This document shows, in pieces, positions 1 through 64,000 of a stretch of 64,000 nucleotides of DNA. Origin of the DNA: Burkholderiaceae bacterium (GTDB lineage: Bacteria > Pseudomonadota > Gammaproteobacteria > Burkholderiales > Burkholderiaceae_C); the NCBI GenBank assembly GCA_026125795.1, contig JAHCKM010000001.1, positions 744,001 through 808,000 of the forward strand, written 5' to 3'. Made by a program: the position numbers and the translations under genes. Within the stretch, counting starts at the first letter, position 1. Each line of letters opens with the position of its first letter. The notes beneath the pieces are model-generated. The model saw only the letters and a program-made list of their open reading frames with translations. It ran no database searches and was not told the origin of the DNA.

Positions 1-513
1 ATCGTCAGCGCGGCCGACCGGGCGGGCGACTCCAAGAGCAAGCCGGTCTACATCCTCGGTGGCGGCGAGTGCTACACGCACGAGCACATCTTCCTGATGC
101 CTTCGCTGACGACCACCGGCGCGGTCGAGTCGAGCGCGAAGGCCTACGCCATGGCGGGCGTGGGCCCGCGCGACATCGACGTGGCCGGCGTGTACGACTG
201 CTTCACCGGAACGGTGGTCATGATGCTCGAGGATCTGGGCTTCTGTCCGAAGGGCGAGGGCGGGCGCTTCGTCGACGACCGGCAGATCACCTACGGCGGC
301 AGCATCCCGATCAACACGCATGGCGGGCTGCTGTCGTTCGCGCACCCGGGCATGCCGGGATCGCTGCTGCACTTCCTCGAGGTGGTCGAGCAGCTGCGCG
401 GGCGCTGCGGGGAGCGCCAGGTCGCGGGCGCGGAGCTGGGGCTAGTGCACAGCCTGGGTGCGGGATTCGCCACCCAGGCGACCACCATCCTCGGCACGGA
501 GGCGACGCTGTGA
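1..513 (+). CDS. Thiolase-like protein of SCP-x type, 5'-truncated by window edge
   Basis: The reading frame is open from base 1 and ends at TGA 511-513, leaving about 170 C-terminal residues of a protein that in this family is about 385-390 aa. The segment AGVYDCFTGTVVMMLEDLGF and the later INTHGGLLSFAHPG match the C-terminal half of SCP-x/Ltp2-like thiolase-fold proteins. The usual GHP histidine region is present as FAHPG. The stop overlaps the start of a DUF35 gene, the normal partner of this family. Members act on CoA thioesters, either as thiolases or, in the Ltp2 branch, as retro-aldolases; which applies here cannot be told without the N-terminal half. Confidence 0.85.
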   Translation: MVSAADRAGDSKSKPVYILGGGECYTHEHIFLMPSLTTTGAVESSAKAYAMAGVGPRDIDVAGVYDCFTGTVVMMLEDLGFCPKGEGGRFVDDRQITYGGSIPINTHGGLLSFAHPGMPGSLLHFLEVVEQLRGRCGERQVAGAELGLVHSLGAGFATQATTILGTEATL

Positions 514-941
514 GGCGCATCGAACCGGGCGAAGCCCACGTCAAGCCACTGCCGACCCCGGATGCGGACTCGCAGGCGTACTGGGACGGGCTGAAAGACG
601 GCCGGCTGCTGTTGCAGCACTGCGGCGCCTGCGGACATGTGCAGCTGTACCAGCAGGCCCTCTGCCGGCGCTGCCTGGGCACGGAACTCGTCCATCGCCG
701 GGCGAGCGGTCGCGGGACGGTGCACTCATTCAGCGTGGTGCACCGGGCGCCGGGGCCTGCGTTCAAGCAGGACACACCCTACGCGGTTCTGCTGGTGGAA
801 CTCGAGGAGGGCCCGCGCATGATCAGCTCGCTGATCGATGCCGACCCGATGTCGGTGGAGTTCGACATGCGCGTCGAACTGGTCTGCGAGGCTGTCCACG
901 GTGGCGCTGTGCTGCCGCGGTTCCGGCCCGTCGGGCGTTGA
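510..941 (+). CDS. DUF35 OB-fold protein with rubredoxin-like zinc ribbon
   Basis: This 143-aa protein starts at GTG 510, which overlaps the upstream thiolase stop (GTGA). Cys38, Cys41, Cys52 and Cys55 form a CxxC...CxxC zinc ribbon near the N-terminus, followed by an OB-fold half (GRGTVHSFSVVHRAP, then the EEGPRM segment). DUF35 proteins are known to bind SCP-x/Ltp2-type thiolase-fold enzymes and to contribute acyl-CoA binding, so this is inferred to be the obligate partner of the truncated gene before it. Length and architecture are normal for the family. Confidence 0.85.
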   Translation: MRRIEPGEAHVKPLPTPDADSQAYWDGLKDGRLLLQHCGACGHVQLYQQALCRRCLGTELVHRRASGRGTVHSFSVVHRAPGPAFKQDTPYAVLLVELEEGPRMISSLIDADPMSVEFDMRVELVCEAVHGGAVLPRFRPVGR

Positions 942-952
942 GGCGGGCGCGC

Positions 953-1204
953 GTGGGCCAGGACCTGGAAGGTGCAAGCTCCGATCCGCAGTGCGCAGAG
1001 CGCGCGTCGGCGGCCCTCGAGGTGCGCTATCGGAGCGAAGCGCCGTTCCCGAACCGACATGTCCGTTTCCCGTGCGACCGCGACGGCCGCGTGGACATCG
1101 ATGCACTCAACGACGCGTGCCGGCGCGATTGTCTGTTCGCGCGTGTTCTCGAGCGCCTCGGGTACGCGCAGAGCCAGATCGTCCGTGTGTCAATTCCCGC
1201 TTGA
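953..1204 (+). CDS. Small hypothetical protein, possibly a fragment
   Basis: An 83-codon frame can start at GTG 953 and ends at TGA 1202-1204. Its C-terminal half (FPCDRDGRVDIDALNDACRR and the following LFARVLER) has a protein-like composition and resembles small hypothetical proteins I recall from Burkholderiales, but I cannot name a family. There is no clear ribosome binding site and the first 25 codons look non-coding. Its end overlaps the ruined 3' end of the Bug pseudogene on the other strand, so it may be a remnant rather than a working gene. Confidence 0.3.
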   Translation: MGQDLEGASSDPQCAERASAALEVRYRSEAPFPNRHVRFPCDRDGRVDIDALNDACRRDCLFARVLERLGYAQSQIVRVSIPA

Positions 1205-1840
1205 GGCCGGCAGCGGGTCGACGAACATCATCGACAGATGCCCGGCGAGCACGTCGTTCAGCGCCGCCGCGCTGCCCTTGTAGGGCACATGCACGATGTC
1301 GATCCCGGCCTTGCTGCGAAGCATTTCGCCCGACAGACGGTTGGACTGACCGTTACCCGCCGACCCGAACGTGAGTTTGGCCGGATCGCGCTTGGCCAGC
1401 GCAAGCGGTTCCTGCACGGTGCTGGCCGCCAGGCCGGGATGGACGACCACAGATTGGTCAGGTTCACCGTGTGGGTGATCTGGGCAGGGTCGCGCGACGT
1501 GTCGTACGGGAGCCCCGCATAGACGCTCGGGTTGATCGCATGGCTGGTTGCCACGACGCCAAGCGCTTAGCCGTCGGGGAGGGCTTTGGCAACGATGTCC
1601 GTGCCGAGCGTGCTGCCGGCGCCCGGCACGTTCCGATATACGACCGGCTGCCCGAGCTTCTCGATTGCCCGCTAGGCGATGCGGCCGATCGTATCGAGGA
1701 TGACCCCCGCAACGCGCGAAATCACGAGGGAGACCCGGGCGTAACGGATAGCCTTCTTCGGCGCTCACGCTCGCGCCTGCGGTCAGCCAGAGCCGCAAGC
1801 GTATCGATGTCGAAATGGGAGGGGTGTGGTGGAAAAGCAT
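1190..1840 (-). pseudogene. Decayed Bug/TctC-family tripartite tricarboxylate transporter binding protein
   Basis: Reading leftwards, pieces of a Bug protein are found in different frames: QPVVYRNVPGAGSTLGTDI, then SHAINPSVYAGLPYD, then the FGSAGNGQSNRLSGEM and IVHVPYKGSAAALNDVLAGH segments. The pieces are separated by frameshifts and by in-frame stops at 1672-1674 (TAG) and 1567-1569 (TAA, in the PDG(Y)T motif). The C-terminal third is absent: the frame ends at 1190 soon after SMMFVDPLP, where intact homologues run on about 130 residues. It is divergent from the IclR gene and was probably its regulatory target. Confidence 0.85.
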
Positions 1841-1862
1841 TCTCTATACAGAAGATCCATTC

Positions 1863-1882
1863 CTATGGAGAGAACTCCATAG
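1863..1882. promoter_or_regulatory. Perfect 8-4-8 inverted repeat, candidate IclR operator
   Basis: CTATGGAG-AGAA-CTCCATAG is a perfect dyad lying 46 bp before the likely IclR start at 1929 and just upstream of the divergent Bug pseudogene. IclR-family proteins usually bind short palindromes in the divergent promoter they share with a target gene. The assignment to this regulator is inferred from position. Confidence 0.5.
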
Positions 1883-1928
1883 ACCGCGACGGCTTGGCAT
1901 GTCAAGATGCGTGCAGCAGTGGGACCTC

Positions 1929-2729
1929 ATGCGGACTGAAACAAGCGATCCTCCGACGCGGCCGGAAAAGATGGTGGGCGCGCTGGCCAGCGGGCTGGCC
2001 ATCGTGCGCTACCTTTCGGTTGCGGGTGCGCCCGTCGGCGTCAGCCGCATCGCGCGTCACCTCGACCTGAACTCGAGCACGTGCTTCAATCTGCTCAAGA
2101 CGCTGGTGCACGAACGGTTGGTCGTCTTCGACGAGTCGACCAAGACCTATGCCGTCGGGCTCGGCCTGGTCGAACTCGCCAAGGGCGCGCTCGAGTCGGC
2201 TTCGTACGCCCGCCTCGTCCATCCGCACCTCGAGGCCGTCGCGGCCGGACACAACGTGACGGCGACCCTGTGGCAGCGCGCGTCCGAGGACCGCGTGGTC
2301 CTCGTCGCGCGTGCCGACAACGATGCGACGATGCGCGTGCACATGAACCTCGGCCAGCGGCTGCCCACGTACATCTCGGCGCTCGGGCGGACGATCGCCG
2401 CGAACGCAGGTCTGTCGCGTGCCGAGCTGCGCCGGCGCTTCGACGCCCTGCGCTGGGATGTCTCCCCCGGCTTCGAGGCCTACCTGCGCAGTGTCGAGGA
2501 GGCCGGGCGCAAGGGTTACGCCGTCGATGCCGGCTGCTATGTGAAGGGCGTCACCAGCGTGTCGGCGGCGGTGCTCGACGCGTCGAACCGACCCGTCATG
2601 GCCATCAGCGGGACCGGCTTTTCTGCACAGCTGTCGCGCGTGGCGGTGAAGGCCCTCGGCGAGACGCTGCGGGACCAGGCGCAACTCGTCTCGCGGGCGC
2701 TGTCGGGTGGTGCCCCTGTGGGTCCATGA
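1929..2729 (+). CDS. IclR-family transcriptional regulator
   Basis: This 266-aa protein (start ATG 1929) has an N-terminal winged helix-turn-helix (about residues 15-75, with ASGLAIVRYLSVAGAPVGVS then STCFNLLKTL) and a C-terminal IclR effector domain containing GRTIAANAG and the late CYVKGVTSVSAAV segment. In-frame ATG 1899 would add ten residues but would place the start close to the 1863-1882 dyad. IclR proteins bind small aromatic or carboxylic effectors. Likely targets are the divergent Bug pseudogene and the downstream crotonase/dehydrogenase operon, whose first start is 58 bp away. It is the only transcriptional regulator in the window. Confidence 0.9.
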   Translation: MRTETSDPPTRPEKMVGALASGLAIVRYLSVAGAPVGVSRIARHLDLNSSTCFNLLKTLVHERLVVFDESTKTYAVGLGLVELAKGALESASYARLVHPHLEAVAAGHNVTATLWQRASEDRVVLVARADNDATMRVHMNLGQRLPTYISALGRTIAANAGLSRAELRRRFDALRWDVSPGFEAYLRSVEEAGRKGYAVDAGCYVKGVTSVSAAVLDASNRPVMAISGTGFSAQLSRVAVKALGETLRDQAQLVSRALSGGAPVGP

Positions 2730-2787
2730 CGATGGCAGACGACGGACTCCCGCACAACACCATCTCCCGTGACACGGGCTTGCAGCT

Positions 2788-3609
2788 ATGAACGCAGCCG
2801 GACCCTCCGTCCTGCGCGAGCGCCACGGCGCCACGCTGGTGATCCGCCTCAACAAGCCCGAGCTGCGCAACGCCTTCGACCTCGAGATGCGCCAGGGCAT
2901 CGCCGAGGCGGTGTTCGAGGCCCGCGACAGCGCCGACGTGCGCGCGGTGGTCATCACCGGCGCGGGGAAGGCCTTCTGTGCCGGCGGCGACCTGAAGTCG
3001 CTGTCGGCGGAGAAGCGCCCGGTGTTCGCCGACCGCGACCGCATCCGCCGCTTGCATGTGTGGTTTCGCGAGCTGACGAACCTCGAGAAGCCGGTCATCG
3101 CCGCGGTGCACGGGCCGGCGTTCGGCGCCGGGTTCATCCTCGCGCTCGCCAGCGACTTCGTGCTGGCCACCCCGGCGGCGCGCTTCTGCGCGGTGTTCAC
3201 CCGCGTGGGCCTGGTGCCTGATCTGGGCGCCTACTTCCTGCTGCCGCGCATCGTCGGGCTGCAGCGCGCGAAGGAACTGGTGTTCTCGGCGCGCGAGGTC
3301 GATGCCGAGGAGGCGTGCGCGCTCGGCATCGTCTACGAGATCGTTCCCGAGGAACAGCTGCTCGACGAGGCCCTCGCGATGGCCGCGCGCTTCCATGGCG
3401 CCGCCACCCAGGCGATCGGTATCTCGAAAAACATCCTCAACCGTTCGTTCAATCTCGACCAGGACACGCTCGCCGAGCTGGAAGCCGCGGCGCAGGCGAT
3501 GGTGATGAAGACCGACTACCACCAGGATGCCGTGGCGCGCTTCCTCAACAAGCAGCCGCGCGCCTTCGAGTGGCCGCCCAAGCGCGGCACGCCGGGTGCC
3601 GGCCGATGA
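2788..3609 (+). CDS. Enoyl-CoA hydratase/isomerase family protein (crotonase)
   Basis: A 273-aa crotonase-fold protein. The oxyanion-hole segments are visible as KAFCAGGDLKSL and AAVHGPAFGAGFILAL. In the second catalytic region, FTRVGLVPDLGAYFLLPR, the usual general-acid glutamate position reads differently from classical hydratase (VPD instead of PEI...GxxPG), as in PaaG-like isomerases, so isomerase or hydratase activity is undecided. It opens the operon continuing with E1alpha at 3671, 61 bp downstream. The C-terminus (EWPPKRGTPGAGR) is slightly extended. Confidence 0.9.
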   Translation: MNAAGPSVLRERHGATLVIRLNKPELRNAFDLEMRQGIAEAVFEARDSADVRAVVITGAGKAFCAGGDLKSLSAEKRPVFADRDRIRRLHVWFRELTNLEKPVIAAVHGPAFGAGFILALASDFVLATPAARFCAVFTRVGLVPDLGAYFLLPRIVGLQRAKELVFSAREVDAEEACALGIVYEIVPEEQLLDEALAMAARFHGAATQAIGISKNILNRSFNLDQDTLAELEAAAQAMVMKTDYHQDAVARFLNKQPRAFEWPPKRGTPGAGR

Positions 3610-3670
3610 GCGCCCGCCCGGCCGCTCCGAAGGGCGCTCGCACCGCAGTGCATAGCACGAAGGTCGTCGA

Positions 3671-4651
3671 GTGAGCGCGGTGCTTGCGCCCGCCGACCGC
3701 GACCGCCTGCTCGGGCTGTACCGCACGATGCAACTCGTGCGCCAGGCCGAGTCTGCGCTGACGCGCCTGTTCGCCGACGGCGAGGTGCCCGGCTTCATCC
3801 ACCTGAGCATCGGCCAGGAGGCGATCGCCGCTGGGGTGGCCTCGGCGCTCGGCCCGGGCGACACGCTGGCCACCACGCACCGCGGGCATGGCCACGTGCT
3901 CGCGCGCGGCCTGGCGCTCGAGGGCTTCTTCAAGGAGGTGATGGGGCGCGCCGGCGGCATCTGCGGCGGGCGCGGCGGCTCGATGCACGTGGCCGACACG
4001 AGCCTGGGCATCCTCGGCGCGAACGGCATCGTCGGCGCGGGCATCCCGATCGCGTTGGGCAGCGCGATGGCCCAGTCGGTGCTCGGCAGCGGTGCGCTGG
4101 CGGTCGGCTTCTTCGGCGACGGCGCGATGGCCGAGGGCGTGCTGCACGAGACGCTGAACATGGCGGCGCTGTGGAAGTCGCCCCTGCTGCTGGTGTGCGA
4201 GAACAACGGCTGGAGCGAGTTCTCGCCCACCGCGCGCCAGTTCGCGGCGCGCCTGGGCGGGCTGGCCGCGGCCTTCGGCATCGCACACGAGCAGGTCGAC
4301 GGCAACGATGCGCTCGCGGTGGCCGATGCGGCGGCGCGCGCCGTCGCGGCGATCCGCGGCGGCCGAGGCCCGCGCGTGCTGGAGTGCATGACGCATCGCG
4401 TGAGCGGCCATTTCGAGGGCGACCCGCAGAAGTACCGCAGCGCCGACGAGCTCGACCCCGGTGCGAAGGGCGATCCGCTCGAGCGCGGCCGCGCCGCGCT
4501 GGCCGCGGCCGGCGTGCCGCAAGCGACGCTGGACGCCGCTGCGCAGGACGTGGCCGTCCGCATCGAAGCCGCGATCGCCGCGGCGCGCGCCGACGCGGTG
4601 CCGGACTTCGCACCCGCCCTGGCCGACGTCTACACCGTGGAGACGCGATGA
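3671..4651 (+). CDS. Thiamine-dependent 2-oxoacid/acetoin dehydrogenase E1 component, alpha subunit
   Basis: This 326-aa protein starts at GTG 3671. The thiamine-pyrophosphate motif is clear: GDGAMAEG followed by the ENN of LLVCENNGWSE, i.e. GDG-x(about 27)-NN. RGGSMHVAD and GANGIVGAGIPIALG are characteristic of the E1alpha family of acetoin and branched-chain or pyruvate dehydrogenases. Its stop overlaps the E1beta start by four bases (ATGA), so the two subunits are translationally coupled. It decarboxylates a 2-oxoacid or cleaves a 1,2-diketone and passes the acyl group to the lipoyl domain of E2. The substrate cannot be read from the sequence. Confidence 0.93.
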   Translation: MSAVLAPADRDRLLGLYRTMQLVRQAESALTRLFADGEVPGFIHLSIGQEAIAAGVASALGPGDTLATTHRGHGHVLARGLALEGFFKEVMGRAGGICGGRGGSMHVADTSLGILGANGIVGAGIPIALGSAMAQSVLGSGALAVGFFGDGAMAEGVLHETLNMAALWKSPLLLVCENNGWSEFSPTARQFAARLGGLAAAFGIAHEQVDGNDALAVADAAARAVAAIRGGRGPRVLECMTHRVSGHFEGDPQKYRSADELDPGAKGDPLERGRAALAAAGVPQATLDAAAQDVAVRIEAAIAAARADAVPDFAPALADVYTVETR

Positions 4652-5658
4652 ACGCCGTCGTGCAGGCGCCCGCAGCGGCGGCCCCCGCTGCCGAGATGAA
4701 GACCATGGCCGCGATCGCGCTCGCGCTGCGCGACAGCATGGCCGACGACCCGCGCGTCGTTGTGATGGGCGAGGACATCGGCGCGCCGGGCGGGTCGTTC
4801 AAGGCGACTCGCGGCCTGCTCGAGGAATTCGGCCCGCAGCGCGTGATCGACACGCCGATCTCGGAGGCCTCGATCGTCTCGGCCGCTGTCGGCGCGGCGC
4901 TGTCCGGGCTGCGTCCGGTGGTCGAGATCATGTTCATGGACTTCGTGACGCTGGCGATGGACGCGCTGGTGAACCAGGCGGCGAAGGCGCGCTTCATGTT
5001 CGGCGGCCAGTGCAGCGTGCCGATGGTGCTGCGCACGCCGCACGGCGGCGGGCTCAACGCCGGCCCGCAGCACTCGCAGTGCCTGGAAGCCTGGCTCGCG
5101 CACGTGCCCGGGCTGAAGGTGGTCTGCCCGTCGACGCCGGGCGACGCCTATGCGCTGCTGCGCGCGGCGATCCGCGACCCCGACCCGGTGGTCTTCGTCG
5201 AGCACAAGGGCCTGTACGGCAGCAAGGGCCTGGTCGACCGCGCGGCAACGGCGGCGATCGGCAGCGCGCGCATCGTCCGCCCCGGCCGCGACGCCACCGT
5301 CGTGAGCTACGGCGCCACCGTCGCAGCCGCGCTCGACGCGGCGCGCCAGCTCGCGGCCGAGGGCGTCGAGGTCGAGGTGATCGACCTGCGCAGCCTGCAG
5401 CCCTGGGACCGGGCCACCGTGCTCGGCTCGCTGGCGCGGACGCACCGCGCGGTGGTCGCGCACGAGGCCGTGCAGGCCTTCGGCGTCGGTGCCGAGATCG
5501 CGGCGGCCCTGGCCGACGAGGGCTTCGACGACCTCGATGCGCCGGTGCTGCGCGTCGGCGCACCCTTCATGCCGGTTCCGTTTGCCAAGTCCCTCGAGCA
5601 GGGCTATCGCGTCGGCGCCGCCGGCATCGTCGCCGCGCTGCGGCGCACCCTCGACTGA
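4648..5658 (+). CDS. 2-oxoacid/acetoin dehydrogenase E1 component, beta subunit
   Basis: A 336-aa protein starting at ATG 4648 inside the E1alpha stop. Transketolase-type segments are present: VVMGEDIGAPGG, DTPISEASIV, RTPHGGG (in the LRTPHGGGLNAGPQHSQ region) and the C-terminal transketolase domain with EVIDLRSLQPWD. It forms the E1 alpha2-beta2 heterotetramer with the preceding gene. It is followed only 11 bp later by a crotonase gene, an unusual insertion between E1beta and E2. Confidence 0.93.
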   Translation: MNAVVQAPAAAAPAAEMKTMAAIALALRDSMADDPRVVVMGEDIGAPGGSFKATRGLLEEFGPQRVIDTPISEASIVSAAVGAALSGLRPVVEIMFMDFVTLAMDALVNQAAKARFMFGGQCSVPMVLRTPHGGGLNAGPQHSQCLEAWLAHVPGLKVVCPSTPGDAYALLRAAIRDPDPVVFVEHKGLYGSKGLVDRAATAAIGSARIVRPGRDATVVSYGATVAAALDAARQLAAEGVEVEVIDLRSLQPWDRATVLGSLARTHRAVVAHEAVQAFGVGAEIAAALADEGFDDLDAPVLRVGAPFMPVPFAKSLEQGYRVGAAGIVAALRRTLD

Positions 5659-5669
5659 ACCTGAGTTCC

Positions 5670-6449
5670 ATGTCCAACATCCTGAGCGACAAGCGCGGCC
5701 CGATCGGGCTGCTGACCATCAACCGGCCGAAGACGCTGAACGCGCTCGACGTGGCGACGATGCACGAGCTCGACGCCGCGCTGGCGGCCTTCGAGTCCGA
5801 CGACACGGTGCGTGCGATCGTGGTCACTGGCGCGGGCGAGCGCGCGTTCATTGCCGGCGGCGACATCGCCGACCTCGACAGCCGCCAGGGCCTCGCGCAC
5901 TACCAGCAGTTCGCCGAGGTGATCCACCGGCTGATCGGCCGCTTCGAGCGCTGCGACAAGCCGACGCTCGGGGCGATCAACGGCTGGGCACTGGGTGGCG
6001 GCACCGAACTATTGCTTGCGCTCGACATCCGCATCGTCGCTGAGGAGGCCAAGCTCGGCCTGCCCGAGATCACGCTCGGGCTGTTCCCCGGCGCGGGTGG
6101 CACGCAGCGGCTGATCCGCCAGGTCCCGCTGTGCCGGGCCAAGGAGTTGATGTTCACTGGCGACCAGATCAGCGCCGCCGAGGCCGTGGCGCTGGGCCTC
6201 GTCAACCGCGCGGTGCCGCGCGATCGCCTGCTGGACGAGACGCTCGCGCTCGCGCAACGCATTGCCGAGAAGTCGCCGCTGGTGCTCAAGCTGCTCAAGC
6301 GCACGCTGCGCGACGGGCTGGAGATGCCGTTGCCGCAGGCGCTCGCGCACGAGCAGGCGATGATCGGCTTGGTGCTGGACAGCCGTGACGCGCACGAGGG
6401 TTGCCGCGCCTTCCTCGAGAAGCGCAAGGCCGAGTTCCAGGGGCGCTGA
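5670..6449 (+). CDS. Enoyl-CoA hydratase (classical crotonase)
   Basis: A 259-aa protein with all classical hydratase elements: oxyanion hole in ERAFIAGGDIADL, NGWALGGGTELLLALD with the first catalytic Glu, and LPEITLGLFPGAGGTQRL with the second. It resembles FadB/PaaF-type trans-2-enoyl-CoA hydratases. It lies between E1beta (11 bp upstream) and E2 (3 bp downstream), so it is cotranscribed with the dehydrogenase complex. That suggests a pathway in which hydration of an enoyl-CoA precedes or follows the 2-oxoacid or diketone step. Confidence 0.93.
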   Translation: MSNILSDKRGPIGLLTINRPKTLNALDVATMHELDAALAAFESDDTVRAIVVTGAGERAFIAGGDIADLDSRQGLAHYQQFAEVIHRLIGRFERCDKPTLGAINGWALGGGTELLLALDIRIVAEEAKLGLPEITLGLFPGAGGTQRLIRQVPLCRAKELMFTGDQISAAEAVALGLVNRAVPRDRLLDETLALAQRIAEKSPLVLKLLKRTLRDGLEMPLPQALAHEQAMIGLVLDSRDAHEGCRAFLEKRKAEFQGR

Positions 6450-6452
6450 GCG

Positions 6453-7664
6453 GTGCGCCACGCCTGGCTGATGCCCAAGCTGGGCCTCACGATGACCGAG
6501 GGCGTGCTCGCCGAGTGGACGGTCGCGTCCGGCGCGCGCTTCAAGGCCGGCGACTGCGTGTTCGTGGTCGAGAACGACAAGGCCGCGAGCGAGGTTGCCG
6601 CCGAGCAGGACGGCGTGATGGGCGCGCCGCTGGTCGCGGTGGGCCAGACGGTCGCAGTCGGCGAGGTCGTCGGGCACTGGGATGACGGGCTCGATGCCCC
6701 GGTCCCCGCGGCGCCTGCCGCTGCGCCTGCCACCGTGCCTGCCGCTGCCGCATTGCCGGCAGGCAGGCGCGCCGTCACGCCGTGGGCCCGCCAGTTCGCC
6801 AAGCGGCACGGCGTCGACCTGTCGAGCGTCGCGGGCTCCGGCCCGCGCGGACGGGTGCGTGGCCGCGACGTCGAAGCCGCGCGGAGCAGGCTGCCGGACG
6901 GAGCGGGCGTCGCTGCGCCTATCGCAGAGGCCGCACCCGTCCCGGCGGTCGCGCCGAGCCCGCCCGCGCTCCCGACGGCGGGCCGCGTGCTGCCGTTCGA
7001 CCCGCTGCGCCGCCGCGTCGCCGCGAGCCTCGTCGCGGTCAAGCAGCAGGCGCCGCACTTCTACCTGGTGCGGGAGGCCGAGGTGTCGGCGCTGCTCGAG
7101 TTGTACGCGCGGCTCAAGGACCCCGAGGCCGAGCCGCGCATCACGCTCAACCACTTCATCGTGGCGGCCGTCGGGCGCGCGCTCGTGGCGCACCCCGATC
7201 TCAACCTCGTGTGGTGCGAGGAAGGCGCGCTGCGGCTCGACGCGCCCGATGTCGGCGTCGCGGTGAACACCGAGCGCGGCCTGGTCGTGCCGGTGGTGCG
7301 CAACGCCGGCCGCCTGGGCCTGGGCGCGCTGGCACGGCAGGCGAACGCGCTGGTCGAGCGTGCGCGCAGCGGGCGCCTGTCTTCCGACGAGATGGGCGGC
7401 GGCGCGATCACCGTCTCCAACGCCGGCATGCACGGCCTGGCGGCGATGGCGTCGATCATTGTTCCGGGGCAGGCCATGATCCTCGGCGTGGGCGCGGTGC
7501 GCGAGCTGTTCCGCCCCGACGCGCAGGGCGCGCCCGCGCTGCGCCGCGAGATCACGCTCACGCTGTCGGTCGACCACCGCGTGCTCGACGGCGTGGCGGG
7601 CGCGGCCCTGCTCGGAGCGATGGTGGACGCGCTCGCGCATCCGACGCGGCTGCTGTTCGACTGA
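6453..7664 (+). CDS. Dihydrolipoamide acyltransferase (E2) of 2-oxoacid/acetoin dehydrogenase
   Basis: 403 aa, start GTG 6453, three bases after the preceding stop. There is one lipoyl domain (residues 1-80; the lipoylated lysine is Lys43 in ENDKAAS), an Ala/Pro-rich linker, a peripheral subunit-binding domain at about 108-143 (WARQFAKRHGVDLSSVAGSG) and the CoA-dependent acyltransferase domain ending in SVDHRVLDG (His375, Asp379). It forms the core that binds E1 and E3. No dihydrolipoamide dehydrogenase gene is nearby, so E3 must come from another locus. Confidence 0.93.
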   Translation: MRHAWLMPKLGLTMTEGVLAEWTVASGARFKAGDCVFVVENDKAASEVAAEQDGVMGAPLVAVGQTVAVGEVVGHWDDGLDAPVPAAPAAAPATVPAAAALPAGRRAVTPWARQFAKRHGVDLSSVAGSGPRGRVRGRDVEAARSRLPDGAGVAAPIAEAAPVPAVAPSPPALPTAGRVLPFDPLRRRVAASLVAVKQQAPHFYLVREAEVSALLELYARLKDPEAEPRITLNHFIVAAVGRALVAHPDLNLVWCEEGALRLDAPDVGVAVNTERGLVVPVVRNAGRLGLGALARQANALVERARSGRLSSDEMGGGAITVSNAGMHGLAAMASIIVPGQAMILGVGAVRELFRPDAQGAPALRREITLTLSVDHRVLDGVAGAALLGAMVDALAHPTRLLFD

Positions 7665-7685
7665 AACGTTTTGCGGAGCGCAACG

Positions 7686-8858
7686 ATGGACTTCAGACTT
7701 AACGATGAACAGAAGCTGATGATCGAGGCGGCCCGCAAGGTCGGCGACCGCTTCGGCACCGAATACTGGCGCAAGCAGGACGCGGCCAAGGCCTTCCCCA
7801 AGGAGTTCTGGCTCGCCGTCTGCGACGCCGGCCTGTGCGGTGCGGCGCTGCCCGTGTCGGCGGGCGGCGCGGGGCTGGGTATGCTCGAACTGGCGCTGGT
7901 CGTCGAGACGCTGGCCGCTTGCGGCGGCGGGGCCACCGTCGGTCAGCTGTTCATGGTCAACCCGATCTTCGGCGGCGTTGCGCTGTCGAAGTTCGGCACG
8001 CCGGCAATGAAGGCCGAACTGCTGCCCAGGATCGTCTCGGGCGAGATCAACTGCTGCATGGCGCTCACCGAGCCCGACGCCGGCACCAACACGCTCGAGC
8101 TGCGCAGCTTCGCCGAAGCCGACGGCGACGGCTGGCACCTGAACGGCCGCAAGATCTGGATCACCGCGGTGCCCGATGCGGCCAAGATGCTCGTCGTCGC
8201 GCGCACGAAGAAGCTCGCCGAGTGCAAGTCGCGCAGCGACGGCCTGTCGATGTTCATGATCGATGTCGACCGCAAGGGCCTCACGCACACCGCGATCGAC
8301 AAGGTCGGCACGCGCACGCTGGCTTCGAGCAGCGTGTTCTTCGACGACGTGCGCGTCCGCGCCGACGAGCTGGTCGGCACGCTGCACCGCGGCTGGCACG
8401 AACTGCTGGACGTGCTGAACACCGAGCGCATCGTGACCACCGCCGCGCTCGCCGGCACCGGCGAGCTGGCGATCCGGCTCGCGGTGAACTACGCCAACGA
8501 GCGCAAGGTCTTCGGCGACAAGCCGGTGTCGAGCTACCAGGGGCTGCAGTTCCCGCTCGCGCAGTGCCATGTCGAGATCGAGGCGGCGCGGCTGCTCAAC
8601 CACAAGGCGGCGACCAACTGCGACATTGGCCTGCCCTACGGCAGCGAGGCCAATGCCGCCAAGCTGCTCGCGGCGCAGGCGGTCGCGCGCGCCACCGAGC
8701 GTGCCATGCAGACCATGGGCGGCATGGGCTACGCGAGCGAGTTCCACGTCGAGCGCCTGTGGCGCGACGCGCGCCTGTTCCGCTTCGCGCCGGTGTCGGA
8801 GGAGATGATCCTCAACTACGTGGCCAACCACGACCTGGGCATGCCCCGTTCCTACTGA
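7686..8858 (+). CDS. Acyl-CoA dehydrogenase
   Basis: A 390-aa flavoprotein. ATG 7686 is preferred because MDFRLNDEQKLMIEAARKV is the usual N-terminus and GGAG lies about 8 bp upstream; a TTG at 7671 is also in frame. FAD/substrate segments are MALTEPDAGTNT and NGRKIWIT, and the C-terminal catalytic segment GGMGYASEFHVER keeps the general-base Glu. It introduces the alpha-beta double bond in an acyl-CoA and passes electrons to ETF. It is cotranscribed with E2 (21 bp upstream) and a CoA ligase (21 bp downstream). Confidence 0.93.
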   Translation: MDFRLNDEQKLMIEAARKVGDRFGTEYWRKQDAAKAFPKEFWLAVCDAGLCGAALPVSAGGAGLGMLELALVVETLAACGGGATVGQLFMVNPIFGGVALSKFGTPAMKAELLPRIVSGEINCCMALTEPDAGTNTLELRSFAEADGDGWHLNGRKIWITAVPDAAKMLVVARTKKLAECKSRSDGLSMFMIDVDRKGLTHTAIDKVGTRTLASSSVFFDDVRVRADELVGTLHRGWHELLDVLNTERIVTTAALAGTGELAIRLAVNYANERKVFGDKPVSSYQGLQFPLAQCHVEIEAARLLNHKAATNCDIGLPYGSEANAAKLLAAQAVARATERAMQTMGGMGYASEFHVERLWRDARLFRFAPVSEEMILNYVANHDLGMPRSY

Positions 8859-8879
8859 CGCCCGCACGAGGAGCCGACC

Positions 8880-10391
8880 ATGGTGAATCTGAGTGCCGCG
8901 GTGCTGCGCTGGGCGCGCGCCGAGCCCGACCGACCGGCGCTGCTGTACCGCGACGAGCGCCTGGGCTACGGCGCGCTCGCCGAGCGGCTGGCCGCCACGG
9001 CGGGCAGCCTGCGCGCACGCGGCATCGGCGAGGGCGACATCGTCGCGCTGCTGATGAAGAACAGCGCCGCGTTCATCGAGCTCTCGCTCGCGGTCAGCCA
9101 CCTGGGCGCGGTGCTGCTGCCGATCAACTACCGGCTCGGCGCCGACGAAGTGGCCTACATCGTCGACCACGCCGGCGTGAAGCTGCTGTGCGTGGACGAC
9201 GAGCTGCGCACGCTGGCCGGCTCTTTCGGCAACGTGGTCGTCGTCGACGAGGCGGCGCAGTCCGACAGCCGGCGCATCGGCCCGGCCGCCGAGCCCGCCT
9301 GGGCACCCTGCGTGCGGCGGCCGGAGGACCTGTTCCGCCTCATGTACACCTCGGGCACGACCGACCGGCCCAAGGGCGTGATCCACACCTACGCCAACTA
9401 CCACTGGAAGTGCCTGGACCACATCACGGTGCTCGGCCTGTCGGGCAGCGAGCGGCTGCTGGTCGTCGGCCCGCTGTACCACGTGGGCGCCTTCGACCTG
9501 CCCGGCCTCGCGGTGCTGCAGACCGGCGGCCTGCTCGCGGTGATGCGCGAGTTCGAGCCCGCGCCCACGCTCGCGCTGATCGAGCGCGAGAAGCTCACCG
9601 CGGCCTGGATGGCGCCGGTCATGCTCAACCGCCTGCTCGCGCTGCCCGAGCGCGACCGTCACGACGTCTCCAGCCTGCGCTGGCAGATCGGCGGCGGCGA
9701 GCGCACGCCGGAGGAGCGCATCCGCGCGTTCGGCTCGCTGTTCAGGAACGGCCGCTACATCGACGGCTACGGACTCACCGAGAGCTGCTCCGGCGACACG
9801 CTGATGGAGGCCGGCCGCGAGATCGAGAAGATCGGCTCGACGGGCCGCGCGCTGCCGCATGTCGAGCTGCGCGTGTGCGATGACGAAGGCCGGCCGCTGC
9901 CCGCCGGCGAGACGGGCGAGATCTGCCTGCGCGGGCCGAAGGTCACTTCCGGCTACTGGCGCGATCCGGCGAAGACGGCGGCGAGCTTCCACGCCGACGG
10001 CTGGTTCCGCACCGGCGACGTGGGCCACCTCGATGCCGAAGGCTTCCTGTTCCTCACCGACCGCAAGAAGGACATGATCATCAGCGGCGGCGAGAACATC
10101 GCCTCCGGCGAAGTCGAGCGCGTGCTGTACCAGCTGCCGCAGGTGCTCGAGGCGGCGGCCGTGGGCCTGCCCGACGCGCAGTGGGGCGAGCGCGTGGCCG
10201 CGGTGGTGGTGCTGCGGCCGGGCGCGACGCTCGCGCTCGACGAGCTGCAGGCGTTCTGCCGCGGCAAGCTCGGCGGCTTCAAGCTGCCGCGCGAACTGGT
10301 GCTGCGCGAGACGCTGCCCAGGCTGCCCTCGGGCAAGGTGCTCAAGCGCGTGCTGCGCGCCGAACTGGCCGGCGCGGCCAAGACAAGCTGA
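8880..10391 (+). CDS. AMP-forming acyl-CoA synthetase
   Basis: A 503-aa adenylating enzyme of the ANL superfamily. The phosphate-binding loop is MYTSGTTDRPKGV, the adenine motif is GYGLTESC, and the hinge/C-terminal motifs are WFRTGDVGHLD, DRKKDMIISGGENI and SGKVLKRVLR (catalytic Lys). It probably activates the carboxylic acid entering this pathway to its CoA ester at the expense of ATP. A GAGGAG ribosome binding site precedes the ATG. It sits between acyl-CoA dehydrogenase and SDR in the same operon. Confidence 0.93.
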   Translation: MVNLSAAVLRWARAEPDRPALLYRDERLGYGALAERLAATAGSLRARGIGEGDIVALLMKNSAAFIELSLAVSHLGAVLLPINYRLGADEVAYIVDHAGVKLLCVDDELRTLAGSFGNVVVVDEAAQSDSRRIGPAAEPAWAPCVRRPEDLFRLMYTSGTTDRPKGVIHTYANYHWKCLDHITVLGLSGSERLLVVGPLYHVGAFDLPGLAVLQTGGLLAVMREFEPAPTLALIEREKLTAAWMAPVMLNRLLALPERDRHDVSSLRWQIGGGERTPEERIRAFGSLFRNGRYIDGYGLTESCSGDTLMEAGREIEKIGSTGRALPHVELRVCDDEGRPLPAGETGEICLRGPKVTSGYWRDPAKTAASFHADGWFRTGDVGHLDAEGFLFLTDRKKDMIISGGENIASGEVERVLYQLPQVLEAAAVGLPDAQWGERVAAVVVLRPGATLALDELQAFCRGKLGGFKLPRELVLRETLPRLPSGKVLKRVLRAELAGAAKTS

Positions 10392-10401
10392 GGGGACCGA
10401 C

Positions 10402-11184
10402 ATGCAGATCGACTTTTCCGGCCAGTGGGCCGTGGTGACCGGCGGCGCGAGCGGCATCGGCGAAGCTTGCGTCAATGTGCTCGCCGCTGCCGGCGCGCGC
10501 GTGGTGGTGGCGGACCGCAACCTGCCCGCCGCGCAGGCCGTGGCTGCCGCGGCCGGCGGCGTGGCGGTGGCGCTGGACGTCGGCGACGACGCCTCGGTGG
10601 ACGCGGCCGTCGCGGCCGTACAGGCGCAGTGCGGCGTGCCGCAGGTGCTGGTCAACAGCGCCGGCGTCCTGCAGCGCACGCTGCCGCCCGAGGAGCTGAC
10701 GCTGCGCGAATGGGACTTCGTCGCGCGGGTCGACCTGCGCGGCACCTATTTGTGCTGCGCGCGTTTCGGTGCCGCGATGGCGCGCGCGGGCGGCGGCGCG
10801 ATCGTCAACATTGCCTCGGTCGCCGGAATGGGCTCGGGCCCGCTGCACTCGTACGGGCCGGCGAAGGCGGGCGTCATCAATCTCACCGAATGCCTGGCGG
10901 CGGAGTGGGGTCCCAAAGGCGTGCGGGTCAACGCGGTGTCGCCGGGGTTCACCCACACGCCGGCGCTGGACAAGGGCATCGCGACCCGCACGCTGACCAC
11001 GGACGACATGTCCGGCAACAGCGCACTCGGCCGGCTGATCGAGCCGCGCGAGATCGCCCACGCGGTGGCCTTTCTCGCGTCGCCGCAGGCCTCGGCGATC
11101 ACGGGCATCAACCTGCCGGTGGACGCGGGCTACCTCGTCGCGGTGCCCTGGGCGAGCTATGGCGGGCTGCGGCGAACTGGTTGA
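10402..11184 (+). CDS. Short-chain dehydrogenase/reductase (SDR)
   Basis: A 260-aa classical SDR: nucleotide-binding VTGGASGIG, NSAG, catalytic Ser in NIASVAGMG and the YxxxK pair in SYGPAKAG. The acidic residue after beta-strand 2 (VVVADRN) suggests NAD rather than NADP. It is probably a 3-hydroxyacyl-CoA or alcohol dehydrogenase. It is the last gene of the operon that began at 2788; the DNA after it is debris. Confidence 0.92.
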   Translation: MQIDFSGQWAVVTGGASGIGEACVNVLAAAGARVVVADRNLPAAQAVAAAAGGVAVALDVGDDASVDAAVAAVQAQCGVPQVLVNSAGVLQRTLPPEELTLREWDFVARVDLRGTYLCCARFGAAMARAGGGAIVNIASVAGMGSGPLHSYGPAKAGVINLTECLAAEWGPKGVRVNAVSPGFTHTPALDKGIATRTLTTDDMSGNSALGRLIEPREIAHAVAFLASPQASAITGINLPVDAGYLVAVPWASYGGLRRTG

Positions 11185-11195
11185 GGCGGGCCGGC

Positions 11196-11276
11196 TCATG
11201 ACCGGTCCAAGAGGTACTTGCCGATGATCACCACCGAATCTCGTTCGAGCCGTCGAAGATCTGGATTGAACCGCCC
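11196..11276 (-). pseudogene. C-terminal remnant of an acyl-CoA dehydrogenase
   Basis: Read on the minus strand, GGSIQIFDGSNEIR is followed, one frame over, by VIIGKYLLDRS and a stop. This is the diagnostic C-terminal tail of acyl-CoA dehydrogenases (IQIFxGTNEIxRxxIGRxLL), with a small indel in the middle. Nothing recognisable of the rest of the protein is left to its right, where transposase debris begins. The fragment lies 12 bp beyond the SDR stop, pointing towards it. Confidence 0.75.
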
Positions 11277-11317
11277 CGAATCTCGAGGGGGCTCCTTCGA
11301 TTGAGAATGGAGCCAGG

Positions 11318-11713
11318 ATGAGGAAGTCCCCGAAGTTCTCCCCCGATGCTGCGCGAGCTGCGCAAGGTCCGCGGGATCCTGAAGCTGGCAAGCGCGCAAT
11401 CTCGCCCAGACTGAGCTCGACCGCCATCACAAGAAGCGAACGCCTTCACCGGCGAGCGCGGCGCTCGCTGTGGGGTCGAGGCCATTCGTGCCGACCGCGG
11501 CAGGTTGCCCCGCCGGCGTACCGCCGGCTTGTGGCGCGCTGCGGCAAGCCTTCGCTGCTGTCTGCGCGGACGCAGCGCGATGCCCAACGGCTACCTGTGG
11601 TGCGGCGAGTGTTCGAGTAGAAGCTGAAGGTGTACAAGGTCTGGCGTCGGTGGCTGCGCGAGTGCCTGGTCGTGGCGTGCCGCACCGTCGAGCGGCTGGC
11701 GCAGTCGGCCTGA
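11318..11713 (+). mobile_element. Degenerate IS3-family transposase remnant
   Basis: MRKSPKFSPD at 11318 matches the N-terminus of IS3-type OrfA. Further along, broken-frame pieces match IS3 OrfB: CGVEAI, then QVAPPAYRR, then SARTQRDAQRLPVVRRVFE. An in-frame TAG (11618-11620) stands where homologues have a sense codon, and the frame resumes as KLKVYKVWRRWLRE and CRTVERLAQSA. Most of OrfA and the catalytic DDE part of OrfB are missing, so the element is inactive. I did not find terminal inverted repeats. Together with the neighbouring dehydrogenase tail it fills the gene-free stretch before the exporter operon. Confidence 0.75.
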
Positions 11714-11772
11714 ACAGAGCCTAGACTGGCTCGCAGCGGCGAGCTGGGCAGCCGCAGCCTCGGGGATGCAAA

Positions 11773-12840
11773 GTGAACATCAAGATATGGGCTCTTCGGC
11801 TGGGCGTGGTGGCTGCCGTCGCCGTCGCGGGATGGGCCTTCTGGCAACGTCGCAACGGCAGCGGGGGGCTGGAGCACATCGCCAGCGGCAATGGCCGCAT
11901 CGAGGCGGTGGAGATCGATATCGCCGCCCGTCAGCCGGGGCGCATCCAGGCCATCGAGGCGCGTGAAGGCGACATGGTGCGCACCGGCCGGGTGCTGGCG
12001 CGCATGGACACCGAATCGCTGCAGGCGCAACTGCGGCAGGCCGAGGCGCGCCTGCGACAGGCCGAAGACGCGGTCGGCACGGCGCGCAGCCAGCTGGCCC
12101 AGCGAGAGAGCGAAAGAGCGGCGATGCAGGCCCTGGTGGTGCAGCGCCAGACGGAGTGGGCCGCCGCCCAGCGGCGTGCCCAGCGTTTCGCCGATCTGCT
12201 CCGGCAAGCCTTCATCTCGCAGCAGCAGCTCGATGACCAGACCGAAGCGGTGGAGCGCGCCGCCGCCGCGCTGGCCGCCGCGCGGGCGCAGGTGGCGGCG
12301 AGCGACGCGGCGATTGCCGCCGCCCGCAACCAGGTCCGGGGCAGCGAGTCGGCGGTGGAGGCGGCGCACGCGGAGGCGGCCCGCATCCGAACCGATATCG
12401 AGGACAGCGCGCTCAAGGCGCCGCGCGATGGTCGCGTGCAACTGATCGTGGCCCGTCCCGGCGAGGTGGTGGGCGCCGGCGGGCGGGTGCTCAACGTGGT
12501 GGACCTGAAGGACGTGTACATGACCTTCTTCCTGCCCACGCGCGCAGTGGGACGCGTCGCCGTGGGCAGCGAGGCGCGGCTGGTGCTCGACGCGGTGCCG
12601 CAGTACGTGATTCCGGCGCGCATATCCTTCGTTGCCGACGTGGCGCAGTTCACGCCGAAGACGGTGGAAACCCAGGTCGAGCGCGAAAAGCTCATGTTCC
12701 GGGTGCGGGCGCAGATTCCGCCCGATCTGCTGGAGAAACATCTGGCTCAGGTCAAGACCGGCCTGCCCGGCGTGGCCTACGTCAAACTCGACCCCGATGC
12801 ACCCTGGCCGGCGCAGTTGCAGGCGAGGCTGCCCGAATGA
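11773..12840 (+). CDS. HlyD-family periplasmic adaptor (membrane fusion) protein of ABC exporter
   Basis: 355 aa, start GTG 11773. One N-terminal membrane anchor ([15 protein letters not shown]) is followed by a half-lipoyl segment ([20 protein letters not shown]), a long Ala/Gln/Arg-rich coiled coil (about residues 75-220) and the barrel-sandwich return (APRDGRVQL). It resembles YhiI, the adaptor encoded beside RbbA-type exporters. The stop overlaps the next gene's ATG, so the three exporter genes form one operon. The adaptor would link the inner-membrane pump to an outer-membrane channel not encoded here. Confidence 0.9.
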
Positions 12841-15593
12841 ACCGCGCGGCGGCTGCGGCATCCGCCCCGGTGGTGCGTCTGCAGGGGGTGGGCTTGCGCT
12901 ACGGCAAGGCTCGGGCGCTGGCGGACATCGACCTGGAGATTCCAGCCGGTGTGATGGCTGGCCTGATCGGCCCGGACGGGGTCGGCAAGTCGAGCCTCCT
13001 GGCACTCGTTTCCGGTGCGCATGCCCTGCAGAACGGACGCATCGAGGTGCTGGGCGGTGACATGGCCAGCGCGCGATTTCGCGCCAAGGTGTGCCCTCGC
13101 ATCGCCTACATGCCTCAGGGCTTGGGCAAGAACCTCTACCCGACCTTGTCGGTGTTCGAGAACGTGGACTTCTTCGGCCGGCTGTTCGGCCATGACCGTG
13201 CGGAGCGCAAGCGCCGCATCGCCGCGCTGCTGACCGCCACGGGGCTCGCGCCCTTCGCCGACCGCCCGGTCGGCAAGCTCTCGGGCGGCATGAAGCAAAA
13301 GCTCGGGCTGTGCTGCGCGCTGATCCACGACCCCGACCTGCTCATCCTCGACGAGCCCACGACCGGCGTCGATCCGCTCTCGCGCCGGCAGTTCTGGGCG
13401 CTGATCAACGCCATCCGCGCCGAGCGGCCGGGCATGAGCGTGCTGCTGGCCACCGCCTACATGGAGGAGGCTTCGCGTTTCGACTGGCTGGCGGCGATGG
13501 ACGCCGGGCGCGTGCTCGACACCGGCACCCCCGCAGAATTGCTCGAGCGCACCGCCTGCGACACGCTGGAGCAGGCGTTCATCGCGCTGCTGCCCGAGGC
13601 GCAACGCGCCGGCTACCGGCCGGTGGAAATCGTACCGCTCGCATCCGGCGCCGAGGCCGAGGCGGCCATCGAGGCACGCGACCTCACCAAGCGCTTTGGC
13701 GACTTCACGGCGGTGGACCGGGTGAGTTTCCGCATCCGGCGCGGCGAGATCTTCGGCTTCCTCGGCTCCAACGGCTGCGGCAAGACCACGACCATGAAGA
13801 TGCTCACGGGGCTGTTGCCCGCGAGCGAAGGCGAGGCGCTGCTGTTCGGCAAGCCGCTCGACCCCCACGACCTCGCCACCCGCCGCCGCGTCGGCTTCAT
13901 GACGCAGAGCTTTTCGCTCTATAGCGAGCTGACGGTGCAGCAGAACCTGGTGCTGCACGGGCGCCTGTACGGCCTGCCGGAAGCGGACATCGAATCCCGG
14001 GCGCAGGCCATGGCCGAACGCTTCGGCCTGGCCGATATCCTCGGTGCGCTGCCCGATGCGCTGCCACTGGGCGACCGTCAGCGCCTGTCCCTGGCGGTGG
14101 CGATGATCCACGGCCCGGAGATGCTGATTCTCGACGAGCCCACCTCGGGCGTGGACCCGGTGGCGCGCGATGCTTTCTGGCGTGCGTTGATCGAGTTGTC
14201 TCGCAGCGATGGCGTGACGATCTTCGTCTCCACCCACTTCATGAACGAGGCCGAACGTTGCGACCGCACATCGCTGATGCACGCTGGTCGAGTGCTGGCC
14301 AGCGACACGCCGCAGGCCATCGTGGCGGCGCGCGGCGCACGAACGCTGGAAGATGCCTTCATTGCTTACCTCGAGGAGGCCGTCGGTGAGCCGGCACCGC
14401 CGGAGCGTGCTGGCCCGTCGGCATTGGCGAATGTCCGGGCGGATGCACCGCCGGACGCCCGCCGGACTTTCAGCCTGCGCCGGCTGTTCAGCTTCACGCA
14501 ACGCGAGGCACTGGAGCTCAAGCGCGATCCGATCCGCCTGAGTCTGGCGGTGCTGGGCAGCATCGTACTGATGCTGGTCTTGGGCTATGGCATCACGCTG
14601 GACGTGGAGGATCTGACCTATGCGGTGCTCGATCATGACCAGACCAGCATCAGCCGCGACTACAGCCTGAGCCTGTCGGGTTCCCGCTACTTCGCCGAGC
14701 GAGCGCCGCTGCACGACGATGCCGAGCTGGACCGGCGCATGCGCGCCGGCGAGATCAGCCTGGCGATCGAGATTCCGCCGGGCTTCGGGCGCGATGTGCT
14801 GCACGGCCGGCCCGTCCAGGTCGGCGCGTGGATCGACGGTGCCATGCCGCAGCGTGCCGAGACCGTGCGCGGCTACGTGCAGGGCATTCACCAGCACTGG
14901 CTGGGCGAGCGCTTGCGCGAGGCGCTCGGCGAGGCGGCTACGGCCCCGCTGGTGACCGTGGAGACGCGTTTCCGTTACAACCCCGACGTGCGCAGCCTGC
15001 CGGCCATGGTGCCGGCGGTGATTCCGCTGCTGCTGCTGCTGATTCCGGCCATCTTGGCCGCCCTGTCGGTGGTGCGCGAGAAGGAGCTGGGCTCGATCAT
15101 CAACTTCTACGTCACGCCGGCGACCCGGCTCGAATTCCTGCTGGGCAAACAGATTCCCTATGTCGTGCTGGCATTGGCGAGTTTTTTGCTGCTGGTGGGG
15201 CTGGCCGTGCTGTTGTTCCGCGTGCCGGTCACCGGGAGCTTCGCGGCGCTGGCGCTGGGCGCGCTGCTCTACGTGATCAGCGCCACCGCCCTTGGCCTGC
15301 TGATTTCCTCCTTCGTGCGCAGCCAGGTGGCGGCGCTGTTCGGCACGGCCCTGCTCACCATCCTGCCGGCGGTGCAGTTCTCGGGACTCATCGATCCGGT
15401 CAGTTCGCTCGAAGGTGCGGGACGCCTGATCGGCGAGGTCTTTCCGACCACCCACTTCGTCACCATCTCGCGCGGCACCTTCTCCAAGGCGCTCGAATTC
15501 GGCGATCTCCGGGCCTCGTTCGTTCCGCTCCTGATCAGCGCCCCGGTGCTGATCGGCCTGACCGCTGCGCTGCTCAGGAAACAAGCCCGATGA
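12837..15593 (+). CDS. RbbA-like ABC exporter: two ATPase domains fused to an ABC-2 permease
   Basis: A 918-aa fusion. The first ATPase domain has Walker A GPDGVGKS (residues 45-52), signature LSGGMKQK and Walker [14 protein letters not shown]. The second (about 275-510) has [10 protein letters not shown], a degenerate signature LPLGDRQRL and [12 protein letters not shown]. From about residue 560 there is an ABC-2 permease half with one N-terminal and about five C-terminal membrane helices ([18 protein letters not shown]). This is the layout of RbbA, first described as a ribosome-associated ATPase but found in exporter operons with YhiI and YhhJ homologues, as here. Confidence 0.9.
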
Positions 15594-16720
15594 AGCGACA
15601 ACGCCTGCGCAACATCGCCCAGCTCGGTCTCAAGGAACTGCGCAGCCTGCTGCGCGACCCGATCATGCTGGTGCTGATCGTCTATGCCTTCAGTTTTTCG
15701 ATTTACACCGCCGCCACCGCGATGCCCGAAACGCTCAACAAGGCCCCCATCGCCGTCATCGACGAGGATCGTTCGCCGCTGTCACAGCACATCATCGACG
15801 CCTTGTACCCGCCCTACTTCATGCCGCCGGAGCTGATCACTCCGGCTGAGCTGGACAAGCGCATGGACGCCGGTCTCGACACCTTCGCCCTGGATATTCC
15901 GGCCGGCTTCCAGCGCGACGTGCTGGCCGGGCGCGCCCCCGCTATCCAACTTAGCGTGGACGCCACGCGCATGAGCCAGGCCTTCACCGGCAGCGGGCAC
16001 GTCCAGGCCATCGTCCAGGATCAGGTCAGCGAATTCGTCCGCCGCCACCGCGCGGCGGCTGGCGCGCCCGTGGAACTGGCGCTGCGCGCCCGCTTCAATC
16101 CTGAACTGAACAAGGCCTGGTTCGGCGGCGTGATGCAGATCATCAACAACATCACGATGCTGTCCATCGTTCTCACCGGCGCGGCCGTGATCCGGGAGCG
16201 CGAACACGGCACCCTAGAGCATTTGCTGGTGATGCCGGTCACCCCGTTCGAAATCATGGCCGCCAAGGTGCTGGCGATGGCAGCCGTGGTCTTGCTCGCC
16301 TCGGTATTCGCCCTCAATGGCGTCGTGCGCGGTCTCATGGGTGTGCCCATCGAAGGCTCGCTGCCGCTGTTCTTCTCCGGCGCGGCGCTGCACCTGTTCG
16401 CCACCACGTCGCTGGGCATCTTCCTGGCCACATTGGCGCGCTCGATGCCGCAGTTCGGCATGCTGCTGCTGATGGTTCTGTTGCCGCTGCAGATGCTCTC
16501 CGGCGGCACCACGCCGCGCGAGAGCATGCCCGAGTTCGTCCAGTTCGTGATGATGGCCGCTCCAAACACCCACTTCGTGATGCTGTCCCAAGGCATTCTC
16601 TACCGGGGCGCAGACCTGGAGGTGGTCTGGCCGCAGTTGGTCAGCCTGGCCGTGATCGGAGCGGCCTTGTTCCTGTTCTCACTGGGACGATTCCGCAAGA
16701 CCTTGGCGACGATGGCGTAG
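15590..16720 (+). CDS. ABC-2 type permease (YhhJ-like)
   Basis: A 376-aa membrane protein starting at ATG 15590 within the RbbA stop (ATGA). It has an N-terminal helix ([20 protein letters not shown]), a large periplasmic domain, and five or six C-terminal helices with the ABC-2 hallmark [16 protein letters not shown]. The second permease half pairs with the fused permease of the preceding gene. The putative cargo is unknown; homologous systems are annotated as drug or lipophilic-compound exporters. Confidence 0.9.
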
Positions 16721-16800
16721 AGGTTCTCGATCGGCAGCCCCACAACGAAGGGCTTTGCTGGCGCCGACGCGCCCGGTCCGGGCATGCCGATATCGCGCAT
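16721..16800 (-). pseudogene. Possible 5' stub of an unidentified gene
   Basis: A minus-strand frame starts at ATG 16800 with MRDIGMPGPGASAPAKPF and [10 protein letters not shown] and then runs into the antisense of the permease 3' end. The first 27 codons look protein-like, and the start lies 11 bp from the palindrome at 16811-16825, as expected of a gene divergent from the crotonase at 16981. I read it as the remaining 5' end of a gene cut off when the exporter segment arrived. I do not recognise the family. Confidence 0.3.
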
Positions 16801-16810
16801 TGACCGGCAA

Positions 16811-16825
16811 CCAAACGTTTGTTAG
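16811..16825 (-). promoter_or_regulatory. TetR-type operator candidate, copy 1
   Basis: On the minus strand this is CTAACAAACGTTTGG, identical over 15 bp to the site at 32826-32840. The core CAAACGTTTG is a perfect palindrome resembling half-sites of PsrA/FadR-like TetR regulators (CAAAC...GTTTG). It lies 156 bp before the crotonase start at 16981. Confidence 0.55.
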
Positions 16826-16980
16826 CCTTGGGTTGTCGAGTGCCGGCTCCCGCCGGGCAACTGTCAACCGCCACGGTGATGCGTGCGGCTCCAGGTCGCA
16901 GCGCGCCCCTCCCCGGACGAAAGGGTGCGGCGCGCGGACGACGCTTCGTGCCACGGTCACCGTTCTTCCAGGAGCATTGC

Positions 16981-17742
16981 ATGCGCATCGGCAGCGTCGA
17001 GTTCGAGAAGAAGGGCAGGGTCGCCATCCTGACCCTCGACGAACCCACCAAGCTCAACGCGATCTCGCTCGGCATCCGCGAAGGCGTGACCGCGGGCCTG
17101 GCCCGGATCGAAGCCGATCAGGAGATCCGGGTCGGAATCCTCACCGGCCGCGGCGACAAGGCCTTCTGCGCCGGTGCCGACATCAGCACCTTTCCGGAAA
17201 CGCCCGAGCAGGCACGCGACTTCATCGCCGGCGTGCTGCCGGTGCTCGAGGCACCCGAGCGCTGCCGCAAGCCGCTCATCGCGGCCGTGAACGGCATTGC
17301 CTTCGGCGGCGGCTTCGAGCTGGCGATCGCCTGCGACTTCATCCTCGCCTCGGAGCGGGCCAAGTTCGGCGTGCCCGAGATCCAGCTCGGGCTGCTGCCG
17401 GGCTTCGCGCTGCTGCGGCTGCACCAGATCGTCGGCCGGCCCAAGGCGAAGGAGCTCAGCATGCTCGGCGAGCCGATACCGGCGGCCGAGGCGGTGAGCC
17501 TGGGCATCGCGCTGCGCACCGTGCCGCACGACAGGCTGATGGAAGAGGCGATGGCCTTCGCCGAGAAGCTGGCGGCCAAGCCGCAGATGGCGCTGCAGGT
17601 GGCCAAGTCCTTCTACAACAAGGGCATCGGCGGCGACGACATGCGCTACGCCATCGACGCATTCCCCTTCCTGTTCCAGACCGACGACGTGAAGGAAGGC
17701 GTCGCCGCCTTCCGGGCCAAGCGCAAGCCCGTGTTCAAGTGA
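16981..17742 (+). CDS. Enoyl-CoA hydratase/isomerase family protein
   Basis: 253 aa; ATG 16981 is preceded by CCAGGAG. It has oxyanion-hole segments KAFCAGADISTF and NGIAFGGGFELAIACD, and the second catalytic Glu in VPEIQLGLLPGFALLRL. The usual GGTQ is replaced by ALLRL, so the acid/base geometry may differ from classical hydratase. It is the first gene of the operon that continues with the flavoprotein (17753) and two thiolase-like/DUF35 modules. The 260-bp region upstream carries the TetR-type palindrome and no intact gene. Confidence 0.92.
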   Translation: MRIGSVEFEKKGRVAILTLDEPTKLNAISLGIREGVTAGLARIEADQEIRVGILTGRGDKAFCAGADISTFPETPEQARDFIAGVLPVLEAPERCRKPLIAAVNGIAFGGGFELAIACDFILASERAKFGVPEIQLGLLPGFALLRLHQIVGRPKAKELSMLGEPIPAAEAVSLGIALRTVPHDRLMEEAMAFAEKLAAKPQMALQVAKSFYNKGIGGDDMRYAIDAFPFLFQTDDVKEGVAAFRAKRKPVFK

Positions 17743-17752
17743 ACGGCGGGCG

Positions 17753-18883
17753 ATGAGCCGGGCCACGCTGCACAACGCGTTCTGCGACGCCTGGGGCATC
17801 GAGGTGCCGATCTTTCTGGCCGGCATGGGCGTGGGCGGGCGTGCCACGCCGCCGGCGCTGGTGGCCGCGGTCTCGCAGGCCGGCGGGCTCGGCGTGCTCG
17901 GCTGCTCGGGGCTGTCGCCCGAGGAAACCCGGCGCCGCATCCGCGCGGTGCGTGCGCTGACCGACCGGTCCTTCGGCGTCGATCTGCTGCTGCCGGCGCG
18001 CATCGCCGACGCGCCGCCGACGCGCTCCGAAGTGCGCGAGGACATCCGCGCGCGCTTTCCTAAGCACGCCGCGTTCGTGCAAGAACTGATCCGGCGCTAC
18101 GGCCTGCCCGACGTGAAGCCGGCCGACGAGACGGTGGTCAACATCGAGTACGCGAAGTCGGTACTCGAAGTCATCTTCGACGAGCGCGTGCCGGTGTTCG
18201 CCGCGGGTCTCGGCGACCCCGACTTCCTGCTCGCGCGCGCGCGCGAGCAGGGCATAAGGCTGATCGGGCTGTCGGGCTCGGTGCGCAATGCCGTGCGGCA
18301 GAGGAAATCGGGCGTCGACGCCATCGTCGCGCAAGGCACCGAGGCCGGCGGGCACACCGGCACGGTGGCGTCGCTACCCTTGATCCCGCAGGTGGTCGAT
18401 ACCGTGAGCCCAACTCCTGTGCTTGCCGCCGGCGGCATCGCAGACGGGCGCGGCATCGTCGCGGCCCTCGCGCTCGGCGCCCAGGCGGTGTGGATCGGCA
18501 CCGCGTTCCTCGTCGCCGACGAATGCGCGCTGTTCGATGGCTGCAAGGACCAGATCGTCGCGTCCGACTCGGAGGCCTTCCGCATCAGCAAGATCTGGAC
18601 GGGCAAGACGGTGCGCGCCTTCCACAGCGAGGTGTCGCAGGCCTGGGCCGAGTCGGGCCTGCCGACGCTCGAGACGCCGCACCAGCGCATCCTGATGGAG
18701 GACTTCCTCGCCGCGGCGCTCGCAGCGGGGCGGCACGATCTTTTCTACAACATCGCCGGCCAGGCCGGCGGCATGGTGAAGGCGCGCCGGCCGGCCGCGG
18801 ACATCATGGCCGACCTGGTCGATGGTGCGGCCGAGCAGCTGCGCCGCCTGCGGCGTGACGTTGCCATCAGCCTGCCGGCGTAG
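17753..18883 (+). CDS. Nitronate-monooxygenase-family FMN protein
   Basis: A 376-aa TIM-barrel flavoprotein of the 2-nitropropane dioxygenase family: IFLAGMGVGG, SQAGGLGVLG, the FMN-phosphate region GTEAGGHTG and VLAAGGIADGRGI plus ALGAQAVWIGTAF. In catabolic CoA-ester clusters this family includes IpdC-like enzymes acting on ring-derived acyl-CoAs, so an enoyl-CoA or hydroxyacyl-CoA redox role is more plausible here than nitronate oxidation. It follows the crotonase by 10 bp and precedes the thiolase-like gene by 15 bp. Confidence 0.88.
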   Translation: MSRATLHNAFCDAWGIEVPIFLAGMGVGGRATPPALVAAVSQAGGLGVLGCSGLSPEETRRRIRAVRALTDRSFGVDLLLPARIADAPPTRSEVREDIRARFPKHAAFVQELIRRYGLPDVKPADETVVNIEYAKSVLEVIFDERVPVFAAGLGDPDFLLARAREQGIRLIGLSGSVRNAVRQRKSGVDAIVAQGTEAGGHTGTVASLPLIPQVVDTVSPTPVLAAGGIADGRGIVAALALGAQAVWIGTAFLVADECALFDGCKDQIVASDSEAFRISKIWTGKTVRAFHSEVSQAWAESGLPTLETPHQRILMEDFLAAALAAGRHDLFYNIAGQAGGMVKARRPAADIMADLVDGAAEQLRRLRRDVAISLPA

Positions 18884-18898
18884 TCGAACGGGGAGAAC

Positions 18899-20050
18899 AT
18901 GGGAAGAAAAGCGATCATCAGCGGGGTGCACGACACGCAGGTGGGCTCGTTGCCGGAAAGCACCTGCATGTCGCTGCACACCGAGGCGACCCTCGGTGCG
19001 CTTGGCGATGCCGGGCTCGCGCTGTCGGACATCGACGGCCTGCTCACCGCGTACTCGTTCGCGTCGCCGCAGCTGATGCTCGGCGGCGTGCTCGCCGAGT
19101 ACCTCGGCTTCCGGCCGAAGGTCAACGCCTCGATCTGCATGGGCGGCATGACCGGCGGCCTGCTGGTGCGGCATGCCGAGTCGCTGGTGCGATCGGGCCA
19201 GTGCCGCCACGTGTTGTGCGTGACCGGCGACAACCGTCTCACGGGCATGGGCGAGAAGGTCCAGGCCGCGCTGGCCGACGTCGGCCATGCGCAGTACGAG
19301 CAGCCCTACGGCATGAGCGTGCCGGCCGCCTTCGCGATGGCCGCTCAGGTGTACTTCCACGAGGGCTGGCTCAACGGCGACCACCTTGCCGCGGTGGCGG
19401 TGAACCAGCGCGCCAACGCGGCGCTGCATCCGCAGTCGCACATGAAGAAACCGATCACGATGGACGATGTGCGCAAGTCCAAGGTGATCGCGTCGCCGCT
19501 GCGCATGCTCGACTGCTGCCTCGTCTCCGACGGCGCGGCGGCGGTGATCGTCAGCGCCGCCGAGACCGGGCGCGACCGCCCCAAGCGCGCGGTCGAACTG
19601 CTCGGTACGGGCGAGGGCCACACGCACGAGCACATCTTCGCGGCACCGTCGCTGATCGAGTTCGGCTGCCGCGAGTCGTTGGCAGATGCGCTCGGCCAGG
19701 CCGGGCTGAAGCACGCGGACGTCGACTGCGCGCACATCTACGACTGCTTCACCAGCACGCTGCTCATCACGCTCGAATCGATGGGCTTCTACGAACGCGG
19801 TGCCGCCGGTCCGGCTGCGCTGGCCGGCGAGTTCGCCATCGGGGGGCGCTTTCCGGTCAACACCAATGGCGGGCTGCTTTCGTACGGCTCGTCGGGGGCT
19901 GCGGGCGGCATGTTCCACGTCGTCGAGGCGGTGCGCCAGTTGCGCGGCGAATGCGGCCCGCGTCAGGTCAGGGACGCCGAGGTCGCGCTCGCGCACACGC
20001 TCGGCGGCATCTTCTCGGGCCACTGCTCGCTCGTCATGGGGAGGGCCTGA
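18899..20050 (+). CDS. SCP-x/Ltp2-like thiolase-fold protein, first of two in operon
   Basis: A 383-aa thiolase-superfamily protein. The nucleophile region reads NASICMGGMTGG, without the standard NxxCASG/CATGSS arrangement. The C-terminal histidine motif GHPxG is replaced by SYGSSGAAGG. AHIYDCFTSTLL corresponds to the conserved YDCFT of Ltp2-type enzymes. These changes argue for a retro-aldolase or atypical thiolase acting with the DUF35 protein encoded one base downstream. The family acts on steroid or branched acyl-CoA side chains in actinobacteria and proteobacteria; the substrate here is unknown. Confidence 0.88.
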   Translation: MGRKAIISGVHDTQVGSLPESTCMSLHTEATLGALGDAGLALSDIDGLLTAYSFASPQLMLGGVLAEYLGFRPKVNASICMGGMTGGLLVRHAESLVRSGQCRHVLCVTGDNRLTGMGEKVQAALADVGHAQYEQPYGMSVPAAFAMAAQVYFHEGWLNGDHLAAVAVNQRANAALHPQSHMKKPITMDDVRKSKVIASPLRMLDCCLVSDGAAAVIVSAAETGRDRPKRAVELLGTGEGHTHEHIFAAPSLIEFGCRESLADALGQAGLKHADVDCAHIYDCFTSTLLITLESMGFYERGAAGPAALAGEFAIGGRFPVNTNGGLLSYGSSGAAGGMFHVVEAVRQLRGECGPRQVRDAEVALAHTLGGIFSGHCSLVMGRA

Positions 20051-20051
20051 G

Positions 20052-20465
20052 ATGGCCGAAGTCCAAGCCAAGCCCGTTCCCGTGCCCGACGGCGTCAGCC
20101 GTCCGTACTGGGAAGGCGCGAACCTCGGCGAGTTCCGCTACCAGCGCTGCGGCGCCTGCGGCAAGGCGCAGTTCTACGCGCGCTCGGCCTGCATGCAATG
20201 CCGTGCCACCGACCTGCGCTGGCAGAAGGCGGCCGGCGGTGGGCGCATCGCCAGCTTCTCGGTGATCCATCGCGCGGCGCTGCCCTCGTTCGCAGGCGAT
20301 GTGCCCTACGTGCTGGCGCTGGTCGACCTCGACGAAGGCTTCCGGTTCATGTGCAACGTGCTGCACTGCGACCCCGCGACGGTGCGCATCGGCATGCCGG
20401 TGCGCGTGTGCTTCGAGTCGCGCGCCGGCAGCGAGCAGAAAGTTCCCCAGGTAGAACCTGCATGA
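20052..20465 (+). CDS. DUF35 zinc-ribbon/OB-fold partner protein
   Basis: 137 aa, starting one base after the thiolase-like stop. The zinc ribbon cysteines are Cys33, Cys36, Cys47 and Cys50 (CGACGKAQFYARSACMQC); the OB-fold half starts at GGGRIASFSVIHRA. In Ltp2-ChsH2 type complexes the DUF35 domain completes the acyl-CoA pocket of the thiolase-fold partner. The stop overlaps the following MaoC-like gene (ATGA), so the four genes are coupled. Confidence 0.88.
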   Translation: MAEVQAKPVPVPDGVSRPYWEGANLGEFRYQRCGACGKAQFYARSACMQCRATDLRWQKAAGGGRIASFSVIHRAALPSFAGDVPYVLALVDLDEGFRFMCNVLHCDPATVRIGMPVRVCFESRAGSEQKVPQVEPA

Positions 20466-20863
20466 GCGACCAGCCCGTTTTCAAGTACGACCACTACGAG
20501 CCGGGCAGGCACTACGGCTCGCGCGACTTCGCGGTCGACGAACCCACCATCGCCAAGTGGCGCGGCGTCTACCCGAACGACGACGACCCCGGCGTGATGC
20601 CCGGCGGCATGCTGGCGATGATCGTCATCGACGCCGTGCTCACGCTGAACTCGCCGCGCCCGCCCGGCGGCGTGCACGGCGGCCAGACCTTCGACGTTCG
20701 CCGCATGCCGCGCATCGGCGAGACGCTGCGCACCGACGTCTGGTGTCTCGACAAGGAGATCAAGAAAGACCGCAAGTGGGTGCGCGTGCGCAGCGAGACG
20801 CGCGCCATCGGATCGAACGAGCTGCTGTTCACCGGCGTCATGACGACGCTGGTGGCGCAGTAG
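20462..20863 (+). CDS. MaoC-like single hot-dog protein lacking the catalytic motif
   Basis: A 133-aa protein whose C-terminal half (GGQTFDVRRMPRIGETLRT, then a KWVRVRSETR strand) is hot-dog-like. It lacks the D-x4-H hydratase-2 motif that its neighbour at 20876 has. Half-size MaoC pairs in steroid clusters (ChsH1 with ChsH2 N-terminal domain) form heterodimers in which only one subunit is catalytic. This protein is inferred to be the non-catalytic, ligand-binding half. Confidence 0.75.
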   Translation: MSDQPVFKYDHYEPGRHYGSRDFAVDEPTIAKWRGVYPNDDDPGVMPGGMLAMIVIDAVLTLNSPRPPGGVHGGQTFDVRRMPRIGETLRTDVWCLDKEIKKDRKWVRVRSETRAIGSNELLFTGVMTTLVAQ

Positions 20864-20875
20864 GAGGGAACGCGA

Positions 20876-21265
20876 ATGCACGTCCAGCTGAAGCCGTCGA
20901 CCAAGCATGTCGACTTCGACACCATCATGAAGTACGCGGCGGTGACGAACGACTACAACCCGATCCACGTCGACCGCGAGTTCGCCGCAAAGAGCCCGAT
21001 GGGCGGCATCATCGCGCACGGCACGATGTCGGTCGCGCTGATCTGGCAGGCGCTGAAGAACACGCTTGGCGTCGATGCGCTGAACCGCGTGCACCTGGAG
21101 ATCCGCTTCGTGCAGCCGGTGCGCATCGACGACGACGTGACCGGCGGCGGCGAGCTGCGCGTCGGCAGCACGCCGCCGGTCTACGACGTGTGGGTGCGCA
21201 ACGCCAGGGGACAGGACGTGATCAAGGGCACCGCGACGGTCAAGCAGGCGGAGGCAGCAGCATGA
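20876..21265 (+). CDS. MaoC-type enoyl-CoA hydratase, catalytic half
   Basis: A 129-aa hot-dog protein with the complete hydratase-2 motif: TNDYNPIHVD gives Asp26 and His31, followed by GGIIAHGTMSVALIW. A GGAGGG ribosome binding site precedes ATG 20876. It hydrates 2-enoyl-CoA to 3-hydroxyacyl-CoA, probably as a heterodimer with the preceding protein, producing the substrate for a thiolase-like/DUF35 aldolase. Its stop overlaps the start of the second thiolase-like gene. Confidence 0.88.
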   Translation: MHVQLKPSTKHVDFDTIMKYAAVTNDYNPIHVDREFAAKSPMGGIIAHGTMSVALIWQALKNTLGVDALNRVHLEIRFVQPVRIDDDVTGGGELRVGSTPPVYDVWVRNARGQDVIKGTATVKQAEAAA

Positions 21266-22428
21266 GCCTGAAGCGGACCGCCTGCATTGCCGGAGCCTAC
21301 GAGCACCCGATCCGCCGTGCCGACGACAAGTCGGTCGCGCAGTTGCACGCCGAGGTGGCGCGCGGCGCGGTGGCCGACGCCGGGCTCACGCTCGCCGACG
21401 TCGATGGCTACTTCTGCGCCGGCGACGCGCCCGGTCTGGGCGCGCTGTCGATGGTCGACTACCTGGGACTGAAGCTGCGCCACGTGGACACCACCGAGAC
21501 CGGCGGTTCGTCCTACGTGGTGCACGTGGCCCATGCCGCGGCGGCGATTGCCGCCGGGCGCTGCAGCGTCGCGTTGATCACGCTGGCCGGCCGGCCCAAG
21601 GCCGAGGGCATGGCCACGGGCACCGCGCCGCGCAACTACGGGCCGGCGCCGGACGTGCCGTTCGAGCTGCCGTACGCGCCGACCACCGTCAACATGTATG
21701 CGATGGCGGCGATGCGCCACATGCACGAGCACGGCACGACGAGCGAGCAGCTCGCGTGGATCCGCGTCGCGGCATCGCACCACGCGCAGCACAACCCGCA
21801 CGCGATGGTGCGCGACGTCGTCACCGTGAAGGACGTCGTCGGCTCGCCGATGATCGCCGACCCGCTGCACCGGCTGGACTGCTGCGTGATCAGCGACGGC
21901 GGCGGCGCGCTCGTCGTCGTCAAGCCCGAGATCGCGCGCAGCCTGAAGCGCCCGGTCGTCAACGTGCTGGGCACGGGCGAGTACATGCGCGCGCAGAGCG
22001 GCGGCAAGGTCGACCTGCTGACCACCGGCGCGGCCTGGACTGGCAAGGCGGCCTTCGCCGAGGCGGGCGTGAAACCGGCCGACATCCAGTACGCATCGAT
22101 CTACGACAGCTTCACGATCACCGTGCTGCTGACGCTCGAGGATCTCGGCTTCTGCGCGAAGGGGCAGGGCGGTCGCTTCGTGTCCGACGGCAACCTGATC
22201 TCGGGCACCGGGCGGCTGCCCTTCAACACCGACGGCGGCGGCCTGTGCAACAACCATCCCGGCAACCGCGGCGGCATGACCAAGGTCGTCGAGGCGGTGC
22301 GCCAGCTGCGCGGCGAAGCGCACCCGAAGGTGCAGGTGCCCGACTGCCGGCTCGCGCTGGCGCACGGCACCGGCGGATCGCTCGGCACGCGTCACGGCAG
22401 TGCCACCCTCATCCTGGAGCGCGCATGA
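21262..22428 (+). CDS. SCP-x/Ltp2-like thiolase-fold protein, second of two in operon
   Basis: 388 aa, start ATG 21262 in the MaoC stop. The nucleophile region HVDTTETGGSSY has no cysteine at the expected position, while QYASIYDSFTITVLL holds the YD(S)FT motif and NTDGGGLCNNHPGNRGG keeps a His-Pro-Gly. Loss of the nucleophilic Cys is the trait that separates Ltp2-type aldolases from true thiolases. It is only distantly similar to the copy at 18899, so the two modules probably serve different chain positions or substrates. Confidence 0.88.
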   Translation: MSLKRTACIAGAYEHPIRRADDKSVAQLHAEVARGAVADAGLTLADVDGYFCAGDAPGLGALSMVDYLGLKLRHVDTTETGGSSYVVHVAHAAAAIAAGRCSVALITLAGRPKAEGMATGTAPRNYGPAPDVPFELPYAPTTVNMYAMAAMRHMHEHGTTSEQLAWIRVAASHHAQHNPHAMVRDVVTVKDVVGSPMIADPLHRLDCCVISDGGGALVVVKPEIARSLKRPVVNVLGTGEYMRAQSGGKVDLLTTGAAWTGKAAFAEAGVKPADIQYASIYDSFTITVLLTLEDLGFCAKGQGGRFVSDGNLISGTGRLPFNTDGGGLCNNHPGNRGGMTKVVEAVRQLRGEAHPKVQVPDCRLALAHGTGGSLGTRHGSATLILERA

Positions 22429-22823
22429 GTCTGCTCATCGGCCGGCGCACGATGCCGGCGCCCACCGTCTACCCCGAAGCGCGGCCGTTCTGGGACGCCG
22501 CGGCCGAGGGCCGGCTGCTCGTCAAGCGCTGCGACGACTGCGGCGAGCACCACCACTACCCGCGCGACGGCTGCCCGTTCTGCGGCAGCGTGCGCACCAG
22601 CTGGCACTCGGCCAGCGGGCAGGGCACGATCTACAGCTTCAGCGTCATGCGCCGCGCCGAAGTGCCCTACATCCTCGCCTACGTGACGCTCGACGAGGGA
22701 CCGACGATGATGACCAACATCGTCGATGCCGATGCGGATGCCGTGCGCATCGGCCTGCGCGTCAGCGTGCGCTTCCAGCCGAGCGACGGCGGGCCGCCGC
22801 TGCCGGTGTTCGTGCCGGCCTGA
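22425..22823 (+). CDS. DUF35 zinc-ribbon/OB-fold partner protein
   Basis: 132 aa, starting inside the thiolase-like stop (ATGA). Zinc ribbon Cys36, Cys39, Cys50 and Cys53 is unusually histidine-rich between the pairs (CGEHHHYPRDGCPFC). The OB half begins at GQGTIYSFSVMRRAE. It is the last gene of the plus-strand operon; an inverted repeat at 22833-22850 lies between it and the convergent thiolase. Confidence 0.88.
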   Translation: MSLLIGRRTMPAPTVYPEARPFWDAAAEGRLLVKRCDDCGEHHHYPRDGCPFCGSVRTSWHSASGQGTIYSFSVMRRAEVPYILAYVTLDEGPTMMTNIVDADADAVRIGLRVSVRFQPSDGGPPLPVFVPA

Positions 22824-22832
22824 GCGATGGTC

Positions 22833-22850
22833 CGCGGGCTTCAGCCCGCG
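22833..22850. terminator. Inverted repeat between convergent operons, possible bidirectional terminator
   Basis: CGCGGGCT-TC-AGCCCGCG is a perfect 8-bp dyad that overlaps the stop codon of the minus-strand thiolase and lies 10 bp after the DUF35 stop. It would fold as a GC-rich hairpin from either strand. No T-tract follows on either side, so classical intrinsic termination is uncertain. Confidence 0.3.
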
Positions 22851-24037
22851 CGCTCGATCAGGGTGGCCATGCCCATGCCCGAGCCCAGGCACATGCTGAT
22901 CACGGCGCGGCGGCCGCGCGTGTCGGCCAGGTGGTGCATCGCGGTGATCGTCATGCGCAGGCCGGTGGCGCCGGGTGGATGCCCGATGCTGATGCCGCCG
23001 CCGTAGAGGTTGGTGCGCTCGCGCGGAATGCCGAGTTCGCGCTCGGCGTGCAGGTTGACCACCGCGAAGGCCTCGTTGATCTCGAAGTAGTCGATGTCGT
23101 CGACGCGCAGGCCGTTGCGCTCGAGCAGCTTGCGGACGGCCGGCACCGGGCCGGCCCCCATGATCTCGGGCGCCACGCCCACCACCGCCCAGTCGAGCAG
23201 CATCGCCTCGGGCCGGATGCCGGCGGCGCGGGCTGCCGCGCCGCTGGCCACCACCAGCGCTGCGGCTCCATCGGTCACGCCGCTGGAGTTGCCGGCCGTG
23301 ACGCTGCCTTTGCCATCGGTGCGGAACACCGGTTTCAAGCCGGCGAGCTTCTCGGCCGTGACCTGCGGCCGCGGGAACTCGTCGTGCTCGAAGCGGCGCG
23401 TGGCGCCCTTGGCGGCCGGCACGTCGATCGGCACGATCTGCCGCGCCAGGAAGCCGCTTTGCATCGCCGCGCCTGCGCGCTGCTGGCTCATCAGTCCCCA
23501 GGCGTCCATCGCGTCGCGCGTGTAGCCGAAGCGCTCGGTCAGGTTCTCGGCGGTCTCGCCCATCAGCTCGCGCGTGAACGGGCAGCGGTAGACGTTGTCC
23601 AGCCCGTCGACGAACTCGGCCGGCCCGCGCACGCTGCCCCAGCGCATCTGCGGCGCGAGGTAGGGCACGCGCGAGAAGTTCTCGCCGCCGGCGGCGATGG
23701 CGATGCGGCTGTGCCCGCTCGCGATCTGCTGGGCGGCACTCACGATGGCCTGCGAACCGGTGCCGCAGGCGCGCACGACGCCGAGCGCCGAACTCTCCTC
23801 GGGCAGGCCCGACAGCAGCGCGACCTTGCGGCTGACGAACAGGCCGTCGTGGTCGACCGGCGCGGTGTTGCCGAATACGAGGTGGTCGGCTTGCGCAGCG
23901 CCGATGCCGGCGCGCTCGAGGCTGGCCTTGACGACATGCACGCCGAGCTGGGTGAGCGGCACGTCGCGCAGCGATTTGCCGAAGTCGCCGAACGGCGTGC
24001 GCGCCCCGGCGGCCAGGACGATGTCGTTGAAGCTCAT
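22841..24037 (-). CDS. Acetyl-CoA acyltransferase (classical thiolase)
   Basis: A 398-aa degradative/biosynthetic-type thiolase. Nucleophile Cys91 lies in VVRACGTGSQAI, NEAFAV and GGGISIGHPPGATG supply the His region, and the second catalytic Cys is in MCLGSGMGM. Unlike the SCP-x copies it has every catalytic residue and needs no DUF35 partner. It cleaves 3-oxoacyl-CoA with CoA. ATG 24037 overlaps the stop of the hydrolase stub, and the gene ends the liv-type ABC operon. Confidence 0.93.
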   Translation of the reverse strand: MSFNDIVLAAGARTPFGDFGKSLRDVPLTQLGVHVVKASLERAGIGAAQADHLVFGNTAPVDHDGLFVSRKVALLSGLPEESSALGVVRACGTGSQAIVSAAQQIASGHSRIAIAAGGENFSRVPYLAPQMRWGSVRGPAEFVDGLDNVYRCPFTRELMGETAENLTERFGYTRDAMDAWGLMSQQRAGAAMQSGFLARQIVPIDVPAAKGATRRFEHDEFPRPQVTAEKLAGLKPVFRTDGKGSVTAGNSSGVTDGAAALVVASGAAARAAGIRPEAMLLDWAVVGVAPEIMGAGPVPAVRKLLERNGLRVDDIDYFEINEAFAVVNLHAERELGIPRERTNLYGGGISIGHPPGATGLRMTITAMHHLADTRGRRAVISMCLGSGMGMATLIERAG

Positions 24038-24363
24038 GGCGTGACCTCCCTTTTCAGTGCCTCGCCGACGAAGCGCACCACCTCGTCGAGTGCACGCTGT
24101 CCGTCCGCGAACTTGCGCGCGTACCAGGGCGCGACGTGGACCGAGCGCGGCCACAGCGCGAGCGTCGTGCGCACGCCGGCCGCGGTTGCGCTGCGGGCCA
24201 GTGCGAAGGCGTCGTCGGTCAGCGCCTCGTCGGCCGCGGCCTGCACGAGCAGCGGCGGCAGGCCGCGCAGATCCGCGTACAGCGGCGATGCGCCCGGCGT
24301 GCGGAGGCTGCGCCGGCCAAGGTACGTGCGCGCCATCGCGCGCAGGATCTCGGTGTCGATCAC
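24034..24363 (-). pseudogene. C-terminal stub of an alpha/beta hydrolase (HSL family)
   Basis: About 109 codons (from a GTG at 24363) match only the C-terminal third of hormone-sensitive-lipase-like hydrolases: PVIDTEILRAMARTYL, PPLLVQAAADEALTDDAF with the acid residue, and the His in WPRSVHVAPW. The HGG oxyanion and GDSAGG nucleophile regions that should precede are missing. Its TGA overlaps the thiolase ATG, so the original gene was cotranslated with it; the stub may survive for that coupling. The 85 bp upstream to livF hold no recognisable gene. Confidence 0.8.
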
Positions 24364-24448
24364 CGGGTCGGCCTTCCGGCGCGCGCTGCAGGAGGGCAGG
24401 CTGCAATCGTCCCCCCGCCCGGCGCCCGGGCGGCTTGCATTGCGTCGC

Positions 24449-25240
24449 TCAAGCCAGCCAGCGCTTGCGGCGCCGGTAGTGCTTGATGTCCTTGAAGTTC
24501 TTGCCTTCCGCGCCGCCGAGGTAGGCTTCGCGGATGTCGGGGTTGTTGCGCAGCACCTCGGCCTTGTCGTGCATCACGACGCGCCCGTTCTCGATCAGAT
24601 AGCCGTGCGAGACGACGTCGAGCGCGGCGATCGCGTTCTGCTCGACGAGCAGGATCGACATCCCCTCGTCGCGGTTGATGCGGCGCAGGATGTCGAAGAT
24701 CTCGTCGACGACCACCGGCGCGAGGCCCAGGCTGGGTTCGTCGAGCATGAGCAGCTTGGGCTGCGTCATCAGCGCTCGGCCGATGGCCAGCATCTGTTGC
24801 TCGCCGCCCGAGAGGTAGCCGGCCTTGGCCGTGCGGCGCTGATGCAGACGCGGGAAATAGGCGTAGACGCGGTCACGGTTGCGCGCCATGTCGCGCCCGC
24901 CATGCACCGCCGACGCCGCAACGAGGTTCTCGTCCGGCGTCAGGTGCTCGAACACGCGCCGGCCCTCGAGCACCTGCGCGATGCCGAGCTTCACGCGGTC
25001 CTGCGGCGGCAGCTTGCCGATGTCCTGGTCGAGAAAGCGCACGTCGCCGCGCGTGACCTCGCCGCGCTCGGCCTTCAGCAGCCCGCTCACTGCCTTCAGC
25101 GTCGTGCTCTTGCCGGCGCCATTCGCGCCCAGCAGGGCGACCATGCCGCCCTTGGGCACCTCGATCGACACGCCCTTGATGGCGAGGAAGACCCGGTCGT
25201 AGATGACCTCGATGTTGTTGAGGGTGAGGGCGTTGGTCAT
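24449..25240 (-). CDS. livF: Branched-chain amino acid-type ABC transporter ATPase LivF
   Basis: 263 aa. Walker A is GANGAGKST, the signature is YLSGGEQQML and Walker B is LLMLDEPSLGLAP, all typical of LivF, and the C-terminus carries a basic tail (KHYRRRKRWLA). It pairs with LivG at 31780-32580 on the cytoplasmic side of the LivHM permease. It follows the two periplasmic binding protein genes in the same minus-strand operon. The substrate in this context is more likely a carboxylate of the pathway than an amino acid. Confidence 0.9.
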   Translation of the reverse strand: MTNALTLNNIEVIYDRVFLAIKGVSIEVPKGGMVALLGANGAGKSTTLKAVSGLLKAERGEVTRGDVRFLDQDIGKLPPQDRVKLGIAQVLEGRRVFEHLTPDENLVAASAVHGGRDMARNRDRVYAYFPRLHQRRTAKAGYLSGGEQQMLAIGRALMTQPKLLMLDEPSLGLAPVVVDEIFDILRRINRDEGMSILLVEQNAIAALDVVSHGYLIENGRVVMHDKAEVLRNNPDIREAYLGGAEGKNFKDIKHYRRRKRWLA

Positions 25241-25271
25241 CGGATTCTCGGGCTGGCGTCCCGCTCTGGTG

Positions 25272-26519
25272 CTACTTGGTGTTGGCCTTCGCGAAGTCCG
25301 CCGAGTTCGCCTTCACCAGCGTGTTGACGAGGCCGGTGTAGTCGGCGAACCAGTCGGTCTGCGCGACCCACTTCGTGCCGTCCCACATGTCGATGCGGGT
25401 CTTGCCGCCGCCGCCGTGGTCCTTCGGCGTGACGGTGATCGGTGCCATGAAACCCTTGGCATCGAAGTTCTTGATGCCGTACATGCCCTGGCGGATCTTC
25501 TCGGGCGTGAGCGGCCAGCCCTGCGTCTTGATCGCCAGGCGCACGCCTTCGAACACCGACGAATACACCGCGAGGCCGGTGTTGTAGTAGGAGTCGGCGA
25601 CCATCTTGCGGTCGCCGTTTCCCTTGCCCTTGTCGTAGAGCTGGGCGAGGATGTCCTTGACGAGGGGATGCTCGGCGCCGCCCACCACAACGGTCGAGCG
25701 CTTCAGGCCCTTGGCTGCCGCCGCGCCGAAGTTGTTGATGTCGATCTCGTTGATCCAGTTGACCGTCACCATCCGGTCGATCGGGATGCCGTTGCGCTGC
25801 ATCTCGCGGAAGGTGATCGGGTTCAGCGGCGAGAACGACCACAGCATGATCCAGTCCGGCTGGTAACGACGGATCTGCGCGAAGGCTGCGCTCTGGTCGT
25901 TGCCCGGCACCGGGAAGGGGAAGGTCTGGAACTCGAAGCGCTCGAGCCGCTTGAGGGCCTCGAACACCGGAATCGGCTCGCGCCCGAAAGGCGTGTCCAG
26001 GTACAGGAAGGCAATCTTCTTGCCTTGCAGCTCGCCCTTGGCCTGCTTCTTGAAGTAGCTGATGATGTTGGCTGCCTGGCCCCAGTAGGTGGGGGCCAGC
26101 GGGAACACGTTCTTGAACACCTCGCCGTCGACCGCATCGCCGCGGCCGACCAGCGGCTGCACGAGGATGTTGCCGTCCTGGACGATGCGGGGTAGGGCCG
26201 CGCGCGACACCGGTGTCGAGAAGAAGTCGAACACCATCACGCCTTCGCGCTTCAGGCGCTCGTAGCAGTCGATGCCGCGCTGCGGCTCGTTGCCGTGGTC
26301 CACCAGCGTGACTTCGATCGGATGGCCTTCGATGCCGCCGCGCATGTTGAGCAGGTCGGCGTAGTCCTTGACGGCCTGCGCGAGCTGCGGCACGGCGGCG
26401 ACGTAGATCTTGCTGATGTCGTAGCACAGGCCGAACTTCACCGGGTCGGCGGCTTGCGCGGTCAGGGACGACAGCAGGAGCGCCGCGGAAGCGAGCGCAC
26501 GGGCCAGGGCATGAGGCAT
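25272..26519 (-). CDS. LivK-type periplasmic substrate-binding protein, copy 2
   Basis: 415 aa with a Sec signal peptide (residues about 1-23, cleavage after LTAQA). It is a type I periplasmic-binding fold: VKFGLCYDISKIY, RGGIEGHPIEVTLVDHGNEP, and a central PTYWGQAANIISYFKKQ. It is clearly paralogous to the neighbour at 26586 across the whole length (for example DHGNEPQRGI and PITVTPKDHGGGGKTRI in both). The pair probably widens the substrate range of one permease. Confidence 0.9.
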   Translation of the reverse strand: MPHALARALASAALLLSSLTAQAADPVKFGLCYDISKIYVAAVPQLAQAVKDYADLLNMRGGIEGHPIEVTLVDHGNEPQRGIDCYERLKREGVMVFDFFSTPVSRAALPRIVQDGNILVQPLVGRGDAVDGEVFKNVFPLAPTYWGQAANIISYFKKQAKGELQGKKIAFLYLDTPFGREPIPVFEALKRLERFEFQTFPFPVPGNDQSAAFAQIRRYQPDWIMLWSFSPLNPITFREMQRNGIPIDRMVTVNWINEIDINNFGAAAAKGLKRSTVVVGGAEHPLVKDILAQLYDKGKGNGDRKMVADSYYNTGLAVYSSVFEGVRLAIKTQGWPLTPEKIRQGMYGIKNFDAKGFMAPITVTPKDHGGGGKTRIDMWDGTKWVAQTDWFADYTGLVNTLVKANSADFAKANTK

Positions 26520-26585
26520 GTCAGCTTCTCCTGGTGGGGAAAGGGCGGCGGCCCAGGCGTACGCCCGGGCACGCCGCGGCGGGCG

Positions 26586-27830
26586 TCATTGGCCGGTGGA
26601 CTTCGCGAACTCGGCCGAGTGCTGCTTCACCGTGCTCCAGACCAGGTCGTTGTAGTCGGAGCTCCAGTCGCTCTGGGGCACCCACTTCGCGCCGTCCCAC
26701 ATCTCGATGCGGGTGCGTCCGCCGCCGCCGTGGTCCTTGGCCGTGACCGTGATCGGTGGCAGCAGACCGCCGGCGTTATAGTCTTTCAGGCTTTCGAGGC
26801 CTTTGCGCATCTTCTCCGCGGTCAGCGGCGCCTTCTCGTTCTTCAGCGCGAGGCGGGCGGCCTCGAACACCGGCGCGTAGATCGACAAGCCGGTGGCGTA
26901 GTAGATGTCGGAGAGGAACTTCGGATCGCCGTTGCCCTTGCCCTTGTCGTACAGCTCGCGCTTGATGTCCTTCATCAGCGGGTGGTCGGTGCCGCTGACC
27001 ACCGTCGTCGAGCGGCGCAGGCCCTTGGCGTTGTCGGCGCCGATGTTGGCGAGGTCGACTTCATTGAACCAGTTCACGCTGATCACCTTGTCGAGCCCGA
27101 TGCCGTTGCGCTTGGCTTCCTTCGCCGCGACGACGTGCATCGCCGAGAAAGCCCAGTGGATCACCGCGTCGGGCTGGTAGCGGCGGATCTGCGACCAGGC
27201 GGACGACTGGTCGCTGCCGGGAAGCGGGTACGGGAACAGCTCGAGCTCGAAGCCCTCGCGTTTCTGCAGTTCCTTGAGCACCGGGATTGGCTCCTGGCCG
27301 AAGGGGTAATCGATGTACAGGAAGGCGATCTTCTTGCCCTTCAGGCTGCCGCCGGCCTGCTTCTTGAGGTAGCCAACGATGTTCGCGGCCTGGCCCCAGT
27401 AGGTGGGTCCCAGCGTGTAGACCCACTTGAACACCTCGCCGTCGACCGCATCGCCACGGCCGGCCAGCGCCTGGACCATTACCTCGCCATCCTTCATTGC
27501 CCGCGGCAGCACGGCGCGCGACACCGGCGTGGACAGAAGGTCCACCGTGATCGCCTGGCCCTTGACGCGCTCGTAGCATTCGATGCCGCGCTGCGGCTCG
27601 TTGCCGTGGTCCTGGACGATGACTTCGATCGGGTGTCCCTCGAGACCGCCGCGCAGGTTCAGCAGCGCGGCGTAGTCCTTCGCCGCCTGCGCGACCTGCG
27701 GCGTGATGAAGGTGTAGGCCTTGGTCAGGTCGTAGCACAGTGCGAAGCGAACGGGCTCGGCGGCGAAGGCCGCCGGCACGCTCAGCGCAAGCGCCGCGGC
27801 GCCCAGCAGGGTTTTCAGTTTGAGGTACAT
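26586..27830 (-). CDS. LivK-type periplasmic substrate-binding protein, copy 1
   Basis: 414 aa; start ATG 27830 with a signal peptide ending at VPAAFA. It has the same architecture and many identical motifs as the next gene (RGGLEGHPIEVIVQDHGNEP, TYWGQAANIVGYLKKQ). Both have a C-terminal segment, KDHGGGGRTRIEMWDGAKWV, typical of aromatic/aliphatic-acid LivK relatives. It lies between livM and the second copy. Tandem duplication followed by divergence is the simplest origin. Confidence 0.9.
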   Translation of the reverse strand: MYLKLKTLLGAAALALSVPAAFAAEPVRFALCYDLTKAYTFITPQVAQAAKDYAALLNLRGGLEGHPIEVIVQDHGNEPQRGIECYERVKGQAITVDLLSTPVSRAVLPRAMKDGEVMVQALAGRGDAVDGEVFKWVYTLGPTYWGQAANIVGYLKKQAGGSLKGKKIAFLYIDYPFGQEPIPVLKELQKREGFELELFPYPLPGSDQSSAWSQIRRYQPDAVIHWAFSAMHVVAAKEAKRNGIGLDKVISVNWFNEVDLANIGADNAKGLRRSTTVVSGTDHPLMKDIKRELYDKGKGNGDPKFLSDIYYATGLSIYAPVFEAARLALKNEKAPLTAEKMRKGLESLKDYNAGGLLPPITVTAKDHGGGGRTRIEMWDGAKWVPQSDWSSDYNDLVWSTVKQHSAEFAKSTGQ

Positions 27831-27877
27831 GGAAAGCCTCCTTGTGTCGGCGGTAAAGTGGACGGGCACGGTTGCCA

Positions 27878-28951
27878 CTACTTCCTGGCGTAGCCGAAAG
27901 GCCAGAAGATGAAGTAGTTGCGCAGGTTGGCGTAGATCTTGGCAAGTCCGAGCGGTTCGAACAGCAGGAACCCGATGATCAACACGCCGTACAGGAACGC
28001 GGGGATGTGCGCGAGCAACTCGATGCCGATCTTCAGGTTGGCCGCTTGCGCCGCGGCGAAGATCAGGTTCGCGACGATGCCCGGCAGCAGAAGGATGAAA
28101 GCGACGCCGAAGTAGCAGCCGATCACGCTGCCCAGCCCGCCGACGATCACCATCGCCAGAACCTGGATCGACACGTTGACGGCGAACTGTTCCGGCGTGA
28201 CCGCGTGATAGAAGCAGAACACGAGGATCGCGCCGCTCACGCCGCCGATGAAGGACGACATCGCGAAGGCGACGAGCTTGTAGTAGAAGCTGTTCACGCC
28301 GATCACCGCCGCCGCGAAGTCTTTCTCGCGCACAGCCACCAGCGCGCGCCCGAGTCCGGTTCGCCGCAGGTTGAGCATGAACACGGTGACCAGGACGCAC
28401 CACGCGAGCGCGACATAGTACAGGCCGGCATCGGAGGTGACGGGGTTGCCGAGCAGTCGCAGCGGAGGGGCCTGGATGGTCGCCTGCGTGCCGCCGCTGA
28501 CGGCAGGCACCTTGTTGATCACCCAGTCCATCACGAACTGCAATGCCAGAGTGCTCAGGGCAAGGTAGAGCCCGCGCACGCGCAGCGCCGTGATCGCGAA
28601 GGCGCAGCCGATCACCGTGGCCATCGCCCCGGCGAGCACCAGGGCGATTTCGAAGGGGATGCGGTTCAGCGTGGCATGCACCGCGGTGTAGGCGCCGATG
28701 CCCATGATCGCTGCATACCCGAAATGGAACTGGCCGGCCCAGCCGAGGATGAGGTTCAGCCCGAGCGCGGCGGCGGTCCAGATGAGCCAGGGCAGCACGT
28801 AGCTCTTCATGTAGAGCGAACTGACCACCGCCGGGACGACGAGGGCGAGCACAAGCAGCAGCCCGATCTGCCAGCGGTCGAACGGGATCGGGAACAACTG
28901 CCGGTCGGCCCGGTAGGTGGTGTGGTGGATGCCGGCTTGGCGGAAGAACAT
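27878..28951 (-). CDS. livM: Branched-chain amino acid-type ABC permease LivM
   Basis: A 357-aa polytopic membrane protein with about nine helices. LGLNLILGWAGQFHFGYAA and the cytoplasmic coupling segment RTGLGRALVAVREKDFAA are LivM hallmarks. It starts 5 bp after livH ends. It forms the transmembrane dimer with LivH. Confidence 0.92.
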   Translation of the reverse strand: MFFRQAGIHHTTYRADRQLFPIPFDRWQIGLLLVLALVVPAVVSSLYMKSYVLPWLIWTAAALGLNLILGWAGQFHFGYAAIMGIGAYTAVHATLNRIPFEIALVLAGAMATVIGCAFAITALRVRGLYLALSTLALQFVMDWVINKVPAVSGGTQATIQAPPLRLLGNPVTSDAGLYYVALAWCVLVTVFMLNLRRTGLGRALVAVREKDFAAAVIGVNSFYYKLVAFAMSSFIGGVSGAILVFCFYHAVTPEQFAVNVSIQVLAMVIVGGLGSVIGCYFGVAFILLLPGIVANLIFAAAQAANLKIGIELLAHIPAFLYGVLIIGFLLFEPLGLAKIYANLRNYFIFWPFGYARK

Positions 28952-28956
28952 GATGC

Positions 28957-29844
28957 TCAGATCCTCTGGATGTCCTCGCGGCCGAACAGGCCGTGCGGAC
29001 GGATCAGGATGGTCAGGACCAGCGTGGCGGCGACGACCAATTCACGGCTGCCGCCGCCCACCAGGCGGTCGAGGTAGCCCGACGCGACGCCCTGGAACAT
29101 GCCGAGCAGCACACCGGCGAGAATGGCGCCCCCGATGCTGTCGAGACCGCCGAGCACGGCGACGGTGATGCCCATCAGCAGCAGCTGCGACAGCGACTGG
29201 TCCACGCCCTGGATCGAGCCCCACAGGGCTCCGGCCAGCGTGGCAACGACGGCCGACATCGCCCAGGACAGCGCGACGCCCCGCTCGACCGAGATGCCCA
29301 CCGACCAGGAAGCCGTGTAGTCGTCGGAGATCGCGCGCAGCACGATGCCCATGCGGGTGCGGAAGAACAGCACGAAGAAGCCGAACAGCAGCAGTGCCAC
29401 TACGCCGCCGGCGACGTAGCTGCGGTTGATCAGGATCGGGCCGATGAACAGCGGGTCGGACGAAATCGGCAGCGGCAGCACGCGGTTCGTGCCGCCCCAG
29501 GCGACCAGTGCCGTGGCGCGGACGAAGATGTCCAGCGCCAGCGTCATCATCAGGATCATCACCAGAGGCCGCCCCGCGAGGCGGCGAAGCGCCGTCCGCT
29601 CGATGCCCATCCCCACGCCGAACATGGCCGCCATGCCCACCGGCAGCGCGAGCCAGATCGGCAGCTTCAGCGCTTCGAACACCGCCAGCACGACGTAGGC
29701 GCCAAGCATGGCCAGCGCCCCCTGCGCGAGGTTGGGCACCGAGGACGACTTGTAGATCAGCACGATGCCCAGTGCCACCAGCGAGTACATCAGGCCCGAC
29801 AGTGCGCCGTTGATCGCCAGTTCCAGGAGGAGCGCCCAGTCCAT
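28957..29844 (-). CDS. livH: Branched-chain amino acid-type ABC permease LivH
   Basis: A 295-aa membrane protein from ATG 29844. Features are NGALSGLMYSLVALGIVLIY at the N-terminus, NLAQGALAMLGAY, and the EAA-like cytoplasmic loop TRMGIVLRAISDDYTAS. It starts two bases before the end of the acyl-CoA synthetase gene upstream, so the ligase is embedded in the transporter operon. Confidence 0.92.
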   Translation of the reverse strand: MDWALLLELAINGALSGLMYSLVALGIVLIYKSSSVPNLAQGALAMLGAYVVLAVFEALKLPIWLALPVGMAAMFGVGMGIERTALRRLAGRPLVMILMMTLALDIFVRATALVAWGGTNRVLPLPISSDPLFIGPILINRSYVAGGVVALLLFGFFVLFFRTRMGIVLRAISDDYTASWSVGISVERGVALSWAMSAVVATLAGALWGSIQGVDQSLSQLLLMGITVAVLGGLDSIGGAILAGVLLGMFQGVASGYLDRLVGGGSRELVVAATLVLTILIRPHGLFGREDIQRI

Positions 29845-29846
29845 GC

Positions 29847-31790
29847 TCAAAGGCTCCTCACCGCGAGGGTGCGCTCGATGACGCCCTTGTCGCCGGTGTC
29901 GTAGGTGATCTGTGCCTTCATCACCACCGAGTCGGCACCGCCATACAGCGCGTCGATGACGGTGGCGTAGCGATCTTCGATGACGTTGCGGCGCAGCTTG
30001 CGGGTGCGCGTGATCTCGCCGTCGTCCGGGTCGAACTCCTTGTGCAGGTTGGCGAAGCGACGGATGCGCAAGCCCTCGGGCAAGGCCTCGTTGACGCGCT
30101 TGATCGCGGCGATGACGAGTTCGTAGACCTGGGGCTTCTGCGACAGGTCCGCATAGCTGATGTAGGGAATGCCGCGCACCTCGGCCCAGTGCCCCACCGC
30201 ATCGGCGTCGATGCACACCATCGCGCAGAGATGGTCGCGCCCGGCGCCCAGCACCGCCACGTCCTTGATATAGGGGCTGAACTTGAGCCGGTTCTCGATA
30301 TAGTTCGGGATGAAGCGTTCGCCCTTGGCGGTGTGCACCACCTCGGCCACCCGGCCGAGCACCACGAGATGCCCGTCGGGCTCCACGTAGCCTGCGTCGC
30401 CGGTGTGCAGCCAGCCGTCCACGAGCGTCTTGCGTGTTGCTTCGTCATTGCTGAAGTAGCCGCCGAACACGCTGCCCGACCGAACCAGGATTTCGCCGTC
30501 GTCGGCGATACGGGCATCCACGCCCGGCAGTGGCCGGCCGACCGTGTGCAGCCGCACCTCGTCGGTAGACTGCACCGCATTGAATGCGCTGCTCTCGGTC
30601 TGGCCGTAGAGTTGGCGCAGGTTGACGCCCAGCGCGCGGTAAAAGAGAAAGGTGTCCTCGCCCATCGCCTCGCCGCCGGTGAGGGCCACGCGCATGCGGT
30701 TCAGGCCGAACTGGTCCTTCACCGGGCCGAACACCAGCCATTCGCCGAGCCTGCACTGCACGCGCTGCCAGGCCGACGGCGTCTTGCCCTGCAGCTTCAG
30801 CCGCTCGACCGCGACGCCGACGTCGACGAAGTGGTCGAACACGCGCTTCTTCAGCGGCGTCGAGTCCTCCATGCGCACGCGGATCGAGGTGAGCATGTTG
30901 TCCCAGCTGCGCGGCGCCGCGAGGTACAGCGTCGGGGCGATCTCGCGCAGGTTGCGCAGCACCGTCTCCGAGCGCTCGGGGATGTTGATCGTGAAGCGCA
31001 ACGCGACGCCCGCGCCCATGGTCACGGCGAAGTCGCCGATCCAGGCCATCGGCAGGTAGGCGAGGATGCTTTCCTCCCAGTGGAAAACGTCGCCCTTGAA
31101 CGCATTGCGCACGCCCGCGATGACATTGCGCTGCTGCAGCACCACGCCCTTGGGCTTGCCGGTCGTCCCGGAGGAGTGGACGAAGACCGCCGGGCCGTCC
31201 GGCCGCGCGCGCTGGATGATGTCGTCGCGCAGCGCCGGGCGCTCGCGCAGGCGCGCCGCGCCGGCGTCGCGCAGCGCCTCCCAGCTCATGAGCCCATCGA
31301 CCTTGTAGTGGTTCAGGCCGCGTGGGTCGTCGTACACGATGTGGCGCAGCACCGCGCCGCTTTCGCGCAGTTCGAGCAGCTTGTCGACCTGCTCCTGGTC
31401 CTCGGCGAGCGCGAACCGGGCCTGCGCCTCGCTGGCGAAGTGCAGCACCTCGTCGGGCGTGGCGTCCGGATAGACGGGCATCGCGTACCCGCCCAGGGCA
31501 CCGGCCGCGAGCATGCCGGCGTACAGGCGGACGCGGTTGTCGCCGAGCACCAGCATGGAGTCCCCCTCGGCGAAGCCGAGCCCCTCGAGGCCGGCGGCGA
31601 CGGCCAGCACCTCGTCGAGCAGTTGCTGCCAGGTCAACTCCTGCCAGATGCCGAGCGCCTTCTCGCGCATGGCCACCCGGCTGCCGTGGCCGCGCGCGTT
31701 GACCGCGAGCAGGCGCGTCAGCGTCGTCTCGGGGTCCAGGTTCCACTGCGTCGCCGCCGCCGCGGGCCCGGCGATGTCCTCACGCCGCAT
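29847..31790 (-). CDS. Long-chain-type AMP-forming acyl-CoA synthetase embedded in liv operon
   Basis: A 647-aa ANL enzyme of the long, FadD15-like form. The P-loop is VHSSGTTGKPKGVV, the adenine motif is LYGQTESS, GWLHTGDAGYVEPDGHL follows, and the C-terminal lysine region is FDPDDGEITRTRKLRRN. It overlaps the livG 3' end by 11 bases. Coupling uptake to CoA activation in one operon fits vectorial capture of a carboxylic acid. Long-chain-type ligases in such operons often take aromatic or alicyclic acids. Confidence 0.92.
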   Translation of the reverse strand: MRREDIAGPAAAATQWNLDPETTLTRLLAVNARGHGSRVAMREKALGIWQELTWQQLLDEVLAVAAGLEGLGFAEGDSMLVLGDNRVRLYAGMLAAGALGGYAMPVYPDATPDEVLHFASEAQARFALAEDQEQVDKLLELRESGAVLRHIVYDDPRGLNHYKVDGLMSWEALRDAGAARLRERPALRDDIIQRARPDGPAVFVHSSGTTGKPKGVVLQQRNVIAGVRNAFKGDVFHWEESILAYLPMAWIGDFAVTMGAGVALRFTINIPERSETVLRNLREIAPTLYLAAPRSWDNMLTSIRVRMEDSTPLKKRVFDHFVDVGVAVERLKLQGKTPSAWQRVQCRLGEWLVFGPVKDQFGLNRMRVALTGGEAMGEDTFLFYRALGVNLRQLYGQTESSAFNAVQSTDEVRLHTVGRPLPGVDARIADDGEILVRSGSVFGGYFSNDEATRKTLVDGWLHTGDAGYVEPDGHLVVLGRVAEVVHTAKGERFIPNYIENRLKFSPYIKDVAVLGAGRDHLCAMVCIDADAVGHWAEVRGIPYISYADLSQKPQVYELVIAAIKRVNEALPEGLRIRRFANLHKEFDPDDGEITRTRKLRRNVIEDRYATVIDALYGGADSVVMKAQITYDTGDKGVIERTLAVRSL

Positions 31791-32580
31791 GCTGATGGCC
31801 CTTTCCGAGATAAGCCTCGATCACGCGCGGATTCGCCACCACCTCGCGCGGCAGGCCCGTGCCGATGACCTCGCCGTAGTTCAGCGCCATGATGCGGTCG
31901 CAGATGCCGGTGACCACGTCCATGTGGTGCTCGATCAGCAGCACCGTGATGCCGCGTTCGTCGCGCGCGTCGAGGACGAAGCGCGCCATGTATTCCTTCT
32001 CCTCCTGGTTCATGCCGGCCATCGGCTCGTCGAGGATCAGGAACGTGGGTTCGGACACGAGGGCGCGGGCGAGCTCGACCCGCTTCTTCAGGCCGATCGA
32101 CAGCGATTCCACGGGCTCGTCGCGCACCCCCTGGAGTTGCAGGAATTCGATGACATCCTCACAGGCGCGCCGGTGGGCGATTTCCTCCGGCTGGCCCAGC
32201 CACCAGTACAGGGCGGTCTTGAGCACGCCGGGATGCAGGTGCACATGGCGCCCGAGCAGGATGTTGTCGAGCACCGACATGCCGTTGAACAGCGCCAGGT
32301 TCTGGAAGGTGCGCGCCAAGTGCCGGCGCGCCACCAGGTGGGGCTTGAGGCCGGTGATGTCGCTGCCGTTGAGCAGGATGCGGCCCGTCTGCGGCGGGTA
32401 GAAGCCGGTGATGGCGTTGACGAGCGTCGTCTTGCCGCTGCCGTTGGGGCCGACCAGGCCGAAGATCTCGCCCCGATCGATGCGCAGATCGACGCCGGTC
32501 ACGGCGACAAGGCCCCCGAAACGCCGCTCGAGGCCTTGCACTTCGAGGACCGGGGCGGGCTTGCTCGGAGCGGCAGTCAT
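31780..32580 (-). CDS. livG: Branched-chain amino acid-type ABC transporter ATPase LivG
   Basis: A 266-aa ATPase. ATG 32580 (MTAAPSKPAPVLEVQGLERR) is preferred over the upstream TTG 32610, which lies inside a palindrome-related sequence. Walker A is GPNGSGKTT, the LSIGLKKRVELARAL signature is the LivG variant, and Walker B is FLILDEPMAGMN. It is the first gene of the minus-strand operon and diverges from the aldehyde dehydrogenase operon. Confidence 0.92.
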   Translation of the reverse strand: MTAAPSKPAPVLEVQGLERRFGGLVAVTGVDLRIDRGEIFGLVGPNGSGKTTLVNAITGFYPPQTGRILLNGSDITGLKPHLVARRHLARTFQNLALFNGMSVLDNILLGRHVHLHPGVLKTALYWWLGQPEEIAHRRACEDVIEFLQLQGVRDEPVESLSIGLKKRVELARALVSEPTFLILDEPMAGMNQEEKEYMARFVLDARDERGITVLLIEHHMDVVTGICDRIMALNYGEVIGTGLPREVVANPRVIEAYLGKGHQHAA

Positions 32581-32605
32581 CGGAAGGGCGACCAGTTCGG
32601 AACCT

Positions 32606-32618
32606 GCCAAACGTTAGA
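32606..32618 (-). promoter_or_regulatory. Incomplete TetR-type palindrome upstream of livG
   Basis: On the minus strand this is CTCTAACGTTTGG, equal to the full site at 32826 (CTCTAAC-AAAC-GTTTGG) minus four bases. It lies 26 bp before the livG ATG. Whether it still binds a regulator is doubtful. Confidence 0.3.
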
Positions 32619-32709
32619 GTCGATGGGAGACATGGTGATCACGATGCAGGGGCTATGGTCGGGAGGAATTCAAGAAGACCGGACAGGCGCCTTCCCGCCG
32701 ATCCGGTTT

Positions 32710-32723
32710 CTAACAAGCGTTCG
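32710..32723 (+). promoter_or_regulatory. TetR-type operator candidate, variant copy
   Basis: CTAACAAGCGTTCG aligns to CTAACAAACGTTTG with two changes (A to G and T to C) that keep partial dyad symmetry. It lies about midway between the two divergent operons. Confidence 0.45.
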
Positions 32724-32825
32724 CCTGCACGTCAATGCGTGCATTCGCGAACCCGGTCGAACGGCGGCGGTGGCAACGCTCCCGGTCAGCGCGCAGGACC
32801 GGCCCCTGAAGGGCAAAAGGAAGCT

Positions 32826-32840
32826 CTAACAAACGTTTGG
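32826..32840 (+). promoter_or_regulatory. TetR-type operator candidate, copy 2
   Basis: CTAACAAACGTTTGG is identical over 15 bp to the minus-strand site at 16811-16825. It lies 74 bp before the aldehyde dehydrogenase start, where a repressor could block transcription. Confidence 0.6.
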
Positions 32841-32913
32841 CCAACTGACAAGAGGAAGATGCCGGATGGCCGCGCGTCCCGCGCCCCGCGATAGTGGTTC
32901 GACCGGAGGATTC

Positions 32914-34398
32914 ATGGTGGCGGCATACGCATACACGCAGGACAAGCTGTTCATCGGGGGCGAGTGGGTCGCCCCGCTGGATGGCGAGGTGGTTCCGTCG
33001 ATCGACCCTTCCACCGGCGCACACTGGGCGCTGGCCGCGTTCGGCGGCAAGCGCGACGTCGACCGCGCCGTCGAGGCGGCCGGTGCGGCGATGCGTGGGC
33101 CGTGGGGCCGCATGCCCGTCGCCGAGCGCGCCGCGCTGATGCGCAAGCTGGGCGGGCTGCTGGAAGCCAATGCCGAGCGTATCGCCGAACTCGAGACCCG
33201 CGACAACGGCCGCCCGTTGCGCGAGACCCGGCTGAACATCACGGCCGAAGCGCAGTGGTACTACTACTTCGCCGGGCTGGCCGACAAGCTCGACGGCCGC
33301 ATGATGCAGATCAACCCGGCCCTGATCGCGTACACGACGCGCGTCCCGGTCGGAGTGGTCGGCGCGATCGTGCCGTGGAACGCCCCGACGCTGGTGACGA
33401 CGATGAAGCTCGCGCCGGCGCTTGCCGCCGGCTGCGCGATGGTGATCAAGGTCGCCGAGCACACCCCGGTCACGACCTACGAACTCGCCAGGCTCGTCGA
33501 GCAGGCCGGCTTCCCGAAGGGGGTGGTCAACGTCGTTCCCGGCTGGGGCCACGTGGCGGGTGCGCACCTGGCCGGCCACCCGGGCGTTGACAAGCTGTCC
33601 TTCACCGGCGAGCACCGCACGGCGCAGGAGATCATGCGCGCCGGCGCCGCCAACCTCAAGCGGGTCTCATTCGAATGCGGCGGCAAGTCGCCGCACATCG
33701 TGTTCGAAGACGCCGATCTCGAGCAGGCGGCGAACGCGGTGGCGCACGCGGGCTTCATGGCCTGCGGGCAGAGCTGTGCGCTCGGCTCGCGCATCCTCGT
33801 CGCGCGCCCGCTGTACGCGAAGCTCGTCGACGAGGTCGGCGCGCGGGCCGCGAAGCTGCGCGTCGGCAATCCGCTCGAGGCGACGACGCACATCGGCCCG
33901 CAGACGCACAAGGATCAGCTCGAGAAGACCCTGCGCTACATCGACATCGGCAAGTCCGAGGGCGCGCGCCTGGTGGCCGGCGGCGTCCGGCTCACCGACG
34001 CGGGGCGCGACAAGGGCTACTTCGTCAGCCCCACCGTGTTCGCCGACGTGAAGCCCGAGATGCGCATCGCGCAGGAGGAGATCTTCGGCCCGGTGGTCTC
34101 GATGATCCCGTTCGACAGCGAGGAACACGCGCTCGAGATCGCCAACGGCGTCAACTACGGCCTGACGGCCGGCCTGTGGACGCGCGACCTCGGCCGCGCC
34201 CACCGTTTCTCGTCGCAGTTGCGAGCCGGCACGGTGTGGGTCAACACCTACCGGATCATCCACCCGGCGGTGCCCTATGGCGGTTTCAAGATCAGCGGCA
34301 TCGGCCGCGAGAACGGCCCGGAAGCGATCGACGAATACACCGAGCCGCGCGCGACGATGATCAACCTCGAAGGCAAGTATCCGTATCCCTACGCGTGA
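32914..34398 (+). CDS. NAD(P)-dependent aldehyde dehydrogenase
   Basis: 494 aa from ATG 32914, chosen because GGAGGA precedes it and MVAAYAYTQDKLFIGGEW is a normal N-terminus; an ATG at 32866 is in frame but poorly placed. NAD-binding and catalytic segments are VPWNAPTLV, the general base Glu in SFECGGKSPH and the nucleophile Cys in ACGQSCALGSR. It oxidises an aldehyde to the acid feeding CoA activation. First gene of the plus-strand operon with SDR and TRAP genes. Confidence 0.92.
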   Translation: MVAAYAYTQDKLFIGGEWVAPLDGEVVPSIDPSTGAHWALAAFGGKRDVDRAVEAAGAAMRGPWGRMPVAERAALMRKLGGLLEANAERIAELETRDNGRPLRETRLNITAEAQWYYYFAGLADKLDGRMMQINPALIAYTTRVPVGVVGAIVPWNAPTLVTTMKLAPALAAGCAMVIKVAEHTPVTTYELARLVEQAGFPKGVVNVVPGWGHVAGAHLAGHPGVDKLSFTGEHRTAQEIMRAGAANLKRVSFECGGKSPHIVFEDADLEQAANAVAHAGFMACGQSCALGSRILVARPLYAKLVDEVGARAAKLRVGNPLEATTHIGPQTHKDQLEKTLRYIDIGKSEGARLVAGGVRLTDAGRDKGYFVSPTVFADVKPEMRIAQEEIFGPVVSMIPFDSEEHALEIANGVNYGLTAGLWTRDLGRAHRFSSQLRAGTVWVNTYRIIHPAVPYGGFKISGIGRENGPEAIDEYTEPRATMINLEGKYPYPYA

Positions 34399-34443
34399 GC
34401 GGGGCGGGCTCGGCGCGAGGCGACCATCCATCAGGGGAACGAC

Positions 34444-35214
34444 ATGAGATTGAACAACAAGCGCGCGATCGTGACCGCCGCCGGCTCGGGGATGGGCCGC
34501 GCCGGCTGCATCCTGTTCGCCCGCGAGGGCGCCGCCGTGGTCGTCGTCGACATCGACGAGAAGGGCGCGCGCGGCACCGCAGACGCGGTCAAGGCGGCCG
34601 GCGGTACCGCTCATGTGATCGTGGCCGATCTGCTGAAGGCCGACGAGTGCGAGCGCGTCGTGCACGATGGCGCGAAGGCGCTCGGCGGGCTCGACCTGCT
34701 GTGGAACCACGCCGGCATGCCCGGCCCGGCGGAGGTCGAAGGCCTGAACCTCGGCGCCTACGCGGCGGCGATGGACCTCAACGTGCGTTCGGGACTGCTC
34801 TCGAGTGCCGCCGCGGCGCCCTACATGCGCAAGGCCGGCGGCGGTTCGATCCTCTTCACCGCCTCGGTCGCGGGTCTGGTCGGCTCGATGATGGCCCCGG
34901 TGTACTCGGCCGGCAAGTTCGCGGTCGTCGGGATGGTGATGTCGATGGCGCAGCGTTTCGCGGCCGACAAGATCCGCGTCAACGCGCTGTGCCCCGGCCT
35001 GACCGACACGCCCATGCTGCCGCAGTTCGTGAATCGCAACAACGACCCCTCGCTGCAGGAAGAGAACGCGAAGAAGCTCGCCGCAGCGATTCCGATGGGG
35101 CGCCCGGGGCGGCCCGAGGAACTCGCGCATGCCGCGCTGTGGCTGCTGTCGGACGACGCGTCCTACGTGACCGGCATCGCGTTGCCGGTGGACGGCGGCT
35201 ACGTCTGCCGCTGA
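34444..35214 (+). CDS. Short-chain dehydrogenase/reductase
   Basis: 256 aa. Cofactor motif is VTAAGSGMGR with the acid residue VVVDID (NAD preference), NHAG is the strand-4 motif, Ser is in TASVAGLVGS and the catalytic pair is YSAGK. A GGGGAAC sequence precedes the ATG. It lies between aldehyde dehydrogenase and the TRAP binding protein, consistent with an alcohol or hydroxyacyl-CoA oxidation step. Confidence 0.92.
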   Translation: MRLNNKRAIVTAAGSGMGRAGCILFAREGAAVVVVDIDEKGARGTADAVKAAGGTAHVIVADLLKADECERVVHDGAKALGGLDLLWNHAGMPGPAEVEGLNLGAYAAAMDLNVRSGLLSSAAAAPYMRKAGGGSILFTASVAGLVGSMMAPVYSAGKFAVVGMVMSMAQRFAADKIRVNALCPGLTDTPMLPQFVNRNNDPSLQEENAKKLAAAIPMGRPGRPEELAHAALWLLSDDASYVTGIALPVDGGYVCR

Positions 35215-35261
35215 CGCATTCACCGATGTCTCACCCGCCTCTCTTGCACTGGAGTCACCTC

Positions 35262-36290
35262 ATGCCCACTGTTCGCCGCATGCAACCGGGTCGCGCCTTC
35301 TTGGTGGCCGCGACACTGCTTGCCGCATTCGTTTCGGCCCCGCTGCGCGCGCAGACGACCGTGAAACTGTCGCACCCGTACCCGACAGTGGCGCAGCACC
35401 ACAAGAACATGGAATTCTTCAAGGCCGAGGTCGAGAAGCGCTCCGTCGGCAAGCTGAAGATCGACATCTTCCCGGCCTCGCAGCTGATGCCGATCACTCA
35501 GGAGATCAACGGCATCCTCTCGGGGCAGATCCAGGCTGCATACACGCTGAACACGATTGCCGCGACGATCGATCCGCTGTGGGGCTTCTTCGAGATGCCC
35601 TTCGTCTTCAACATCTCGCCCGACAACCAGAAGCACCTGAAGGACTTCGTGCGCAGCGAGTCCGGGGGCGGCGCGCTGCGCAAGTCGATGGAGGCCAAGG
35701 GCATCAAGGTGATCGCCATCGCCCCCACCGACATCGTCGGCGCCACAATCAACACCAAGCGCCCCATCACGAAGATGGAGGACTTCAGCGGGCTCAAGAT
35801 GCGCACCCCCGGCGGCAAGTACCTCGGGCAGACGATGCAACGCCTGGGTGCCTCGCCGATCTCGATGGCGTTCACCGAGTTCGCGCCGGCGATCGTGCAG
35901 GGCACCGTCGACGGCACCGTGACCGGCGTGCTGTTCACGCACGACAACCGCATCCCCATCAAGTACCTCAGCAGCATCAATCTCTGGTATGCCGGCCTGC
36001 CGCTGCTGATGTCCAAGCGCTTCTTCGACGGCCTGCCGCCCGACCAGCAGAAGGCCGTGCTCGACGCCGGCCGCGAGCTGGAGGACTACGGCTTCCGCGT
36101 CACCGAGGAAGAGGCCGCCAAACGGCTCAAGCTGATCGAGTCGGAGATGAAGGTCAAGGTCGAGCCTCCGCTGGACCCGAAGGAGATCGCCCGCATGCGC
36201 GCCGCGGCGCAGCCGGTGCTCGAGGCCTTCGTGAAGGACAACGCGGCCGGGCAGGCCCTGATCGACGAAGCACGCCGTCTCGAGAAGTAG
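35262..36290 (+). CDS. dctP: TRAP transporter substrate-binding protein (DctP family)
   Basis: 342 aa from ATG 35262 (GGAG six bases upstream), with a signal peptide (LVAATLLAAFVSAPLRAQ). DctP-family segments are VKLSHPYPTVAQHHKN, the conserved MRTPGG region carrying the carboxylate-binding arginine (GLKMRTPGGKY), and VDGTVTGV. It captures a carboxylic acid in the periplasm for the QM membrane pair that follows with one base between genes. Na+- or H+-gradient driven import is known for the family. Confidence 0.93.
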   Translation: MPTVRRMQPGRAFLVAATLLAAFVSAPLRAQTTVKLSHPYPTVAQHHKNMEFFKAEVEKRSVGKLKIDIFPASQLMPITQEINGILSGQIQAAYTLNTIAATIDPLWGFFEMPFVFNISPDNQKHLKDFVRSESGGGALRKSMEAKGIKVIAIAPTDIVGATINTKRPITKMEDFSGLKMRTPGGKYLGQTMQRLGASPISMAFTEFAPAIVQGTVDGTVTGVLFTHDNRIPIKYLSSINLWYAGLPLLMSKRFFDGLPPDQQKAVLDAGRELEDYGFRVTEEEAAKRLKLIESEMKVKVEPPLDPKEIARMRAAAQPVLEAFVKDNAAGQALIDEARRLEK

Positions 36291-36291
36291 G

Positions 36292-36870
36292 ATGAGCGCC
36301 GGTGCTGCCAGCGGATTCGGCCGGCTCGTCGACGCGTCGAACCGGGCCTCGGCCGCCCTCGCTCGGGTGATCGACGGCTTCGGGATCGCGATGCTGAGCA
36401 TCAGCGCCGGCATCACCTTCCTGACGGTGATCATGCGCTACGGCTTCGGCTACTCGGAGCAGATCCTCGAGGAGATCGCCCGCTACACGGTGGTTTACGC
36501 CTGCCTGGTGTACGTGGGGCCGCTGCAGGCGCGCCATCAGCACATCGCCGTCGACGTCATCTCCAGCCGGTTCGCGCCATCGGCCAAGCGCGCCTGGCAG
36601 TTCCTGCTCGGCGTGCTATTCCTGGCGATCACGGCGATCGTCTTCGCCTCCGGCTGGCTGTGGGTGCGCGACCTCCACGGCTACAACATGATGGTGATCG
36701 GCGGCACGATGCCGGCCTGGATCCCGTCACTGTCGGTGCCGCTGGGCATGGGACTGGCGGTGCTGTTCGCGCTGGCCGAAGTGCTGCGCCTCGGCTTGGC
36801 ACTCGTCTCGCCGACGGACCCGGGTTCCCCTCGGCCGGGCGCCGCTCTGACCGTCGACGCGATCAACTGA
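36292..36870 (+). CDS. dctQ: TRAP transporter small permease (DctQ family)
   Basis: A 192-aa, four-helix membrane protein. The first helix is DGFGIAMLSISAGITFLTV; RYGFGYSEQILEEIARY is the usual DctQ loop. It starts one base after the dctP stop. It assembles with the large DctM subunit encoded 20 bp downstream. Confidence 0.9.
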   Translation: MSAGAASGFGRLVDASNRASAALARVIDGFGIAMLSISAGITFLTVIMRYGFGYSEQILEEIARYTVVYACLVYVGPLQARHQHIAVDVISSRFAPSAKRAWQFLLGVLFLAITAIVFASGWLWVRDLHGYNMMVIGGTMPAWIPSLSVPLGMGLAVLFALAEVLRLGLALVSPTDPGSPRPGAALTVDAIN

Positions 36871-36890
36871 CTGTCGAAGAGAAAGCCGCG

Positions 36891-38168
36891 ATGGAGATCG
36901 GCCTCGTCCTTTTCGCCGGGCTGCTCGCGTTCGGCGCCCCGGTCTTCATCGCGCTCGGCACGGCCGGCGCCTACCTGGCGCTTGCCGTCGTCGACCTGCC
37001 GCTGTCGACGCTGGCGCAGCAGTTCTTCACCTCGATGGACGCCTTCGTGCTGATGGCGGTGCCGTACTTCATCCTGTCGGGCAACATCCTGCTGCACTGC
37101 GGCCCGAGCCGCTACCTGTTCCGCTTCCTCGACACGCTGGTCGGGCACCTGCCCGGGGGCATGGCGGCGGCTGCGGTGCTGGCGTGCATGATCTTCGGTG
37201 CCTTGTCCGGTTCGGGCGTGGCCACGGTGGTGGCGATCGGCAGCATCGCCATCCCCGAAATGCTCAAGCTCGGCTACAGCAAGCCCAACTGCATGGGGCT
37301 GATCACCTGCTCGGGCACGCTCGGCCAGATGATCCCGCCGAGCATCTACATGGTGCTGTTCGCCACGCTCGTGCAGGGCGACGTCTCGACGTTCTTCGTT
37401 TCAGGCGTCATCCCGGGGCTTCTGATCGGCGCCATGCTGCTGGTGACGACGGTGGCGGTGGCGTGGGTGGGAGGCATGAAGACCGAGCGCAAGGCCAGCT
37501 GGGCCGAGCGGCGGGTCGCCTTCAAGGAGGCTTTCCCGGTGCTGCTGATGCCGCTGATCGTGCTCGGAGGCATCTACGGCGGCATCTTCACGCCCACCGA
37601 AGCGGCGGCGGTGGCCATCGTCTATTCGCTGCTCATCAGCCACTTCGTCTACCGCACGCTGACCTGGGCCAACTTCAAGCTCAGCATGCGCGACGCGATG
37701 GCGGGCACGGCCGTCATCTTCGTCATCCTCGGTGCGGCCACGCTCGCCGCGTCGGCGGTCACGTTCCTGCGCGTGCCGCACACGCTGATGACGGCCGTCA
37801 CCGACGCCGGCTTCACGCCGCTGATGCTGCTGCTCGCCGTGGTCGCGCTGTTCTTCGTTCTCGGCACGGTGATGGACCCCGTTCCCATCATGTACATCAC
37901 CATCCCGATCCTGCTGCCGGCGCTGAAGGCGGCGCAGATCGACCTGATCCACTTCAACGTCATCACGGTGGCGGCGATGATGGTGGCGCAGGTCACGCCG
38001 CCGTTCGGCATGGCCTTGTTCGCGATGGCGGGCATCTTCAGGGAGCCGGTCGCGACGGTCGTGCGCGGGGCGCTGCCTTACCTCGCGGTCCTTTTGGTCG
38101 CGACGCTGCTGATCGTCTTCTTCCCCTGGTTCAGCCTCGTCCTGCCGCAACTGATGGCGGCCAACTGA
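36891..38168 (+). CDS. dctM: TRAP transporter large permease (DctM family)
   Basis: A 425-aa membrane protein with about 12 helices. ATG 36891 begins MEIGLVLFAGLLAFGAPVF, the standard DctM N-terminus. Conserved family segments are FGALSGSGVATVVAIGSI, GTLGQMIPPSI, GIFTPTEAAAVAIVYSLL and VTPPFGMALF. It is the translocation subunit. Confidence 0.93.
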   Translation: MEIGLVLFAGLLAFGAPVFIALGTAGAYLALAVVDLPLSTLAQQFFTSMDAFVLMAVPYFILSGNILLHCGPSRYLFRFLDTLVGHLPGGMAAAAVLACMIFGALSGSGVATVVAIGSIAIPEMLKLGYSKPNCMGLITCSGTLGQMIPPSIYMVLFATLVQGDVSTFFVSGVIPGLLIGAMLLVTTVAVAWVGGMKTERKASWAERRVAFKEAFPVLLMPLIVLGGIYGGIFTPTEAAAVAIVYSLLISHFVYRTLTWANFKLSMRDAMAGTAVIFVILGAATLAASAVTFLRVPHTLMTAVTDAGFTPLMLLLAVVALFFVLGTVMDPVPIMYITIPILLPALKAAQIDLIHFNVITVAAMMVAQVTPPFGMALFAMAGIFREPVATVVRGALPYLAVLLVATLLIVFFPWFSLVLPQLMAAN

Positions 38169-38198
38169 ACCGCGATTCCACACACTCGGAGCGACTCA

Positions 38199-38972
38199 AT
38201 GGGACGTCTGCACGACAAGGTAGCCATCATCACCGGCTCGGGCTCGGGCATGGGCAAGGCCGCCGCGCTGCTGTTCGCGCGCGAGGGCGCCAGGCTCGTG
38301 GTCGTCGACATCCACGAAGGACATGGCCAGGACGTGGCCGCCGAGATCGCGCGGGCCGGCGGCCAGGCCATCTTCGTGCGCGCCGACACCGGCAGGGAGG
38401 CGGACCTGCGCGACATGGTCGCTCAGACGGTGCAGGCGTTCGGCGGCGTCGACATCTTCTGGCACAACGCCGGCATCGCCGGTGCGGGCGCGATCGAGCA
38501 GACCTCCGAGGAGGACTTCGACCGCCAGATCGCGATCCACGTCAAGGGCGGCTTCTTCGGCGCGAAGCATGTGCTGCCCGAGATGAAGAAGGCCGGCGGC
38601 GGGGTGATCCTGTTTACCAGCTCCGCCTCGGGCCTGCGCGCATCGCCCGCATCGCCGAGCTACTCGATTGCCAAGGCCGGGCTGCAGATCCTCGCGCAGT
38701 GCATCGCGCAGGCCAACGGCAAGTTCAACATCCGCGCCAACGCGATCTGCCCGGGGCCGGTGCAGACGCCGCTGTGGCCGTCGTTCGTCGGCCGCAACCC
38801 CGATGTCATCAAGCCGGCCGATCTCGAGAAGGCCTTCCTGAGCCGCGTGCCGATGGGCCGCATGATCCAGCCCGAGGAGATTGCGCGGGCCGCGCTGTTC
38901 CTCTGCTCGGACGAGGCGTCGGTGGTCACCGGCGTCGTGATGCCGGTCGATGGCGGCTTTCTCGTGACCTGA
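38199..38972 (+). CDS. Short-chain dehydrogenase/reductase
   Basis: 257 aa, with TGSGSGMGKA, acid residue in VVVDIHEG, NAG and catalytic SSAS...YSIAKAG. It is about as long as, and clearly related to, the SDR at 34444 (the GSGMG and LLFAREGA segments match), so the two probably arose by duplication on either side of the TRAP genes. It is followed 13 bp later by an acyl-CoA dehydrogenase. Confidence 0.92.
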   Translation: MGRLHDKVAIITGSGSGMGKAAALLFAREGARLVVVDIHEGHGQDVAAEIARAGGQAIFVRADTGREADLRDMVAQTVQAFGGVDIFWHNAGIAGAGAIEQTSEEDFDRQIAIHVKGGFFGAKHVLPEMKKAGGGVILFTSSASGLRASPASPSYSIAKAGLQILAQCIAQANGKFNIRANAICPGPVQTPLWPSFVGRNPDVIKPADLEKAFLSRVPMGRMIQPEEIARAALFLCSDEASVVTGVVMPVDGGFLVT

Positions 38973-38985
38973 AGTACCGTGCACG

Positions 38986-40143
38986 ATGGATTTCGAACTT
39001 AGCGAGCAGCAACGCGAATTCCAGCAGGCCGCCCGGCGTTTCGCGCAGCAGGAGTTGGTCGCCGTCGCGAAGGAGTGCGAGCGCACTTCGGAGCCGGTGC
39101 CCGACGCGGTGCGGAGGCGCATGGGCGAGCTGGGGTTTCTCGGCGTCAACATCCCGCAGGCCTACGGCGGCCTGGGCGCCGGCAAGGTCGACGCCCTGAT
39201 CGTGCTGGAAGAGCTGGCCAAGGTCTCGCCCGCGGTCGCGTTCCCCGTGTTCGAGGCGAACTGCGGTCCGGCGCAGACGCTGCTGTATTGCGCGCCCGAG
39301 CACATCCGCCAGCGCGTGCTGCCGCGGGTGTGCAGCGGCGAAATGATGGTGTCGGTGTCGATGTCCGAGCCCGACGTCGGCACCGCGATGACCGAGCTGA
39401 AGACGCGCGCGGTGATCCGCGGCGACCGGGTCGTGATCAACGGCGTCAAGCGGTGGTGCAGCGGTGCCGGGCATGCACAGGGCTACGTTCTGTACTGCCG
39501 CCTTGCCGACAAGGCCGGCGCGGCGGGCGTCGGCGCGGTCTACCTCGAGAAGGGCGCCAAGGGTCTGTCGTTCGGCAGGCCCGAGAACTTCATGGGCGTG
39601 CGCGGCTTTCACAACGCCGAGATCTATCTCGACGATGTCGAGGTGCCGGTCGAAGACATCGTCGTCCCCGCCGGCGGCATCAAGGACTTGATGCGCACGT
39701 TCAACATGGAGCGCCTGGGCAACTCCACCTGCGCGCTCGGCGTCGCCGCCGGCGCGCTCGAGGTGGCGCTGGCCTACACGCAGGAGCGCCGCCAGTTCGG
39801 CAAGCCGCTGGTCGACTTCCAGGCGGTGCAGATGCGGCTGGCCGAGATGAAGATCGACGTCGAGGCCGCGCGCCTCCTGATCCACCGTGCTGCGCAGGCG
39901 GCCGAGAACGGACTGCCGTCGCTGCTGGACACCAGCGTCGCCAAGTGCTTCGCCAACGAGGCGGTCCGCCGCGTCGTGGCGAACGGCGCGCAGGTGATGG
40001 GCGCGGTCGGGTACTCGAAGGACTATCCGATGGAGCAGAAGATGCGCGATGCCTGGGTCTGGGGCATCGGCGGCGGCCACATCGACCTGCAGAAGGTCAA
40101 CATCGCCGGCGAGCTGGTCGGGCGGCGCTTCTCGCAGCGCTGA
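38986..40143 (+). CDS. Acyl-CoA dehydrogenase, Asp at general-base position
   Basis: A 385-aa acyl-CoA dehydrogenase: SMSEPDVGTAM and NGVKRWCSGAGHAQG in the middle domain, RRQFGKPLVDFQAVQ in the helical domain. The segment that usually carries the catalytic Glu reads VGYSKDYPMEQK, with Asp where most family members have Glu. It lies 36 bp before another acyl-CoA dehydrogenase, so the products may form a hetero-oligomer or act in succession. Confidence 0.92.
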   Translation: MDFELSEQQREFQQAARRFAQQELVAVAKECERTSEPVPDAVRRRMGELGFLGVNIPQAYGGLGAGKVDALIVLEELAKVSPAVAFPVFEANCGPAQTLLYCAPEHIRQRVLPRVCSGEMMVSVSMSEPDVGTAMTELKTRAVIRGDRVVINGVKRWCSGAGHAQGYVLYCRLADKAGAAGVGAVYLEKGAKGLSFGRPENFMGVRGFHNAEIYLDDVEVPVEDIVVPAGGIKDLMRTFNMERLGNSTCALGVAAGALEVALAYTQERRQFGKPLVDFQAVQMRLAEMKIDVEAARLLIHRAAQAAENGLPSLLDTSVAKCFANEAVRRVVANGAQVMGAVGYSKDYPMEQKMRDAWVWGIGGGHIDLQKVNIAGELVGRRFSQR

Positions 40144-40179
40144 GCGCCCTGGCCGCGGCCGGCCCGAGAGGAGCTTGTC

Positions 40180-41334
40180 ATGCGGGGTGATCGTGACTTC
40201 GGTTTCACCGACGAGCAGCGGATGCTGCGCGACGCCGTGCGCGAGTTCGTGCGCAAGGAGATGCCGGACGCGGAGGCGCGGCGACACGACCACGACAAGA
40301 TCGCGCCGCTGGCGGCATTCGACAAGATGGCCGCGTTGGGCTGGCTGGGCGTGGCCATTCCCGAGGAGTACGGCGGCTCGGGCCTGGGTTTCGTCGAGCT
40401 CGGCATCATTCAGGAGGAGCTCTCGTACGGGCTGCTCGAGCTGGCGATACTGTTCTACCGCGCCACGGTGCACGGCGCGCATTCGCTGCTGACCTACGGC
40501 AGCGAGGCGCAGCGGCGCAAGTACCTGCCGCTGTTCGCCGCGGGCAAGTTCAAGTCTTCGATGAGCCTGACCGAGCCGAACGCAGGATCGGACGCGTCGG
40601 CGGTGCGCACGCGCGCCGTGCGCGACGGCGATCATTTCGTCATCAACGGCGCCAAGGTCTTCAACTCGCAGATCGACCTTGCCGACCGCACCGTGCTCGT
40701 CACCCGCACCGACCCGCAGGCGCCGCCGCACAAGGGCATCAGCCTGTTCTTCGTCGATCCGAAGAGCCCCGGGGTGACGATCGAGCGGCTGGAGACGCTG
40801 TCCTTCCGTGCCGTGGGCACGAACCGCGTCACCTACGAGAACGTTCGCGTGCACCGCGACGACCTGCTCGGCGAGCTCAACGGCGGCTGGAAGCACCTGA
40901 TGACCAACCTGAACAAGGAGCGCTTCTCGCTCGCCGCGCAGGTGACCGGCGCGGCGCAGGCGGCGCTCGATTGCGCGCTGCAGTACGCGAAGGACCGCGT
41001 GCAGTTCGGCCAGCCGATCGGCAAGTTCCAGGCGATCCAGCACAAGCTGGCCGACATGCAGATCGCGGTGCACACCTCACGCATGCTGACCTACGACCTC
41101 GCGCGCCGGCTGGACGCCGGCGTCGAGTGCCGCAAGGAGGCCTCGATCGCCAAGGTGGCGTGCGCCGAAGCCTACTTCCGCGTCGCCGACGAGGGCATGC
41201 AGATCCTGGGCGGCTATTCGCAGACGCCGGACTTCCCGATGGAGCGCCATTACCGCGACTCGCGCATCATGCGCATCGGCGGCGGCTCCAGCGAGGTGAT
41301 GCGCAACTCGATCGCCAAGGACCTCGGCTTGTGA
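40180..41334 (+). CDS. Acyl-CoA dehydrogenase, Asp at general-base position
   Basis: A 384-aa protein with SLTEPNAGSDASAVRTRAV, KVFNSQIDLADRTVL and RVQFGQPIGKFQAIQHK. The catalytic loop reads LGGYSQTPDFPMERHYRD: again Asp in place of the expected Glu, as in the preceding gene. A GGAG precedes the ATG. It ends 92 bp before the preferred start of the monooxygenase, with a strong hairpin in between. Confidence 0.92.
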   Translation: MRGDRDFGFTDEQRMLRDAVREFVRKEMPDAEARRHDHDKIAPLAAFDKMAALGWLGVAIPEEYGGSGLGFVELGIIQEELSYGLLELAILFYRATVHGAHSLLTYGSEAQRRKYLPLFAAGKFKSSMSLTEPNAGSDASAVRTRAVRDGDHFVINGAKVFNSQIDLADRTVLVTRTDPQAPPHKGISLFFVDPKSPGVTIERLETLSFRAVGTNRVTYENVRVHRDDLLGELNGGWKHLMTNLNKERFSLAAQVTGAAQAALDCALQYAKDRVQFGQPIGKFQAIQHKLADMQIAVHTSRMLTYDLARRLDAGVECRKEASIAKVACAEAYFRVADEGMQILGGYSQTPDFPMERHYRDSRIMRIGGGSSEVMRNSIAKDLGL

Positions 41335-41343
41335 TCGCCCCCG

Positions 41344-41361
41344 GGCCGGCCGAAGCCGGCC
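41344..41361 (+). other. GC-rich hairpin with CGAA tetraloop
   Basis: GGCCGGC-CGAA-GCCGGCC is a perfect 7-bp stem with a stable tetraloop, followed at once by a second palindrome around CCCCCGCGGGGG. It lies just after the acyl-CoA dehydrogenase stop. It may attenuate transcription or protect the upstream mRNA; no T-tract follows. Its presence argues against translation starting at GTG 41331. Confidence 0.45.
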
Positions 41362-41426
41362 ACCCCCCGCGGGGGTCCAGCAAGCCGGCAAGGCCACCTA
41401 CGCCCGAGAGCGACCGGCGGCAGCCC

Positions 41427-43046
41427 GTGGAAACCGTCGACGCCGTCGTCATCGGTGCCGGCATCACCGGCCTGTACCAGACCTATCTGCTGCACCAGGC
41501 CGGGTTCGACGTGCGCGGCATCGAGGCGGCGCCCGATGTCGGCGGCACCTGGTACTGGAACCGCTACCCGGGCTGCCGGCTGGACACCGAGAGCTACGCC
41601 TATGGCTACTTCGCCCTGATCGGGCTCATGCCCGACTGGCAATGGTCAGAACGCTTCGCCGGGCAGCCCGAACTGCTGCGCTACGCCCGCGCCGCGGCCG
41701 ACAGGATGGGCGTGCGCGAGCGCTACCGCTTCGGCGTGCGGGTCCAGGGCGCCCACTACGATGAGTCCGCCAACCGCTGGCGCGTGACGCTGAACGACGA
41801 CTCGGTCATCGAATGCCGTTACCTGCTGTCGGCCGTCGGCCCGCTGTCGGCGACGCGCATGCCCGAGATCCCCGGCATGGACCGCTTCGAGGGCCAGTCC
41901 TTCCACTCGTCGCGCTGGCCCAGCGACGGCGGCGATGGCCCGGCGCACATCGACTTCAGAGGCAAGCGGGTGGGCGTGATCGGCACCGGCGCCACCGGCG
42001 TGCAGATCATCGCCGAGCTCGGCAAGACCGCCGCCGAGTTGTACGTGTTCCAACGCACGCCCAACTGGTGCACGCCGCTGGGCAACCACCCGCTGACGGC
42101 GCAGAAGATGGCCGAGCTGCGCGGCGACCCGCGGGCCTTCCTCGAGTACCTGAAGAAGACGCCGACCGCGTTCCCGTACGACCGCAGTCCGCTGAAGGCG
42201 TCGCAGGCAACGGCCGACGAACGCCGGCAGTTGTTCGAGAGCCTGTACGCGATGCCGGGCTACGGCATCTGGCTGTCGGGCTACCGCGACCTGCTGCTGA
42301 ACAGGACCTCGAACACCTATCTGGCGGACTTCGTCGCCGACAGGATCCGCAGCCGCGTCAAGGACCCGGTCGTCGCCGAGAAGCTGATCCCGAAGAACCA
42401 CGCCTTCGGCGTGCGCCGGGTACCGATGGAGACGAACTACTACGAGGTCTACAACCAGCCGAACGTGCGCCTCGTCGATGCGGCCGAGGCGCCGATCGAG
42501 GCCGTCACCGCCAAGGGCATCCGCACCGGCGCCGGCGAGGTGGCGCTGGACGTGATCGTCTATGCGACCGGCTTCGACGCCGTCACCGGCGCGCTCGACC
42601 GCATCGACATCCGCGGCAAGGGCGGCCTCGCGCTGAAGGACGCCTGGCGGGACGGCCCGACCACCTACCTCGGCCTGCAGAGCGCCGGCTTCCCGAACTT
42701 CTTCACCCTGGTGGGGCCGCACAACGGCGCGGCGTTCTGCAACATCGGCGTCTGCGGCGGCCTGCAGGTGGAATGGGTGACCGGGCTGCTCGCCTGGATG
42801 GCGGCGCGCGGCCGCCGCAGCGTGGAGCCGCTGCGCGACTTCGAGGATCGCTGGACGGCGCGCGTGTACGACGAGTATGCGAAGACCCTGCTCGCGGACA
42901 GCGATGCCTGGTGGGTCAAGACGAGCCGCAACCCCGACGGCAGCCTGCGGCGGCGCGCCCTGATCTACGTGGGCGGAGCGCCCGAGTACCGATCCCTGTG
43001 CGACGAGGTGGCCCGCAATGACTACGAAGGTTTCGACATCCGCTGA
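41427..43046 (+). CDS. Type I Baeyer-Villiger monooxygenase (cyclohexanone monooxygenase-like)
   Basis: 539 aa from GTG 41427, close to the usual family length; GTG 41331 overlaps the previous stop but would prepend a hairpin-encoded Pro/Gly-rich tail. FAD Rossmann motif VIGAGITGLY (residues 8-17), the type I fingerprint FEGQSFHSSRW (154-164, FxGxxxHxxxW), NADPH Rossmann motif GVIGTGATGV and the late VYATGFD motif are all present. It uses NADPH and oxygen to convert a ketone to an ester or lactone, suggesting a cyclic or methyl ketone substrate. Confidence 0.92.
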   Translation: METVDAVVIGAGITGLYQTYLLHQAGFDVRGIEAAPDVGGTWYWNRYPGCRLDTESYAYGYFALIGLMPDWQWSERFAGQPELLRYARAAADRMGVRERYRFGVRVQGAHYDESANRWRVTLNDDSVIECRYLLSAVGPLSATRMPEIPGMDRFEGQSFHSSRWPSDGGDGPAHIDFRGKRVGVIGTGATGVQIIAELGKTAAELYVFQRTPNWCTPLGNHPLTAQKMAELRGDPRAFLEYLKKTPTAFPYDRSPLKASQATADERRQLFESLYAMPGYGIWLSGYRDLLLNRTSNTYLADFVADRIRSRVKDPVVAEKLIPKNHAFGVRRVPMETNYYEVYNQPNVRLVDAAEAPIEAVTAKGIRTGAGEVALDVIVYATGFDAVTGALDRIDIRGKGGLALKDAWRDGPTTYLGLQSAGFPNFFTLVGPHNGAAFCNIGVCGGLQVEWVTGLLAWMAARGRRSVEPLRDFEDRWTARVYDEYAKTLLADSDAWWVKTSRNPDGSLRRRALIYVGGAPEYRSLCDEVARNDYEGFDIR

Positions 43047-44415
43047 CGACCGGCCGCCGACGCTGGCCCAAGGCTTGGGGGCCTTCGTCGCCGGCCTGGA
43101 CCTGGCCGCGGTGCCCGTCGCGGTGGTCGAGAAGGCGCGCACCTGCTTGCTCAACGGCTACGGCATCGCGCTCGGCGGCCATGCGACGCCGTTCGCGCCG
43201 GTGGCGCGCCGCGCCGCGCTGGCCCTGGATGGCGAGCGCGACGGCGAGCGCCAGGTCGGCGCCACGCTGCTCGGCGACGGGCGCAAGACCTCGATCGACG
43301 GCGCGCTGCTCGCCAACGCGGCGCTGTTCCACGGCCGCGCGCAGGAGGACACCTGCGGCGCCGGCCACTTCGGCACGATCATGATCCCGCTGCTGACCGC
43401 GCTGGTCGAGGCGCGCGGGGCGCCGCTCGAACGCATGCTGCCGGCGCTGATCGCCGGCTACGAGGTCGGCGGCGCGCTCGAGCAAGCCTACGGGCCGACC
43501 ACCACGCCCGCCGGCCTGCGCGCCTCGCCGCTGTACGGCACGCTGGCGGGCGCGGCGGCGGCGGCGCACCTGCTCGGCCTGGACGCGGGGTGCAGCGCGG
43601 CGGCGCTGGCCAACGCGGCGTCGTTCGCCGGCGGCATGCTGCAGTCGTTCGCCGACGGCACCGACGAGTGGCGTTATCAGGTCGGCATCGCCGCGCGCAA
43701 CGGCCTGGCTGCCGCGGAACTCGCGCGCGCCGGATCGCGGGCGGCGCCTCACGCCTTCGAAGGGCGCTCGGGCTTCGTGCGCGCGTACGCGCGAAGTGAT
43801 TGCGACGTTCCCGCGCTGCTCGGCCGGCTCGGCCGCGACTGGTCGGTGATGCGCGTGACCTTCAAGCCGTTCCCGGTCTGCGCCTTCAACCAGACGCCGG
43901 TGACCGGCGCGCTGCTCCTGCGCGAGAAGCTCGCCGGCCGCGCGCCGGCGCGCGTGCGCGTGCGCATGAACCCGTTCGAGACCGGCTATGCCGGCATGAA
44001 CGCCAAGGGCCCGTTCGACTCGATCTCCGGCACGCTGATGAGCATCCCGTTCTGCATCGCGCTCACGCTGCTGCGCGGCGTGCCCAGCATGGCGGCGATG
44101 ACGACCTACGACGACGCCGAAGTCAACGCGCTGACCGACCGCATCGACCTCGTCACCGACGCGGCGGTGCCGGTGCTGTCGTGCGTGATCGAGGCCGAGG
44201 CCGCCGACGGCACGACGCTGGTGCAGGACCAGCGCATGACCGTGGCCGACTTCTCATACGACTGGGCGACGGCGTCGCGGCTGGTGCGTCGCATCGGCGC
44301 TGAATCCGGCATTCCCGCGGCGGCATACGACCGCATCGAAGCGTTCGCGCGCGCGCCCGAGCGCGCCAGGATCGGCGCGGTGCTCGACGCGTTCGGGATG
44401 CTGCCACGGACCTGA
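43018..44415 (+). CDS. MmgE/PrpD family protein
   Basis: 465 aa; the ATG lies 29 bases inside the monooxygenase gene, in another frame. The family shares the all-helical first domain seen here (VEKARTCLLNGYGIALGG) and HGRAQEDTCGAGHFG, and a C-terminal region with RVRMNPFETGYAG. Characterised members are 2-methylcitrate or cis-aconitate-type dehydratases and decarboxylases, and many paralogues in betaproteobacteria are of unknown function. It probably dehydrates or isomerises a branched acid here. Confidence 0.88.
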   Translation: MTTKVSTSADDRPPTLAQGLGAFVAGLDLAAVPVAVVEKARTCLLNGYGIALGGHATPFAPVARRAALALDGERDGERQVGATLLGDGRKTSIDGALLANAALFHGRAQEDTCGAGHFGTIMIPLLTALVEARGAPLERMLPALIAGYEVGGALEQAYGPTTTPAGLRASPLYGTLAGAAAAAHLLGLDAGCSAAALANAASFAGGMLQSFADGTDEWRYQVGIAARNGLAAAELARAGSRAAPHAFEGRSGFVRAYARSDCDVPALLGRLGRDWSVMRVTFKPFPVCAFNQTPVTGALLLREKLAGRAPARVRVRMNPFETGYAGMNAKGPFDSISGTLMSIPFCIALTLLRGVPSMAAMTTYDDAEVNALTDRIDLVTDAAVPVLSCVIEAEAADGTTLVQDQRMTVADFSYDWATASRLVRRIGAESGIPAAAYDRIEAFARAPERARIGAVLDAFGMLPRT

Positions 44416-44510
44416 TGCGCGGCGCCGCCCGGCACGGTACACCTGGCGGTGCCTCGCGAGGCGCCGCCATCACGGCATCGACACGACTGACGTAGCAAGG
44501 AGACACGCCA

Positions 44511-45626
44511 ATGAGGACCAGAGTCTGCGACATGTTCGGGATCGACGTGCCGATCTTCGGCTTCACCCATTGCCGCGACGTTGCGGCAGCGGTCAGCCAG
44601 GCGGGGGGCATGGGCATCCTGGGTGCTGCCACGTTCTCACCCGAGGAACTGGAACGGGAACTGCGCTGGCTGGACGAGAACTGCGGCGGGCGGCCGTACG
44701 GCGTGAACGTGCTGATGGCGGAGTCGCGCACGGAAGGCGCGGAACAGGATCTGCAGCGCCTCATTCCCGCCGGCCATCGGGACTTCGTCCAGCAGCTGAA
44801 CGAGCGGTTCGAGGTCCCGCCGCTGCGCGACGGCGCGCAGGATGGCGGTCACGGCGTCGCGCGCAACATGGGGCTGAGGAGCACGCACGGTTGGGCCAGG
44901 CCCCAGCTCGAGGTCGTGTTCCGGCACAAGCCCGTGGTGCTGTTCTCCGCGCTCGGCCCCGCGCCGGCGGACGTGGTGGAGCGCGCCCGCCAGAAGGGCA
45001 TGAAGATCGGCGGCATGACCGGCGCGGGCCGCCATGCCGAGAAGCATATTGCCGCGGGCGCGGACATCATCACGGCGACCGGGTACGAAGGCGGCGGCCA
45101 CAACAGCGACGTGACGACCATGGTGCTGGTGCCCGAGGTCATCGAAGCGGCGGCGGGGCGGGTGCCCGTGCTCGCCGCGGGCGGGATCGCCAGCGGCCGC
45201 CAGATCGCGGCCGCGCTGGCCCTCGGGGCCGAGGGCGCGTGGCTGGGCACGGTCTGGCTTCCCTCGGTGGAGTCCGACTTCGAGGCCGGCACGATCGAGC
45301 AGATGCTCGAGCGCGGTTCGCACGACACCGTTCGGACCAAGGCATGGAGCGGCAAGCCGACGCGATTCCTGCGCAACCCCTGGTTCGATGCGTGGGAAGA
45401 GGAAGGCGTGCCGAAGCCGCTGGGCACACCGCTGCAGCGCATCCTCATCCAGCCCGCGATGACGCGCATCGCGGCGGCGCGCATGACCCACATCATGCCG
45501 GTGCCGATCGGCCAGGTCGTCGGCCAGCTCCGGCAGCGCCGCCGCGTGCGCGACATCATGCAGGACCTGCAGAAGGAATACCTCGATGCCATCGAGCATC
45601 TGAACGCGCTCCAGCCTGCGCAGTAG
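44511..45626 (+). CDS. Nitronate-monooxygenase-family FMN protein
   Basis: A 371-aa FMN TIM-barrel: MFGIDVPIFGFTHC, SQAGGMGILGAATFS, the GREYEGGGH-like TGYEGGGHNSDV phosphate region and VLAAGGIASGRQIAAALALG. It starts after AAGGAG. It is a distant paralogue of the protein at 17753. It stands between the MmgE/PrpD gene and a Bug protein, which again points to a CoA-ester or carboxylate substrate rather than nitroalkanes. Confidence 0.88.
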   Translation: MRTRVCDMFGIDVPIFGFTHCRDVAAAVSQAGGMGILGAATFSPEELERELRWLDENCGGRPYGVNVLMAESRTEGAEQDLQRLIPAGHRDFVQQLNERFEVPPLRDGAQDGGHGVARNMGLRSTHGWARPQLEVVFRHKPVVLFSALGPAPADVVERARQKGMKIGGMTGAGRHAEKHIAAGADIITATGYEGGGHNSDVTTMVLVPEVIEAAAGRVPVLAAGGIASGRQIAAALALGAEGAWLGTVWLPSVESDFEAGTIEQMLERGSHDTVRTKAWSGKPTRFLRNPWFDAWEEEGVPKPLGTPLQRILIQPAMTRIAAARMTHIMPVPIGQVVGQLRQRRRVRDIMQDLQKEYLDAIEHLNALQPAQ

Positions 45627-45691
45627 GCGCGCCAGAGCGACGAATCGGGTTCGTCGTCGCCCATCATCGACAACCGCATGAGGAAACAAAG

Positions 45692-46654
45692 ATGAAACGC
45701 AGGATTGCCGTGGCGCTCTCGGCGCTGACCTTGCTCGGCGCGCAGGCCGCGCTCGCGCAGGGCTATCCCAACCGTCCCATCCGCATGATCATTCCGCAGG
45801 GCGCGGGTGGCGCCAGCGACGCCCTCGCCCGCATGGTGGGCCAGGCACTTGGCGAGGCACTCGGCCAGCCCGTCGTGGCGGAGAACCGCCCGGGCGCCGG
45901 CGGGATCATCGGTGTCGACGCGGTCGCGAAGGCGGCGCCCGACGGCTACACCGTTCTCTTCGGTTCCAACACCACGATGGCCGCGAACGTGTTCCTCTAC
46001 AAGAAGGTGCCGTTCGACCCGGTGCGCGATTTCGTGCCGCTCGCCATGATCGCGCGTCTCGACTTGGTGCTGCTGGTGCCCCCGTCCTTGCCGGCACGGA
46101 CGCTGCCGGAGCTGGTCGCGCTCGCGAAGTCCAGGCCCGGGCAGCTCAACTATGGCTACGGCACGAGTTCCGCGCTGCTGTGCGGGGAGATGTTCAAGTC
46201 GGCAGCGGCGGTCGATATCGCGAAGGTCGCATACAAGAGCTCACCGCTCGCACTCAACGACCTCCTGTCGAACCAGATCCAGTTCATGTGCGAGTCCTTT
46301 GCCGTGAGCCTGCCGCTTGCCAAGGCCGGCAAGGTGCGCGTCCTTGCCGTCACGAGCACGAAGCGCAGCTCGTTCGCGCCGGAGTTGCCGACGGCGCACG
46401 AAGCCGGCGCCACGGGCATGGAGTACGGCGCGTGGCTGGCGTTCTTCGCGCCCGCCGGAATGCCCAGGGAGATCGCCGCGCAGATCAGCGCGGAGCTGGT
46501 CAAGATCACGCGCGATCCGGCGATGGCCGAGCGCATCCGCGGCTTGGGCTTCGAGCCGATGCCGGCCGACGGCCAGGAACTTGGCGCAATCCAAAGGGCC
46601 GAAATCGAGCGCATCGGCAAGGTCATCAAGTCGGCCGGCATCCAGGCCGAATGA
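45692..46654 (+). CDS. Bug/TctC-family periplasmic binding protein
   Basis: 320 aa, with signal peptide ending LAQ and the Bug core: YPNRPIRMIIPQGAGGASD, VVAENRPGAGGIIG, AAPDGYTVLFGSN, and FFAPAGMPREI near the C-terminus. The ligand loop Asp in GGASDALAR is present. These proteins capture carboxylates for TctAB-type carriers or act as sensors; no tctAB genes are in the window. It is preceded by GAGGAAAC and probably cotranscribed with the flavoprotein gene. Confidence 0.92.
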   Translation: MKRRIAVALSALTLLGAQAALAQGYPNRPIRMIIPQGAGGASDALARMVGQALGEALGQPVVAENRPGAGGIIGVDAVAKAAPDGYTVLFGSNTTMAANVFLYKKVPFDPVRDFVPLAMIARLDLVLLVPPSLPARTLPELVALAKSRPGQLNYGYGTSSALLCGEMFKSAAAVDIAKVAYKSSPLALNDLLSNQIQFMCESFAVSLPLAKAGKVRVLAVTSTKRSSFAPELPTAHEAGATGMEYGAWLAFFAPAGMPREIAAQISAELVKITRDPAMAERIRGLGFEPMPADGQELGAIQRAEIERIGKVIKSAGIQAE

Positions 46655-46717
46655 GCCGCGCCGCACGCGCGTCGCAGCTCCGCCCCGCGGCCGCCCGTGC
46701 ATCAGGAGACCGTCGCA

Positions 46718-46908
46718 ATGAAACACCAGACCCAGGGGCGCCTCACGCGCCGCCGGATGCTCCGGGGGCCGCCGGTGCGGCGGCGGCGATCGCCCTGCCG
46801 TCGCGCGCGCAGCATCGTGGCTGCGGTGTCCGTCCATCTCGCGCGACCGATCGCGGTCGAGAACAAGCCCGGCGCGAACGGCGCGATCGCGGCCACGTTC
46901 GTCGCCGG
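46718..46908 (+). pseudogene. N-terminal remnant of a Bug/TctC-family protein
   Basis: ATG 46718 has a good ribosome binding site (ATCAGGAGA) and begins a twin-arginine-like leader (TRRRMLRG). Frameshifted pieces follow: AAAIALPSRAQ in one frame and then RPIAVENKPGANGAIAATFVA in another. The segment between signal peptide and VENKPGANG is mostly deleted. The match stops abruptly near 46908, where a nitronate-monooxygenase fragment begins on the other strand. Confidence 0.75.
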
Positions 46909-47094
46909 TCGGCGTCGATGCGCACAAGCCGGGTATCCAACTCCTGCGGCGTGCGTGCGTTGACCGTCGGGAACGCAACCGATCACGCCGGCGCAGCAGG
47001 CCGCCGAAACTAGGTCGGGGCCGGAGATGCGCAGCATCGGCGCCGCGATCCACGGCAGGCGCAGGCTTTCGCGCAGCGAAGCGGGCAGGGTCAT
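46909..47094 (-). pseudogene. N-terminal remnant of a nitronate-monooxygenase-family gene
   Basis: From ATG 47094 leftwards: MTLPASLRESLRLPWIAAPM, then ISGPDLVSAACCAGVIG, and, after a one-base frameshift, AFPTVNARTPQELDTRLVRI. This is the typical start of a third member of the family. It ends where the Bug remnant ends, so about 60 of some 350 residues remain. The 170 bp between it and the acyl-CoA dehydrogenase pseudogene contain an operator-like dyad but no gene. Confidence 0.78.
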
Positions 47095-47130
47095 GCGGGA
47101 GTCTGGCAAAGAATGGCTGATGAGGCTATC

Positions 47131-47144
47131 CTACCAATCGTTAG
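47131..47144. promoter_or_regulatory. TetR-type dyad, diverged copy
   Basis: CTACCAATCGTTAG has flanks CTACC and GTTAG (inverse of CTAAC), the same outer bases as the sites at 16811 and 32826. It lies between divergent remnants (nitronate monooxygenase and acyl-CoA dehydrogenase). Confidence 0.35.
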
Positions 47145-47263
47145 TTTTCCTCGCGGACCAGGCCCACCGTTGCGCTCTGGCTCCGGGCACGCGGCGGAGG
47201 CGACGTCGATGACTCCGTTCCAGCGGTCGAGTCGTTGCCACAGCTTCTGATCCGAGGCGCGAC

Positions 47264-48287
47264 ATGATCTTCCAGGAATCCGGTTTTTCGCTGCCCGAAC
47301 TGCCCGCCGAAGCGGAGGGCTTGCGTGCCGAGGTGCGCGCGTTCCTGCGCGCCGAGATCGAGGCCGGCGGCTTCGTGCCGTCGTGCAACGCGTGGATGGA
47401 CGGCTTCGATCCGGCCTTTTCGCGCCGGCTCGCGCAGCGCGGCTGGGTCGGCATGACCTGGCCGAAGCGCTACGCCGGGCAAGAGCGCAGCGTGTTCGAG
47501 AACTTCGTCGTCAACGAGGAACTGCTCGCTGCAGGCGCGCCGGTGGCCGCGCACTGGGCCGGTGTGCGCCAGACCGGCCCACTGCTGATGCGCTTCGCCA
47601 ACGACGCCATCAAGGACTACTTCCTGCCGCGCATGGTGCGCGCCGAGCTGTTCTTCGCCATCGGCCTGAGCGAGCCCGACGCAGGCTCGGACCTGGCGCA
47701 GGTGCGCACGCAGCCAGCTCATCGTCGACCTCGAGGACCCGGGCATCACGATCCGCCCGATCCACATGATGAACGGCGCGCACCACTTCAACGAGACGAT
47801 CCTCGACGACGTGTTCGTGCCTTCGGAGCGCCTCGTCGGCCAGCCGGGCGAGGGCTGGTCGCAGGTGGTCAGCGAACTCGGCTACGAACGCAGCGGTCCC
47901 GAGCGGTTCATGAGCATCTTCCCGCTGCTGGCCGCCCTCGTGCGGCTGGCGGCGGCCGATCCCGACGTGCGCCGAGTGGTTGCGGTCGGCCAGCTGACGG
48001 CGCGCCTGTGGACGCTGCGCCGGATGTCGATCGCGCTGCTGACCCGGCTGGCGCGCGGCGAGTCGCCCGAGGTCGAGGCGGCGCTGGTCAAGGATCTCGG
48101 AACGCGCTTCGAGCGCGAGGCGGTCGAGATCGTGCGCGGTCTCGCGGCGCGCCGGCCGGGCGCGGAGACACGCGAGTTCGACACCCTGCTGGCGAAGTGC
48201 CTGCTGGTGGCGCCGGCGTTCACCCTGCGCGGCGGCACGAACGAAATCCTGCGCAATGTCGTGGCGCGAAGCCTCGGGCTGCGATGA
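47264..48287 (+). pseudogene. Acyl-CoA dehydrogenase with internal deletion
   Basis: The N-terminal part runs from ATG 47264 (GFSLPELPAEAEGLRAEVRA) to LSEPDAGSDLAQVRT at about 47713. It is then joined out of frame to QLIVDLEDPGITIRPIHMMN, which continues to a normal C-terminus, RGGTNEILRNVVARSLGLR, ending at 48287. Roughly 40-45 residues of the middle domain, with the NGxKxWT flavin segment, are missing. Its stop overlaps the next dehydrogenase (ATGA), so an ancestral two-subunit enzyme has lost one subunit. Confidence 0.85.
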
Positions 48288-49375
48288 GCGAAACGAAGGC
48301 GGCGCTGGCGCGCACGGCCGAGAGGCTGTTCCAGGCGTTCTGCCCACCCGCGACGGTGAACGCGGCGGAGCAGGGCACATGGCCCGACGCGCTGTGGACC
48401 GCGCTCGCCGATGCCGGCCTGCAGCGCGCGTGGCTCCCGGAGTCGGCCGGCGGATCGGGCGTCGTGGGGAGCGAGGTGCTGGTGCTGCTGCGCGCCGCTG
48501 GAGGCGCGGCCGCGCCGGTGCCGCTTGCCGAGACGCTGCTGGCCGGCTGGCTGCTGCACGGCGCGGGCCTGCGCGTGCCCGATGGCCCGCTGAGCATCGC
48601 CCCGGTCGGCGCCGACGAGCGCATCGCCCTGCGCCGCAGCGGCAGCGGCTTCCGGCTCGAGGGGTCGGCGCTCCTCGTGCCGTGGGCGGCGGCGGCCGGT
48701 CGCATCGCGGTGGTCGGTCGCAGTGGGCGCGACGAATGCGTGGCGCTCGTCGATGCCGCGCGCTGCCGCGTCGTGCCCGGCCGCAACCTGGCCGGCGAGC
48801 CGCGCGACGCGGTCGATTTCGACGGCGTTGTCGTCGATGCCGACGATGTCTCCCGCGTGCCGGCCGGCACGGCCGGCGACGCCTGGTCGCGCGGCGCGTT
48901 GCTGCGCGCCGCGCAGATGACCGGCGCGCTCGAGAAGACCCTGGCCCTGAGCCTGCGATACGCCGGCGAGCGCGTGCAGTTCGGCAAACCCATCGGCCGC
49001 TTCCAGGCGATCCAGCATCACCTCGCGCAGATGGCGGGCGAGGTCGCCGCGTCCTGCGTGGCGGTCGACGCGGCCGGCCAGGCCCTCGACCGCGGCGCCG
49101 CGCTCGCCGAGATCGGCTGCGCGAAGCTGCGCGTTGGCGAGGCGGCGGGCGTCGTCGCGGCACTGGCTCACCAGATTCACGGCGCGATCGGCATCACCTT
49201 CGAGCACGTGTTGCACCACGGCACGCGCCGTCTCTGGAGCTGGCGCGACGAGTTCGGCAGCGAGACCGACTGGGCCGGCTATCTGGGTCACTGGATACTT
49301 CAGGGGGGTGCCCGGCGTTACTGGCCCGCACTGACCTCGCCCGCGGGCTTGCCCGCCTCGGCGCCGCCGGCATGA
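48284..49375 (+). CDS. Acyl-CoA dehydrogenase, short partner-type subunit
   Basis: 363 aa from ATG 48284. The N-terminal half is diverged (AGLQRAWLPESAGGSGV, LLRAAGGAAAPVPLAETLL), the C-terminal half keeps RVQFGKPIGRFQAIQHHLA and QIHGAIGITFEHVLHHGTRR. Such short subunits pair with a full acyl-CoA dehydrogenase as alpha2-beta2 enzymes in steroid and related pathways. Its neighbour and likely partner (47264) is broken, so activity is doubtful unless another partner exists. Confidence 0.88.
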   Translation: MSETKAALARTAERLFQAFCPPATVNAAEQGTWPDALWTALADAGLQRAWLPESAGGSGVVGSEVLVLLRAAGGAAAPVPLAETLLAGWLLHGAGLRVPDGPLSIAPVGADERIALRRSGSGFRLEGSALLVPWAAAAGRIAVVGRSGRDECVALVDAARCRVVPGRNLAGEPRDAVDFDGVVVDADDVSRVPAGTAGDAWSRGALLRAAQMTGALEKTLALSLRYAGERVQFGKPIGRFQAIQHHLAQMAGEVAASCVAVDAAGQALDRGAALAEIGCAKLRVGEAAGVVAALAHQIHGAIGITFEHVLHHGTRRLWSWRDEFGSETDWAGYLGHWILQGGARRYWPALTSPAGLPASAPPA

Positions 49376-49436
49376 ACGGCGTCCGCCGGCCGCCACGCGC
49401 GGACCTTCATTCACCTTCACCCCTTCCGGAGCATCG

Positions 49437-50603
49437 ATGACGAGCCCACTAGCCCTCGAGGGCATCCGCATCCTCGATCTCACCGAGCTGCTGCCCGGCC
49501 CCTTCGCCACGCAGGTGCTCGCCGACATGGGCGCCGAGGTCATCAAGATCGAACGGCCGGGCGTCGGCGACAGCGCGCGCAACATGCTGCCGTCGACCTA
49601 CCGCATGGTCAACCGCGGCAAGCGCAGCGTGACGCTCGACCTCAAGTTGCCGGCAGGGCGCGAGGCCCTGCTGCGGCTGCTCGAAGGCGCCGACGCGCTG
49701 CTCGAGGGCTACCGCCCCGGTGTGATGAAGCGCCTGGGCCTCGACTACGACACGCTCGCGAGCCTCGCACCGCGGCTCATCTACGTCTCGATCTCCGGCT
49801 TCGGCCAGACCGGTCCGTTGCGCGACATCCCCGGCCACGACCTCAACTACAACGCCGTCGCCGGCGTGCTCGCGCTGTGCGGCAGCCCCGACGGGCCGCC
49901 CGAACAGGCCGTGGGCGTGCCGGTCGCCGACCTCAGCGGCAGCCTCTACGCCGTCACGTCGCTGCTGGCGGCGCTGATGCTGCGCCAGAAGACGGGCCGC
50001 GGCCAGTTCCTCGATGTGTCGATCACCGACGCGGTCTTCACGATGGTCGGGCCGCGGCTGGGCAGCGTGCAGGACACGCCGGGCTTCGGCAAGAAAGAGG
50101 TGCTGCGGCGCACCGGCTACGGCATCTACGAGACGCGCGACGGGCGCTTCGTGGCGCTTGGTGCCATCGAGGATCACTTCTGGGCGCGGCTGGTCGAGGT
50201 GCTGGCGATCCCCGTGCTGGCCGAGCCGCGCTTCGCCAAGTCGGCCGCGCGCTGGAAGGCCGCAGCGGAGCTCGACCCGCTGATCCGGGACAAGATGCGC
50301 GAGCGCACCCACGACGAATGGATCGCCGTGCTGACGCGCCACGACGTCCCGGTCACGACGGTCACGACGCTGCAGGGCGTCTTCGACGACCCTCAGCTCG
50401 CCGCGCGCGCGATGATCGTGCAGGGCGACGGCGTGCGCTACGTCAACTACCCGGTGCCGATGCAGGGCGTCGACGCGACACGGCACGCTCCGGCGCGCGC
50501 GCTGGGAGCGGACAACGCCGCGGTGCTCGGCAGCGTCGGCTACACGCCCCAACAGATCCAAGCCATGACCTCTCCTGTGTCAGCAAGGAGCAAGCCGACA
50601 TGA
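49437..50603 (+). CDS. Family III CoA-transferase (CaiB/BaiF)
   Basis: 388 aa. The N-terminal GIRILDLTELLPGPFATQVL and DMGAEVIKIERPGVGD bind CoA; the nucleophilic aspartate is Asp165 in VPVADLSGS; GQFLDVSITDAVF follows. It transfers CoA between carboxylic acids, activating a substrate without ATP. Its stop (TGA 50601-50603) overlaps the start of the aldolase pseudogene. Confidence 0.93.
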   Translation: MTSPLALEGIRILDLTELLPGPFATQVLADMGAEVIKIERPGVGDSARNMLPSTYRMVNRGKRSVTLDLKLPAGREALLRLLEGADALLEGYRPGVMKRLGLDYDTLASLAPRLIYVSISGFGQTGPLRDIPGHDLNYNAVAGVLALCGSPDGPPEQAVGVPVADLSGSLYAVTSLLAALMLRQKTGRGQFLDVSITDAVFTMVGPRLGSVQDTPGFGKKEVLRRTGYGIYETRDGRFVALGAIEDHFWARLVEVLAIPVLAEPRFAKSAARWKAAAELDPLIRDKMRERTHDEWIAVLTRHDVPVTTVTTLQGVFDDPQLAARAMIVQGDGVRYVNYPVPMQGVDATRHAPARALGADNAAVLGSVGYTPQQIQAMTSPVSARSKPT

Positions 50604-51045
50604 ACGCACGCATCCCGGTCTATCGGCAGGCGCGGGCCGATGCCTTCGCACCGTCCCCACTGCCGAGCCCGCCGCCGAGGCCGAGTGGCGGGTGCGCTGC
50701 GATCTTGCCGCCGCGTACCGGCTGGTGGCGCTGTTCGGCTGGACGTACCTCATCGGCAACCACCTCTCGGCGCGCGTGCCCGGCACCGACGACGAGTTCC
50801 TGCTCAACCCCTACGGCATGATGTTCGAGGAGATCACCGCCTCGAGCCTGGTGAAGGTCGACTCACGGCAACCTGCTGAGCGAGACGGACTACATCGTCA
50901 ACCCGGCGGGGTTCGTCATCCACGGCTGCATTCACGCCGCGGGTCCCGACCTCGAATGCGTCATCCACCTGCACACGCGCGACGGTGGCGCGGTGGCTAC
51001 GCAGGACGAAGGCCTGCTGCCGATCACGCAGGACGCATCCGACGA
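50600..51045 (+). pseudogene. Class II aldolase/adducin-domain remnant
   Basis: ATG 50600 overlaps the CoA-transferase stop. MNARIPVYRQARADAFAPS is followed after a frameshift by CDLAAAYRLVALFGW, HLSARVPG and NPYGMMFEEITASSLVKVD; after a second frameshift come LLSETDYIVNPAGFVIHG and CVIHLHTRDGGAVATQ. Metal-binding histidines (HLS, IHLHT) are still visible. The protein ends abruptly at about GLLPITQ and runs into a TauD fragment, so the C-terminal third is gone. Confidence 0.82.
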
Positions 51046-51584
51046 TGGCCAGCGCGCTGTACTGCAGGGAGATTCCGCAGGTCGGCGGCAACACCCTGTT
51101 CACCAACATGTACATGGCCTACGACTTGCTGTCCGACGGGCTGAAGAAGCTGCTGGACGGCCTCGAGGCGGTGCACGACATCCGCGACTACGCACCCTTC
51201 CGCACGCGCGACGCCGAGCAGCGCGCGGAGATGAACCGCATCAATCCGGCGGTGGCGCAGCCGGTCGTGCGCGTGCACGGCGAGACCGGGCGCAAGGCCC
51301 TGTATGTCAGCGAGGCGCTGACCTTCCGCTTCGCCGGCATGATGGAGGAGGAGAGCGCGGGCCTGCTGAAGTTCCTGTGGCGCCGCTCGGTGCAACCGGA
51401 GTTCACCTACCGGCACCTGTGGCGCCCCGGCGACCTGCTGATGTGGGACAACCGCTGCGCGATGCACATGGCGCCGGCGGACTATGCGCCCGGCCAGCCG
51501 CGGCTGATGCACCGCATCACGATCTTCGGCACGCCGAGCGGGCGCGTCTACGACGAGCAGGCGCCGGTACTCGCTGCAGCCTGA
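51046..51584 (+). pseudogene. TauD/TfdA dioxygenase, C-terminal part only
   Basis: About 178 residues from ALYCREIPQVGGNTLFTN to the stop match the C-terminal two-thirds of TauD-family Fe(II)/2-oxoglutarate dioxygenases. The distal iron ligand His (WDNRCAMHMAPAD) and the arginine-bearing end are present. The N-terminal part with the HxD iron ligands is missing, and the fragment is fused to the aldolase remnant. It cannot be catalytic as it stands. It is convergent with the Bug gene at 51617. Confidence 0.82.
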
Positions 51585-51616
51585 ATGCGGCCCTTCGCGT
51601 CGGTCTGCGCGCGGCT

Positions 51617-52591
51617 TCAGTTCTGCCGCGGCAGGTTCGCCTCCTTGTATACGCGGGCCCACTTGGCGATCTCGCGCGTGACCATGTCGCGCAACTCCTC
51701 CGGCGTGCTGGTCGCCGGCTCCATGCCGACCTGCACCAGCCGGTCCCGGACCTCCGCGGTCTGCACGGCGCGCAGGATTTCGGCGTGCAGCCTCGCCAGC
51801 CGGTCCTTCGGTGTTCCGGCCGGCGCGAAGAAGGCGATCCAGGCGCCCGACTCGAAGCCGGGATAGCCCGACTCGGCGATCGTCGGAATGTCCGGCGCGA
51901 GCGCGGTGCGCGCCGCAGAGGTCACAGCCAGACCCTTCACCCGTCCCGCCATGATCATCGGCAGGCCGGCGGGCAGGCCATCGAAGTGCGCGTCAACCTG
52001 GCCGCCTGCGACGTCGCTGAGGGCGTTGACCGAAGACTTGTACGGCACGGACGTCATCTGGATCCCAGCGGTCAACCTGAACAACTCGCCGGTGAGTTGC
52101 GCGACGCTGGCTGCGTGCGCGATCGACAGCTTGCCCGGACTGGCCTTGGCCGCGGCGACGAGTTCCTTCAACGACCCGTAAGGGGCCGTGGTGGAGACGA
52201 GCAGCACGTAGGACAGACGGCCGACGTGCATGATCGGGTCGAAGTCGCGCACCGGGTCGTACGGCAGCTTGCTGAACATGCTGGGGGCGATGCCGTGGGT
52301 GCCGTTGGACGCGAGCACGATGGTGTAGCCGTCGGCGGGCGACCGGGCGACGGCGTCGACGGCAATCGTGCCGTTCGCGCCGGGCCGTGTGTCGACGATC
52401 ACCGGCTGCCCCACGTTCTCGGAAAGCTTCTGGCCGATGATGCGTGCGATGACGTCGGTGCTGGATCCCGCGGCGAAGGGCGAGACGAGGCGGATCGGCT
52501 TGTCGGGAAAGCCCTGGGCGCGGGCGGCCAGCGCCAGCATCAGCGCGAGGCCACCGGCCGCGGCGCGCAGGAAGTGCGTAGACGTCTTCAT
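51617..52591 (-). CDS. Bug/TctC-family periplasmic binding protein
   Basis: 324 aa, signal peptide ending LAARAQ. Core segments FPDKPIRLVSPFAAGSSTD, GQPVIVDTRPGANGTI, SPADGYTIVLASN, YKSSVNALSDVAGGQVDAHF and FFAPAGTPKDRL are all present. Last gene of a minus-strand Bug-TauD-Bug operon. No TctAB carrier is encoded nearby. Confidence 0.92.
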   Translation of the reverse strand: MKTSTHFLRAAAGGLALMLALAARAQGFPDKPIRLVSPFAAGSSTDVIARIIGQKLSENVGQPVIVDTRPGANGTIAVDAVARSPADGYTIVLASNGTHGIAPSMFSKLPYDPVRDFDPIMHVGRLSYVLLVSTTAPYGSLKELVAAAKASPGKLSIAHAASVAQLTGELFRLTAGIQMTSVPYKSSVNALSDVAGGQVDAHFDGLPAGLPMIMAGRVKGLAVTSAARTALAPDIPTIAESGYPGFESGAWIAFFAPAGTPKDRLARLHAEILRAVQTAEVRDRLVQVGMEPATSTPEELRDMVTREIAKWARVYKEANLPRQN

Positions 52592-52694
52592 CGCGTTCCT
52601 CGTCCCCTTGTATCGGAACAGTAAGACCCGAGCACGGCGGTGCCGGGTGCGCAAGCGCCTGCGGCCGCCGCCAGGGCGTCGCGCTGACCGGGAG

Positions 52695-53612
52695 TCATGC
52701 CGCCGGCAGTTCGTTCGCGGCTTCGCGGGCAGCGCCGGCCGCTGCGTCGACGAAGTGCCCCGTCACCGGCCCGACGACCGACGTGCGCAGCATGGTCCGG
52801 ATCTGCCGCGGGTCGAAGTCGGCGAGCGCGAGGTGCATGGCGCAGCGGTTGTCCCACATGACGACGTCGTCGACGTGCCAACGGTGGCGGTAGGTGAACG
52901 TCGGCTGCACCGAGTGCTGGAACAGGAAGCGCAGCAGCGGCCGGCTCTCGTCTTCGGTCATGTCCACGAAGCGCGTCGTCACCGCTTCGCTGACATAGAG
53001 TGCGCGCCGCCCGGTCACTTCGTGGACGCGGACGACGGGCTGCGCGGTCGGCGGGTCCATCCGGCGCTTGATCGCGACCTGCTCGGGCGACAGCGCCTTC
53101 ACCAGGCTGTCGTGACGGCCGAGCACGTCGTGCACCGCCCACAGCGGATCGAGCGCGGCCCTGAGTCCTTCGGATAGCGTTTCGTAGGCCAAGTACTGGT
53201 TGGCGAACATCGTGTCGCCGCCGACGTCGGGCAGTTCGCGGCAGTAGAGGAAGGTGCCGATCGGCGCCTGCGGCACGAAAGAACGGTCGGCGTGCCACTT
53301 GCGGCCGACGGCCCGCGTGCGCGACGGCTCGTTGGCGATTTCGCGGTTGGTGACGGTCATCAGGCCGCGGCAGGCCGGATCGACGTACTCGTCGAGCCCC
53401 TGGTAGCTGCCGAGGACCTCGAGGGCGCCGAAGCGTTCACTGAAGGCCGCGAACTCGAGGTTCGTCAGCTGCTGGCCGGGGAACACGAGCACCAGGTGCT
53501 GCATCCACGCGGCATGGATCGCCTCGAGCGTGGCGGGCTCGAGGCGTGACAGGTCGGCGCCGAGCACTTCGGCACCGAGACCATGAGCCAGGCGGTGGAC
53601 CTCGATCGGCAT
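52695..53612 (-). CDS. TauD/TfdA-family Fe(II)/2-oxoglutarate dioxygenase
   Basis: 305 aa from ATG 53612. The facial triad is intact: His107 and Asp109 in KWHADRSF and His260 in WDNRCAMHLALAD; an Arg near the end (RTMLRTSVV) would bind 2-oxoglutarate. The family hydroxylates taurine, alkyl sulfates, phenoxyacids and related compounds. It lies between two Bug genes on the same strand, suggesting oxidation of an imported organic acid. It is the only intact member of three in the window. Confidence 0.92.
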   Translation of the reverse strand: MPIEVHRLAHGLGAEVLGADLSRLEPATLEAIHAAWMQHLVLVFPGQQLTNLEFAAFSERFGALEVLGSYQGLDEYVDPACRGLMTVTNREIANEPSRTRAVGRKWHADRSFVPQAPIGTFLYCRELPDVGGDTMFANQYLAYETLSEGLRAALDPLWAVHDVLGRHDSLVKALSPEQVAIKRRMDPPTAQPVVRVHEVTGRRALYVSEAVTTRFVDMTEDESRPLLRFLFQHSVQPTFTYRHRWHVDDVVMWDNRCAMHLALADFDPRQIRTMLRTSVVGPVTGHFVDAAAGAAREAANELPAA

Positions 53613-53751
53613 GTTTTGTCTCTTCGGCGTCCGAGCACGGCGAGGGCGGCCGTGCATGACGCCAACGCATGACGGACGAGCGCGGGACCGTGAGGCCAAA
53701 GTCCCCCGATCGACAACGCCGGCGGCTGGTGCATGCGCAGCGCGCCCACGC

Positions 53752-54816
53752 TCATTCGGCGCGGATGTTGCCTTCACGGATCACCTTGCCCCATTTCGCG
53801 CGGTCGGCCGCGATCAGCGCGGCGAGGTCCTGCGGCGACCCCGTGCCCGGTTCGGCATTGCCGGCGGTGATGCGCAGGCGGCCCGCGGCGCTTTCCAGCG
53901 CCTGCGTGACCTCGGCGTGCAGCCGGGCGACGATCGCCGGCGGCGTGCCCGCGGGGGCGAACAGCGCCACCCACGACACCACCTGATAGCCCGCGAGCCC
54001 TGCTTCCTCGAGCGTGGGGACGGCGGGCAGGCCGCTTGCCCGGCGCGGCCCGGTGACGGCCAGCGCGCGCAGCTTGCCCGCTTCGACGTGCGGCAGCGCC
54101 GGCGGCAGATTGCTGAACATCATCTGCACCTGCCCGCCGATCAGGTCGGAGAGCGCCGGCCCAGTGCCCTTGTACGGTACGTGCACGATGTCCACGCCCG
54201 CCAGCCGCTTGAACAGCTCGCCCGACAGGTGCTGCGACTGTCCGATGCCGGGCGACGCGAAGTGCAGCGTGCCCGGCTTGGCCCGCGCCAGGCGGATCAA
54301 CTCCTCCAGGCTGTGCGCCGGCACCGACGGATTGACCACGAGCACGTTGCCGAAGGTCGCCAGGATCTTGACGGGAACGAGATCGCGGTCGACTTCGTAG
54401 GGCACCTTGCCCTGCTGCAGCAGCGGCGTGATGACGATCGGACCGATGTTGCCGGCGAGGAGCGTGTAGCCGTCGGGCGCGGCCCTGGCGACGAGGTCGG
54501 TGCCGACGATGCCGCCGGCTCCCGCTTTGTGTTCCATGACCGCTGGCTGGCCCAAGGCAGCGCGGAAGCGTTCACCCAGCAGTTGCACGATGGTGTCGGT
54601 GAACCCGCCCGGCGCCGTGGGCACGATGATGCGGATCGGGCGCGCCGGGTAGTCCTCGGCGAACGTGCCTGTCGGCAGCGCGAGGGCGAGCAGGAGCGCG
54701 GCGAGCCGGAGTGATTTCCATCCCGGACGCGCGCGATGCCCGTGCCGATGACCAGGCCGGTGCGGGCGACGATCGCCGCCCTTGCTTTCGAGAGCCTTTC
54801 TGCTGAACACTTGCAT
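53752..54816 (-). CDS. Bug/TctC-family periplasmic binding protein
   Basis: 354 aa from ATG 54816, which has a GGGGGAC ribosome binding site. A basic 37-residue extension precedes the hydrophobic signal LRLAALLLALALPTGTFA, so the first residues are atypical but no other in-frame start fits. Core: YPARPIRIIVPTAPGGFTD, AAPDGYTLLAGN, VHVPYKGTGPALSDLIGGQ, LFAPAGTPPAI. First gene of the Bug-TauD-Bug operon, divergent from the alcohol dehydrogenase, with a palindrome between. Confidence 0.9.
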   Translation of the reverse strand: MQVFSRKALESKGGDRRPHRPGHRHGHRARPGWKSLRLAALLLALALPTGTFAEDYPARPIRIIVPTAPGGFTDTIVQLLGERFRAALGQPAVMEHKAGAGGIVGTDLVARAAPDGYTLLAGNIGPIVITPLLQQGKVPYEVDRDLVPVKILATFGNVLVVNPSVPAHSLEELIRLARAKPGTLHFASPGIGQSQHLSGELFKRLAGVDIVHVPYKGTGPALSDLIGGQVQMMFSNLPPALPHVEAGKLRALAVTGPRRASGLPAVPTLEEAGLAGYQVVSWVALFAPAGTPPAIVARLHAEVTQALESAAGRLRITAGNAEPGTGSPQDLAALIAADRAKWGKVIREGNIRAE

Positions 54817-54827
54817 GTCCCCCGGCC

Positions 54828-54846
54828 GAACGAGTGTTTGTTAGAG
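54828..54846 (-). promoter_or_regulatory. TetR-type operator candidate with 4-bp spacer
   Basis: On the minus strand CTCTAACAAACACTCGTTC: CAAAC-ACTC-GTTCG, i.e. the same CTCTAACAAAC left arm as at 32826 with a 4-bp spacer before the right arm. It lies between the divergent Bug and alcohol dehydrogenase genes and touches the Bug ribosome binding region. Confidence 0.45.
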
Positions 54847-54918
54847 TGCAGGATGCCACAGGTCGGACGGGCACGCCAGTCGTCTGCGCCCGTGGTCCAG
54901 CTTCGAAAGGGCATCCCC

Positions 54919-55947
54919 ATGCAGGCCATCGTCCTGGACGGCTACGGCGGCACCGAGCATCTGGTCGCGCGCAGCCTTCCCGATCCCGTGCCGCGCGAAG
55001 GCGAAGTGCTGGTGCGCCTGCGCGCCTGCGGCGTGTGCTACCACGACGTGATGGCGCGCCAGGGCCACTTTCCGCGCACGGCGCTGCCCGGCGTGATCGG
55101 CCACGAGATGGCGGGCGAGGTCGCCGCGCTCGGGCCGCGCAGCGCGGCGTTCGCGGTCGGCGAGCGCGTTGCGATCCTCATGAAGGACCACTGCGGCCAC
55201 TGCACGCAGTGCATCCGCGCACGAGACCACCTGTGCGAGAAGGGCGTGGGCCTGTACGGCGAGGCGGTGCCCGGCGGTTATGCCGAACGGGTGTGCGTTG
55301 CCGAGCGCGCGCTGGTGCGCATCCCCCACGGCGTGAGCTTCGAGCAGGCGGCGGTGGTGCCGTGCGCGCTCGGCACCGCCTACCACGGGCTCGAGCGCGT
55401 CGCCGCGGTTCGCCCCGGCGAGGCGGTGCTCGTCACCGGCGCCAGCGGCGGCGTCGGCATCCACGCCGTGCAGGTGGTGCGCATGCTCGGCGCGCGCACG
55501 ATCGCCGTCACGACCTCGGCCGCCAAACGCGACTTCCTGCTCGAGCACGGCGCAGACGAGGTCATCGTCAGCCCGGGGCTCGACTTCGCGGCCGAGGCGC
55601 GCCACCTCACCGGCGGCGCCGGCGTCGACGTGGTGTTCAACATCGTCGGCGAGATGGCCTGGGCCGCGGCGCTCAAGAGCATGGCCGTCGGCGCGCGGCA
55701 CGTCTTCGTCGGCAACCTGAACGCGGCGCCGGTGTCGCTGCGCCCGGCGCATGCCATCCTCAAGGAAATGGCCTTCCTCGGCACCGATGGCGTCACGCGT
55801 GCCGAGGTGCAGACGCTGCTCGAACTGGTGCGGCTCGGTCGCCTGAAGCCGGTGGTCGGCGGCAGCCTGCCGCTGGCCGAAGCCGCGCAGGCGCACCGCG
55901 CGATGGAGTCCCGCGAGGCCTGCGGGCGCCTCGTGCTGACGATGTAG
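54919..55947 (+). CDS. Zinc-dependent alcohol dehydrogenase (MDR superfamily)
   Basis: 342 aa. The catalytic zinc site includes Cys40 (RACGVCYHD) and His62/Glu63 (GHE); the structural zinc cysteines are Cys92, Cys95, Cys98 and Cys106. The cofactor loop is VTGASGGVGIHAVQ, which with no strong acid suggests possible NADP use. It oxidises an alcohol or reduces an aldehyde or ketone. First gene of a plus-strand operon with a CoA-transferase and an MFS exporter. Confidence 0.92.
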   Translation: MQAIVLDGYGGTEHLVARSLPDPVPREGEVLVRLRACGVCYHDVMARQGHFPRTALPGVIGHEMAGEVAALGPRSAAFAVGERVAILMKDHCGHCTQCIRARDHLCEKGVGLYGEAVPGGYAERVCVAERALVRIPHGVSFEQAAVVPCALGTAYHGLERVAAVRPGEAVLVTGASGGVGIHAVQVVRMLGARTIAVTTSAAKRDFLLEHGADEVIVSPGLDFAAEARHLTGGAGVDVVFNIVGEMAWAAALKSMAVGARHVFVGNLNAAPVSLRPAHAILKEMAFLGTDGVTRAEVQTLLELVRLGRLKPVVGGSLPLAEAAQAHRAMESREACGRLVLTM

Positions 55948-55965
55948 GTCCCGAGGATCGAGACC

Positions 55966-57192
55966 ATGACGACCCGCATGCTCGAAGGCATCCGCGTGCT
56001 GGACATGACGCGCATCCTGGCCGGACCGCTGGCCTGCCAGACCCTGGGCGACTACGGCGCCGAAGTGATCAAAGTCGAACGGCCCGGTGTCGGCGACGAC
56101 ACGCGCACGATGGGCGGCCCGTACCTCAGGGACGCGGCCGGCAAGGAGACCGGCGAGTCGACCACCTTCCTCGGCTTCAACCGCAACAAGCGCTCGATCA
56201 CCGTGGATCTGGCGCGGCCCGAGGGGCAGGCGCTGATCCGCGAGCTGGCGCAGAAGTCCGACGTGCTGGTCGAGAACTACAAGCTGGGCACGCTGAGCCG
56301 TTACGGGCTGGGCCACGAGGAGTTGTGCCGCCTCAACGCACGGCTCATCTACTGCTCGGTGACGGGCTTCGGCCAGGACGGGCCGTACGCGCGCCGCGCC
56401 GGCTACGACCCGATTTTCCAGGCGATGGGCGGCCTGATGAGCGTGACCGGCGAACGAGACGGGCGTCCCGGCGGCGGGCCGATGCGCGTCGGGCTGCCGA
56501 TCGTCGACCTGATGACCGGCATGCATGTCGTCTCCGCGATCCTCGCGGCGCTCTACCACCGCGACCGGGTTTCGGGCGTCGGTCAGTACATCGACGCGGC
56601 GCTGCTGGACGTGGAGGTGGCCATGCTCGCGCACCTGAACCTCGCCTACCTGGTCGGCGGCAAGGTGCCCCAGCGCTGGGGCAACGACAACCCGACGTTG
56701 GCGCCTTACCAGGTGCTGAACTGCAAGGGCGGCCGGATCATGGTATCGGTGGGCAACGACTACCAGTGGGGGAAGTTCTGCGCGGTGCTGGGCGTGCCGG
56801 AACTGGTGCACGACCCGCGCTTCGCCGGCAATGCCGGGCGCTTGCAGCACCGAGACGCGCTGGTGCCGCTGCTGGAGGCGGCGCTGGCGCGCGAGGACGG
56901 CGAGCACTGGAGCGATGCGCTCGAGGACGCGGGCGTGGGTTGCGGGCCGATCAACGACGTGCCTGCCGCGCTGGCGGACCCGCACGTGCGCCATCGCGCG
57001 ATGCGCATCGACGTGCCGCATCCGCTGGCCGGAACGATGCCGATGATCCGCAACCCGATGCGCCTGTCCGACACGCCGCCCGAGCACCGCGCGCCGCCGC
57101 TGCTCGGCGCCGACACGCGCGAGGTGCTGATGCAACTCCTGGGCAAGACGGCGGCCCAATGCGACGGGCTGGCGCAGCAAGGCGTGATCTGA
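55966..57192 (+). CDS. Family III CoA-transferase (CaiB/BaiF)
   Basis: 408 aa. GIRVLDMTRILAGPLACQTL and GAEVIKVERPGVGDDTR form the CoA-binding N-terminal region; the nucleophile is Asp181 in LPIVDLMTGM; GQYIDAALLDVEVA follows. SuccCoA-dependent dicarboxylate CoA-transferases share this form (TTFLGFNRNKRSI). It starts 18 bp after the alcohol dehydrogenase and overlaps the MFS gene by 34 bases. Confidence 0.93.
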   Translation: MTTRMLEGIRVLDMTRILAGPLACQTLGDYGAEVIKVERPGVGDDTRTMGGPYLRDAAGKETGESTTFLGFNRNKRSITVDLARPEGQALIRELAQKSDVLVENYKLGTLSRYGLGHEELCRLNARLIYCSVTGFGQDGPYARRAGYDPIFQAMGGLMSVTGERDGRPGGGPMRVGLPIVDLMTGMHVVSAILAALYHRDRVSGVGQYIDAALLDVEVAMLAHLNLAYLVGGKVPQRWGNDNPTLAPYQVLNCKGGRIMVSVGNDYQWGKFCAVLGVPELVHDPRFAGNAGRLQHRDALVPLLEAALAREDGEHWSDALEDAGVGCGPINDVPAALADPHVRHRAMRIDVPHPLAGTMPMIRNPMRLSDTPPEHRAPPLLGADTREVLMQLLGKTAAQCDGLAQQGVI

Positions 57193-58580
57193 CCGGCCCT
57201 TCTGACGCTTCAGCCGCCTCGGCCGACGGCCTGCCGCTGCCGCGCCGGGTCTGGGCGGTCGTCACGCTGGCGCTTGGCATCACGCTGGCGGTGCTCGACA
57301 GCAGCATCGCCAACGTCGCGCTGCCCACCATCGCGGGCCGGCTCGGCGTCTCGGCCGCGCAGTCGGTGTGGATCGTCAATGCCTACCAGCTCACCGTCGC
57401 GGCGTGCCTGCTGCCGCTGGCGCAGCTGGGCGAGATCGTCGGCTTCCGCCGCGTCTATTTCGCCGGGCTGGCGGTGTTCGTCGCGGGCGCTTTCAGTTGC
57501 GCGCTCGCGCCCTCGCTGCCGTGGCTGGTGGCGGCGCGCGTGCTGCTCGGCCTGGGCGGCGCCGGCATCATGAGCGTCAGCACGTCGCTGGTGAGCCTGA
57601 CGTACCCGCGCAGCATGCTCGGGCGTGCCGTCGGCATCAACGCGATGGTGGTGGCCGCCGGCACCGCGCTCGGCCCGGGCATCGCCGGCGCGGTGCTGTC
57701 CGTCGCCGACTGGCCGTGGCTGTTCGCCATCTACGTGCCGATCGGGCTCGCCGCGTTGGCGATCGGGCGCCGCGTGCTCCCCGCCAGTCTGCGCGCCCCG
57801 CATCGGTTCGACCCCGCTGCAGCCCTTCTCAATGCGGTGACGCTGTGCCTGGTGATCGTCGCCCTCGACGGTGCAGGCCGCGGAACGGACGCCTGGGTGG
57901 TCGGCGCGCAGCTGTGCCTCGCGCTGCTGCTGGGCGCGCTGCTCGTGCGCCGCGAGCTGCGCTCGCCGCATCCTCTGTTGCCGGTGGACCTGCTGCGCAT
58001 CCCGGCCTTCGGCTTGTCGGTCGGCGGGTCGATGGCTGCCTTCACGGCGCATGCGATGGCCTACATCGCGCTGCCGTTCTTCTTCCACGACGTGATGCGC
58101 AAGTCGCCGGGCGAGATCGGCCTGCTGATGACGCCCTGGGCCGCGGTGATCGTGCTCGTCGCGCCGCTTGCCGGTCGGCTGTCGGACCGGCACCCTGCCG
58201 GGGTGCTGGGGGGCTTGGGCATGCCCCTGCTGGCGGCGGGTCTTGCGGCGCTTGCGCTGCTGCCCGCGCAGGCGCATGCCGCCGACATCGTGTGGCGGGT
58301 GACGCTGTGCGGGATCGGCTTCGGCCTGTTCCAGACCCCGAACAACCGCACGATGATCGCCTCCGCCCCCCTGCATCGGCGCGGAGGCGCCAGCGGCATG
58401 CAGGCCACGGCGCGGGTCTTCGGCCAGGTGCTAGGCGCCGCCTTCATGGCTCTGGCATTTCAACTGCTGGGCGATGGCGGCGCGACCGCGGCGCTGTGGG
58501 CCGCGGCACTGTGCGCGCTACTGGCGGGCGCTGCGAGCGTGCTGCGTCTGCGCCGCCGTGCGCCTGCGCAAAACCAATGA
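57159..58580 (+). CDS. MFS transporter of the DHA2 (EmrB/QacA) family, 14 helices
   Basis: 473 aa. ATG 57159 is the only ATG near the first helix and lies inside the CoA-transferase gene. DHA2 motifs are visible: LDSSIANVALPTIA in helix 1, WIVNAYQLTVAACL in helix 2, LGLGGAGIMSVSTS, and the motif-C-like GTALGPGIAGAVL. It probably exports a drug or pathway intermediate by proton antiport. The gene ends 65 bp before a convergent Bug gene; a short palindromic GC stretch lies between. Confidence 0.9.
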   Translation: MRRAGAARRDLTGPSDASAASADGLPLPRRVWAVVTLALGITLAVLDSSIANVALPTIAGRLGVSAAQSVWIVNAYQLTVAACLLPLAQLGEIVGFRRVYFAGLAVFVAGAFSCALAPSLPWLVAARVLLGLGGAGIMSVSTSLVSLTYPRSMLGRAVGINAMVVAAGTALGPGIAGAVLSVADWPWLFAIYVPIGLAALAIGRRVLPASLRAPHRFDPAAALLNAVTLCLVIVALDGAGRGTDAWVVGAQLCLALLLGALLVRRELRSPHPLLPVDLLRIPAFGLSVGGSMAAFTAHAMAYIALPFFFHDVMRKSPGEIGLLMTPWAAVIVLVAPLAGRLSDRHPAGVLGGLGMPLLAAGLAALALLPAQAHAADIVWRVTLCGIGFGLFQTPNNRTMIASAPLHRRGGASGMQATARVFGQVLGAAFMALAFQLLGDGGATAALWAAALCALLAGAASVLRLRRRAPAQNQ

Positions 58581-58645
58581 AGGCCTTCTCGGCCACCTGC
58601 TTGCGCCGGTGCCCGCGCCCGCCGGCGGGCGGCGGCCTCGCCCGT

Positions 58646-59620
58646 TCAGTCCAGCTTGATGCCGGCTTCGGCGACGATCTTGCGGTAGCGCGGCACCTCC
58701 CGCTCGACGAAGCGAGTGAAGTCGTCGGCCGAACCGAACCCGTTCTGCACGCCGAGCTCGGCGAGCTTCGCGGTGCTGCGTTGCATCGCCGCGCTCATGG
58801 CGGCATGCAGCCGCGCCATCACCGCGTCGGGCGTGCCGGCCGGTGCGGCCAGGCCGAACCACCCGAGCGGCACCTCGAGGCCCTTGATGCCCAGCTCGGA
58901 CAAGGTCGGCACGTCGGGAAGCTCCCGCATGCGCTCCGTCCCCGTCACCGCCAAGCCCTTCAGGCGGCCGGCGCGAACGAACGGGCCGAGCGTCGTCTGC
59001 GGGTCCATCATCATGTTCACGTGCCCGGCGACCAGATCGTTCACCGCCGGCGAACTGCCCTTGTAGGGGACGTGCCGGGTGGCGATGCCCGCTGCCTTCT
59101 TCATGAGCTCCGCGGTCAAGTGGCTCGCCGTTCCGTTGCCGGGCGAGGCGATGGTCAGCATCTCGGGCGCGGCCTTCGCGCGCGCGAGCATGCCCGCGAA
59201 GTCGCCGAACGGCGCGCTCGGGTGAGACGCCAGCACGTAGTGCGTGAAACCGATGAGGCCGATGTGGCGGTAGTCCTTCACCGGGTCGTAGGCAATCTGC
59301 GGCATGAGGGCGACGTTGATGATCGCCGAGCTGCCCACGTAGACGATCGTGTAGCCGTCGGGGGGCGCTGCTTTCGCCCGCGCCATGCCGATCGTGGCGC
59401 CCGCGCCCGGGACGTTGTCGACGTTGACCGGCTGGTTCAGGTGGGCGGCCATTCCCGCAGCCAGCTCGCGGCACAACGCGTCGCTGAAGCTTCCCGCCGA
59501 GTACGGGACAATCATGCGGATCGGGCGCGACGGGAAGTCGTCGGCGCCGAAGGCCTTTCCGCAGCACATGACGGCGAACGCGAGCAGGGCGCCGAACAGC
59601 CGAGGGGCGATGGCGGGCAT
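58646..59620 (-). CDS. Bug/TctC-family periplasmic binding protein
   Basis: 324 aa from ATG 59620 (GGAGAC upstream), signal peptide ending CGKAFGA. Core: FPSRPIRMIVPYSAGSFSD, PVNVDNVPGAGATIG, PPDGYTIVYVGS, HVPYKGSSPAVNDLVAGH, GLAAPAGTPDAV. It is divergent from the acyl-CoA dehydrogenase at 59713 with a 92-bp shared promoter region. Confidence 0.92.
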   Translation of the reverse strand: MPAIAPRLFGALLAFAVMCCGKAFGADDFPSRPIRMIVPYSAGSFSDALCRELAAGMAAHLNQPVNVDNVPGAGATIGMARAKAAPPDGYTIVYVGSSAIINVALMPQIAYDPVKDYRHIGLIGFTHYVLASHPSAPFGDFAGMLARAKAAPEMLTIASPGNGTASHLTAELMKKAAGIATRHVPYKGSSPAVNDLVAGHVNMMMDPQTTLGPFVRAGRLKGLAVTGTERMRELPDVPTLSELGIKGLEVPLGWFGLAAPAGTPDAVMARLHAAMSAAMQRSTAKLAELGVQNGFGSADDFTRFVEREVPRYRKIVAEAGIKLD

Positions 59621-59712
59621 GGGGATGTCTCCTTGTCTTTCGGGGTGGGAACAATGACTATGACGCAAACAGGAACAACCATGGCACGGACCGAAGCTTC
59701 GCGGACCTTCCC

Positions 59713-60879
59713 ATGAGCATCGACTTCACGCCCGAACAGCAGCAGATCCGAGACGGGGTCGCGAAGCTGTGCGCAGGCTTCGGCGACGACTACTGGCTCG
59801 AGCGCGACCGCGACGGGCACTTCCCCGAAGACTTCTGCCGCGCCATCGCCGACCACGGCTACATGGGCATCGCCATGCCGGTCGAATACGGCGGCTCCGG
59901 GCTCGGCATCGCCGAGGCAGCAATCCTCACGCAGGCGATCTCGCAGTCGGGCGCCGGCAACGGCGGCGTCTCGTCGGTCAGCTTGGCGATTTTCGGCCTG
60001 AACCCGGTCGTGCGTTTCGGCACCGAAGAGCAGAAGCGGCGCATGCTGCCGCCGATCATCGGGCGCCGGGACATCGCCTGCTTCGGCGTCACCGAGCCGA
60101 ACACCGGGCTCGACACGACGCAGCTGAAGACGCGCGCCGTGCGACGCGGCGACCGCTACGTGGTGAACGGCCGGAAGATCTGGATCTCGACGGCGCAGCA
60201 GGCCAACAAGATCCTGCTGATCGCGCGCACCACCGCGGAGGAGGACTGCGCGCGGCCGATCGACGGCCTCAGCCTCTTCTACGCCGACCTCGACCGCAGC
60301 AAGGTCGAAATGCGCGTCATCGACAAGATGGGCCGCAAGTGCGTCGACTCCAACGAGCTGTTCATCGACGGCCTCGAGATCCCGGTGGAGAACCGCATCG
60401 GCGAGGAGGGCAAGGGTTTCCGCTACCTGCTGCATGGCCTCAACCCCGAGCGGATCCTGATCGCTGCCGGGCTCGTCGGGCTGGGCCGTGCGGCACTGCG
60501 CCGCGCGACCGACTACGCCAACCAGCGCGTCGTCTTCGGTAGGCCGATCGGCCAGAATCAGGCGATCCAGCATCCACTGGCGCGGAGCTGGGCCGAACTC
60601 GAAGCGGCCAACCTGATGGCCTTCCGCGCCGCCCGGCTCTACGACCGCGGCGACGAATGCGCAGCGCAGGCCAACGCCGCCAAGTTCCTCGCCGGCGAGG
60701 CGGCCTTCGACGCCTGCACCAACGCCGTGATGACGCACGGCGGCATGGGCTACGCCAAGGAGTTCCATGTCGAGCGCTACCTGCGCGAGGTGCTGATCCA
60801 CCGCATCGCGCCGATCACGCCGCACCTCATCCTCTGCCACATCGCCGAGAAGGTGCTCGGGTTGCCGAAGTCGTACTGA
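59713..60879 (+). CDS. Acyl-CoA dehydrogenase
   Basis: A 388-aa protein closely resembling the one at 7686 in motifs: CFGVTEPNTGLDTT, NGRKIWISTAQQANK and the catalytic segment HGGMGYAKEFHVER with Glu. It ends TGATG with the next gene, a CoA-transferase, so activation and dehydrogenation are coupled. It probably acts on a short or branched acyl-CoA. Confidence 0.93.
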   Translation: MSIDFTPEQQQIRDGVAKLCAGFGDDYWLERDRDGHFPEDFCRAIADHGYMGIAMPVEYGGSGLGIAEAAILTQAISQSGAGNGGVSSVSLAIFGLNPVVRFGTEEQKRRMLPPIIGRRDIACFGVTEPNTGLDTTQLKTRAVRRGDRYVVNGRKIWISTAQQANKILLIARTTAEEDCARPIDGLSLFYADLDRSKVEMRVIDKMGRKCVDSNELFIDGLEIPVENRIGEEGKGFRYLLHGLNPERILIAAGLVGLGRAALRRATDYANQRVVFGRPIGQNQAIQHPLARSWAELEAANLMAFRAARLYDRGDECAAQANAAKFLAGEAAFDACTNAVMTHGGMGYAKEFHVERYLREVLIHRIAPITPHLILCHIAEKVLGLPKSY

Positions 60880-62093
60880 TGGCCGGACCGCTTGCCGGCA
60901 TCCGCGTCGTCGATCTGTCGACGATGCTGATGGCGCCCTACGTCACGCAGATCCTCGGCGACATGGGCGCCGACGTCGTCAAGGTCGAATCGCCCGCAGG
61001 CGATGCGGTTCGCGGCGTCGGCCCGCTGCGCCATCCGGGCATGGGGGCGATCTTCCTCAATGCCAATCGCAGCAAGCGCAGCCTCGTGCTCGACCTCAAG
61101 CAGGCCGAGGGGCTGGCGGCGCTCGACGCGCTCGTCGCGCGCGCCGACGTGTTCGTCTGCAACCTGCGCCCGCACACCATGACGCGGCTCGGCATGGGCT
61201 ACGAGCGCGCCGCGGCGCACAACCCCGCGCTGATCTACGCGGCGCTCTACGGCTACGCCGAGGCCGGGCCGTACGGGGCCAAGCCGGCGTTCGACGACCT
61301 CATCCAGGGCGCGGTCGCCGTGCCCTGGCTGGCGCACATGGCCGACGGCCGAGAGCCGGCCTACGCGCCGACCGCGATCGTCGACCGCGGTGTCGCGCTG
61401 TGGGCCGTCGGGCAGATCAACGCGGCACTGTTCCATCGCAGCCGCAGCGGCCAGGGACAGAAGATCGACATCCCGATGTTCGAGATGATGGCCTCGTTCG
61501 TGCTGGGCGACCATCTGGCCGGCGAGACCTTCGATCCGCCGCTCGGCCCGGCGGGCTATGCGCGCATGCTCAACCCCGAGCGCCGCCCGTACCGCACGCT
61601 CGACGGCTACGTTTGCGCGATGATCTACACCGATCGGCACTGGCGCGCGTTCTTCCGTGCCCTCGGGCGCGAGGCCGATTTCGAGGGCGACCCCCGCTAC
61701 CGCAGCATGACGACGCGCGCCGAGCACATCCGCGACATCTACCGCGACCTGTCGGAGCTGATGCGCACGCGCACGACGGCGCAGTGGCTCGAGCTGTTCG
61801 AGCGCGCCGACGTCCCCGCGATGCCGCTCCACACGCCGGCGACGCTGATCGACGACGAGCACCTGCGCCGCACCGGCTTCTTCGCCTTCGCCGAGCATCC
61901 GAGCGAGGGCCGCATCCGCCAGATGCGCTACCCGAGCGCGTGGTCGGCGACACAGCCGCAGCCCGGGCGGCCGGCACCGCGTCTGGGCGAACAGAGCGCC
62001 GAGGTGCTGCGCGAAATCGGCTACGACGACGAGCGCATCCGGGCGCTGGTCGCCGCCGGCGTGACGGCGTGCGCTCCGCACCCTGCAACCTGA
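60879..62093 (+). CDS. Family III CoA-transferase (CaiB/BaiF)
   Basis: 404 aa, with its ATG sharing a base with the preceding stop. N-terminal GIRVVDLSTMLMAPYVTQIL and GADVVKVESPAGD, nucleophile Asp169 in TAIVDRGVAL, GQKIDIPMFEMMASF. It is the third member of the family in the window and the most diverged in the region before the Asp. It converges with the Bug/TauD pseudogene. Confidence 0.93.
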   Translation: MAGPLAGIRVVDLSTMLMAPYVTQILGDMGADVVKVESPAGDAVRGVGPLRHPGMGAIFLNANRSKRSLVLDLKQAEGLAALDALVARADVFVCNLRPHTMTRLGMGYERAAAHNPALIYAALYGYAEAGPYGAKPAFDDLIQGAVAVPWLAHMADGREPAYAPTAIVDRGVALWAVGQINAALFHRSRSGQGQKIDIPMFEMMASFVLGDHLAGETFDPPLGPAGYARMLNPERRPYRTLDGYVCAMIYTDRHWRAFFRALGREADFEGDPRYRSMTTRAEHIRDIYRDLSELMRTRTTAQWLELFERADVPAMPLHTPATLIDDEHLRRTGFFAFAEHPSEGRIRQMRYPSAWSATQPQPGRPAPRLGEQSAEVLREIGYDDERIRALVAAGVTACAPHPAT

Positions 62094-62155
62094 TGCGACG
62101 TGGTCGGCTGCGTCGACCCGCCGGCCGGCGGCGCGCCGCAGCCGCGGGACGAGCC

Positions 62156-63100
62156 TCAGGCCGCCGCCTCGTACAGCGCACCGCTCGGCTCGCCCAGAAC
62201 CGTCGTGCGGTGCATGTGGCGGTGCGTGCCGGGCACGCGGTCGCGCAGTGCCTGGTGCATCGTGCTGCGGTTGTCCCACATGATCAGGTCGCCGGGCCGC
62301 CAATGGTGGCGGTAGGTGAATTCGGGACGCACCGAGTGCGCGAACAGGTACTGCAGGACGCCCCGGCTTTCCTCGCGCGTCATGCCGGCGATGTGCGTCG
62401 TCGTGCCCTCGCCGACGTAGAGCGCCAGACGCCCGGTCTCGGGGTGGCGCCGGACCATCGGCTGCGTCACCGGCGGGTTGACGTCGATCAGCGCCTTCAT
62501 CGTCGCCGGGTCGCGGCTGCCGGCGGTGTCGTGGATCGCCCAGGCATAGCTGTGGACGGCGTGAAGCGGGCGATCATCTTCTTCATGCCCTCTCACAGCG
62601 CCTCGTGCGCCAGGTACATGTTGGTGAAACGCGTGTCGCCGCCGATTTCCGGGATCTCGACGCAATACAGCAGCGAGCCGGTCGTCGGGCGCGTGGTGTA
62701 CGACAGGTCTGAGTGCCAGTTGACGCCGGTCTCGCGCGTGCTCGACGGCGTGCTGGGGGGCGAAGTCGTTGACCGGATCGTAGGGCAGCGTACTGAACAA
62801 GCTGGAATTGACGCCGTGGGTGGCGCTGCTGCCGAGCACGATCGTGTATCCGACGGGGGGCGACTTGGCGAGCAGGTCGGCTCCGAGCACGCCGTTCGCC
62901 CCGGGACGGTTGTCGACGACAACGGGCTCCCCGGACCTGGCCAGTCGTTCGGCGACGAGCCGTACCACCACATCCGAGCTGCTGCCCACAGCAAACGGGA
63001 CGATGGGGCGAATCGGCCTCGATGGATAGGACTAACCGCTCGCACCCAGTGGGAGTGCGAGCACGAGAGCCGCCAGCAGGCCTTGAAACCAGTTGGTCAT
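62156..63100 (-). pseudogene. Chimeric pseudogene: Bug N-terminal part joined to TauD C-terminal part
   Basis: From ATG 63100 a Bug gene starts (signal LLAALVLALPLGASG), is stopped by TAG at 63032-63034, and then reads SYPSRPIRPIVPFAVGSSSD and SGEPVVVDNRPGANGVLGAD up to LPYDPVNDFAP near 62760. There it switches to TauD sequence: TGVNWHSDLSY (HxD motif), LLYCVEIPEIGGDTRFTN, an in-frame TGA at 62593-62595, a further frameshift, and the intact tail with WDNRSTMHQALRD. The junction removes the Bug C-terminus and the TauD N-terminus. Confidence 0.85.
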
Positions 63101-63143
63101 ACGGTTCCTCCGACGGTCCATCGCCGCCCCGCGCGCCCACGGA

Positions 63144-64000
63144 TCATTCGTCGATGGTGATGCCCGACGACTTGATGACTTCGGCCCAGCGGCGCCGCTC
63201 GGACGCCAGGAATGCAGTGGCAGAGGCGGGCGTGGAGTCGGCGATCAGATCGATGGCCATCTCGGAAGTCCGCCGCGCCAGCGCAGCGTCGGTCAGTGCG
63301 GCGTTCGCCATCCGGTTCAACGCCTCGATCACCGCTGGCGGCGTGCGGGCCGGCGCGAGCACCATGTTCCAGGTGAAGGCAGCGATGCCTTCGACGCCCG
63401 ACTCGGTGAACGTGGGGACCGAGGGCGCCGCGGGATTGCGCTTGTCGCTGGCCACGGCAACGATGCGCAGTTGCCCCGCGCTCACGAAGGGCTTCGAGGC
63501 GGCGATCGTCTCCATCATGAAGGCATGGCGCCCGGCGATCATGTCGATGAACGCCGGTCCCGAGCCCCGGTAGGGAACATGGGTCGCCTGCACGCCGGTC
63601 CTGAGCTTGAACAACTCGGCGGCCAAGTGCGTGCTGGCCCCGTTGCCGCCCGAGGGATACGTGGGCTTCTCGCGGGCCGCCTTCAGCTTGGCGACCAGGC
63701 CGTTCAGCGTGTCGGGCGCCTGGGGCGGCGCCAGCAAGACCAGCGGCGCCGTCGCCAGCAGGGCAACCGGCTGGAAGTCGTTGTCGCCGTCGAACGGCAC
63801 GCTCTTGTAGAGCAGCGGGTTGGTGACGAGTCCTGTCGTGCCCACCACGAGCGTATAGCCGTCGGGCGCGGCCTTTGCCGCCGCGGCGTAGGCGATGTTG
63901 CCTCCTGCGCCGGTGCGGTTCTCCGGGATCACCTGCTGGCCGGACACCGCGGCCAATCGGTCGGCGAAGAGGCGCGCGAAGATGTCGGTTGGCCCTCCGG
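63144..64000 (-). CDS. Bug/TctC-family periplasmic binding protein, 5' end beyond window
   Basis: 285 residues are visible, open to the window's right edge (first visible residues GGPTDIFARLFADRLAAVSG). Core segments VIPENRTGAGGNIAYAAAAK, AAPDGYTLVVGTT, HVPYRGSGPAFIDMIAGRH and the C-terminal APARTPPAVIEAL are typical. Signal peptide and the first strand lie outside. It precedes the chimeric Bug-TauD pseudogene on the same strand, 43 bp away. Confidence 0.92.
   Translation of the reverse strand, partial: GGPTDIFARLFADRLAAVSGQQVIPENRTGAGGNIAYAAAAKAAPDGYTLVVGTTGLVTNPLLYKSVPFDGDNDFQPVALLATAPLVLLAPPQAPDTLNGLVAKLKAAREKPTYPSGGNGASTHLAAELFKLRTGVQATHVPYRGSGPAFIDMIAGRHAFMMETIAASKPFVSAGQLRIVAVASDKRNPAAPSVPTFTESGVEGIAAFTWNMVLAPARTPPAVIEALNRMANAALTDAALARRTSEMAIDLIADSTPASATAFLASERRRWAEVIKSSGITIDE

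Follow-up and report, generated by a model that had tools for sequence, protein, structure and literature searches.

Analysis of a 64,000-nucleotide stretch of DNA from a Burkholderiaceae bacterium (contig JAHCKM010000001.1; in the following "the window") revealed six tightly packed genes for a thiolase-fold protein (T1), its DUF35 partner (D1), two MaoC/hot-dog halves (M1 and M2) and a second thiolase-fold/DUF35 pair (T2 and D2). We consider it probable that they belong to an operon for the catabolism of non-steroid CoA esters, in which M1-M2 would carry out a hydration and T1-D1 a subsequent retro-aldol cleavage, with T2-D2 and an upstream third pair (T3-D3) being enzymes of the same class. 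The elements of this arrangement are known singly; their combination was not found in the literature searched. Some soil and water bacteria would possess an operon with a two-part hydratase amid candidate thiolase-body aldolases, probably for the breakdown of a bulky non-steroid acid.

The six-gene module

The third pair and the six genes are located as follows:

1..513, + strand: T3, third thiolase-fold protein, C-terminal part (gene begins before the window; the match starts at contig base 743356)
510..941, + strand: D3, DUF35 partner of T3, at the window's left edge
18899..20050, + strand: T1, thiolase-fold protein, 383 aa, predicted retro-aldolase
20052..20465, + strand: D1, DUF35 partner, C4 zinc ribbon (Pfam zf-ChsH2 and OB_ChsH2_C)
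20462..20863, + strand: M1, MaoC/hot-dog half without catalytic motif (RPxGxxHxxQ signature)
20876..21265, + strand: M2, catalytic MaoC half with Asp26 and His31 (Pfam MaoC_dehydratas)
21262..22428, + strand: T2, thiolase-fold protein, 388 aa (NCBIfam subfamily PRK08142)
22425..22823, + strand: D2, DUF35 partner, C4 zinc ribbon (Pfam zf-ChsH2 and OB_ChsH2_C)

The genes, their order and conservation as well as the motifs and predicted folds were obtained directly from the data. All six reading frames from T1 to D2 are intact, and successive genes are spaced by +1, −4, +12, −4 and −4 bases, which confirms the close packing described in a sequence-only reading of this DNA. At the Pfam cut-off used for the six proteins (E ≤ 0.001) Thiolase_C_1 was found in both T1 and T2. 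An SCP2 domain, which SCP-x carries at its C-terminus, was not found in T1 or T2 at this cut-off, nor was any Pfam domain in M1.

The gene order was surveyed in 80 named loci, 60 linked to T1 and 20 others. M1 and M2 are immediate neighbours, in this order, in 79 of the 80 loci; T1-D1 stand right before M1 in 59, and T2 comes after M2 in 17, which stem from 15 genomes, mostly Burkholderiales. Compared with five relatives (four for D2) the six genes have dN/dS values of 0.08–0.45. Since other genomes share the gene order and dN/dS is in this range, the arrangement is more than chance.

From the same 80 loci we collected rows for each gene, dropping those that covered less than 85% of the query or had no stop. 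Among the rows kept, the C4 zinc ribbon is present in 57/57 for D1 and 14/14 for D2, while the motif DxNPxH occurs in 67/67 rows of M2 and 0/70 of M1. Asp26 and His31 of M2 are invariant in a 25-row alignment. The AF2 model of M1 (mean pLDDT 94.0) adopts a hot-dog/MaoC fold, with MaoC-like proteins, PhaJ1 and HadA as best PDB matches; the M1 and M2 profiles have no convincing mutual similarity (hhalign probability 8%). The distinction between a motif-less and a catalytic half that had been drawn earlier thus holds, and the data support the view that M1 would correspond to the inert MaoC half in ChsH2 and M2 to the catalytic one in ChsH1.

Active sites and relatives of the thiolase-fold proteins

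True thiolases (FadA/SCP2-thiolase) possess a nucleophilic Cys, while T1 and T2 have Gly. The same column holds Gly in T3 and in the aldolases CtSal and TcLtp2, and Cys in 7yvy and the window's BktB. T1 combines Gly with the motif YDCF and a Ser at the column of the GHP His. T2 has YDSF and keeps the His (NHPG, as in thiolases), and T3 has YDCF and His. In agreement with the sequence-only reading, the standard nucleophile is missing from both T1 and T2, and one of the two proteins, T1, lacks the GHP His. The Tyr of YDxF, the base in aldolases of the Sal/Ltp2 kind, is present in T1 and T2 as in CtSal and TcLtp2. The general acid of these aldolases is the Cys of YDC in Sal and Tyr344 in Ltp2. 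In the alignment, Cys283 of T1 shares a column with the Cys of CtSal YDCY, such that T1 has the Sal-type Tyr/Cys dyad. T2 carries Ser in place of this Cys, and at the His column TcLtp2 has Tyr and CtSal Gln. Because of its Ser at the Cys column and its His at the Tyr/Gln column, T2 was filed neither as Sal nor as Ltp2.

These features were followed through 123 rows, 121 of them distinct (L001 and L159 repeat T1 and T2 of the window). Gly occupies the nucleophile column in 122 of the 123, including all T1-labelled rows and 16/16 T2 rows reaching at least 85% (15 relatives and the window copy). The YDxF Tyr is found in 121 of the 122 Gly rows, the exception being L008 with Ala; the single Cys row, L111, carries His in place of this Tyr. 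A Tyr/Ser/His triplet, with Ser rather than Cys, is seen in 38 of the 61 distinct M1-linked T1 rows.

T1 and T2 share 35% identity, and a clade consisting of these two alone is rejected (AU p 1e-13). They are old paralogs, so that the doubling of the thiolase-fold/DUF35 part is neither local nor recent. In the tree both group on the side of Sal and Ltp2, at moderate support (81/93). T1, T2, T3, CtSal and TcLtp2 form separate branches of one fork whose branching order is not resolved; the function of T1 and T2 is therefore extrapolated from distant relatives (29–32% identity in Foldseek). Together with 4u4e, a putative thiolase from Sphaerobacter thermophilus, T2 forms part of a distinct old clade; 4u4e has Gly, YDSF and His like T2 and is the best PDB sequence match of both T1 and T2. 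By sequence and by fold, the closest PDB relatives of T1 are 4u4e and then 9myr (Sal-Shy DUF35). For D1 the best PDB matches are 9myr_B (the DUF35 chain) and then 6ok1_B. T1-like proteins without M1 are common at 36–51% identity, such that family membership alone does not provide the proposed function.

In the literature consulted, characterised thiolase-fold aldolases with DUF35 partners act in steroid (and ibuprofen) breakdown; in the Sal/Ltp2 kind the DUF35 partner is part of a heterotetramer. Sal-Shy of Comamonas testosteroni (PDB 9myr), among the nearest solved relatives of T1 and D1, shares with the window the Gly-for-nucleophile aldolase, the Tyr/Cys dyad (in T1), the DUF35 partner and a MaoC hydratase (PMC12329534, PMC11321319). 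T1-D1 is like this system in fold, partner and active site. It differs in that Shy is one polypeptide of DUF35 and a single MaoC domain that forms a homodimer, with a zinc finger of the C3H1 type; in the window DUF35 is encoded by a gene of its own and carries a C4 ribbon. The window locus adds an inert hydratase partner and a second and third thiolase-fold/DUF35 pair, and KshA was not found in its genome.

ChsH1-ChsH2-Ltp2 (igr operon; PDB 6ok1) and TA441 ORF40-44 (PMC12502768) likewise combine catalytic and inert MaoC halves, DUF35 and a thiolase-fold aldolase in one operon. MaoC and DUF35 are fused in ChsH2/ORF40, while D1 and M1 are separate overlapping genes; Ltp2 carries the motif YDHF together with Tyr344, each hydratase has one aldolase, and the substrate is a steroid. 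The earlier comparison with this system stands for the two kinds of MaoC halves, the missing Cys and the position on the Sal/Ltp2 side, but not for one hydratase serving two aldolases. For the latter there is adjacency only: M1-M2 need not serve T2, since T2-type pairs occur elsewhere in the genome with no M1/M2 homolog found in their flanking stretch and the cluster holds three crotonase-type genes and a third thiolase-fold/DUF35 pair. Unfused aldolase and DUF35 genes are also not new: Atf1/ChsH4 of Mycolicibacterium neoaurum is an aldolase with a stand-alone DUF35 gene and a steroid substrate, in an operon that, with the genes named for it (atf1, chsH4, chsE6, kstR3), is without a MaoC gene (PMC10398937). 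BbsAB, the benzoylsuccinyl-CoA thiolase (7pxp), also consists of a thiolase-fold and a DUF35-type protein as separate subunits; its motif is HDAF, unlike YDxF of T1/T2, and it groups with 7yvy away from them (81/93; long branches, partial sequence).

A model for T2-D2 working alone is IpfD/IpfE of ibuprofen degraders, in which IpfE is presumably a DUF35 protein. In PMC9195938 this "thiolase" pair is credited with a retro-aldolase step that yields propionyl-CoA without a hydratase; its substrate is the CoA ester of an aromatic dihydrodiol, on which a dioxygenase has acted before.

Proposed pathway and competing explanations

From these data we infer the reactions, their order, the substrate class and the protein contacts. 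The substrate would probably be a branched or cyclic, non-steroid acid handled as CoA thioester. M1 and M2 would pair as a MaoC heterodimer, with Asp and His coming from M2 and room for a bulky acyl group from the inert M1, and would hydrate the α,β-unsaturated acyl-CoA to the 3-hydroxyacyl-CoA. D1-bound T1 would then cut the Cα–Cβ bond by retro-aldol cleavage into a short acyl-CoA and an aldehyde or ketone. Hereby Tyr281 (of YDCF) may accept the hydroxyl proton and Cys283 protonate the enolate; with Gly in place of the nucleophile, no acyl-enzyme would form. Other intermediates would be handled by T2-D2 and T3-D3, and in T2 the GHP His would be the probable proton donor in place of Cys. If this reading is true, many "thiolases" with Gly and YDxF would be aldolases of other pathways. 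The natural Tyr/Ser/His and Tyr/Cys/Ser variants within one operon family would then make the question of the proton donor directly testable. The operon also offers small hydratase and aldolase parts that are not fused.

An alternative, to which we give a limited chance, is that T1-D1 is the aldolase of M1-M2 while T2-D2 is another thiolase-fold enzyme, e.g. a non-covalent Claisen-type cleaving, acyl-transfer or decarboxylase enzyme that uses Tyr and the GHP His. In CtSal the Tyr/Cys dyad is essential and C304S is inactive (PMC12329534), which counts against the YDSF protein T2 as an aldolase unless its His takes over. The thiolase-like NHPG of T2 and its old clade with 4u4e point in the same direction, as do further T2-type pairs (72–73% identity) elsewhere in the same genome, each with its own D2 and away from T1: M1/M2 homologs were not found in their flanking stretch, where distant MaoC proteins could escape detection. 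Still, T2 lacks the nucleophile Cys and has the aldolase Tyr, and its Tyr/Ser/His triplet recurs in the 38 of 61 T1 rows of T1/M1 context, for which an aldolase role is simplest.

A single heteromeric enzyme of T1 and T2, in which T2 would be a structural or regulatory subunit, appears improbable. In its favour, M2 and T2 retain their overlap of 4 bases in 13 of the 15 loci measured, and T1 and T2 are both under strong purifying selection (dN/dS 0.08–0.14). However, T1-D1-M1 occur without T2 behind them in 43 of the 80 loci, 42 of these with M2, the 72–73% relatives of T2 stand apart from T1, and every thiolase-fold protein has its own DUF35 partner.

Similarly improbable, in our view, is that the operon serves the side chains of steroids (bile acids or sterols) as a rearranged ChsH1-ChsH2-Ltp2 plus Sal-Shy set. 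Domain content and logic do match, and the bile acid pathway uses two aldolases, Sal and Ltp2 (PMC12329534). Moreover, one T2-type pair of the same genome (L171) lies near a FAD_binding_2 and an Oxidored_FMN protein. KshA_C, a single and indirect steroid marker, has no match at E ≤ 0.001 in the genome itself (98.9% complete), which makes a steroid substrate unlikely. In the 15 other genomes with T2 its matches are weak (best E 1.7e-5; just above the family's cut-off in 3/15), compared with E < 1e-24 in 8/150 family genomes. E1/E2 or NMO genes did not come to notice in the text consulted on side-chain sets for steroids.

Ordinary thiolases closing a β-oxidation spiral, as family names and annotations of relatives (thiolase or acetyl-CoA acetyltransferase; the latter two terms for those of T1) and the Thiolase_C_1 domain would have it, are very improbable given the Gly in all T1-labelled rows and in the 16 T2 rows.

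The wider gene cluster

The proposed hydration by M1-M2 and cleavage by T1-D1 would take place in the context of the following genes, all of which except the convergent block lie between T3-D3 and T1:

1971..2729, + strand: IclR-type regulator
2788..3609, + strand: ECHb, crotonase-type (at least 50% identical in 22/60 T1-linked loci)
3671..5658, + strand: E1 alpha and beta, pyruvate-dehydrogenase-like TPP enzyme (beta passes PRK09212, alpha is below its cut-offs)
5670..6449, + strand: ECHc, crotonase-type
6453..7664, + strand: E2 lipoyl acyltransferase
7686..8858, + strand: acyl-CoA dehydrogenase
8880..10391, + strand: AMP-forming acyl-CoA ligase
10402..11184, + strand: short-chain dehydrogenase (in five relatives the next gene upstream of ECHa)
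16981..17742, + strand: ECHa, crotonase-type hydratase/isomerase (at least 70% identical in 16/60 T1-linked loci)
17753..18883, + strand: NMO, nitronate-monooxygenase-like flavoprotein (at least 60% identical in 20/60 T1-linked loci)
24449..32580, − strand: convergent block (ABC ATPase and second AMP-ligase-like gene scanned; rest judged an uptake system by eye)
24449-25240, − strand: ABC ATPase, LivF-like, in the convergent block
29847-31790, − strand: second AMP-ligase-like gene, in the convergent block

E1/E2 genes are found in the flanking stretch of 20 of the 60 T1-linked loci vs 0 of the 20 others (Fisher p 0.002, with loci that are related and not independent). They were not found in the remaining 40 T1-linked loci, many of which are truncated by the end of a contig or the limit of the flank. 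As a guess from the gene neighbourhood, the E1/E2 complex may oxidise the carbonyl product or a 2-oxo acid derived from that product. A more far-reaching version of the pathway is conceivable, though we hold it only tentatively: repeated hydration and retro-aldol cuts of a non-steroid substrate by three anciently diverged pairs of thiolase-fold aldolase and DUF35 partner grouped about a single heteromeric MaoC hydratase, the carbonyl products being passed to their own pyruvate-dehydrogenase-like complex and the proton donor of the T1 lineage having moved from the GHP-position His to the YDxF Cys. T3 orthologs (88–93%) are present in 12 of the 15 genomes with the six-gene set, and the whole convergent block is conserved beside the operon in three loci (L079, L081 and L174).

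Active sites of the six-gene set

The features on which the analysis rests are listed by their positions in the window.

Features in and beside the window
1-941, continuing at contig positions to the left of the window (fetched locus L058): third pair of a thiolase-fold protein (T3) and its DUF35 partner (D3), with Gly, YDCF and His
11773-16720: ABC-2-like efflux cassette, called by eye
18899-22823, plus strand: T1, D1, M1, M2, T2 and D2, six intact and tightly packed reading frames
22841-24363, minus strand: BktB-type thiolase and a 109-aa ORF like part of an alpha/beta hydrolase, between D2 and an ABC block
38986-41334: two adjacent acyl-CoA dehydrogenases

From T1 to D2 the successive gaps are +1, -4, +12, -4 and -4 bases. 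Pfam assigned Thiolase_C_1 to the thiolase-fold proteins T1 and T2, zf-ChsH2 and OB_ChsH2_C to their DUF35 partners D1 and D2, and MaoC to the catalytic MaoC half M2. No Pfam match was obtained for M1, the half without the catalytic motif. Its AlphaFold2 model (mean pLDDT 94.0) adopts a MaoC-type hot dog fold, for which Foldseek returned the MaoC-like structures 4ffu and 3exz, PhaJ1 and HadA; PhaJ1 was also weakly matched by the M1 profile (E 8e-6). A search with hhalign for M1 and M2 as sister halves detectable by sequence gave nothing convincing. The T1 model (mean pLDDT 83.7, some loops below 50) was nearest to 4u4e and then to the Sal-Shy(DUF35) structure 9myr, and D1 was nearest to the DUF35 chain of the latter. 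In NCBIfam, T2 belonged to subfamily PRK08142 (727 bits against a cut-off of 462); T1 reached no cut-off, the best being PRK06158 (310 against 421).

The sequence-only reading had claimed that T1 and T2 lack the thiolase nucleophile, which the alignment bore out. The nucleophile column holds Gly in T1, T2, T3, the known thiolase-fold aldolases CtSal and TcLtp2, and 4u4e, and Cys in 7yvy and the window's own BktB; a reading of T1 and T2 as true thiolases was rejected on this column. Gly was found in 122 of 123 non-reference rows. These are T1 and T2 of the window together with 121 locus rows that include a second copy of each of the two; removal of identical sequences had brought 134 thiolase-fold rows down to 121. 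The sole exception, L111, has Cys with HDCF. The Tyr of YDxF was present in 121 of the 122 Gly rows, L008 having Ala there.

According to PMC12329534, CtSal has Gly at the nucleophile position and a YDCY motif in which Tyr302 and Cys304 are essential; the corresponding pair of TcLtp2 is Tyr294/Tyr344. T1 reads YDCF and thus carries the Tyr/Cys dyad of Sal, while T2 has YDSF and a His at the GHP column, the old thiolase His position. Among the 61 distinct T1 rows drawn from M1-bearing loci (at least 54% identical), the triplet was Tyr/Ser/His in 38, Tyr/Cys/Ser in 23 and anything else in none. On the trees the change from Tyr/Ser/His to Tyr/Cys/Ser in these M1-linked proteins fits one event, such that neither the 38 nor the 23 rows count as independent and the evidence for either His or Cys as the proton donor is suggestive, not statistical. 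Both residues co-occur in the wider family, where Tyr/Cys/His was seen in 11 of the 123 rows; T3 is of that type.

Origin of the pairs and gene order in relatives

Identity is 35% between T1 and T2 and 39% between D1 and D2. The careful tree put T1 and T2 into separate well-supported clades. The thiolase/DUF35 part had been described as doubled; understood as a local duplication this did not hold, given the 35% identity and since T1 and T2 held as one group were rejected (AU p 1e-13, in a test picked after an earlier tree had pointed to its answer). The view of both as aldolase-like was matched by the tree in part: they split from 7yvy and BbsB with moderate support (81/93; branches are long). 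For T1, T2, T3, CtSal and TcLtp2 the tree gave no resolved branching order.

T1-like proteins are common: at E<=1e-60 they occur in 26 of the 150 family genomes, the window's own among them, and outside the latter they are at most 51% identical to T1. Few genomes have an M1 homolog: 7 of the 399 searched in the order, counting the window's own. Scanning one genome per species in 84,980 species for one peptide pattern of the M1 alignment provided at least 94 relatives, a lower bound because of the single pattern, which itself enriches RPxGxxH within the M1 signature; 80 loci were kept. M2 follows M1 in 79 of the 80 and T1-D1 directly precedes M1 in 59, with T2 after M2 in 17 and D2 in 16. The 17 T2-bearing loci fall in 15 genomes. 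Of these, 13 are Burkholderiales, among them Schlegelella koreensis, Xenophilus azovorans, Caenimonas sedimenti and Rubrivivax MAGs; the other two are a Panacagrimonas MAG and the MAG of L104, which carries just the label Proteobacteria. Contigs judged to be the same from their equal lengths were counted once (L174 = L086, L070 = L095, L071 = L122, L072 = L147). The assemblies G543 and G549 each hold two cluster copies on different contigs (L079 with L088; L085 with L091). In the T2-bearing loci T2 is 89-96% and T1 87-94% identical to the window, the T1 range excluding the fragmentary L104. Nei-Gojobori estimates of dN/dS, made with five relatives (four in the case of D2), were 0.08-0.14 for T1 and T2; for D2 the value was as high as 0.45. 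From gene-order frequencies, identities and dN/dS, T1-D1-M1-M2 looks like a core to which T2-D2 would have been added later and stably kept.

Six loci (L131, L132, L135, L137, L139, L149) carry an M1-M2 sister subfamily without T1-D1, adjoined by acyl-CoA dehydrogenase, SDR (short-chain dehydrogenase) and CoA-transferase-like genes and, in five of the six, a BktB-like thiolase; this is apparently the same split hydratase working in ordinary beta-oxidation. In Paraburkholderia unamae, neighbouring genes for an FAD_binding_2 and a NuoF-like protein (L134, 310-3230) lie close to a T1-D1-M1-M2-E1-E2-E3 set.

The window's own genome is rich in the family: it has nine OB_ChsH2_C (DUF35) matches, and its thiolase-fold proteins with Gly and YDxF number at least seven. 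It holds T2 relatives at 72-73% that sit with their own D2; no M1 or M2 homolog was found beside them in the fetched stretch, where distant MaoC proteins could escape. At L171 (2849-13678) a T2-type pair has an FAD_binding_2 protein, an Oxidored_FMN protein, SDRs and a ligase in its neighbourhood, a further set that looks catabolic.

Surroundings and the steroid question

Outward from T1, the upstream genes are the crotonase-type ECHa with a nitronate-monooxygenase-like gene, the ABC-2-like cassette, an SDR, a ligase and an acyl-CoA dehydrogenase, then E2, ECHc, E1 beta, E1 alpha (E1/E2 being pyruvate-dehydrogenase-like), ECHb, IclR and the D3/T3 pair. In five relatives (L084, L087, L090, L092, L093) the cassette is absent and the SDR directly precedes ECHa, which suggests that the blocks on either side of the cassette were or are one operon. 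T3 orthologs (88-93%) occur in 12 of the 15 genomes with the six-gene set. An ORF resembling IS21 IstB by eye lies upstream of T3-D3 (L058, 8058-8864). E1/E2 genes (at least 40% identity) were found in 20 of the 60 M1-bearing loci with T1 and in none of the 20 others, three of which (L122, L147, L156) have a T1-like gene nearby, apart from M1.

The convergent block downstream, which contains an ABC ATPase and a second ligase, is kept in L079, L081 and L174. L174 has a 305-aa hydrolase and no BktB was seen there; in L079 and L081 neither was seen. Dehydrogenases beside T1 in the compared relatives match those of the window at about 25-38% only, so that the pair at 38986-41334 are not clear orthologs of them.

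A steroid origin of the operon is unlikely, judged from the steroid marker KshA. KshA_C had no match in the window's own genome at E<=0.001 and weak matches in 4 of the 15 other operon-bearing genomes (best E 1.7e-5; 3 above cut-off). The 150 family genomes gave matches in 50, above cut-off in 41 and at E<1e-24 in 8, the last being taken as putative true KshA. This result argues solely against the known aerobic ring route.

Proposed working and known systems

Every element of the operon is known singly. Earlier reports describe inert and catalytic MaoC halves with DUF35 and aldolase in ChsH1-ChsH2-Ltp2 and TA441 ORF40-44 (PMC12502768), DUF35 as a separate gene in Atf1/ChsH4 (PMC10398937), and two aldolases, Sal and Ltp2, in one pathway (PMC12329534). 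The open-licence literature, where searched, gave no report of the full set of three aldolase-like pairs with no sign of steroid genes. The TA441 MaoC and DUF35 parts still work when separately expressed, according to PMC12502768, and the unfused genes here are therefore no obstacle.

Likely, M1-M2 would hydrate a bulky enoyl-CoA and T1-D1 would cut the resulting 3-hydroxyacyl-CoA by retro-aldol chemistry. The published reason for such hydratase-aldolase coupling, according to PMC11321319, is that the aldolase pulls an unfavourable hydration equilibrium. Two aldolases served by one hydratase, as first proposed, is possible but unproven, because no M1/M2 homolog was found in the fetched stretch around the T2 relatives and the three crotonases of the cluster could feed enzymes of the T2-D2 type. 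An alkylsuccinate/citramalyl-CoA-like pathway that yields a 2-oxo acid for E1/E2 is a guess: a CitE-like CoA ester lyase lies directly 3' of M1-M2 in Sulfitobacter (L076, 8980-10560) and in L158, but CitE-like matches anywhere in the fetched stretch were confined to 3 of the 80 loci. For M1-M2 in L076 and L158 this lyase is a possible alternative retro-aldol partner.
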